Shown: positions 1 to 36,181, counted from the first letter of the stretch. The stretch: DNA of 36,181 bases from Chlorobiaceae bacterium (GCA_013334335.1 JAAXXR010000014.1:1-36181); one strand, 5' to 3'. Notes: generated by a model from the sequence alone, not told the origin. Translations and numbers: made by a program.

Positions 1-175
1 TCGTTCTGGGAGTCGTTCAGGCCAGTTCGGCCCTTTGTTCTTTTACGCTCCCGAGCTGCGAAAAGCGACAGGGTTTGTAATAATCAGCCGGTGTGGTTAT
101 GTTCAAGCTGTTACAATTTTTTATGAAGAAGGCAAGGAGCGCTAAAGCCATTTCCCTTGTAAACCGGGTTGTGTT

Positions 176-1672
176 GTGAAGAGTTTACCTTTCAGACATG
201 CGTTTCTCGGCGTGCTCCTGCTGGTTGCGGGATACTCGCCTGCAGCTCGGGCGGATGAGCCGGACGATGCGTCTTCATCCCGCCGTTCAGGTGTGTCGGA
301 AATACTCGACAGCCTGGTTACCACGACCTATTTCCGGGACGACAAGTTTCAGTCTACGGTGCCGGGTACCGACAGGGATGCCTTTCCCCTTCAGTTCGTG
401 CCACAGTTCAGCGACTCGGTCTATGAGTCGAGAATTGCGGAGATGGCCCGCAAATCGAAGTTCAAACTTGTCTACAACGAGCATGTAAAAGGGTTCATCA
501 GGGTCTATTCGGTCGACAAGCGAAAGCAGGTTGCCAAAATGCTTGGCCTGACCAAAATCTACTTCCCGCTGATCGAAGAGAAGCTCCGCGAGTACGATAT
601 TCCCGCTGAAATGAAGTACCTTGCCGTCGTCGAATCCGCGCTGAACCCGACGGCGGTTTCCCATGCCGGCGCACGTGGATTGTGGCAGTTCATGAGTGGC
701 ACGGGCAAAATGTACGGCTTGCAGTCCTCGTCCTTCATCGAGGATCGATACGACACCTACAAAGCCACGGTGGCTGCCTGCGAGCATTTTCAGGATCTCT
801 ACCAGACCTTCGGGGACTGGTTCCTCGTGCTGGCGGCGTACAATTCGGGTGCAGGCAACGTCCGGAAAGCCATCCGGGCATCAGGCGGAGCCCGTGACTA
901 CTGGGAAATATGGCCCTATCTCCCGCAGGAGACCCGCGGTTATGTGCCGGCATTCATCGCGGTTACCTATGTCATGAGCTATTACAAGGAGCATAACATC
1001 AGGCCGCTCGAACCTGGAAATCTCTATACGGACACCGAACGGGTACCGGTAAGGAGTTCGCTGACCTTTGAACAGCTCAACCAGTCCATCGGTGTTCCTC
1101 TCGAAGATCTCCGCTTCCTCAATCCCCAGTACAAGGTCGGCCTCATTCCCTCCTCCGGATCCGGTCAGAACATGCTCAGGATGCCGAAGCGCTACATACA
1201 GCCCTTCCAGCAGAAAGAGCAGGAGATCTATGCGGTGGACGCCGAGCGGGCGCAGGAGCGTGAGCGGCTGTACGCCATGGTTCGTGAGCGGGAGCGCCAG
1301 GATGGCGGCGAGGTGACCGGCACCAGGGCGCGCAAGGTGCATGTCGTCAGGAAAGGGGAGACCCTTGCCGGCGTTGCCCGGAGATACCGGGTGCCCGTCA
1401 GCCAGCTCATCGACTGGAACAATCTGAAGCGGGGCCGGGTCAAGCCGGGACAGTCCCTGATCATCTACAAGGCCAGCAGCGAACGTGTTGCCGGAAAGGG
1501 ATCGACGACGATCAAGGCCAGGAAAGGGAAAAAAGGGTCGGCGAAGATCAGCTCCTCCAGGTCGAAAAGCAAGGGCAAGGCATCGGTGAAAGCCAGGGGC
1601 AAGGTGAAAAAAGGGGCATCGTCGAAAGCAAAGAGCTCAAAGCGTGCCAAAGGGAAACCTCGCGGCAGATGA
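176..1672 (+). CDS. mltD: MltD-like membrane-bound lytic murein transglycosylase with LysM domain and basic tail
   Basis: The product (498 aa) should cleave the glycan strands of peptidoglycan in the periplasm. Residues 1-26 form a signal peptide ending ARA before DEPDD. An SLT (GH23-type) domain covers about 130-275, with the catalytic Glu at E153 in the motif VVESALNP followed by GARGLWQFM and [10 protein letters not shown]. One LysM domain lies at about 388-431 ([14 protein letters not shown] to KPGQSLIIY). Residues 440-498 are almost entirely Lys, Arg, Ser, Gly and Ala, a histone-like tail that is not part of the usual MltD design. The start is GTG at 176; no in-frame ATG gives the signal peptide, and the SD-like AAGGAG at 134-139 is too far upstream to decide it. 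The family call is firm; the role of the tail is unknown. Confidence 0.9.
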
Positions 1673-1731
1673 TTTTCCGGGGCCCCGATCGGTTCATTCA
1701 TGGCGGCATCGTGAAATCATAGCTTGATCTG

Positions 1732-1761
1732 CTTGTCATTGATGGTTTTTTGTTATCTTTG
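1732..1761 (+). promoter_or_regulatory. putative promoter for the ArsA-like gene
   Basis: The 178-bp gap before the ATPase gene contains TTG at 1733-1735, an 18-nt spacer and TATCTTTG at 1754-1761. This resembles the TTG/TAnnTTTG layout of Bacteroidota promoters and can also be read as a weak sigma-70 -10 box. The 13-bp block TTTTGTTATCTTT (1748-1760) recurs exactly at 3195-3207 before the next gene, which supports a regulatory role. No start site has been mapped. Confidence 0.4.
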
Positions 1762-1850
1762 CATTTCATTTTCGTTACGCACCAGCGCTCTTTTTTTAGC
1801 GATACGGAACAGTTTCTTCAACCATCTATCAATGGGAACCATCACAACGT

Positions 1851-3035
1851 ATGCGTAATATCATTTTCACCGGCAAGGGCGGCGTCGGCAAGACTTCGGT
1901 TGCAGCTGCAACGGCTCTCAGAGCTGCGGACATGGGTTACAAGACCCTGATCATGTCGACCGACCCGGCACACAGCCTCGGTGACTCGCTCGATGTCGAG
2001 CTCGGCCCCTCTCCCGTCAAGATCGCGGAGAACCTCTGGGGACAGGAAGTCAGCGTTTTCGGCGATCTCAACCTCAACTGGGATGTCGTCAGGGAGCACT
2101 TTGCGCACCTGATGGCTTCACGCGGCATCGAAGGCGTCTACGCCGAAGAGATGGGCGTGCTTCCCGGCATGGAAGAACTGTTTTCACTCTCCTATATCAA
2201 GCGGTACAACGAGGAGCAGAAGGATTTCGACCTGCTTGTCGTCGACTGCGCGCCGACCGGCGAAACCCTCAGGCTGCTTTCGCTGCCCGAGACCTTCGGC
2301 TGGTTCATCAAGTTCATCCGAAACGTCGAAAAGTACATGGTCAAGCCGATGATCAGGCCGCTGTCCAAGAAGGTCAAGAAGCTTGACGACTTCGTGGCTC
2401 CCGAAGAGGTCTACGAGAAGGTTGACAACCTTTTCTCTTCCACTGAAGGCATCATCGAACTGCTTGCCGACGGTACCAAGACCACCATGCGCCTCGTCAT
2501 GAACCCTGAGAAAATGGTGATCAAGGAGTCCATGCGCGCCCTGACCTACCTGAACCTCTACGGTATCACGGTTGACAGGATCACCATCAACCGCGTCATG
2601 CCCGATCAGAGCCCCGACCCGTACTTCCAGAAATGGCGTGCCATCCAGCAGAAGTACATCGAGCAGATCCAGGACGCCTTCGCTCCGATTCCGATCGCTG
2701 AAGTGCCGCTGTTCGACGATGAGGTTGTCGGTCTGGCCATGCTCCGCAGGGTCGGCGAGAAGGTCTACGGCGACGAGAACCCGCTCGACATCTTCTTCAA
2801 GGAGGATCCGATCAACATCTCCAAGGTCTCCGACGGCCACTACACGGTCCGCGTCAAGCTGCCGTTCATGGAGAGCATGGGACTCGAACCGAAGATCCTC
2901 AAGCTCGGTGACGACCTGACCATCCGTATCGGGGATTACCAGAAGATCGTGGCCCTTCCGATCTTCCTTGCAGGCCTGGAGTCTTCCGGTGCCTCGTTCG
3001 ACAACGGCTGGCTCAATATCGACTTCACCAAGTAA
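1851..3035 (+). CDS. ArsA/Get3-family ATPase with C-terminal HSP20-like domain
   Basis: This 394-aa SIMIBI-class ATPase belongs to the ArsA/Get3 family, which includes arsenite-pump ATPases and tail-anchored-protein chaperones. The deviant Walker A GKGGVGKT is at residues 8-15, the switch I motif STDPAHS at 36-42 and the switch II motif [12 protein letters not shown] at 132-143. The C-terminus (about 325-394) looks like the small alpha-crystallin-like domain (ArsA_HSP20) found in many bacterial homologues. It has one ATPase domain, not two, and a single cysteine (C133), so the cysteine metalloid site of true ArsA and the CxxC of Get3 are absent. An arsenic-efflux role is therefore unlikely, and no arsB or arsR is nearby. 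It is monocistronic, with a promoter motif upstream and a terminator downstream. Its client is unknown. Confidence 0.88.
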
Positions 3036-3082
3036 TGGCGCTACAGGGAGGATTTCCTTCCAGCTTCCGAGATCAGAGAAAG

Positions 3083-3115
3083 ACCCGCCGCACGGCGGGT
3101 TTTTCATTTTTTTGC
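3083..3115 (+). terminator. rho-independent terminator after the ArsA-like gene
   Basis: The 7-bp GC stem ACCCGCC/GGCGGGT (3083-3089 and 3094-3100) with loop GCAC is followed by TTTTTCATTTTTTT. It lies 47 bp after the stop codon at 3035 and fits an intrinsic terminator for that gene. Confidence 0.85.
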
Positions 3116-3176
3116 ATCGATCAGGGGGCGGACGGATTCCCGCCCGGTCGGCATAGCGGGAATTTATTGGCGTACG

Positions 3177-3208
3177 TTCACATTATTATGGTTGTTTTGT
3201 TATCTTTA
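3177..3208 (+). promoter_or_regulatory. putative promoter for DAHP synthase
   Basis: TTCACA (3177-3182) is separated by 18 nt from TATCTTTA (3201-3208). The block TTTTGTTATCTTT at 3195-3207 is identical to the one before the ArsA-like gene. It lies after the terminator and about 90 bp before the DAHP synthase start, leaving an untranslated leader in which I see no clear attenuator. Confidence 0.4.
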
Positions 3209-3296
3209 ACGCTGTTCTCCAGATATTGACGACATCGGGTCGTCACGGTAGCCGCAGACGGTTCCGGACGATGACCATTATCGAGTTTAAAAACGA

Positions 3297-4361
3297 ATGC
3301 AACAGATACAGGATTTACGAGTTTCACGCATCATAACGCTGACATCTCCCAGAGCGCTTAAGGAAAAGCTGCCGGTAACCGACCATATAGCAGATATCGT
3401 GAGCCAGGGCCGCCGCGAAGTTGAAGAGATTCTGACCGGCAAGGATCACCGCCTCCTGGTAATCGTCGGCCCCTGTTCCATACATGACATGAAGTCGGCG
3501 AGGGAGTATGCACAGCACCTTGCAAAGCTTCGCAGCGAGCTTGCAGACACCTTCTGCATCGTCATGCGGGTCTATTTCGAAAAACCGCGCACGACCATCG
3601 GCTGGAAGGGGTTCATCAACGATCCTCACCTGAACGATACCTACGATATCGAGCATGGTCTGTATCACGCACGCAAGCTCTTGATAGAACTCAACGATAT
3701 GGGTTTGCCGGCGGCAACCGAGTTCCTTGACCCGATTTCACCACAGTATGTGGCTGACCTGATCAGCTGGGCGGCCATCGGCGCCCGCACCATCGAGTCC
3801 CAGACGCATCGTCAGATGGCCAGTGGGCTTTCGATGCCGGTAGGCTTCAAGAATTCCACGGACGGGCGCCTTCAGGTGGCCATCGATGCCATCCGTTCCG
3901 CCATGCATCAGCACAGTTTCCTGGGAATCGACCAGGATGGTCACAGCAGCGTGATCACGACGAAAGGCAATCCTTTCGGGCATCTGGTGCTTCGCGGCGG
4001 ATCACATCGGCCGAACTACGATGCGGAAAGCATCGCCCTGGCCGAAAGCAAACTCGAGAAAGCCGAGCTGGTCAAATATCTTGTTGTCGACTGCAGCCAT
4101 GCCAACTCGGGCAAGAAATTCGAGAACCAGCTGAAGGTTTGGGACGATGTCCTCGCCCAGAAGCTCGCAGGCAGCAGCAGCATTGCCGGAGTCATGATCG
4201 AAAGCAACATCTGTTCGGGGAATCAGCCCTTTCCGGTCGAACCCGGTACGCTTAAATACGGGGTGTCCATAACCGACGAGTGCGTTTCCTGGGGTGAAAC
4301 CGAACGGATGCTCCGTGAGGGCGCCCGAACCCTCAAGCAGGCAAGGCGCAGCGTTACCTAA
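3297..4361 (+). CDS. aroG: 3-deoxy-7-phosphoheptulonate (DAHP) synthase, class I AroG/F/H type
   Basis: The product (354 aa, typical family length) should condense phosphoenolpyruvate and erythrose 4-phosphate to DAHP, the first step of the shikimate pathway, in the cytoplasm. Visible family motifs are GPCSIHD (58-64), [15 protein letters not shown] (91-105), [17 protein letters not shown] (161-177), GFKNSTDG (183-190), LRGG (232-235) and DCSHAN (265-270, metal and substrate region). The ATG at 3297 is the first possible start because TAA occurs in frame at 3288. The symbol aroG is used for the family; AroF, AroG and AroH type feedback specificity cannot be read from the sequence. A small membrane-protein gene follows after 46 bp. 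Confidence 0.95.
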
Positions 4362-4407
4362 CCTTGTTCAGTCGTAAGACCATCAATCCTCAACAGGAAC
4401 AACTGCC

Positions 4408-4611
4408 ATGAATATCGATCGCGCCATATTTGCAATTGCCGGACTTTTTGTCGTCGCAAGCGTACTTCTCTCGATCTATCACAACCAGAACTGGCTCTGG
4501 TTCACCGGCTTTGTCGGCCTGAACCTTCTGCAGTCCTCGTTTACCGGTTTTTGCCCCATGGTCTATATCCTCAAGGCAGCAGGCCTTAAGCCAGGACAGG
4601 CCTTCAAATAA
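4408..4611 (+). CDS. small DUF2892/YgaP-type inner-membrane protein
   Basis: This 67-aa protein has two hydrophobic segments, about residues 6-23 and 28-46, and the sequence GFCPMVYIL (47-55) followed by a Gly/Lys-rich end. That arrangement matches the DUF2892 (YgaP transmembrane-like) family, in which the Cys-Pro after the second helix is common. AGGAA at 4395-4399 is a reasonable ribosome binding site. It lies between DAHP synthase and the GNAT-like gene, 46 bp and 29 bp away, so co-transcription is likely. Some family members are fused to rhodanese domains; this one stands alone. Its function is unknown. Confidence 0.8.
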
Positions 4612-4640
4612 CCGGGACCGACTCCCCTATCCTGAATATC

Positions 4641-5774
4641 ATGAGCATCGAGATCAGACGTGTCAAGACGAAACATGAACGCAAACAGTTCATCAAGTTC
4701 GCCTGGAAGGTCTACCGCAGCAATCCCGAACTGAACCGCAATTGGGTTCCGCCGGTGATCTCGGACTACATGAAGACCCTTGACACCGAAGTGTATCCGT
4801 TGTATGACCACGCTGAGCTTGCCATGTTCACTGCATGGAAGGGGGGGGGCATGGTCGGAACGATCGCGGCCATTCACAACCGGCGCCACAACCAGATTCA
4901 CGAAGACAAGGTGGGGTTCTGGGGTTTTTTCGAGTGTATTGACGACCAGAAGGTTGCCGACGCCCTGTTCGAAGCTGCCGCCATGTGGCTCAGGAGCAAG
5001 GGCCTCGACGCCATGAGGGGCCCGGTGAGCCCGTCGATGAATGACCAGTGCGGCATGCTCACCAAAGGATATGACAGTCCTCCGGTCTTCCTGATGCTCT
5101 ATAACCCACCGTACTACAACGACCTCTGCCTGAACAGCGGCCACAAGGTCGCCCAGGAGTTGCTTGCATGGTATATCGACCAGAAGCTCATCGATATCGA
5201 GCGCCTGCGGCGCATTTCTCAGCATGTGATGAAACGTGAGGGGCTTTCCGTCCGGGTTCTCGAGATGAAGCGCTTCGACAGCGAGATCGAGAACATGCGG
5301 GCAATCTACAATGGCGCCTGGGAGAAGAACTGGGGTTTCGTTCCCATGACCGACAAGGAGTTCGACTTCCTGGCCAAGAGCCTGAAGCCGATTGCCAACC
5401 CGCACTATGTCTATTTTGTCGAAGACCGTAACGGCAGGACCATCGGGTTCTCCCTCTCCCTGCCCGACATCAACCAGGCGCTGAAGCACGTCAACGGCAA
5501 CCCGTTGACCCCATGGGGACTGGTCAAATATCTCTGGTACAAGCGCAACATCAACATGGTCAGGACGATCGTGATGGGGGTGCTTCCGGAGTACCGGAAC
5601 AAGGGGATCGACAGCATTCTCAACACCTGGATCGCCGATTACGGCGGAAAGCATGGCGTATTTGCCAGCGAGATGAGCTGGGTGCTCAAATCGAACGAAG
5701 CCATGAGCAAACTGGCCAGTGTCATCGGGGGCAAACCCTACAAGGAGTACGCGATCTACGAGAAGTCGATCTGA
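4641..5774 (+). CDS. GNAT-fold N-acetyltransferase-like protein
   Basis: This 377-aa cytoplasmic protein resembles a family usually annotated as hypothetical or N-acetyltransferase. A GNAT-like acetyl-CoA signature, VLPEYRNKGID, lies at about 314-324 within a typical beta-strand/loop/helix context. The N-terminal half contains aromatic and proline-rich blocks such as GFWGFFECIDD and GPVSPSMNDQCGM that I associate with this larger family rather than with a known enzyme. The substrate is not predictable. An uninterrupted run of nine G (4841-4849) encodes part of a Gly-Gly-Gly stretch and is in frame here. The gene converges on the porin-like gene, with a palindrome and a bidirectional terminator between them. 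Confidence 0.7.
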   Translation: MSIEIRRVKTKHERKQFIKFAWKVYRSNPELNRNWVPPVISDYMKTLDTEVYPLYDHAELAMFTAWKGGGMVGTIAAIHNRRHNQIHEDKVGFWGFFECIDDQKVADALFEAAAMWLRSKGLDAMRGPVSPSMNDQCGMLTKGYDSPPVFLMLYNPPYYNDLCLNSGHKVAQELLAWYIDQKLIDIERLRRISQHVMKREGLSVRVLEMKRFDSEIENMRAIYNGAWEKNWGFVPMTDKEFDFLAKSLKPIANPHYVYFVEDRNGRTIGFSLSLPDINQALKHVNGNPLTPWGLVKYLWYKRNINMVRTIVMGVLPEYRNKGIDSILNTWIADYGGKHGVFASEMSWVLKSNEAMSKLASVIGGKPYKEYAIYEKSI

Positions 5775-5778
5775 AATA

Positions 5779-5841
5779 CTGGGGTCAGGCCTCGCAAAAT
5801 TCGCATTTTCAGAATGCGAATTTTGCGAGGCCTGACCCCAG
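5779..5841. repeat. 63-bp perfect palindromic repeat (REP/RAYT-like)
   Basis: Two 29-nt arms, 5779-5807 and 5813-5841, are exact reverse complements around the 5-nt loop TTCAG. The arm begins CTGGGGTCAGGCCTCGC. The centre is AT-rich and the ends GC-rich, unlike an ordinary terminator, and a separate terminator follows six bases later. GGGGTCAGGCCT-type heads resemble the palindromes mobilised by REP-associated (IS200-like) tyrosine transposases; that link is inference, because no transposase gene is in the window. Confidence 0.85.
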
Positions 5842-5846
5842 AGCCG

Positions 5847-5883
5847 AAACGAAAAAAGGAGCCACTGGCTCCTTTTTTCGTTT
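5847..5883. terminator. bidirectional intrinsic terminator
   Basis: A 17-bp perfect stem (5847-5863 and 5867-5883) with loop ACT has GGAGCC/GGCTCC at its tip, an A-tract on the left and a T-tract on the right. It therefore works in both directions between the convergent GNAT-like gene (+) and porin-like gene (-). Confidence 0.9.
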
Positions 5884-5914
5884 GTCTTAACCTAACAAAG
5901 AACATCCCACAATA

Positions 5915-6625
5915 TCAGAATGATGCCATGAAGACGAGATGCGACTTCTCGGTGTCGGGGTTGTAGATGTAGGATGCGGTGTAACGATCCTTGGAGACCG
6001 AAATGCCGGTGTTGACCACGGCGATGGTGTCGTTCTCTTCGATACCGTACTTGTCGCCGTAGTAGTCCTCGTCACCCAGACCAACGATGCCTTTTGCCGA
6101 GAAGCCGTCCTTGTCGTAGAACTTGTAGGAGGCTTCGCAGTATTTGGCGTTCTCGACACCTTTGGTGTTCGACACGTCGGTTACAGCGCCGGAGTTGCCC
6201 CCAACGTTGATGGCGGCGAGCAGCGAGAAGTTGCCGGCTGCATATGCGGTGCTGATTTCAATGACGTTGGCGCTGTCATCCGTGAAATCGAACGATTCTG
6301 CACCTTCCGGCACGGTGTTGTAGTCGGTCACGCTGAAGGTGAACGGTCCGATCGGCAGGCTGACGGAGAGGTCGATCTCTTTGTAGCGATCACCGTTGTT
6401 TTCGCTGATGGCATAAGAGCCCCAGGCACCAAGAGCGATGCCGTTGCCGAAGGTGTAGGACAGAGTCGGCTGGATGGCCGGAGAATCACCGTAATCGGCA
6501 CCCCTCCAGACATAGCTGCTGACAACGTCAGCCCCTACCTTGAACCCTTCGGCATGTGCGGTGCTGGCACCGAAACCTGCGAAGAGCGCCACGGCGAGAG
6601 CCATAAGCTTTGCTGATTTTTTCAT
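5915..6625 (-). CDS. TorF-like putative porin / small outer-membrane beta-barrel protein
   Basis: The product is 236 aa. A signal peptide ends AHA at residue 25, leaving a mature chain starting EGFKVGADVVSSYVWRG. The VSSYVWRGADYGDSPAIQP pattern and alternating short beta strands match the TorF / Gcw_chp family of putative porins, and the chain ends in phenylalanine (VFMASF), as outer-membrane barrels inserted by BamA do. AAGGAG lies 8-9 nt upstream of the ATG. The upstream region holds an AT-rich divergent promoter zone and a tandem TACGTTGGTT repeat. The cargo is unknown. The family call is fairly safe; a transport role is inferred. Confidence 0.8.
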   Translation of the reverse strand: MKKSAKLMALAVALFAGFGASTAHAEGFKVGADVVSSYVWRGADYGDSPAIQPTLSYTFGNGIALGAWGSYAISENNGDRYKEIDLSVSLPIGPFTFSVTDYNTVPEGAESFDFTDDSANVIEISTAYAAGNFSLLAAINVGGNSGAVTDVSNTKGVENAKYCEASYKFYDKDGFSAKGIVGLGDEDYYGDKYGIEENDTIAVVNTGISVSKDRYTASYIYNPDTEKSHLVFMASF

Positions 6626-6938
6626 CAGTTATTACTCCTTGTTGTGTACGTTGGTTTGTACGTTGGTTGTGTTGTTGCTGAAAAAAGAACATGACGCACA
6701 TCGAAACGGATTCCGGATGGGAGGCCCGTTCCGGCCCGTCACTGCGTTCTCTCAACGAGAAGTTGGATATAATATAATTTAATTATCAAAAAATACAAAT
6801 TCGTAAGAAAAATTAAATCACAGGACCAATATTGTCTTAATTATTAAGTGAAACGCTCTTTGGTTATGAATTTGTTTTCCTTTTTGTGGCCATCTGCCTT
6901 CGCCAAAAGGCATCATCGTGATCAATTGACCTAACGTC
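6626..6938. other. AT-rich divergent intergenic region (313 bp)
   Basis: I see no gene here. On the minus side of the region, the porin leader carries the direct repeat TACGTTGGTT twice, at about 6649-6670. Positions 6767-6850 are strikingly AT-rich against the GC-rich surroundings and include two overlapping TATAAT boxes on the plus strand (6768-6778) and the palindrome CTTAATTATTAAG (6836-6848). These probably serve divergent transcription of the porin-like and anti-sigma genes. Confidence 0.5.
6769..6798 (-). promoter_or_regulatory. putative sigma-70-type promoter of the porin-like gene
   Basis: On the minus strand, TTGTAT (6798-6793) and TATTAT (6774-6769) are 18 nt apart. This would give a leader of about 135 nt that includes the TACGTTGGTT direct repeat. 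The surroundings are so AT-rich that other pairings are possible. Confidence 0.35.
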
Positions 6939-7358
6939 ATGACATATCAGCGGATAGTGTTTGCCAGCAGTGTCGCGCACTGTGGAGCCGTGAGGCGGTT
7001 CGTGCAATCATTCGGACGCATGGAGGGGTATTCAGAAGCCTTTGTTTCCGTGCTTGAACTGTGTGTGCAGGAGGCCTTCGTGAATGCCGTGTGCCATGGT
7101 AACGGTTCGGATCCCGAACTGCCCGTGACGATCACCATGCGGGCCGGTATCGATAACGCGCAGACGTTTCTCGATGTCGCTGTGGCGGATCGCGGGACAG
7201 GCTTTAGCCTCGACGGTCGCGGTGATTTTTCGTCTCGGGAAAGCGAAATGGCCTGTTCCGGCTGGGGAGTGCCGATGATTGTTCACTATTCCGATGCGGT
7301 CCGGGTGGAGAGACGCATCGACGGGAGTGTGCTGATATTGAGTTATATTCCATATTGA
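6939..7358 (+). CDS. RsbW-like serine kinase / anti-sigma regulatory factor (HATPase_c_2)
   Basis: This 139-aa cytoplasmic protein has the GHKL ATPase fold of the RsbW/SpoIIAB group: N-box QEAFVNAVCHGN (44-55, with E45 and N49), G1 box DRGTGF (84-89) and G2 box SGWGVPMI (107-114). Family members bind a sigma factor and phosphorylate a STAS-domain antagonist. Neither an RsbV-like protein nor a sigma factor is encoded nearby, so its partners must lie elsewhere. It lies 42 bp upstream of pgi, and AAGGAG at 7369-7374 is in the gap, so the two may be co-transcribed; a functional link to glycolysis is not shown. No clear Shine-Dalgarno precedes its own ATG. Confidence 0.85.
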   Translation: MTYQRIVFASSVAHCGAVRRFVQSFGRMEGYSEAFVSVLELCVQEAFVNAVCHGNGSDPELPVTITMRAGIDNAQTFLDVAVADRGTGFSLDGRGDFSSRESEMACSGWGVPMIVHYSDAVRVERRIDGSVLILSYIPY

Positions 7359-7400
7359 CTTTTTTCAAGGAGTTACCCGTTCACCACTAATTGAAACCCG

Positions 7401-9041
7401 ATGATGGACCTGTCCCAACGTGCCGAATGGCGCGCCCTGGAGTCACATTTTCAAGAACTGCGGAAAGTACGGCTTACCGAGCTGTTCGAAAGCGATCCGG
7501 ACCGGTTTGCACGGTTCTCGCTTTGTCTGAAAGGAGTGGTTCTCGACTATTCGAAAAACATGATCACTTCCCGAACGATGGAGCTGCTTACGGAGCTTGC
7601 AAGGAGTTCAGGCGTTGAACCCCGCCGAAGGGAGATGTTCGAGGGTGACAAGATCAATTTTACGGAACGCCGTTCAGTGCTGCATACGGCGCTGAGAAGA
7701 CCGCCTGCCGAGGGTCTGGTCATCGATGGAGAGGAGGTCTCCAAAGAGGTGGCGGCCGTGCTTGCCCAGATGAAATCCTTCACCGGCCGGGTGGTGTCAG
7801 GGGAGTGGACCGGTTACACCGGCAAGCGGGTGACCGATGTGGTCAACATCGGTATCGGTGGTTCGGACCTCGGCCCGTATATGGTCACCGAGGCTCTCAA
7901 GCCCTTCGCGCATGGCAGGCTGCGTGTCCATTTCGTCTCGAACATTGACGGGTCGCATCTGGCAGAAACCCTGAAGTCGGTCAATCCGGAGTCGACGCTC
8001 TTCATTGTCGCCTCGAAGACGTTCACCACGCAGGAGACCCTGACCAACGCCTTGAGCGCCCGAGCCTGGTTCCTTCGGAGCGCCGGCGATACGGCTCATG
8101 TGGCAAAGCACTTTGTGGCGGTTTCGACGAACCGGGCTAAAGTCGAGGAGTTCGGTATCGACACCGAAAACATGTTCCGCTTCTGGGACTGGGTGGGTGG
8201 ACGTTACTCCCTCTGGTCAGCCATAGGTCTCTCCATCGCCCTCTATCTCGGTTTTGACCGTTTCGAAGAGCTGCTCGCCGGGGCTCATGCCATGGACGAG
8301 CACTTCCTGAACGAGCCGCTCGAATCGAACGTGCCGGTCATCCTGGCCATGCTGGGGATCTGGTACAACAATTTTTTCGATGCGCGCACCCATGCGATTA
8401 TTCCTTACGACCAGTATCTGCACCGTTTTCCGGCATACCTGCAGCAGCTCGACATGGAGAGCAACGGTAAACGCGTAAACCGTCTCGGGCGACCGGTCGG
8501 GTATGCGACCGGTCCGGTCATCTGGGGAGAGCCGGGCACCAATGCCCAGCACGCCTTTTTCCAGCTGATGCACCAGGGTACCGGCATCGTACCGGCCGAT
8601 TTCATCGTGTCACTCCGAAGCCAGAACCCGATGGGGGAGCATCACGACATGCTCGTGGCCAACTGTTTCGCACAGACCGAAGCGCTCATGCGCGGCAAGA
8701 GTGAGGTCGAAGCCAGGGCTGAGCTCGAGGGGGCAGGTGTTGAGGAGCAGGAGCTGCAGACGCTGTTGCCGCACAAGGTGTTCCCGGGCAACCGGCCCAC
8801 CAACACCATCCTGCTCGACGAGCTGGATCCCTTCACGCTCGGTTGCCTGATTGCCATGTATGAGCACAAGGTGTTCGTGCAGGGTGTTGTCTGGGAGATC
8901 AACTCGTTTGACCAGTGGGGCGTCGAACTCGGCAAGCAGCTCGCCAAGGTCATCCTGCCGGAGCTGACATCGACGACGCCGGTCGGATCGCACGATGCGT
9001 CGACCAACGCCCTGATCAACCGATATCGGGAATCCCGGTGA
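7401..9041 (+). CDS. pgi: glucose-6-phosphate isomerase
   Basis: The product is 546 aa, typical of long bacterial PGI. It interconverts glucose 6-phosphate and fructose 6-phosphate in glycolysis and gluconeogenesis. Visible motifs include [33 protein letters not shown] (the phosphate-binding serine/threonine loop), [34 protein letters not shown] with the catalytic Glu and His, and the C-terminal [18 protein letters not shown] around the active-site lysine. ATG ATG at 7401-7406 offers two starts. AAGGAG at 7369-7374 is farther away than usual, so the start is the first ATG by default. A long hairpin terminator follows. The identification is secure. Confidence 0.97.
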
Positions 9042-9093
9042 GCGCCCTCAGCTAACCGGGCGAGGCTCCTGAAGTTCCGATGGAGGGTTCGCC

Positions 9094-9143
9094 AGAACAC
9101 AAAAGGCAGTCACGGTTTCCATCGTGACTGCCTTTTGTGTTCT
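9094..9143. terminator. long hairpin terminator between pgi and purB
   Basis: Arms 9094-9114 and 9123-9143 form a perfect 21-bp stem around an 8-nt loop. The stem has A-rich and T-rich flanks (ACACAAAAGG/CCTTTTGTGT), which suit convergent genes on both strands. A second, short hairpin GGCGCC-GAC-GGCGCC at 9212-9226 lies closer to the end of purB but lacks a U-tract. Confidence 0.8.
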
Positions 9144-9283
9144 CCTCCTGAGGTTCGTCGGTGACTATGCTGTTGCGTGTCCCCGGGTGCGCCGACCTCC
9201 AGCCAGGTAATGGCGCCGACGGCGCCTGATCATCAAATCAACTCCCAGGCTCGTGCTGCCTGCCGAGGCCATCAGCGTCCTGT

Positions 9284-10588
9284 TCAGAGACCGTTCCTGC
9301 TGAAGATGGTGTCGACGCTCTGTTTGAGCTTCTGCTGGATGGTTTCGGGGCTGAACAGCTCCGAAATTTCCGATTCCGAGACATGCCCCATGATTTCGCT
9401 GTCCTGCAGCACCAGTTCCCGGAGCTGTACCTTCTCCTCCCAGCTCTTCATGGCGTTGCGCTGCACCATGCGGTAGGCTTCCTCGCGGGTGAGCCCCTTG
9501 CCGGTCAGGGCCAGCAGCAGGGTCTGCGACAGGGTAAGGCCGTAGGAGGTGTCAAAGTTCTGTTCCATTCTCTCGGGATAGACCAGCAGGGTGTCGATCG
9601 AATCCCTGAAGGTGCGCAGCATATAGACGATGGCGATCGTGGAGTCGGGCATGATGACGCGCTCGACCGATGAGTGCGAGATGTCGCGTTCGTGCCAAAG
9701 GGCGACATTCTCCATGGCCGCGATCGAGTTGGAGCGGACGACCCGGGCAAGGCCGGTCAGGCGTTCGAAGGTGATCGGGTTGCGCTTGTGGGGCATGGCG
9801 GAGCTGCCCTTCTGCCCCTTGCTGAAGAACTCCTCGGTTTCACGAACTTCCGTGCGTTGCAGGTGACGGAGTTCCACGGAGAATTTTTCGATCGACGAGG
9901 CGACGATGGCCAGTGTGGTGGCGTATTCTGCGTGGCGGTCGCGCTGCAGGATCTGCGTCGATATGGAGGCGGGTTTCAGGCCGAGCTTCCGGCAGACGGC
10001 GGCCTCGATTTCAGGTGAAAGATGCTGGTAGGTGCCGACAGCTCCGGAAATTTTCCCGACCGAAATGTTTTCGAGTGCGCGCTTCATGCGCTCCAGGTTT
10101 CTGGTCATCTCCTGGTGCCAGAGCAGCAGCTTGAGTCCGAAGGTGGTCGGTTCGGCGTGGATGCCGTGCGTGCGGCCCATCTGCACGGTATACTTGTGCT
10201 CGACCGATCGTTTTGCGAGCACCACGATGAGGGACTCGATCTCGCTGACAATGATCTTTCCAGCGTCGCGCATCTGCATCGCCAGACAGGTGTCCCCCAC
10301 ATCGGACGAGGTCAGTCCCTCATGGATGTACCTGGAGTCAGGACCGACGTAGCCGGCGACGTTGGTCAGGAACGCGATGACGTCGTGCTTGGTCTCCTGC
10401 TCGATCGTCAGGATCTCCTCGACGTTGAATTTCGCTTTCTCCCTGATGGTCGACAACGCCTCGGCAGGTACCAGGCCAGCCTCGACACGGGCCTCGACGG
10501 CCGCGATTTCAAGTTGCAGCCAGCGTTCGAATTTCGCTTCGTCTGTCCAGATTGCCGAGATGTCTTTCGGCGAGTAACGTGGTATCAA
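9284..10588 (-). CDS. purB: adenylosuccinate lyase
   Basis: The product (434 aa) is a fumarase/aspartase-superfamily lyase that should act twice in purine synthesis, on SAICAR and on adenylosuccinate, releasing fumarate. The superfamily signature [11 protein letters not shown] is present at about 262-272, with the mobile-loop serine. TSSDVGDT (about 93-100) and [14 protein letters not shown] (about 138-151) are the substrate-binding histidine regions. Length and N-terminus ([14 protein letters not shown]) match the short bacterial PurB type. It is the last gene of a minus-strand run that includes the CCA-type nucleotidyltransferase, 64 bp upstream. The call is secure. Confidence 0.96.
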
Positions 10589-10652
10589 GTTCGGGTGACT
10601 TTAAGTTGTGAAAAGCGTCGCGCCATAATATAAAAAGCGGTGAGGAAAGCCT

Positions 10653-12107
10653 TCAGGGTTTTTTCGCCCCAGCCGCCTGGAGTTCCCGGTAGACCACCAT
10701 CACATAATCGAGCGCTGCCTGGCGGTCGTACGGGATCTCTCCGTCGATGATGGCGTTCTCCATGCGGGACTTGATCACGCCGATCAGCTTGCCTTCGGTG
10801 AGCTGGAGCATCTGCATGATGTCGTGGCCGCTGACCGGCGGCCGCCACTTGGCCAGGAGGTCCTTTTCTCCGACTTCGGCGATTTTCTCCTCGACGTTGT
10901 TGAAGTTCTGCATGATGCGCTGCACCTTGCGAGGGTTCTTGCTGGTCACATCCGCACGGCACAGGTTCATGAGGTCCTCCAGGTCGGGGCCGGCCTCGAA
11001 CATCAGGCGGCGAATGGCCGAATCGGAGATCTCCTCCTTGGAGAGCGGAATGGGGCGGTGGTGCATGCGGACCATCTTCTGCACGTACTCCATCGGTTCC
11101 AGCGGCCACTTCATCGATTTGAAGATTCTGGACACCAGCTTCACGCCCACCGCCTCGTGACCGTGGAAGGTCCATCCGGTGCCCTGGCTGAAGCGTTTGG
11201 TGACCGGTTTGGCGATATCGTGAAAGAGTGCGCCGATTCTCAACCAGAGCTTGTCCGACTGGGTCGCGATGTTGTCCACGACCTGGAAGGTGTGGAACAG
11301 GGTGTCCTTGTGCCCAAGTCCGTCGACCTGCTCGATGCCGGCCATGGCGTCGAGTTCGGGGATGATCTCCCTGAGCAGCCCGGTCGAATGCAGGATCTCC
11401 AGGCCGATGGAGGGCTTGCGGCACTGCATGATTTTCAGGAACTCGTTGCTGACCCGCTCCCTTGACACGATCTGGATTCGTGCGTGCATGGCGTTCATGG
11501 CATCCATGGTCGCGTTGTCGAGCCGGAAATCGAGCTGACAGGCGAATCTTGCCGCGCGCATCATTCTCAGCGGATCGTCGGAAAAGGTCTTTTCAGGATC
11601 GAGGGGCGTTTTGAGCAGCTTTTCGCCGATGTGACGGCGACCGTCGAACAGGTCGACGATCTCACCCCGGTTCTCGCGGTTCAGCCGGAGGGCAAGGGCG
11701 TTGATCGTGAAGTCCCGCCTCGAAAGGTCGTCCTCGATGGTGCCGATGCTGGTGATCGGTTTGCGCGATTCCGGATTGTAACTCTCCTTGCGGGCGCCGA
11801 CGATTTCGAGCTTGAAACCGATGCCGTCCTCGCCGGTAAGCTCGAGCTGCGCCGTCCGGAAGCGTTCGAACAGGACGAAATTCCTGCCATCCATCCGTTC
11901 GGCGATTTTTCTTGCGAACGCAATGGGTTCGCCGATCACCATGATGTCGATGTCGGTACAGGGGCGCCGCATGCAAAGGTCGCGGACATAACCGCCCACG
12001 AGGTAACAGGGCAGGTGTTCCTGGTCGGCGAGGTCTCCGATTCGGTAGAGCGTGGTTGGAATTGGGGTCTGTTCAGGGATCTCCATGCGATCGTACTCAG
12101 TATTCAT
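10653..12107 (-). CDS. cca: CCA-adding / poly(A) polymerase-type nucleotidyltransferase with HD domain
   Basis: This 484-aa class II nucleotidyltransferase should add or repair CCA at tRNA 3' ends, or act as a poly(A) polymerase; these cannot be told apart by eye. Motifs are VGGYVRDL (37-44), the catalytic TDIDIMVIG with two Asp residues (51-59), RRDFTINALAL and DPLRMMRAARFACQL. An HD domain (LRIGALFHDIAKPVTKRF) follows in the second half and suggests 2',3'-cyclic phosphodiesterase or phosphatase activity. ATG at 12107 is preferred to the TTG one codon upstream. Another ATG, nine codons further on, is also possible. It follows the Gfo/Idh gene by 11 bp, consistent with an operon. Confidence 0.9.
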   Translation of the reverse strand: MNTEYDRMEIPEQTPIPTTLYRIGDLADQEHLPCYLVGGYVRDLCMRRPCTDIDIMVIGEPIAFARKIAERMDGRNFVLFERFRTAQLELTGEDGIGFKLEIVGARKESYNPESRKPITSIGTIEDDLSRRDFTINALALRLNRENRGEIVDLFDGRRHIGEKLLKTPLDPEKTFSDDPLRMMRAARFACQLDFRLDNATMDAMNAMHARIQIVSRERVSNEFLKIMQCRKPSIGLEILHSTGLLREIIPELDAMAGIEQVDGLGHKDTLFHTFQVVDNIATQSDKLWLRIGALFHDIAKPVTKRFSQGTGWTFHGHEAVGVKLVSRIFKSMKWPLEPMEYVQKMVRMHHRPIPLSKEEISDSAIRRLMFEAGPDLEDLMNLCRADVTSKNPRKVQRIMQNFNNVEEKIAEVGEKDLLAKWRPPVSGHDIMQMLQLTEGKLIGVIKSRMENAIIDGEIPYDRQAALDYVMVVYRELQAAGAKKP

Positions 12108-12118
12108 CAAAAACAGGT

Positions 12119-13153
12119 TCAGTCAAGGTCGGCCGTGTTTTTCTCTATCTCGCTCGTGATCCTGCCGGCGACCATCAGTGCTTTTCTGCCTTCAGCGGAG
12201 GTGACCGCGGCCGGGCGGCCACTCCTCAGTGAGTCGATGAAGCGCTCCAGCTCAACCTTGAGCGCGTTGACCTTCGGGACCTCCGGGCTCACATAGTCGA
12301 GCGCGAGGCCGCCGAGCGAATCCTGGATCTCTCCGAACTGCTCGAGGATCTTCTTGGATGCGAAATTCCTGATCGGGTTCTTCGAGGTCAGCTGCTCCGG
12401 CTTTACCAGGCGGAACACCTCGGACTTTCCGGAGGTGAAGTCGAGCGAAGCGTAGCTCTTCGGGTGACGGCCGAAGAATCGCAACTTGCGGAGGCGGCTT
12501 CTGCTCAGCCGGCTTGCCGTGACATTGGCGATGGCGCCGTTGACGAACTCGATGCGCGCCGTGGCCATGTCGAGCTCGTTGGAAAACACCTTCACCCCCG
12601 AGGCGGCGATACTCCTGATGTCCGATTTGATGAGCGAAAGCACCAGGTCGATGTCATGGATCATCAGGTCGAGCACGACCGAGACGTCGGTGACGCGCCG
12701 GGAAAAGCCGCTCAGCCGTTCGGCCTGGATGTACATCGGTTCGCCGATGTACGGTTCCACCGCCAGGAGCGCAGGATTGAACCGTTCGATGTGGCCCACC
12801 TGGATCAGGAGCCCCTTGGCCTGTTCAATTCCGATCAGTTCATCCGCCTCGTCGAGGGTGGCCGTGATCGGTTTTTCGATGAACAGGCTGACTCCCGCTT
12901 CAAGCAACTGCTTCGAGATGGCGAAGTGTGAACTGGTGGTGGTCGCGATGACGACCGCGTCGCACGATCGGGCCATTTCGTCGAGCGAGTCGAAGCAGGG
13001 GACCGAATATTTCCCGCCGATTTCGCGGAGCCTCACCTGGTCAAGGTCGAACACCCCGGAAAACTGGACGTCCGGCGCTTCCGATGCGATCTGCTTCAGA
13101 AGGCCGGTATGGTATTCGCCGAGCTTGCCGACCCCTGCTATTCCTATCCGCAT
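12119..13153 (-). CDS. Gfo/Idh/MocA-family NAD(P)-dependent sugar oxidoreductase
   Basis: The product is 344 aa. An N-terminal Rossmann fold starts MRIGIAGVGKLGEYH, followed by the family motif FIEKPIT and the C-terminal alpha/beta domain. The phrases GHIERFNPA and VLDLMIHDIDLVL resemble homologues annotated as UDP-N-acetylglucosamine 3-dehydrogenase (GnnA-like), so a nucleotide-sugar substrate for lipid A or another glycan is plausible but unproven. The ATG at 13153 has a good GGAGAG Shine-Dalgarno and begins exactly at the nucleotide-binding fold. An upstream in-frame ATG at 13186 abuts the preceding stop but lacks a ribosome site and adds 11 unconserved residues. No partner aminotransferase is nearby. 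Confidence 0.85.
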   Translation of the reverse strand: MRIGIAGVGKLGEYHTGLLKQIASEAPDVQFSGVFDLDQVRLREIGGKYSVPCFDSLDEMARSCDAVVIATTTSSHFAISKQLLEAGVSLFIEKPITATLDEADELIGIEQAKGLLIQVGHIERFNPALLAVEPYIGEPMYIQAERLSGFSRRVTDVSVVLDLMIHDIDLVLSLIKSDIRSIAASGVKVFSNELDMATARIEFVNGAIANVTASRLSRSRLRKLRFFGRHPKSYASLDFTSGKSEVFRLVKPEQLTSKNPIRNFASKKILEQFGEIQDSLGGLALDYVSPEVPKVNALKVELERFIDSLRSGRPAAVTSAEGRKALMVAGRITSEIEKNTADLD

Positions 13154-13186
13154 GACACTCTCCGGTTGATTGCTTGTGCTTCTCAT

Positions 13187-14452
13187 CTAACTGGCAGGCT
13201 CGGCCGAAGGTTCTGGCACCGCCATGTCGTACTTGAACAGGCTCAGGGAGATGAGTGTTCCGACGACGGTCAGCGCACCGGCCAGGATGTAGGGATAACG
13301 GTGGTCGATGCCGTACAGGATGCTCCCGCTGAAGGGGCCCAGGATACGGGCCAGCGCGTTGACCGACTGGGCGAATCCCATGATCTTGCCCTGCTTCTGC
13401 TTGTAGCTGTACAGGGAGATCATCGAGATGTTGAGCGGGTTGACCAGGCTGGTGCCGATCGCGAAGAAGAACAGGATACCCAGGCCGAGCGAAAAGAGGG
13501 AGTCCTGCGGAATGAACGGGACGAAAAAGACCCCGACGAATGAGGCGATATGGCCGAACACCATCAGCTTGTGTTCGCCGATCCGTTTACTGAGCTTCGG
13601 CAGCATGCCGCCCTGCACAATGACCGAGATGAATCCTACATAGGCGAACAGGTAGCCGATCTGCTGTTCGGTGGTATGGAAAAACTCCTTCCAGAGCAGG
13701 ATGGCCGATACCTGCATGTTCACGATCGCCAGCGAATAGATGAAGTTGATGATCATGAGCAGGGCGACCGGCCTTGAGCTGATGGTGCTCCTGAGCATGT
13801 CCGCAATGGCGTCGCTTTTTCGCCTGAGGGAGGCGACGAACGAAAGATCGTGGTGTACGACCGCCGGTTTCCTCTTCAGCAGGGTGAGGATGCCGACGGC
13901 ATGCCCGTTTGATTCTGAGAGGAAGAAGATGGCGAGGATGAAGTTGCAGCCGTTGAGCACCGCGGCCACGATGCCCACCATCGAGATGCCGTAGTTGGTC
14001 ATGAGCACGCCGCCGATCAGCGGGCCGATGATGAACCCGATCCCGAAGGCGGCGCCGAGCATGCCCATCGCAGCCGAGCGGGTTTTCGAATCGGTCAGGT
14101 CGGTGATTGAGGCCTGGGCGGCCGAGATGTTCGCGGAGCCGATACCCGAAAGCGCACGAGCCAGGATCAGCAGGGGCAGGGAGACCGCCTGCGAGAAGAA
14201 CGCATAGGAGAGTGAAGCCAGGAAGATGCTCGACAGCATCACCGGGCGCCGGCCGATCTTGTCGCTCAGCTTTCCCCAGATCGGAGAGAAGATGAACTGC
14301 ATCGTGGAATAGATCGCCGCGATCAGGCCGATCATGAACGGCGAGGCCCCCAGCTCCTTCGCATAGGTCGGCAGCAGGGGAAGCACGATACCGAAACCGA
14401 TCAGGTCGAGAAGCACGGTCATGAACAGGATGACCAGCGGAGATTTTTTCAT
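13187..14452 (-). CDS. major facilitator superfamily transporter (TetA-like DHA1 type)
   Basis: The product is a 421-aa inner-membrane protein with about 12 hydrophobic segments. The MFS motif A between helices 2 and 3 is visible ([13 protein letters not shown]), as is the first-helix pattern [14 protein letters not shown] seen in tetracycline-type drug:H+ antiporters. The substrate is unknown. The ATG at 14452 is chosen because an upstream 63-residue extension is hydrophilic, unlike any MFS N-terminus, and would overlap the divergent methyltransferase start. The gene heads the minus-strand run leading into the oxidoreductase, with stop and next possible start touching at 13186/13187. Confidence 0.88.
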
Positions 14453-14627
14453 GAAGGACAAGCCGTTAGGTGTGGCTGAAAACCGCCAAATTACAAAAAA
14501 CGCCCGCCATCCTGAAACCGCCCGCCAAGTTTCTCTGCGCGGGGTTTCGGGCAATGAACTTGCAGGGGGGTGAAATAGTACGTATCGTTCCTGAAAACCA
14601 CGCCAAACCCTCAAACACACACGTCCT

Positions 14628-15305
14628 ATGTCCGTCAGCAAGGTATTTGACCGACACGCATCGGACTACGATGCGCTCCGGAGGATCATCGTTCCCTGTT
14701 TCGACGATTTTTACGGTGCGGCGCTCGGGTGTGTCCGGTTCGAAAAGGAGCGACCGTTGCGGGTGCTCGATCTCGGTGCGGGCACGGGCCTTTTGAGTGA
14801 AATGGTCGCCGCCGCTTATCCTGCCGCACAAATCACCCTGGTCGACCTCTCGAAGAACATGCTCGATCGTGCGCGGGAGCGCCTCGGCGCGTATGGCGAC
14901 CGGTTTCTTTTCCTGAACGCCGATTACTCCCGTGATCCGTTGGCGGGGCCGTTCGACCTCGTCATCTCGGCGCTTTCGATCCATCATCTTGACGCCGCAG
15001 ACAAGAGCCGCCTCTTCGCCCGTTGTCATCAGCTGCTCGTCGACGGCGGGATCCTGGTCAACGCCGATCAGGTCCGGGGCCAGACATCAGCCATCGACAA
15101 CACCTACCGCGAACGGTGGATCGCCGCCGTCAAGCGTCTCGGCCTGGCTGAACACGATCTGCAGCAGGCGTTCGAGCGGATGAAGGAGGACCGGATGTCG
15201 ACGATCGCTTTCCAGGTCGCCGCGCTCGAGGAAGCCGGTTTCTGCGAAGTCAACTGCTGGTACCAGAACGACAGCTTCGCCGTTTTCAGCGCCGAGAAAC
15301 CCTGA
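14628..15305 (+). CDS. class I SAM-dependent methyltransferase
   Basis: The product is 225 aa. SAM-binding motif I is VLDLGAGTG (about 46-54), the acidic residue ending strand 2 is in [11 protein letters not shown] (about 70-80), and post motifs include [14 protein letters not shown]. This layout matches Methyltransf_11/25-like class I enzymes that act on small molecules or cofactors. There is no strong substrate clue. It diverges from the MFS transporter with a 175-bp gap and is followed by the 307-bp inverted-repeat element. It is close to the cobyrinate diamide synthase gene but on the opposite strand, and it lacks the motifs of corrin-ring methyltransferases, so a cobamide role is unlikely. 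Confidence 0.88.
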
Positions 15306-15680
15306 CCCGTCCCATCCCTCTCCGACCACTGAGGGGACGTTCCTGAAAACAACAACTTGCTACGTTCCCAAGCATGCCTCGGTTGAACTTCCCTTAATCA
15401 CCCCCAGCTCTTTTTTTATCAAACCTGCCGGATGAGCCTGCATGGTCATCAGCCGGAACGGCTGTGAACGTAAGAAGATGAAGTTTACAAACAAGTGCGG
15501 GTGAACTTGTTTTTCAGGAATCGAAGAGTGTTCAGCGCCAATCTGGAGATGGTGCGACTTCCGGAAGTTTCGATGTCGACGGTTAGCCAACGGGAGGTCC
15601 GATTTCGTTCTGTAAGTGCGTGTTTTCAGGAACGTCCCCAAGAATTTTAGAATTTACCCAAGAATTTATTGGTGCTCGAA
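15306..15680. other. 375-bp intergenic region occupied by an inverted-repeat element
   Basis: Between the convergent methyltransferase and cobyrinate diamide synthase genes there is no convincing gene. Nearly all of it is the 307-bp element at 15333-15639. To its right, CCCAAGAATTT occurs twice as a direct repeat (15637-15647 and 15658-15668), overlapping the element end. Confidence 0.6.
15333..15639. mobile_element. 307-bp MITE-like element with 26-bp terminal inverted repeats
   Basis: The left end GGGGACGTTCCTGAAAACA (15333-15351) is the exact reverse complement of 15621-15639. Allowing three mismatches, the terminal repeat extends to 26 bp, ending in ACTT. The interior has no transposase. 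A minus-strand open frame of 93 codons (15360-15641) starts inside the right repeat but has no recognisable domain or ribosome site. I see no clear target-site duplication. A non-autonomous mobile element or a decayed transposon is the simplest reading. The GGGGACGTTCCT head resembles sequences near IS200-like/RAYT transposases (inference). Confidence 0.6.
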
Positions 15681-17030
15681 TCATTGGTATGCGTCCTTCA
15701 GGACCGGGAACCAGTCGGCAAGGTAGTCGTGCTCTCCCCAGTACATGTGCACGTAGGAGGCGATGGAGTTGCCCTGGCGGAAAACCTTCGTGCCAGTCAT
15801 TTCGTCTCGGGCGTTCATGACGAGAGCGATGCTTCCGGGCAGGTCGGGATTCGCGATTCGCGAGTAGTGGAATTCGTGGCCCCTGAGCTCGATACCGCCG
15901 GGTCCGGCAGGGTAGACCTTCCGGTAGCCGAGGGTGAGCCGTGCGTCCTGCATGGTGGTGTCGAGATCGAAGACGCCGCACATGGCGTGCGACGAACCGT
16001 CGTCAAGCGTGATCGTCCTGCCAAGGTACATCAGCCCGCCACATTCGGCATAGGCGGCACCGCCATTGCGGCAGTGTTCCCTGATCTGCCGGCGCATGCC
16101 GGAGTTGGCCGACAGCAGGTGCGCATGCAGTTCAGGGTAGCCGCCTGCAAGGTAGAGCAGGTCGCATTCGGGCAGGCGGGTGTCGTGCAACGGGCTGAAG
16201 CAGACGATCTCGCCATACTTCCGGAGTGCCTCGATGTTTTCATGATAGATGAAGCTGAACGCTTCGTCCCGGGCTACGGCGATGACGTTGCCTGACTGGC
16301 GGGTATGGGCGGTGGTTTCCGGAATTCCTGGCAATGTCGTTTTGGCGATGTCGAAAAGCCGGTCGACATCGACCGTCTGCCCGATGTGGGTCGCCATGGC
16401 GTCGATGATGCCTTGCCGGTCGTACGCCCTGGAGGTGTTGAGGCCGAGGTGCCGTTCGCTGATGGTGATGGCTTCGTTCGACGGGACATAACCGAGCGGC
16501 TCGACACCGGCATCGCGGGCCGCCGTTTCGAGGTAGCCGTAATGCGAGCGGCTACCCACCCGGTTGAAGATAACCCCGGCGACGTTGACCGCAGGGTCGA
16601 ACGACCTGAAGCCGTGGAGCAGCGGAGCCGCCGAATAGGCCATACTGTGGGCGTCGACGACCATGATCACCGGCAAACCGAGTAATGCGGCGATCTCAGC
16701 ACTGCTGCCATCGGATTTCCGTGCACCGTCGAAAAGCCCCATGACGCCCTCCACGACGGAAACGTCGGCATCGGCGCCATGACGTGCGAAAAGGTTTCGC
16801 ACATGCGCTTTCGACGCCATGAAGGTGTCCAGATTGATGCCGGACCGCTGGCATTCCCCAACGCATGCCGCCATCGTATGGAGGGTCGTGTCGAGGTAGT
16901 CGGGACCGCACTTGAACGGCTGTACGGTCAGGCCCCTTCTGGCGAAAAGTCTCAGGAGCGCGAGGGTGATCGTGGTCTTTCCGGAACCGCTCGACGGAGC
17001 GGCCAGAAGGAATGCCCTGGTCGTTTTCAT
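15681..17030 (-). CDS. cbiA: cobyrinate a,c-diamide synthase (CbiA/CobB)
   Basis: The product (449 aa) should use ATP and glutamine to amidate the a and c side chains of (hydrogeno)cobyrinic acid, an early corrin-ring step of the anaerobic or aerobic pathway. The N-terminal DTBS-like domain has the P-loop SSGSGKTT (about 13-20), CGPDYLD (41-47) and VEGVMGLFDG (about 93-102). The C-terminal class I glutamine amidotransferase domain has LYLAGGYPELH and the nucleophile cysteine in YAECGGLMYLG, with a His-containing GHEFHYS motif later. It follows the BtuF-like gene by 19 bp on the same strand. Length and both domains are complete. Confidence 0.94.
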   Translation of the reverse strand: MKTTRAFLLAAPSSGSGKTTITLALLRLFARRGLTVQPFKCGPDYLDTTLHTMAACVGECQRSGINLDTFMASKAHVRNLFARHGADADVSVVEGVMGLFDGARKSDGSSAEIAALLGLPVIMVVDAHSMAYSAAPLLHGFRSFDPAVNVAGVIFNRVGSRSHYGYLETAARDAGVEPLGYVPSNEAITISERHLGLNTSRAYDRQGIIDAMATHIGQTVDVDRLFDIAKTTLPGIPETTAHTRQSGNVIAVARDEAFSFIYHENIEALRKYGEIVCFSPLHDTRLPECDLLYLAGGYPELHAHLLSANSGMRRQIREHCRNGGAAYAECGGLMYLGRTITLDDGSSHAMCGVFDLDTTMQDARLTLGYRKVYPAGPGGIELRGHEFHYSRIANPDLPGSIALVMNARDEMTGTKVFRQGNSIASYVHMYWGEHDYLADWFPVLKDAYQ

Positions 17031-17049
17031 GGGTGGTATTCCTTTCCGG

Positions 17050-17937
17050 TCATGGCTGCTGCAGGAACGCTTTCATGCCGGCGATCCCTTCGAGGATCCT
17101 CGGTCCGGGCCTGAGGTAGAGGCGGTTGTCGAAACGGTCTTCGACCCGATGGTTCCTTACGGCGTCGATACCGCTCCATCCGGGTCGTTTCATCACTTTT
17201 TCTGTCGCCGGTGTCGATTTCGACATGTACATGCAGGCGATCACCTCAGGGTTTTGCGTGATGACCCATTCCGGTGAAATTTCGAAATACTCCTTTTCGA
17301 CCGCGTCGCCGATATTCCGTCCGCCGGCATAGGTGATCAGGTTCGACACGAAACTGTTCCTGCCGCCCGTCCAGAGCGGATCGTCCCAGATTTCGAGATA
17401 GACGCTGGTCTTTCGGGGCTGCGCAGCAACCTCTTTCCTGAAGGATTCGAGCCCGCGCTCAATCACGCCAGCCAGGCTGTCCGCCTGACGTTCATGGCCG
17501 GTGAGGCTGCCGAGCCTCCTCAATGCCGGAGGGATGTCGTCAGGGGTCTTGCACCGGATACGCTCCCGCCTGATATTCATGGCGGCGATCTTCTTGCCGG
17601 CCTCTTCGTCGGCCAGGTCGACATCGAGCACCAGGTCGGGCTCCATCGAGACGAGCAGCTCGAGCGACGGGCGCCCGAAAGCCCCGACCACCGGGACCTT
17701 TTCAGCCTGGAGGGGCCAGTCGCAGGCGCTCGTCCGGCCGACGAGCTGATCTCCGGCTCCGATGGCGTAGAGCATCTCGGTCAGGCTGGGAGCCAGGCTG
17801 ACGATGCGGCGCGGACTTTGCCCGGTGTGCCGGACGGCTCTCTCCGGTTCCTTTGCGCATCCTGCCAGGGTGATCGAAACGAGGGCAAGCCAGAGGAGGG
17901 GCAGGGCGAGCGGGTTACGGTGTAATCGAGGTTGCAT
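17050..17937 (-). CDS. btuF: BtuF-like cobalamin ABC-transporter substrate-binding lipoprotein
   Basis: The product (295 aa) has a lipoprotein signal peptide with lipobox LAGC, so C27 would be lipidated and the protein anchored facing the periplasm. The mature part has the class III/PF01497 fold with [33 protein letters not shown], the typical start of BtuF, and a helix-backbone-like central region. It should deliver cobamides to the BtuCD permease encoded at 28023-30339; this split arrangement is unusual but plausible. The start at 17937 gives a complete signal peptide and overlaps the NUDIX gene by 23 bp. A longer frame upstream is a shadow of that gene. Specificity for cobamide over iron chelates rests on the neighbourhood. 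Confidence 0.85.
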
Positions 17938-18325
17938 AGCGCTGAAGCACAAGGTTGTGGTTGAAGGCGAGTGGCATGGAGAGGGCCTCTTCGAGCGGGA
18001 TCCAGGCGATCTCCGAAACCTCTTCGGGTTGCTGGCGAAGCGCTCCGGCGCCTGGTCCGGAAAAGGCGAGCACCACGGCGTGGAAACGGTGCTCGGGGAA
18101 GATTTCGTCGAACCACCCGATGAACATGGATGGATCGAACCGGAGGCCGGTCTCTTCGGAGACTTCACGGCGCACCGCGTCGATGACGGTTTCGCCGTCG
18201 TCGATATGCCCTCCCGGCAGGCACCAGTGATCCTTGAAGGGCTCGACGTTTCTTCGGGTGAGCAGCACGCTCCGGGGTGGGCCGTTTTCGGGGAAGATCA
18301 CGGCGGTGACGGTCGCTTTTGCCAT
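17915..18325 (-). CDS. NUDIX hydrolase
   Basis: The product is 136 aa. The NUDIX box is complete: [20 protein letters not shown] continuing ETGL (about 40-63), with the catalytic REVSEE glutamates. The length and N-terminus ([15 protein letters not shown]) fit a single-domain pyrophosphohydrolase acting on a nucleoside diphosphate derivative; substrate unknown. ATG at 18325 begins directly at the first beta strand. Its end overlaps the BtuF-like gene by 23 bp, so it probably shares a transcript with btuF and cbiA. A role in removing nucleotides released during cobamide remodelling can be imagined but has no sequence support. Confidence 0.9.
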
Positions 18326-18508
18326 GGAACAGAAGGAAATAGCCAGCAATGGCCGGTGATGGTGATCACAGAGATGCCCTAAAGGTAAAAACACGCGGGA
18401 AAACGGCAAAGGGGATACTTTTTCATGCTGCCATCCGTTATGATTCAGAGCGAGCGGTGCGCGATGCGCGATGCGCTCTCATGAAGCAGACAACGAACCA
18501 TTGAAGCG

Positions 18509-19000
18509 ATGAGCCTGCATACCAGAACCTGGACCCAGAGAATACCGGTGACGATCGGAGAGGCATGGGATTTTTTTTCGGTGCCGGACAATCTCTCGAA
18601 AATCACCCCTCCTGAAATGTTTTTCAGGATAACCAACGCCAGCGCGGCGCAGCCGATCCGCGAGGGAATGATCATCACCTACACCCTCTATCCGTTCATG
18701 CTGATTCCGGTGAGCTGGGCTACCGAGATCACGAAGGTCGCAAAGCCGGAGTTTTTCGAAGACCGACAGCTTGAGGGGCCTTACGAGGAGTGGCGGCACC
18801 GGCACCTGTTCAGGGAGATCGAACACGGCGTCGAGATGACCGACATCGTTGACTATCGTCTTCCCCTGGGTGCGTTCGGCGAGCTGGTCGAGTCGCTGAT
18901 TGTCGGCCGTCGTCTCGACGAGGTGTTCGCCTACCGGCGGCGCCGTATCGCGGAAATTCTGGGAAGCATGGAGCCGGAAGAAAACCATCCAGCCCGATGA
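18509..19000 (+). CDS. SRPBCC (START/Bet v1-like) ligand-binding family protein
   Basis: This 163-aa protein shows the SRPBCC pattern: an N-terminal strand RTWTQRIPVTIGEAWDFFSV, then DNLSKITPPEMFF, a long curved sheet, and a C-terminal amphipathic helix with ELVESLIVGRRLDEVFAYRRRRI. Such proteins bind hydrophobic ligands or act as cyclases; relatives are annotated as cell-division inhibitors or polyketide cyclases without good evidence. Its stop overlaps the next gene's start (ATGA at 18997-19000), which indicates translational coupling to the transporter-like protein. The upstream 183 bp hold only a GCGCGATGCGCGATGCGC repeat and no clear promoter. Confidence 0.75.
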   Translation: MSLHTRTWTQRIPVTIGEAWDFFSVPDNLSKITPPEMFFRITNASAAQPIREGMIITYTLYPFMLIPVSWATEITKVAKPEFFEDRQLEGPYEEWRHRHLFREIEHGVEMTDIVDYRLPLGAFGELVESLIVGRRLDEVFAYRRRRIAEILGSMEPEENHPAR

Positions 19001-20679
19001 ACGGACCTTTGCCGATAGTGCCGCTGTTGCTCTCCTTCGCCGGCGGGCTCGCCCTTTTCGTCTACGGCATGCGGATGCTCGGGGCAGGGCTCAGAAAAGC
19101 TGCCGCCGGCCGCATCAGCCGGATAATATCGACCGTAACCGGCAATCGCCTGACGGCCCTCTTCGCCGGTGCGCTGGCGACCGTGACCGTCCAGAGCAGC
19201 GGCCTGGTCATGGTCACGCTCATCGGCCTGGTCCAGTCGGGCATCATCTCGTTTCCGGGATCGCTCGGCATCATCCTCGGCTCGGAAATCGGCACGACCA
19301 CCATGGCTCAGCTGATCGCCTCGGCACCGGACAATTACGGCCTCCAGATATTTGCGGCCGGCCTCATGCTGTCGCTCGCAGGCCGACGCCCTGCGATCCG
19401 CATCACGGGCGAGGTACTGTCGGGTCTTGGACTTCTGTTTTTCGGGCTTCACCACATGGGAGACGCCGTTATCCCACTGAGAACCCACCCACCCTTCCTC
19501 GCCCTGCTCTCTTCGTTGCAGAGCCCATTGCCGGGCGTGCTGGCAGGCATCGTGGCGACCACCCTCATCCAGAGCAGCGGTGCGTTCATGGGTATCCTCA
19601 TCTCGCTGGGTTTGCAGGGGGCGGTGACGCTCGACACGGCCATTCCCCTCATGATCGGAGCGAACATCGGCAGTTGCGTCATGGCTGGCATCGGCAGCAT
19701 CGGCACGATCCGGGCCGCGAAACGGGTCTTCCTTGCCCAACTCATGTTCAATGTCGCCGGGGCGGCAATGTTCCTGTGGTTCATTCCCGCCTTCTCCGAC
19801 CTGGTGCGTGCGATCTCCCCCCCGATGGAAGCGGGTGGGCTTGCGCGGCAGATAGCCAATGCCCACAGCATCTACAACCTGTTGCTGGCCATCATCTTCC
19901 TGCCCCTGCTCAAGCCGTTCGCCGGTATCATTGAACGTCTCCTGCCGGACGATCCGGAAGAGAAAGGGAAGATTCCTTCGGTCTGGTATCTGCGAAATTC
20001 CGCCCTGGCGACACCACTGGTCGCCCTCGGCTTCGCCAGGGCGGAAGCAGCCCGAATGACCAAGATCCTCGGCCGCATGATCCGGGCCCTGCCACACCCC
20101 TTCCTTCAGAACGAGGCGGGGCGCGATGTGGTGTACGGCGACCTGAACGTCCTCGAGGGGCTGAGGATGCGTGAGGAGAAGCTCGATTACCTGGAAGGGC
20201 GGGTCACGGAGTACCTGATCAGGATCCTGAAAGCGGATATCACCGGGGACGAGACACACCAGGCCGCCGCGCTGATGACTATCGTCAAGGAGCTCGAGGC
20301 GGCCGGCGATGTGGTGGAGATGTTGCTCGACAAGCTGCAGCGCGAGTGGCTCGACGACGCCGAGCGCTTCTCGGAGGAGGGCCGCGAGGAGATCGGGCGC
20401 CTGCACACCCAGGTATGTCTCGAAATTGCCGCGCTCACCCCTGCCGTGCTCGACATGGACGGCAGGAGGGCTCGCGCGATCCTGAATGAGCGACCGGTAT
20501 TTCATGCGATGTTCCAGGGACTCGAGTTCTCGCACCTGAAGCGGATCCGGAAGATGAGCGTATCGGAAAAGAGCCATGGCTTGCATATGGAGCTCCTGAT
20601 GGCGCTGGAAACCATCCATCGCCTGAGCATGCAGGTCGCCGAGACGATCGTGAAGACGTCGGAGGTGGCCCCGTCGTGA
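18997..20679 (+). CDS. Na/Pi-cotransporter-family protein with PhoU-like C-terminus
   Basis: The product is a 560-aa inner-membrane protein. The first 330 residues carry two inverted Na/Pi-cotransporter (PF02690) repeats, each with the QSS signature (TVQSSGLVM at 64-72 and TLIQSSGAFMG at 189-199) and the paired GSEIGTTT (95-102) and GANIGSC motifs. The remainder is cytoplasmic, helical and charged, as in the PhoU-like domain of YjbB-type proteins. It probably moves phosphate or a related anion with sodium. It overlaps the SRPBCC gene by 4 bp and ends 6 bp before a promoter-like sequence for the btuB operon. Any role in cobamide metabolism is unproven. Confidence 0.88.
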   Translation: MNGPLPIVPLLLSFAGGLALFVYGMRMLGAGLRKAAAGRISRIISTVTGNRLTALFAGALATVTVQSSGLVMVTLIGLVQSGIISFPGSLGIILGSEIGTTTMAQLIASAPDNYGLQIFAAGLMLSLAGRRPAIRITGEVLSGLGLLFFGLHHMGDAVIPLRTHPPFLALLSSLQSPLPGVLAGIVATTLIQSSGAFMGILISLGLQGAVTLDTAIPLMIGANIGSCVMAGIGSIGTIRAAKRVFLAQLMFNVAGAAMFLWFIPAFSDLVRAISPPMEAGGLARQIANAHSIYNLLLAIIFLPLLKPFAGIIERLLPDDPEEKGKIPSVWYLRNSALATPLVALGFARAEAARMTKILGRMIRALPHPFLQNEAGRDVVYGDLNVLEGLRMREEKLDYLEGRVTEYLIRILKADITGDETHQAAALMTIVKELEAAGDVVEMLLDKLQREWLDDAERFSEEGREEIGRLHTQVCLEIAALTPAVLDMDGRRARAILNERPVFHAMFQGLEFSHLKRIRKMSVSEKSHGLHMELLMALETIHRLSMQVAETIVKTSEVAPS

Positions 20680-20684
20680 AGCGC

Positions 20685-20713
20685 TTGCATTTTACACGGG
20701 AATTGGTTATTTA
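20685..20713 (+). promoter_or_regulatory. putative sigma-70-type promoter of the btuB operon
   Basis: TTGCAT (20685-20690), a 17-nt spacer and TATTTA (20708-20713) precede the riboswitch. Transcription would begin near 20720, about 20 nt before the first conserved riboswitch bases. Confidence 0.5.
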
Positions 20714-20740
20714 TGCCCTGCAAAGATTGATGTTCTTTCA

Positions 20741-20955
20741 CATGATAGCTGGTGCCGGCTTGAAAGCCGGAGAATAGGGAAGTACGTGGAAATCGTACAC
20801 TGTACCCGCAACTGTACAACGGCAAGCTGCCGCTCACAGGCATGGCCACATGCCTCGACGCCGCAGTCGCTGCAAGTCACTGCCCAGGTCCTCCAAGGAC
20901 GGGGCGGGAAGGCTGCATCGTTTTGGCCGCTAAAGTCAGGAGACCTGCCAGTTAC
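20741..20955 (+). promoter_or_regulatory. cobalamin (AdoCbl-type) riboswitch
   Basis: Conserved elements appear in the right order: GGTGCCGGC with its stem (20751-20769), GGAGAATAGGGAAG (20769-20782), the core CACTGTACCCGCAACTGTA (20799-20817), the B12 box region GTCACTGCCC (20876-20885) with GGGCGGGAAGGC (20902-20913), and the closing GTCAGGAGACCTGCCAG (20936-20952). Together these identify a cobalamin aptamer that should repress the downstream uptake and remodelling genes when cobamide is plentiful. The end points are approximate. Confidence 0.93.
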
Positions 20956-21125
20956 TTCTTTGCTGCATGACACGACTACGGGTTATAGTCAGGCAAAGCT
21001 GTACCAACCGGATGATTCCTTCAGGACAACATTTCCGCCAGAGCCAAAACTGCTCTCGGAGCTGCGTTTCCGGACCATTCCCGCAAGAGACCATCCAGGT
21101 ACGAAAGCCGCCTTATTTCTTGACC

Positions 21126-21160
21126 CCTGTCTGTTGATAGTTAGAACAATTCAACACAGG
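21126..21160 (+). promoter_or_regulatory. putative SD-sequestering hairpin (riboswitch expression platform)
   Basis: CCTGT (21126-21130) and GTTGA (21133-21137), separated by a 2-nt bulge, pair with TCAAC ACAGG (21151-21160) around a 13-nt loop. The right arm covers the start of the Shine-Dalgarno AGGA (21158-21161), which lies 8 nt before the btuB ATG. Formation of this stem would block translation initiation. No U-tract terminator is seen in the leader. Confidence 0.5.
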
Positions 21161-21169
21161 ACAACCAGC

Positions 21170-23131
21170 ATGAACAGAAAAACAGTGGCCATCGTCATGG
21201 TCGCGATGCTCTCCAGCCAAGGGCTGCGGGCGGAGGAAGCAAACAGGGCATCCACCTATGTCGGCGATGAGATCGTCGTGACATCGAGCAGGGTGAAGGA
21301 GCCGAAAAAGAGTCTGACTTCGAACATCACGATCATCGGTCGGGATGAGATCAGCAACTCCTCTGCCAAGGACCTCAGCGAACTGCTTGCCGAGAAGAAC
21401 ATCGGCCATATCCAGAAATATCCGGGGGCCTCGACTTCGGTGGGCATCAGGGGATTCAGGAGCGAAAGCCACGGCAACGACCTGATGGGCAAGGTGCTCG
21501 TGCTTGTCGACGGTCGGCGCGCCGGCACCGGCAACCTCGCCAAGATCATGACCGACAACGTCGAGCGCATCGAGATCATCCGTGGACCGGCGGCCGTGCA
21601 GTATGGTTCGGCGGCCATAGGTGGTGTCGTCAATGTCATCACGGCCAAAGGCAGGGAGTACCCGTCGATTTTCATCGAACAGAAGCTCGGTTCGAACAGC
21701 TACTCGAAAACGTCGGCCGGCGCGCAGGGTAAAATCGGCCGGCTCGATTTTGCCGGCAGCGTCTCGAAGTCGGATGCCACCAGCTATTCGACCGGAACGG
21801 GCGACACGTATCCGAACACCGGCTACAGCGACATGACCACCGCGAGCCTCAACGTGGGCTATGAGTTCGCGAAAGGGCACCGGATCGGTCTTCTCGCCCA
21901 TTCGTTCGACGTCGACAGGGCAGGCTCTCCCGGTTATCTGAGCCAGGCCGACCCCTATGCCTACACGGTACAGAACAACCATTCGGTCGATTTTATCTAT
22001 GAAGGTGCGACCGCCGACCGGCAGGTTTCGTGGATGGCCCGCTATTTCACCGGAATGGACACCTACCGTTACGTCGACCCGACCTATGCCTACGAAAGCC
22101 GAACCGATATCGACCAGCGCGGGGCACAGGCCCAGGCAACCTGGCAGCACGATCTCCTGCGCCTCACCGCAGGCGTCGACTGGCTCAAGTATGAGCTGGA
22201 GTCGACCCTGACGCCGACCTGGACCTCCTACGAAAACCCGGCACTTTTCGCCCTCGGCAAATACGGCCTGTTCGATGACCGGTTGATCCTTACCGCGGGG
22301 CTTCGTTACGACGATTACCAGGTTGACATGCTCGACAGCGAGGGTTCGTCGAGAAGCACCGACAACCTCGCGCATCAGGCGGGCCTTGGCTGGCAGATCA
22401 ACGATGTGGTGAAGCTCAGGGGGTCGTATGCCGAAGGGTTCCGCATGCCCTCTGCCAGGGAGCTTGCGGGCAATATCACTACCTATGGCTCCACGTACAT
22501 CGGCAATGCGGATTTGAAACCGGAGTCGAGTGCTACCTGGGAGGCAGGAGCGGATGTCGCCTGGAAGAAGCTTGCAGCTTCGGTGACCTGGTTCAGTACC
22601 GACTATACGGACATGATCGAGCCGACGGCGACCTCCTCCAGCGTCTCTACCTACCGCAACGTCGGCAGCGCGACGGTGTCAGGCATGGAGGCGAACCTCT
22701 CCTGGGTGTTCAACCCGGCGGACACCTCATGGGAGCTGGAACCGTATGTCGGTTACACCCACCTGTTGCGCTATGAAGACAACGCCACCGGTGACCATCT
22801 GCTCTACACCCCGGAGTGGAACGCCAGCACGGGACTCCGGGTACGCGACGGCCGAGGCTTCAGCGGGGCATTCAACCTCGCCTGCACCGGCAAGAGCATG
22901 ATCCAGGACTATGAGAGCAACTACAGTGGAACGGTCATCACCAAAGGAGCTTTTGTCGTTGCCAACCTCTCCGCCTCGAAGAAATTCCCGCTTGAACGGC
23001 AGGGCAAGAACGGGAGGGGGATCACGCTGAAAGCTGAAGTCGACAACCTGTTCGACCGCGACTACCAGTTTGTCAAGGGTTATCCGATGCCCGGCCGTAC
23101 ATTTGTGTTCGGGCTGCGGGCCGATATCTGA
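21170..23131 (+). CDS. btuB: BtuB-like TonB-dependent cobamide outer-membrane receptor
   Basis: The product (653 aa) should import cobamides across the outer membrane using TonB energy. A signal peptide covers about 1-21 (GLRA before EEANR). The TonB box is DEIVVT (33-38). The plug domain follows, with VLVLVDGRRAGTGN, VERIEIIRGPAAVQYGS and AIGGVVNVIT, then a 22-strand barrel ending VFGLRADI. The ATG at 21170 has AGGA 8 nt upstream and gives the proper signal peptide. The cobalamin riboswitch upstream supports the substrate. The gene heads the operon; bluB follows after 100 bp. Cobamide specificity rests on that context rather than on known binding residues. Confidence 0.92.
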   Translation: MNRKTVAIVMVAMLSSQGLRAEEANRASTYVGDEIVVTSSRVKEPKKSLTSNITIIGRDEISNSSAKDLSELLAEKNIGHIQKYPGASTSVGIRGFRSESHGNDLMGKVLVLVDGRRAGTGNLAKIMTDNVERIEIIRGPAAVQYGSAAIGGVVNVITAKGREYPSIFIEQKLGSNSYSKTSAGAQGKIGRLDFAGSVSKSDATSYSTGTGDTYPNTGYSDMTTASLNVGYEFAKGHRIGLLAHSFDVDRAGSPGYLSQADPYAYTVQNNHSVDFIYEGATADRQVSWMARYFTGMDTYRYVDPTYAYESRTDIDQRGAQAQATWQHDLLRLTAGVDWLKYELESTLTPTWTSYENPALFALGKYGLFDDRLILTAGLRYDDYQVDMLDSEGSSRSTDNLAHQAGLGWQINDVVKLRGSYAEGFRMPSARELAGNITTYGSTYIGNADLKPESSATWEAGADVAWKKLAASVTWFSTDYTDMIEPTATSSSVSTYRNVGSATVSGMEANLSWVFNPADTSWELEPYVGYTHLLRYEDNATGDHLLYTPEWNASTGLRVRDGRGFSGAFNLACTGKSMIQDYESNYSGTVITKGAFVVANLSASKKFPLERQGKNGRGITLKAEVDNLFDRDYQFVKGYPMPGRTFVFGLRADI

Positions 23132-23231
23132 TCGGTTGAAACGTAATTTCTACAACAGTCTCATGCGCGTCACGGGATCGGTCTCCAGGCCGCTCCCGGC
23201 CGTGCTCACCTGAGGGGAACGACAGAACGAC

Positions 23232-23885
23232 ATGGCGGAACAGCACCAGCTTATCACCGACGACGAACGCGAAGCGCTCTACAAGGTCATCTACAGCCGG
23301 AGGGACGTGCGCGGGCAGTTCCTGCCGGATCCCGTGCCGGACGACACGTTGCGCCGACTGCTCGACGCCGCCCACCACGCACCGAGTGTCGGCTTCATGC
23401 AACCGTGGGACTTCATCGTGGTCCGGGATCCGGAGGTGCGGAGGAGGATCAGGGACGGGTTCGAGGTCGCCCATGCCGAGGCGTCCCTGATGTTCGACGG
23501 CGAAAAACGGGAGCGGTACGGTACCTTCAAGCTGGAGGGCATCATGGAAGCGCCGCTCGGCGTCTGCGTGACCTGCGACCGCACCCGCACGGGGAAGGTG
23601 GTGATCGGAAGGACGGCCAACCCCGAGATGGACCTTTACAGCTCGGTCTGCGCCGTGCAGAACCTCTGGCTTGCCGCGCGGGCCGAAAATCTTGGCGTCG
23701 GGTGGGTCAGCATCATCCACCACGACCATGTCCGGAAGGTGCTGGGCATTCCGGAGCATGTGGTGCCGATCGCGTGGCTCTGTATCGGCAAGGTGAGCTT
23801 TTTCCACGAGACTCCGGAACTGGAGCAGGCCGGATGGCTTCCGAGGATGGAGCTTGAAGAGCTGGTCCACCAGGGGCAGTGGTGA
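23232..23885 (+). CDS. bluB: 5,6-dimethylbenzimidazole synthase BluB
   Basis: The product (217 aa) is a nitroreductase-fold flavoenzyme. BluB fragments reduced FMN with O2 to make 5,6-dimethylbenzimidazole, the lower ligand of cobalamin. Family features include [18 protein letters not shown] (21-38), [17 protein letters not shown] (48-64) and NLGVGWVSI with the Ser discussed for BluB catalysis (about 153-161). The RRDVR and GFMQPW forms separate BluB from ordinary nitroreductases. It lies between btuB and cobyric acid synthase, which fits the cofactor role. An O2-dependent enzyme is notable if the host is a strict anaerobe. AGGGGAAC is upstream but slightly distant from the ATG. Confidence 0.92.
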
Positions 23886-23950
23886 ACAAGTCGCAAACGG
23901 TTCACGATGATGAACCATCACCCCTCAAGGTGTCAAAGGTATTCCAGCCA

Positions 23951-25447
23951 ATGAACAATATCGCCATACTCGGCACCGCATCGGATGTGGGCAAGAGCAT
24001 CGTCGCTACCGCCATTTGCCGCATTTTCAGCAACGCGGGCATCGACGTCGCTCCGTTCAAGGCCCAGAACATGTCGAACAACTCGGGCGTAACGCTCGAG
24101 GGCGACGAGATGGGCCGTGCGCAGATCGTGCAGGCCCAGGCTGCACGCGTCACGCCGCATGCAGACATGAACCCGGTGCTGCTCAAGCCGAACACCGATA
24201 CCGGCGCCCAGGTAGTGCTCCAGGGGCAGGTCTGTACCGACCGGACGGCGCGGGAGTATTTCGGCGACACCTCCCGATGGGCAGCCGCCGCCTTCGAGAG
24301 TCTCGATCGGCTTTCCGCCCGTCACGAGCTGATCGTGATCGAAGGGGCCGGATCGTGCGCCGAGATGAACCTCTACGAACGGGATTTCGTGAACTTCCGG
24401 ACAGCGCACCGGGCCGGGGCATCGGTCATCCTCGTGGCCGATATCGACCGCGGCGGGGTGTTCGCGCAGGTGGCGGGCACGCTTGCGGTCATTCCCCCCG
24501 AGGACAGGGCCCTGGTCAGGGGGGTGATCGTGAACCGGTTCCGGGGCGACAAGACCCTGTTCGAAGACGGGGTGAAGATGCTCGAGTCGATGACCGGCCT
24601 ACCGGTGCTGGGCGTCATACCATACTTCCGCGGCTTTGCGATCGACGCCGAGGATGCGGTACCCCTTACTGCGGCGGTCGATCCGAAGCAGCCTCCATCG
24701 TCCGGCAGGCTCGGCATCGCGGCCATCTACTTCCCGCACATCTCCAACTTCACCGACCTGTCGCCTCTGGAACAGGAGGCCGGGGTCGACGTGCACTGGC
24801 TGCACCATCCGAAACCGCTCGACGGCTACCGGGCGCTGGTGCTGCCCGGTTCGAAGAACGTTCGTGGCGACTTCGAATGGTTGCTGTCGATGGGGTGGCG
24901 CGAACCTATCGAGGCGTTCAGGGCTCACGGCGGCGTCGTGCTCGGAATCTGCGGGGGATACCAGATGCTTGGCCGCGCCATCGACGATCCGCACGGCGTG
25001 GAGGGGGATCCGGGGGCGAGCCGAGCGCTCGGGATGCTGCCTGTCTCGACCGTGCTCGAGCGCAAGAAGGCCCTCTGCAACAGCACCGGCACCATTGCCG
25101 GTACGGAGATTGCCGTTCGTGGCTACGAGATCCATATGGGCGTGAGCAGGGCATGCGACGACGAACTCAGGCCGCTCGTGGAGGTGATCAGCCGGAACCG
25201 CCGGCCCGATCCAGGTTTCGATGGTGCGGTAAGCGCCGACGGCCGGGTGATGGGCACCTACTTTCATGGCCTGTTCGACGAACCTGGTGCGAGAAACTGG
25301 TTCCTTTCGCTGCTCGACCCAGGACGGAGCATTTCGGGAAGTGCCGAAAGCCGTGATCCCTACGAGCTGCTCGCGGATCATTTCGCCTCGAATCTTGATC
25401 TCGAAGCACTGTTCCGAATCGTCAATGCACAGGAGTTGGAAGGATGA
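23951..25447 (+). CDS. cobQ: cobyric acid synthase (CbiP/CobQ)
   Basis: The product is 498 aa. It should amidate the b, d, e and g side chains of adenosylcobyrinic acid a,c-diamide using glutamine and ATP. The N-terminal domain has GTASDVGKS (8-16) and [13 protein letters not shown] (34-46). The C-terminal amidotransferase domain has [10 protein letters not shown] and the nucleophile C334 in [10 protein letters not shown], with a later His in GTYFHGLFD. The ATG at 23951 starts exactly at the conserved family N-terminus. GTG codons at 23879 and 23882, overlapping the bluB stop and preceded by AGGGG, would add 24 unconserved residues and cannot be excluded. Its stop overlaps the next gene (ATGA at 25444-25447). 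Confidence 0.94.
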
Positions 25448-26523
25448 GGGGTGCCCATCTGCTGGATCACCAGCATGGCGGCTTGCCCGGAGGAGGGGAG
25501 GGCTGGCTCGATTTCAGCGTCAACCTCAGCCCGTTGCCGCTTCCGCTGCCGGAGATCTCCATTGCAGCATGCAATCCGGGAGCGTACCCTTCGGTCGACG
25601 GCCGGGAGGTGCGGGTGTTCTACAGGGAGCGGTTCGGACTTGATGCCTCCTGCGTCATGCCGCTCAACGGCGCCATAGAAGGGATCTACCTCCTGCCGAG
25701 GGCTCTCGGGCTGAAACGTGTCCTGATCCCGCAGCCCTCGTTTTTCGATTATGCCAGGGCCTGCGCGCTTGCCGGAGGCGAGGTGGTCGGGTTGCCGCTC
25801 GATGCAGCTTCGGGATTCGGCTTTCCCGACATCGGGGAGGTCTCGACCGCGCTTCAGGGGTGCGATGCCCTGTTTACCGCGAATCCGAACAACCCGACCG
25901 GCACCATGTTCCCCAAAGAGCTGGTGCTGGAGCTTGCAGGCAGGTTCCCGAAAAAGCTCTTCATCGTGGACGAGGCCTTCATCCAGTTCACCGAAGGGTT
26001 TCCCGGCAATTCACTCATGGCGCTTGCCGGATCGCTCGAAAATGTCGTGGTCGTGCACTCGTTGACGAAATTCTATGCACTTGCGGGGCTGCGGCTCGGC
26101 GCCGTCATCGCCAATTCCGGGATGATCGGGAGACTCTACGGCCACAAGGAGCCATGGACGGTCAACGCCGTCGCCGAATCGGTCGCCCGCTGCCTCCTGC
26201 AGTGCGGCCCCTATGAGGAGGCGGTCGTTTCCCTCGTGAGGGCGGGGCGCCGGTTCATCGCGGAGGCGATTGCCGGACGCCCGGCGATCAGGCTCTTCGG
26301 TGGGAGCGCCAACTTCTTTTTGGCGGAGCTCTCTCCGGAGTTCGAGCCCGGAGCGGTTGCCGGGCAACTCGCGATGAGGCGTCTTTATGTCAGGGATTGC
26401 CGTAATTTCGCCGCTCTCGACGGTAACTTTATTCGCTTTTCGATCAGGAGACCAGAGGAGAACCTCCGTCTCGTTGAAGCGCTTGTCGAGATGGCGCCCA
26501 CGGCGGGAGGCTCCGGGGCATGA
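25444..26523 (+). CDS. cobD: CobD/CobC-like threonine-phosphate decarboxylase (PLP aminotransferase fold)
   Basis: The product (359 aa) belongs to class I/II aminotransferases closest to HisC and CobD. It should decarboxylate L-threonine phosphate to (R)-1-amino-2-propanol phosphate, the linker of the cobamide nucleotide loop. [20 protein letters not shown] opens the protein in the CobD manner. [17 protein letters not shown] (PLP-binding Asp) and [14 protein letters not shown] with Schiff-base K209 follow, then the phosphate-binding region [11 protein letters not shown]. It overlaps cobQ by 4 bp and cbiB by 4 bp, which supports cobamide rather than histidine metabolism. cobD here follows Salmonella naming; in Pseudomonas naming the same enzyme is CobC. 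Confidence 0.92.
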
Positions 26524-27482
26524 TGCTGCTGGTGCCGATCGGAGCAGCCGTCCTGCTCGACATTCTGCTGGGCGATCCGCCGTGGTTTCCCCATCCGGTC
26601 AGGGGGGTCGGTCGGCTCGCCTTGGCCTCGGAGCGGCTGTTCAGGTCGATGCGCATCCTTTCCCTGCGCGTTGCCGGAGCGCTTGCGGCTTCGACCGTGC
26701 TGCTCCTGACCGGAGTCACGGTGCTGGCGGTGTCGACCGGTGCCTGGCTGTTGCATCCGGCTGCGGGGCTGGCGGTTTCGTCGCTCCTGCTCTATTTCGC
26801 CATTGCGCCGCGGGACCTCTCGGATCATGCCATGGCGGTCTGCCGCGCACTTGAGGCGGGGGATCTGGAGCTGGCCCGGAGGAAGGTCGCCATGATGGTC
26901 GGCCGCGATACCGACGCTCTCGACGGAGCGGGCGTGGCAATGGCCGCCGTCGAGAGCGTCGCCGAGAACACCTCCGACGGGGTGACCGCCCCCCTGATGT
27001 ACGGACTTCTGTTCGGCCCGGTTGGGGCCTGGGTGTACAAAGCCGCCAACACGCTTGATTCGATGTTCGGGTACCGGAACGAGCGGTACCGGGAATTCGG
27101 CTGGGCATCGGCCAGGCTCGACGACCTGCTCAATTACCTGCCGGCACGGTTGACCGTTTTGGCGGTTGCGGTTGCAGCATCTATTTTACGTCTCGATGCT
27201 CCAGGTGTCATCCGTTCGGTCAGGGCGTGCGCGAGGAGGCATGAAAGTCCGAATGCAGGCTATCCCGAATCGGCGTTTGCCGGAGCCCTGGGGGTTACGT
27301 TCGGCGGGCAGAGAAGCTACGGTGGTATCCCGAAGAGCCTTCCTGAGCTTGGCCTTGGCCAGGGCTTGGTCGATACCACGATCCTGCGGCGGGCGGTCCG
27401 GTTGATGTATGTCACCACGGGGGTGTTTTTTGTCGCCGGTTCCGGCATCCTTTATCTTCTGGTACGGTTCCTCTCATACTAA
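26520..27482 (+). CDS. cbiB: adenosylcobinamide-phosphate synthase (CbiB)
   Basis: This 320-aa inner-membrane protein should join adenosylcobyric acid to aminopropanol or its phosphate. Family signatures are [19 protein letters not shown] (14-32), [15 protein letters not shown] (about 143-157), [18 protein letters not shown] (about 172-189) and [12 protein letters not shown] (about 202-213), with several hydrophobic segments. It overlaps the preceding decarboxylase by 4 bp (ATGA) and precedes the adenosyltransferase by 13 bp. It is complete at the family's usual length. The Salmonella name CbiB avoids confusion with the decarboxylase; the Pseudomonas equivalent is CobD. Confidence 0.94.
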
Positions 27483-27495
27483 GTCAACAAAACCT

Positions 27496-28023
27496 ATGGT
27501 ACAGAAACGGGTTCTCCTCTTTACAGGCAACGGCAAGGGCAAGAGCACGGCCGCGTTCGGCATGCTTGCCCGCGCGCTCGGCCACGGCATGAAGGTCCGG
27601 GTCATCCAGTTCGTCAAGGCCCAGGAGGGAGTCGGTGAAGTGCTCTTTTTCACGCGATTCAGCAACGTCACCTGGGACCATTACGGCAAGGGATTCCTGC
27701 CCCGGGACGCTTCCAGCCCCATGATGGAGTCGCATCGCCAGGCTGCCGAAGCCGGTTTCGAAGAGGCGCTCGATGCGCTGTGTTCCGACGAGTACGATTT
27801 CGTGCTGCTCGACGAGATCTGTTTTGCGCTCTCCAGGGAGCTCATACCGCTCGAACCGCTGGTTGATGCCATCCGCCGGGCTCCCGAAGGAAAGATTATT
27901 GTCCTGACCGGACGCAACGCTCCCCAGGAGCTGATCGAGATCGCTGATACGGTCACCGAGATGCGCCAGATCAAGCACGGTTATGAGCAGGACCTTCTGT
28001 CACAGGCCGGGGTGGAGGAGTGA
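27496..28023 (+). CDS. cobO: cob(I)alamin / cob(I)yrinate a,c-diamide adenosyltransferase (CobO/BtuR)
   Basis: The product is 175 aa, CobA/BtuR/CobO type. The P-loop GNGKGKST (11-18), FVKAQEGVGE, DFVLLDEICFAL and IVLTGRNAPQELIEIAD are characteristic. It transfers the adenosyl group of ATP to the reduced cobalt, needed both for de novo synthesis and for salvage of imported corrinoids. The ATG at 27496 is preferred over an upstream in-frame start that lies inside cbiB and adds a non-family segment. Its TGA shares bases with the btuC start (TGATG at 28021-28025), and GGAGG just before would serve btuC. Confidence 0.94.
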   Translation: MVQKRVLLFTGNGKGKSTAAFGMLARALGHGMKVRVIQFVKAQEGVGEVLFFTRFSNVTWDHYGKGFLPRDASSPMMESHRQAAEAGFEEALDALCSDEYDFVLLDEICFALSRELIPLEPLVDAIRRAPEGKIIVLTGRNAPQELIEIADTVTEMRQIKHGYEQDLLSQAGVEE

Positions 28024-29063
28024 TGCAATCGCCAGGGGGTTGCCCGGCAGGTGGCGACGGATGCCGAAAACTTCCCGCGAAGGGGTCGCCGAACCGTATG
28101 AAGGCGGCCCTGTTTCTTGCCGCCGTGCCGCTCCTGCTCGGGATCTCGATGCTGCTCGGCCCGTCGGGCATCGGGCTGCCGGACAGCTCGACCATATCGG
28201 GGCAGGCGATCCTCTCCCTTCGTTTTGGGCGCTTCTTCATGGGGCTCATGGTAGGAGCGGCACTGTCGGCTTCAGGCACGGTTTTCCAGGCGATCCTGAG
28301 AAATCCGCTGGCGGAACCCTATGTGCTCGGAGTGAGCGGAGGAGCCGGCCTGGGGGCGGCGCTGAGCATCCTGGTGGGCGGCGGCATACTCGGCGTGGCG
28401 GGATTGCCCCTGACCGCATTCGTGTTCGCCGTGATCACCCTGATGGCCGTCTATGGTATCGCCAGCCAGGGCGGCGGCGCCCCGTCGGTCTACAGCCTGA
28501 TCCTGAGCGGGGTCATCATCAGCGCCATCTGTTCGAGCGTCATCATGTTTCTTGTTTCGACGGCTGACTTCGAAGGTATGCATACGGTGGTCTGGTGGAT
28601 GCTCGGCAACCTCCAGCCCGGTACGCTCCAGGAGCAGCTCGTTTCCCTGGCGTTCATCGCTGCTGCCATCGGTGCCCTGTGGATGCTCGCCCCTGCGCTC
28701 AACGTGCTGACGCTCGGCCGGGAGATGGCCCACTACCAGGGGCTCAACGCCGACGTCGTCATCAAGTCGAGCCTCCTGTTGGCCACCCTCCTGGCCGCGA
28801 CGGCGGTCTCCATGGGGGGGATGATCGGCTTCGTCGGCCTTATCGTACCGCACGTCATGCGGATGCTGTTCGGTCCGGACCACCGCTGGCTGATCCCCGC
28901 TTCGGCCGTTGGGGGGGGGACCTTCCTGGTGCTGTGCGACGCGATCGCCCGCAGTGTCATGGCTCCGGTCGAAATACCCGTAGGCGTCGTCACGGCGCTT
29001 TGTGGCGGACCTTTTTTCCTCATCATTCTCCGCAGGAAGATGACCCATGCCTGGATCGCATGA
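28023..29063 (+). CDS. btuC: BtuC-like cobamide ABC-transporter permease (FecCD family)
   Basis: This 346-aa inner-membrane protein has about ten helices. FecCD-family marks are RFGRFFMGLMVGAALSASG, QAILRNPLAEPYVLGVSGGA (the cytoplasmic coupling region) and GFVGLIVPHVMRMLFGPDHR. It should pair with BtuD encoded next and the BtuF-like lipoprotein at 17050-17937. ATG at 28023 is backed by GGAGGAG. A second in-frame ATG at 28098, after 25 residues, begins at the first helix and may be the true start. A run of nine G (28911-28919) near the 3' end encodes Gly-Gly-Gly and is in frame. Its end overlaps btuD by 17 bp. Confidence 0.93.
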   Translation: MQSPGGCPAGGDGCRKLPAKGSPNRMKAALFLAAVPLLLGISMLLGPSGIGLPDSSTISGQAILSLRFGRFFMGLMVGAALSASGTVFQAILRNPLAEPYVLGVSGGAGLGAALSILVGGGILGVAGLPLTAFVFAVITLMAVYGIASQGGGAPSVYSLILSGVIISAICSSVIMFLVSTADFEGMHTVVWWMLGNLQPGTLQEQLVSLAFIAAAIGALWMLAPALNVLTLGREMAHYQGLNADVVIKSSLLLATLLAATAVSMGGMIGFVGLIVPHVMRMLFGPDHRWLIPASAVGGGTFLVLCDAIARSVMAPVEIPVGVVTALCGGPFFLIILRRKMTHAWIA

Positions 29064-30339
29064 CCTGAAATCTCCGGCGCTCGCCTTCAGGGCGGTAACG
29101 GCCGGCTATCGCAACCGGCCGGTGCTTCGCGGCGTTGAGTTCGAGATCGCGGAGGGTGAGTTCGTCTCGGTCATCGGGCCGAACGGCTCGGGCAAGAGCA
29201 CGATGCTGAAGAGTGCCACCGGGCTCATCCGTCCGGATCAGGGCAGGGTCGAACTTTTCGGCAGGGAGGTCGGCGCCCTGAAGCCCCGCGAGCGGGCTTC
29301 GCTCATTGGCGTGGTGCCCCAGAGGCTCGAGTCGCCCATGGCGTTCACCGTCGGGGAGATCGTCATGTTCGGCATGAGCGCCTCCCGTGACCGGTGGGGC
29401 TCGCCCGGGCCGAAAGAGCTGGACAGCGTCGAACGCGCCATGATCTACACCAATGTCCTCGACCTTAAGGACCGGCTCTTCAACGAATTGAGCGCCGGAG
29501 AGCAGCAGCGGACGGCGCTGGCGATGGCACTGGTCCAGGAACCCCGCATCATCATGCTCGACGAGTCGATAGCGCACCTTGACATCAACCACAGCCAGGA
29601 GGTGCTCCGGATATTGATGAACATCAATCGACAGGAGCGGGTCACGGTGCTGCTCGTCAGCCATGACCTGAACCTCGCGGCCCAGATCGCCGACCGGTTG
29701 CTGCTGCTGGAGTCGGGCCGGCTCGTCAGGAACGGTTCGCCGGGCGAAGTGATGGAGCAGGAACTGCTCAGCCGCGTCTACGGTTGCGAACTTCGCGTGC
29801 GGCACGACCCCTACGGTGGACATCCGGTCGTCACAGGTGCGCTCGATTCGCTGCTGCGGCGCGCCCCGCTCCGCAAGCGCCTCCATGTCATCGGAGGAGG
29901 GGGGTCGGGCATCGAGCTGTTCAGGCGTCTCCTGATCGAAGGTTTCGAGGTGACGGCCGGCGTGCTCAACCGTCTCGATTCAGATGCCGAGGCGGCACGT
30001 GCGCTCGACATTCCCTGCGTCCTCGAGCAGCCCTTTTCGGCTGTCGGGAGCGCCGCATACGAAGAGGCCCTCCTGATGGTCGCAGGAGCTGACGGGGTAA
30101 TCATCGGCCCGGTGCCCTTCGGGTCGGGAAATGTGGTGAACCTCGAACTCGCGGCTGAAGCGTTGCGGGCCGGAAAACCGGTCTGGATGGCTTCCGGGAT
30201 CGGTTCGCGCGATTACACAGCCGACAGGGCCGCGGCCCATGCAGCCGAACGGCTGAACAACGGCGGCGCCGTGGAGTGGTCCGGTATTCATGAACTGATG
30301 GCCCGTCTCGAACGTGACGTCATGAACCCTCAAACATGA
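29047..30339 (+). CDS. btuD: BtuD-like cobamide ABC-transporter ATPase with extra C-terminal domain
   Basis: The product (430 aa) is much longer than the usual 250-270 aa. The ATPase half has Walker [10 protein letters not shown] (44-52), the signature LSAGEQQR (about 149-156), Walker B IIMLDES (about 169-175) and the H-loop LLVSHD. Residues from about 275 form a second domain starting [20 protein letters not shown], a Gly-rich Rossmann-like loop, then [23 protein letters not shown] do not know its function; it could sense or bind a nucleotide or corrinoid. It overlaps btuC by 17 bp and the CbiR-like gene by 4 bp (ATGA at 30336). The ATPase part should power cobamide import. Confidence 0.92.
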
Positions 30340-31133
30340 AGATGAACCGTTTTCCTTTCAGGCTCGGCACCACCTCGTACATTGTACCGGACGAGATCAT
30401 TCCAAACATCCGATACCTCGCCGGCAAGGTGCGTGATGTCGAGCTGGTGCTGTTCGAATCCGATGAATTCAGCAATCTGCCTTCCCCCGCAGATATTGCA
30501 CTGATGGCCGATCTGGCCGGCGATCACGGACTTACCTACTCGGTGCATCTTCCGCTCGATGTCTATCTCGGGCACCCCGACCGGAGCGAACGCCAGCGAT
30601 CGGTTGGAAAGTGCCTGAGGATCATCGAACTGGTGCGACCGCTGCCCAAATCGGCCTACGTCATGCATTTCGAAGCCGGGCCGGGGGTCGACGTCAACGG
30701 GTTCACTCCCGGCGAACGGGCGCGTTTCACGGAGAGCCTGGGGGACTCCGCATCGATGCTGCTGGAGGGTAGCGGGGAACCTGCCCCGATGTTCTGCGCA
30801 GAGAACCTCAACTATCCGTTCGGGCTGGTCTCGGCGGTGGTCGAGGAGGCGGGCTTTTCGGTCACGCTCGATGTCGGACATCTCGTGTTCTACGGCTTTC
30901 CGGTGGAGGAGTACCTCGAACGCTATCTGCCCAGGACCCGTGTGCTGCACATGCACGGCACGACCGGCGGTCGCGACCACAACTCCCTCGCTTTCATGCC
31001 TCCCGAGGTGCTTGACCTGGTCGTCCGCGCGCTCGTCGCCGACGGTCGGCATGACCGGGTGTTCACGCTGGAGATCTTTTCCGAACCGGACCTGGACTCG
31101 TCGGTCGCGGCACTGCAACGCTACCTTGCGTGA
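30336..31133 (+). CDS. cbiR: CbiR-like cobamide-remodelling hydrolase (AP endonuclease 2 / TIM-barrel family)
   Basis: This 265-aa protein has a sugar-phosphate isomerase/AP-endonuclease-2 type TIM barrel. Likely metal ligands and barrel motifs are [12 protein letters not shown] (N-terminus), [55 protein letters not shown] and TLEIFSE. The cobamide-remodelling enzyme CbiR, characterised in Akkermansia muciniphila, belongs to this family and cleaves the nucleotide loop so that the lower ligand can be replaced. Position after btuCD, within a riboswitch-led operon with bluB, makes CbiR the best match. Reading-frame overlap with btuD is 4 bp, and its stop is 3 bp from the stop of the convergent usher gene. 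Alternatives are another sugar epimerase-like enzyme. Confidence 0.82.
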
Positions 31134-31136
31134 CGG

Positions 31137-33821
31137 CTACGGTTTGCTGATCGGTGATCCGGAAATGCCGGTGGCGCCATCGGAAGGTGGCGGATCGGCG
31201 GTGTTCAGCTCCACGCCGCTCAGGTAATCCCCCCTGACGATGACCTCCCGCGACCGGGAGGGTCCGAACCGCTGTCCTGAAAGCGAGACGATCCTGAGCC
31301 GGTAGGTTCCGGGTTTGAGCCCGTCGGTCCGGTAATCGCCGAACTCATTGGTCGACACCTTTGCCACGACCGTTTGGTGAGCGTCGAGGATCTCGATCAT
31401 GGCATTGCCGACGCCCGCGCCATTCTGGTCGACCACCCTGCCGTCGATGCCGTACATGGCGAGGACCGGAATGTTCACGTTCGTGACCGCGCCGTTCGTG
31501 ACCTCCACAAGCACCTTTTTCTTCTCGACGGAGAGCTCGATCGGAAGATTTTCGGTATCGACCGTGACCGTATAGAGCCCGGGCCTGAGATTGCCGACGA
31601 AGAACGAGCCATCGACCTGACGCTGGTTCAGGCGCCTGCCGTCGAGAAGCACGCTGACGTCATTGATGTCGGACGAGGTGATCCTGGTGTCGCCGGCAAT
31701 GGCGATTTTGCCGGCCAGGCCGCCTCGGGTGGTGGTGATGGCGCTTCGGTCGATCGGGAACGGACGCAATCCGGAGAATCCGAGGTCCCAGCTCAGGGTG
31801 CAGCCGAAGAAATGGCGCGAGAGGGGCGGCATGATGAACTCCATGTCCTCGTTCGTGGTGACGAGGTTTTGGGCAAGGGCCATGTTCCAGCTGTACTGCA
31901 GGGCGATTTTGAGACCAGCGTTGAGGTAACGCACCCATTTGCCTGAGTATCCGAACTCCTTTCTCGAGCGGGAGACGCCAAGTTCGACAACGTCGAAACG
32001 GGTGGCTTTCGGGTACCAGTCCAGATAGGCTCCTGCCATGTCGTTGCCGCTCTTGAAGGCGTGCTCGTAAATGAGCCTTGTTTTCAGGTTGTTTTGCAGG
32101 CTCTTGTTCCATTCGAACGATGCGACTCCCGATTCATGGATGACACGAAGGTCGGAGGTCGATGAAAAGGTCTTGTCCGCCTCGTAGCGATAGCGGCCGG
32201 ATTCCATTGGTATCGCCGAGAGTCTCAGCGTCCGGAACGGTGAGACATAGCCGCCCGGAAGCAGGAACCGTCGTGTTTCGATTCCATTTTCGCGCGACTT
32301 TCTGCCATAGACGAGCAGGGTGAGCGGCTCGATCGGGGTCGCCGAAAACCGGAGCCATTGTTGTGTCTGCTGCTGGGCTCCGACGAAGCCGAAATCGCTT
32401 TCGTTCGACTGCGACAGGAAGCTGACGGACCACCCCTTGCCGTAACCGTCGATCCTCAGGTCGCTTCCAAACCGCTGGTTTGCCTGCGTGCCGTAGATCG
32501 AGGTCGCCCAGTTGCGTCCCAGCGAGAAGATCGTACCTGCCGAGTACTCTCCGGTGGAGGTGACCGGGTTGTACTGCGCACCGGCGTCAATGGTGATCCG
32601 GTCATTCAGGCCGTACTGCACCTGGAAATGGCCGGTGCCGTCTCCAGAGCTCGAATTGTTCCGGTCAATAAGGGGATTTCCTGTCAGCCCGAACCCACCG
32701 CGAACAAGCATTTCGCCTCCCGGCAGGCTGCCGTTCATGACCGACTGGGTGTAATCGAGGATCGCAAGCGGTTTGTCCATCGTCGAGCGTTCGTAGATAT
32801 AGACCTCGGTCTTTCTCAGGTCGGCGCCCATCCGCACGTTTTCGAATGCAAACCGCCCGTCGAGCTTGATCCGTACCCTGGCGACAGCCCTGCCGTCAAA
32901 ACGGAGCTCCGCGATGCCCGCCACCGGGCCGCTTCCTTCGATGGTACGGTTCAGGTTCCGGTTCAGGGCGACAAAGAGGTCGGTTGACGAACGAGAGGAG
33001 GTATCAAGGTAATCGACGATATTCCGGTTGTTCCAACCGAACTGGACGCCGGTGAAGTCGCTGTTCATCGATTCCGGCGACAGCTGGTTCGTGCCCGTGC
33101 CCAGCCTCAGCGCGAAGTGCTTCGAGAAATCGGTCCAGTGGTATCGCTTCAGAATCATCTCTTCGGAAGGGTCCCCCTGGCTGTCCAGGTCCCACACGCC
33201 ACCGGCAAGACGTCCTCCAGCCTGCAGTTGCAGGGAATTTGAGGAGAGCCCGTGAAAGTCGCGCTGCATGCCGGCGTCGATGGACAGAAACGAGAGGGAG
33301 CCGGATGGGGCGGAAACATCAGGCACCGGTGCCGATCCCTTTCCTTTTCCGGCAGTTCTTGCGGCCACCCAGGGTACGTCGAGCGTTGCGGCATACAGGC
33401 GCATGTCGAACACGGCCTTGACCAGAAACGAGCTTCTCAGCGACGAAAAGGAGATGTACGGTTCGTTCTCGAACAGCTTCAGTTCGCCTTTGTCAAACGA
33501 AAGGGTTCCTACCGAAGTGGCGAAGCTGGTGCGCCCGTCTTGAGCGGGGTTCTCTTTCAGGCCGGTCTGTTGGATGAACAGGGCATAAGGGATCCAGTAG
33601 TCGTTCGCGGTTTTGTAGAGTACCAGGTCGCCGGCCGATTTCCGGTTGACTACCACTCCCGCGGCGAGGGGTTCGTCGCCAGCTTTGGCCGATACCCGCA
33701 CCGGATCTGGTGCTGACGATCCGGCGTTCGAGGCCAGGATCGGAGCGGCCAAGGGGCCAGCATGGGCAAGCACCATACAAAGGCAGGCGGTGCGCAGGGT
33801 TTTGCGGCAACGGTTCGGCAT
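31137..33821 (-). CDS. FimD/TcfC-like outer-membrane usher with Ig-like C-terminal modules
   Basis: The product is an 894-aa secreted protein with a signal peptide of about 30 residues (PILA before SNAG). The central part is rich in beta strands with alternating residues, as in a large barrel. A plug-like stretch (FENVRMGADLRKTEVYIYERS) resembles usher sequences. After the barrel, NLRPGLYTVTVDTENLP is the type of phrase found in alpha-type (CS1/TcfC) ushers, followed by a carboxypeptidase-regulatory-like domain (GIDGRVVDQNGAGVGNA to LKPGTYRLRIV) about 100 residues from the end. ATG at 33821 is chosen over a TTG at 33836. The gene follows the chaperone gene by about 20 bp. An outer-membrane pore for subunit assembly is inferred; the family is divergent. 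Confidence 0.75.
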   Translation of the reverse strand: MPNRCRKTLRTACLCMVLAHAGPLAAPILASNAGSSAPDPVRVSAKAGDEPLAAGVVVNRKSAGDLVLYKTANDYWIPYALFIQQTGLKENPAQDGRTSFATSVGTLSFDKGELKLFENEPYISFSSLRSSFLVKAVFDMRLYAATLDVPWVAARTAGKGKGSAPVPDVSAPSGSLSFLSIDAGMQRDFHGLSSNSLQLQAGGRLAGGVWDLDSQGDPSEEMILKRYHWTDFSKHFALRLGTGTNQLSPESMNSDFTGVQFGWNNRNIVDYLDTSSRSSTDLFVALNRNLNRTIEGSGPVAGIAELRFDGRAVARVRIKLDGRFAFENVRMGADLRKTEVYIYERSTMDKPLAILDYTQSVMNGSLPGGEMLVRGGFGLTGNPLIDRNNSSSGDGTGHFQVQYGLNDRITIDAGAQYNPVTSTGEYSAGTIFSLGRNWATSIYGTQANQRFGSDLRIDGYGKGWSVSFLSQSNESDFGFVGAQQQTQQWLRFSATPIEPLTLLVYGRKSRENGIETRRFLLPGGYVSPFRTLRLSAIPMESGRYRYEADKTFSSTSDLRVIHESGVASFEWNKSLQNNLKTRLIYEHAFKSGNDMAGAYLDWYPKATRFDVVELGVSRSRKEFGYSGKWVRYLNAGLKIALQYSWNMALAQNLVTTNEDMEFIMPPLSRHFFGCTLSWDLGFSGLRPFPIDRSAITTTRGGLAGKIAIAGDTRITSSDINDVSVLLDGRRLNQRQVDGSFFVGNLRPGLYTVTVDTENLPIELSVEKKKVLVEVTNGAVTNVNIPVLAMYGIDGRVVDQNGAGVGNAMIEILDAHQTVVAKVSTNEFGDYRTDGLKPGTYRLRIVSLSGQRFGPSRSREVIVRGDYLSGVELNTADPPPSDGATGISGSPISKP

Positions 33822-33841
33822 GGGGGATGATGACAACTGCT

Positions 33842-34672
33842 TTACTGAAATACCTTCTCAATGGCTTGCGTGCCGATTTTACCCGACAAGGCCACCACGA
33901 AACCCTCCCGGACGACCGGTAACTCAAGTTTTTCCGTGATGGTCCGCCGATGGCCCGGAAGCACCGGCGTGCTGTGCAGCGTTCCTGATGCAATCAGGCC
34001 CGCCGGTGTGGGGTTGGCTTTGGGATTGTCATTCATCTCCCGCATCACCTTGAAGCCGGGGAACGTGCCGGCTTTCCAGACCGTGTAGTTGCCAGTCAGC
34101 CGTGTATGCACGTTGCCGCTGTTGCGGACCAGCACCTTGATGGACGAAGAGGCCTTGTCGAAGGTAATGCTTGTGAGTTCCGCCGATTCGTGTTTTGACC
34201 CGCTGTAGCCGTAAACGGCCATGCCGTAACGGAACAGGACCTGGACAGCACCGCTCTCCTTCTTTACCGCCTCCGGGCTTTGCTCGCTCAGGTAGATCAT
34301 CGCCCGGTGTTCTCCGGGTTCCGGTTTGACCGAGGGTCTCACCGAGTAGCGGATGACCTGGCTTGCGCCTGGATCGATCGTGAACGAGACCGGAGAGACA
34401 AGCATCCAGCGATCCAGCGACTGGGCGTCGCCGGGTATCAGTTTCACATGGTTCTGTTCATCGAGGGTCCAGTTGTAGAGCTCGACCTTGACGCTCACCG
34501 GCTCCTTTTTCAGGTTCTGCATCCTGATCGATCCGTTGACCGGCTTGTTTTCGATGGCCAGCTCGACCATGCTTGGAGAGATAGCGATCTGTCCCGGAGG
34601 AGCCTCTGCGGCACCGGTTCCGGTGAAAGACACTGCGATGAGGAGAAGAACGAGAAGGATCAGGCGTTTCAT
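33842..34672 (-). CDS. PapD-like periplasmic fimbrial chaperone
   Basis: This 276-aa protein has a signal peptide (LLLIAVSFTGTGAAEA) followed by an immunoglobulin-like domain with ISPSMVELAIENKPVNGSI, VELYNWTLDEQ and ASQVIRYSVRP, which parallel the A, D and G strands of PapD-like chaperones. A second beta domain begins near AELTSITFD and includes LVRNSGNVHTRLTGNYTVW. Chaperones of this type hold pilus subunits in the periplasm and hand them to an usher, which is encoded directly downstream. It is slightly longer than the usual 230-250 aa. The strict family residues cannot be confirmed without an alignment, but gene order supports the call. Confidence 0.75.
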   Translation of the reverse strand: MKRLILLVLLLIAVSFTGTGAAEAPPGQIAISPSMVELAIENKPVNGSIRMQNLKKEPVSVKVELYNWTLDEQNHVKLIPGDAQSLDRWMLVSPVSFTIDPGASQVIRYSVRPSVKPEPGEHRAMIYLSEQSPEAVKKESGAVQVLFRYGMAVYGYSGSKHESAELTSITFDKASSSIKVLVRNSGNVHTRLTGNYTVWKAGTFPGFKVMREMNDNPKANPTPAGLIASGTLHSTPVLPGHRRTITEKLELPVVREGFVVALSGKIGTQAIEKVFQ

Positions 34673-34688
34673 GGGGATACGGTATGGG

Positions 34689-35255
34689 TTATATGATCGT
34701 GATGTTGATGGTTATCGTTGTCCCCGTTGTCTTGTAGCTTCCCGATCGGGTGGCGTTCGAGAGGTCCAGGGTCATGTTGGCATATCCGGAGTAGAGTTTG
34801 GTGCTGCTTTTGTAGGTAATACTGCTGGTCGACACCGAACTGATCGTGACGCGGGAGGTCGCCGACGGGATGCCCGTGATGACGAGGGTCGGATTGGTGA
34901 GTGTATAGTTCGCCGTGATGTTTCTCGTCGACACGTTGTCGGTATAGGTCCAGAACAGCAGATTGGTTTTGGTGATGGTCGTCGTGCCCTCGGTCAGGCT
35001 GATGTCGGTTCCGGAGACGTCGCCGCCGTCGAGAGTCGAGTTTCCACTCCAGCTCGCGTGCGGCTGACCTGCCGCGAGGCCGAAATCTGCTGCCGTGAGC
35101 GTAACCGAGACTGCTTTTGCCGAAATGGTCGCCGCACCGAGCAGGCGTGGAAAGAGTGCAAGCAGCAGCAAGGTGATAACCGTGAGGCGTCCGGGCAGTG
35201 TTGGCCAGTTACGGTGGATTCTCTGCGGGTACGGTGCGTCTGGTGACTGGGGCAT
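34689..35255 (-). CDS. secreted beta-rich protein, putative fimbrial subunit
   Basis: This 188-aa protein has a late hydrophobic segment (about 24-40, VITLLLLALFPRLLGA) that would act as a signal sequence, then a Ser/Thr-rich chain without cysteine and full of alternating hydrophobic residues. The final strand, TGTTITINITII, has the alternation expected of a donor strand or the C-terminal groove partner of a chaperone-usher subunit. It lies 17 bp upstream of the chaperone gene. I do not recognise a named family. The N-terminal 23 residues before the hydrophobic stretch are unusually long, so the real start may lie downstream, though I see no better start codon. Confidence 0.65.
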   Translation of the reverse strand: MPQSPDAPYPQRIHRNWPTLPGRLTVITLLLLALFPRLLGAATISAKAVSVTLTAADFGLAAGQPHASWSGNSTLDGGDVSGTDISLTEGTTTITKTNLLFWTYTDNVSTRNITANYTLTNPTLVITGIPSATSRVTISSVSTSSITYKSSTKLYSGYANMTLDLSNATRSGSYKTTGTTITINITII

Positions 35256-35290
35256 GGGCTGCGAGAGGGTCTATTCACCGTTCAGGTGTA

Positions 35291-35911
35291 TTACAGGGTA
35301 ACTGCCGAGATCGTGATGGTGCCGGTGTAGTCACCGGAGACGTAGGTGTTGGTGAAATTGAGTCCCATGAGCACGTCGCCCGTCGTTGAATCCACCTTCT
35401 GGACGCCGTTGAGGTTGGCTGAAATCGAATTGCTTGCCGTTGAGGCGAGCGCTCCGTCAACCATGACCTGAAGTTTCGTGACGCCGATGGTGGACGATGT
35501 CGAGGCTTTGGTGAGGGTGGTCGGGCCGGTGACGCTGACCGTCGCCTTGCCGGTAGGGGAGAACCCCCGGATCGCCCAGACGTTCCTGAGGTTGATCGTG
35601 ATGCTCGCGCCCCTGAGCGCAGCCGAACTGGCATCGGTCAGGGCGCTTGTGGTGAGTGCGCCGGTGCCGGTGATCTCCTGGTCGCCGCCACTGATTCCGG
35701 TCTGTTCGTAGGTGCCGTGGTCAAGCTGCTCGCTCTGGCCGGAGAGACCGAGATTGATACGGGTGAAGTAATCGAGGATGATCACATCCGGAACGACCAC
35801 GGTCACTTTCGAGGTGCCGCTTGCCGTCTGGGTCGCACCATCAGATGTCGTCGGTATTCCGGCGACCAGAAGTGCTGCTCCCAGCGTTAAGGTTCGAAGC
35901 CTCTTGTTCAT
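35291..35911 (-). CDS. secreted beta-rich protein, putative major fimbrial subunit (spore-coat-U-like)
   Basis: This 206-aa protein has a clear signal peptide ending TTSDGA (about 26). The mature chain is Thr/Ser/Gly-rich, without cysteine, and ends SGDYTGTITISAVTL, close in style to the C-terminal strand of spore-coat-U/chaperone-usher subunits (GxYxGTITIS). VVPDVIILDYFTRINLGL near the N-terminus could be the donor strand. ATG at 35911 is used; a TTG seven codons upstream would lengthen it slightly. It is the first gene of the four-gene minus-strand cluster, which suits a highly expressed major subunit. No family name is certain. Confidence 0.65.
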   Translation of the reverse strand: MNKRLRTLTLGAALLVAGIPTTSDGATQTASGTSKVTVVVPDVIILDYFTRINLGLSGQSEQLDHGTYEQTGISGGDQEITGTGALTTSALTDASSAALRGASITINLRNVWAIRGFSPTGKATVSVTGPTTLTKASTSSTIGVTKLQVMVDGALASTASNSISANLNGVQKVDSTTGDVLMGLNFTNTYVSGDYTGTITISAVTL

Positions 35912-35986
35912 TGGCAGGGGTTTAATTCTCAAATTTAATGATGTTTATCGAGTTTTCAAGCCGATACGTCGCTCCGATGCTGCGAC

Positions 35987-36014
35987 ATCATGTATGTTTT
36001 TGGAATAACGTCAA
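35987..36014 (-). promoter_or_regulatory. putative promoter of the fimbria-like operon
   Basis: On the minus strand, TTGACG (36014-36009), a 16-nt spacer and CATGAT (35992-35987) lie about 75 nt before the first subunit gene. TTAATTAA just upstream of the -35 could be an AT-rich UP-like element. A second TTGACG at 36073-36068 has no good partner. The remaining sequence to 36181 shows no gene. Confidence 0.4.
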
Positions 36015-36181
36015 TTAATTAAGTGTTTTGCTGCATTCAGGCGTGGTGCGGCGCTGCAAAATATTTTCGTCAATTTGCGATGTGATGCGGTAATCGGCGG
36101 AAGTTTCTGTCGGTCGTTCTCATGGTGAGGCCCTTTGGCCTGTCAGTGCGTTGCGACGAAGGTGCGTCAGACGGATCCTGC

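Follow-up and report, generated by a model that had tools for sequence, protein, structure and literature searches.

A probable minimal chaperone–usher secretion system of divergent, non-classical type in Chlorobiaceae

Four adjoining genes of a Chlorobiaceae bacterium very probably encode a complete but minimal chaperone–usher (CU) secretion system of a divergent, non-classical type, and by homology, as judged from their sequences, they belong to the CU superfamily. CU pilus machinery is known mainly from Proteobacteria. The genes are four intact, co-directional open reading frames on the minus strand (35911..31137) of the window, the whole 36,181-nucleotide stretch of DNA analyzed here, and they encode, from 5′ to 3′, subunit 1, subunit 2, a chaperone, and, as the last gene, an usher, just as the initial annotation had described them (Table 1). 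The CU reading is drawn from profile homology of the usher and chaperone set against controls, from hallmark residues of the chaperone, from a pilin-like C-terminal strand, and from conservation of the operon; the chaperone–usher interpretation of the initial annotation is thus supported as a whole by several independent tests. No paper on CU pili in green sulfur bacteria was found in the open-access literature, and a description elsewhere is possible.

Table 1. Features of the operon, with positions counted from the first nucleotide of the window
Feature	Position	Strand	Basis
Subunit 1, putative major pilin, 206 aa, signal peptide, no cysteine	35291..35911	(-)	ORF, homologues, C-terminal strand pattern
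Subunit 2, putative minor or tip subunit, 188 aa, signal peptide, no cysteine	34689..35255	(-)	ORF, homologues
PapD-like periplasmic chaperone, 276 aa	33842..34672	(-)	PapD_N, archaic chaperone profile, hallmark residues
Divergent outer-membrane usher, 899 aa as listed	31137..33836	(-)	19-member family, archaic usher profile
Plug-like Ig domain within usher barrel, about residues 298-352	32781..32945	(-)	Profile-profile alignments
Usher C-terminal transthyretin-like (CarboxypepD_reg) domain, residues 793-869	31230..31460	(-)	PF13620
Promoter-like site TTGACG-16-CATGAT, weak, upstream of subunit 1	35987..36014	(-)	Consensus scan

The genes are closely packed, with gaps of about 35, 16, and fewer than 25 bp in operon order. 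Signal peptides were seen by inspection in all four products, in keeping with the proposal that the small, cysteine-free proteins are secreted. Subunit 1 starts at ATG 35911, the listed TTG (35932) lying upstream of it, and the usher probably starts at ATG 33821 (894 aa) and not at TTG 33836: all 19 homologues keep the methionine that is Met6 when translation is read from the TTG. The single putative promoter of the initial annotation did not hold up: the site upstream of subunit 1 matches 9 of 12 consensus positions, and since the scan found 3 such sites where 1.3 ± 0.8 were expected, a count not clearly above chance, it is no evidence of a promoter.

Full-length relatives of the usher were found in 19 genomes, all Chlorobiaceae, in a search of 198 genomes of the phylum, and the usher is absent from at least 22 sampled Chlorobiaceae genomes (G173 and G181 counted among these), so that its distribution is patchy. 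The order subunit(s)–chaperone–usher recurs in 18 neighborhoods of the relatives, each with two to about five subunits. This conserved order, together with frames that stay intact at 30–70% identity, argues for selection on the operon.

On the plus strand, cobamide genes (28020-31133) converge on the operon, and the gene after the usher is likewise convergent in many of the relative loci. The initial annotation had remarked on the neighboring cobamide locus, and the adjacency itself stands: in about 10 loci the same ABC/TIM-barrel cobamide genes adjoin the operon tail to tail. In the remaining loci, however, it occupies other surroundings, away from them, and because the genes are convergent and the adjacency is not conserved at all loci, it says nothing on function and we rejected a functional link. 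A cobalamin riboswitch (RF00174, 84.7 bits) was also detected in the window at 20733-20966 on the plus strand, upstream of a large ORF (20786-23131). In a related species (G149), a DUF4402-type subunit–subunit–chaperone–usher operon (L073, G149:C8:65000-80000, 5691-13660) stands beside cobamide ABC and permease genes that share 79% and 84% identity with the window's; a chromosomal site of one type is occupied by two distinct CU families in these related species.

A search with the usher profile PF00577, suggested in the initial annotation, matched none of the 19 ushers of the Chlorobiaceae family, and nothing scored above the cut-off in the window's own genome or in any of 394 Bacteroidota-phylum genomes, the E. 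coli control being positive. CarboxypepD_reg (PF13620), present in 19/19 members and detected at E=8e-15 in the usher of the window, is the one Pfam domain that clears its cut-off comfortably. Searches of the PDB with single proteins or profiles gave no significant match for the usher barrel, tblastn of the window usher against plasmids gave no match, and the AlphaFold2 model, from a two-sequence alignment (window and L031), has a pLDDT of 28.5, too low to count for or against an usher fold.

Usher homology emerges from profile–profile comparison, in which the family aligns with a profile of eight archaic ushers from plasmid records at E=1.3e-18 over 676 columns (1.8e-7 with an earlier profile of three). 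The alignment spans profile positions 53-855, and the barrel is predicted from this profile homology. These E-values are single comparisons of small alignments, to be judged against controls, which gave 0.23-0.29 for reversed profiles and 0.15-0.52 for TonB receptors, LptD, and BamA; against the archaic usher profile, a reversed profile gave 0.23 and TonB receptors 0.37. E. coli ushers match at 1.2e-7, and because they reach only 1.2e-4 once the C-terminal domains are removed, the case for the usher rests on the archaic comparison. In the archaic alignment three parts of the Chlorobi usher find their counterparts: the N-terminal domain, the plug, where GPVAGIAELRFDGRAVARVRIKLDGRFAFENVR lines up with the plug of archaic ushers, and the first C-terminal domain, where VTVDTENLPIEL lines up with the archaic D..LPLD motif. 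The plug also aligns with that of FimD.

The silence of PF00577 and the lone CarboxypepD_reg domain would also fit an outer-membrane barrel of unrelated origin that carries transthyretin-like domains, beside a PapD-like protein working outside pilus assembly, and orphan PapD-like genes without ushers do occur in Chlorobiaceae. We consider this very improbable: the alignment to archaic ushers survives removal of the C-terminal domains (7e-11 for residues 50-700, the N-terminal, barrel, and plug part), TonB receptors, LptD, BamA, and reversed profiles do not match, and linkage to subunits with pilin C-termini is fixed. A FimD-like usher, as originally named, is supported by profile homology to both archaic and E. 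coli ushers, with all controls at E>0.1.

Evidence for the chaperone is of the same kind. A PapD_N search, likewise suggested at the outset, succeeded for the family, matching 14 of its 20 members (best 8e-8), but left the window protein itself just under the cut-off (E=3e-4; 21.2 bits against 23). Profile comparison gave E=6e-21 against eight archaic chaperones (0.61 when reversed) and 5e-7 against classical chaperones of E. coli; searches of the PDB returned PapD at E=0.1-0.5, below significance. One proline is invariant, or nearly so, across CU superfamily chaperones (CsuC P59, EcpB P60), an arginine (R89 of CsuC/EcpB) is found in archaic and alternative chaperones only, and this arginine and a D2 arginine–tyrosine pair (CsuC R174/Y196, EcpB R148/Y169) hold the subunit C-terminus in non-classical chaperones (PMC4654587). 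EcpB P60, R89, and R148, numbered by counting along mature EcpB, align onto P94, R123, and R191 of the Chlorobi chaperone, each kept in 19/20 members; the spacing from proline to first arginine is 29 residues in both, and R191 aligns with R148 gap-free. The D2 anchor tyrosine is absent, its position being an invariant proline (P236) in 20/20. With these hallmark residues, the family-wide PapD_N matches, and the archaic profile, the designation of this protein as a PapD-like chaperone is well founded.

Chaperones of this kind also occur apart from ushers. The window's own genome encodes an isolated PapD-like protein (G000:C79:27320-27628; L103, about 8321-8629) with no usher beside it, as do relatives (L104, 7777-8634; L105, 8085-8963), and the site is conserved among them. 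Some Chlorobiaceae carry pairs of subunit 2 and chaperone with no adjoining usher (L117, 7511-9048; L118, 6540-8231; L078, 3159-4559), possibly accessory sets that use an usher from elsewhere.

Homologues of subunit 1 were found by BLAST in 17 of 18 relative loci, in some as several copies, and homologues of subunit 2 lie directly upstream of most chaperones. An alternating hydrophobic C-terminal strand is the pattern of CU pilins. For subunit 1, the subunit-like alternation that had been read from the two small proteins proved exact: counting back from the C-terminus, all 24 sequences have hydrophobic residues at positions -4, -6, and -8 and none has one at -5, such residues are rare at -7 and -9, and an invariant glycine lies 14-17 residues from the end. 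Subunit 1 is similar by profile to subunit 2 (E=1.9e-8) and to DUF4402 subunits (1.8e-6; reversed control 0.044), and DUF4402 subunits to archaic pilins (2.8e-9), which suggests links to DUF4402 subunits and known pilins that are real but thin. No paper on DUF4402 was found in the open-access literature. The SCPU profile, the third named in the initial annotation, and other Pfam families including fimbrial ones found no match in 24 + 18 subunits. Mature subunits are mostly cysteine-free across the family; archaic pilins carry a conserved disulfide (CupE, PMC10104325). The AlphaFold2 model of subunit 1 (window and L031, a two-sequence alignment) has a pLDDT of 36.5, again too low to speak for or against an incomplete Ig fold. 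Immediately 5′ to some subunit genes in Chlorobiaceae, inspection shows what look like genes for response regulators or sensor kinases (L040, 4443-7197; L075, 1340-4176; L078, 523-2604), and in L040 a regulator piece and subunit 1 are duplicated in tandem.

Could the operon be an ordinary archaic (sigma, Csu/CupE-like) one acquired from Proteobacteria and merely evolving fast? Among described classes, archaic ushers and chaperones are the nearest profile matches, and the order subunit–chaperone–usher is that of archaic plasmid operons. Yet in a quickly built tree with small taxon sampling a single group (SH-aLRT 95) unites the Chlorobi chaperones, separate from the archaic and the classical ones and nearer to Bacteroidota and two Deinococcus chaperones, with weak deep branches (82-87), and the operon lacks a subunit disulfide, an SCPU match, a downstream two-domain tip gene, and a PF00577 match. 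We judge this reading improbable and, because several defining archaic features are missing, file the operon as a divergent non-classical variant; the want of PF00577, NCBIfam, or SCPU matches agrees with the divergence originally ascribed to the set.

The gene content bears on what such a system would secrete. No adhesin gene is recognizable in the operon, and a CU system whose product is an amorphous coat or a polyadhesin, not a pilus with a tip, would account for the presence of only two single-domain subunits, for the lack of a two-domain adhesin gene, and for an usher gene that closes the operon ahead of a convergent neighbor. We hold this to be the less likely outcome, though a credible one: in relatives the subunit genes have multiplied and diverged, as expected for multi-subunit fibers, a point that is not decisive.

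We infer instead that the operon forms a fiber, with distinct subunit roles and a part in adhesion. Each Sec-exported subunit would adopt an Ig-like fold short of one strand; the chaperone would grip the subunit C-terminus through Arg123 and Arg191 and donate the missing strand; the N-terminal domain of the usher would recruit the chaperone:subunit complex; and donor-strand exchange would join the subunits, as they pass through the barrel, into a thin fiber at the cell surface. Subunit 1 probably makes up the shaft, and subunit 2 is probably a minor or tip subunit.

Outside Chlorobiaceae, the chaperone matches Bacteroidota operons that encode subunits with pilin-like ends, a chaperone, and a protein of 900–1500 aa. 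This second usher family aligns with archaic (9e-15), E. coli (1e-12), and Chlorobi ushers (9e-10), has a weak PF00577 match in 2/13 members and a SPOR domain in 7/13, and occurs in 88 of 394 Bacteroidota-phylum genomes and 32 of 170 genera, some weaker, partial matches counted; it is present in 17 Chlorobiaceae genomes. Loci of this family include L106, L107, L108, L109, L112, L113-L116, L119, and L120, and no earlier account of such operons was found in the open-access literature. On two Deinococcus plasmids (L068, 5920-10554; L070, 5884-10593) a related chaperone adjoins a large protein with a transthyretin-like domain, and as the match is mostly to that domain we do not claim these proteins as ushers. 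On balance, we favor the view that CU secretion is widespread in Bacteroidota (in the GTDB sense, including Chlorobiaceae), with at least two usher families missed by PF00577 that are non-classical lineages separate from the classical, alternative, and archaic ones.

Were green sulfur bacteria to have CU systems, and roughly one in five of the sampled Bacteroidota genomes a related usher family that has gone unseen, the pathway would reach further than the literature consulted here describes; surveys of secretion systems that rely on profiles would also be missing ushers. The operon is a concrete candidate for a surface fiber of green sulfur bacteria, and contact with partner cells, as in phototrophic consortia, or with sulfur, both put forward in the initial annotation as possible roles, therefore becomes testable by deletion. 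If the disulfide and the tyrosine anchor have been lost, that would tell which parts of the CU mechanism can be dispensed with.

Set beside known systems, the operon is most like the archaic (sigma; Csu, CupE) class, with which it shares the order subunits–chaperone–usher, a homologous usher (E=1e-18) and chaperone (6e-21), the chaperone proline and both anchor arginines, and the subunit C-terminal strand pattern. It differs in an usher invisible to PF00577 whose C-terminal domain is recognizably CarboxypepD_reg, in cysteine-free subunits without an SCPU match, in a proline at the tyrosine anchor, in having no two-domain tip adhesin gene after the usher, and in a host outside Proteobacteria, Cyanobacteria, and Deinococcota, the range named for archaic systems in the articles consulted. 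Classical pili (type 1, FimA/C/D) have the same usher domain order with the plug inside the barrel (E=1.2e-7) and a PapD-like chaperone (5e-7), whereas the Chlorobi chaperone bears the non-classical D1 and D2 arginine pair, FimF/G/H-like genes are missing, and the subunits are single-domain and without a disulfide. Of the alternative (alpha) E. coli common pilus (EcpA-E), EcpB shares the three residues P60/R89/R148 (P94/R123/R191), but EcpC does not match the Chlorobi usher profile significantly (E=0.05) and no EcpD-like adhesin is encoded. The DUF4402/SPOR-usher operons of Bacteroidota and some Chlorobiaceae have an usher family of their own, in which a SPOR domain is common, and subunits closer to DUF4402 and SCPU, but they share with the operon described here the arrangement of subunits, chaperone, and large usher-like protein, with homologous usher (9e-10) and chaperone (4e-17).
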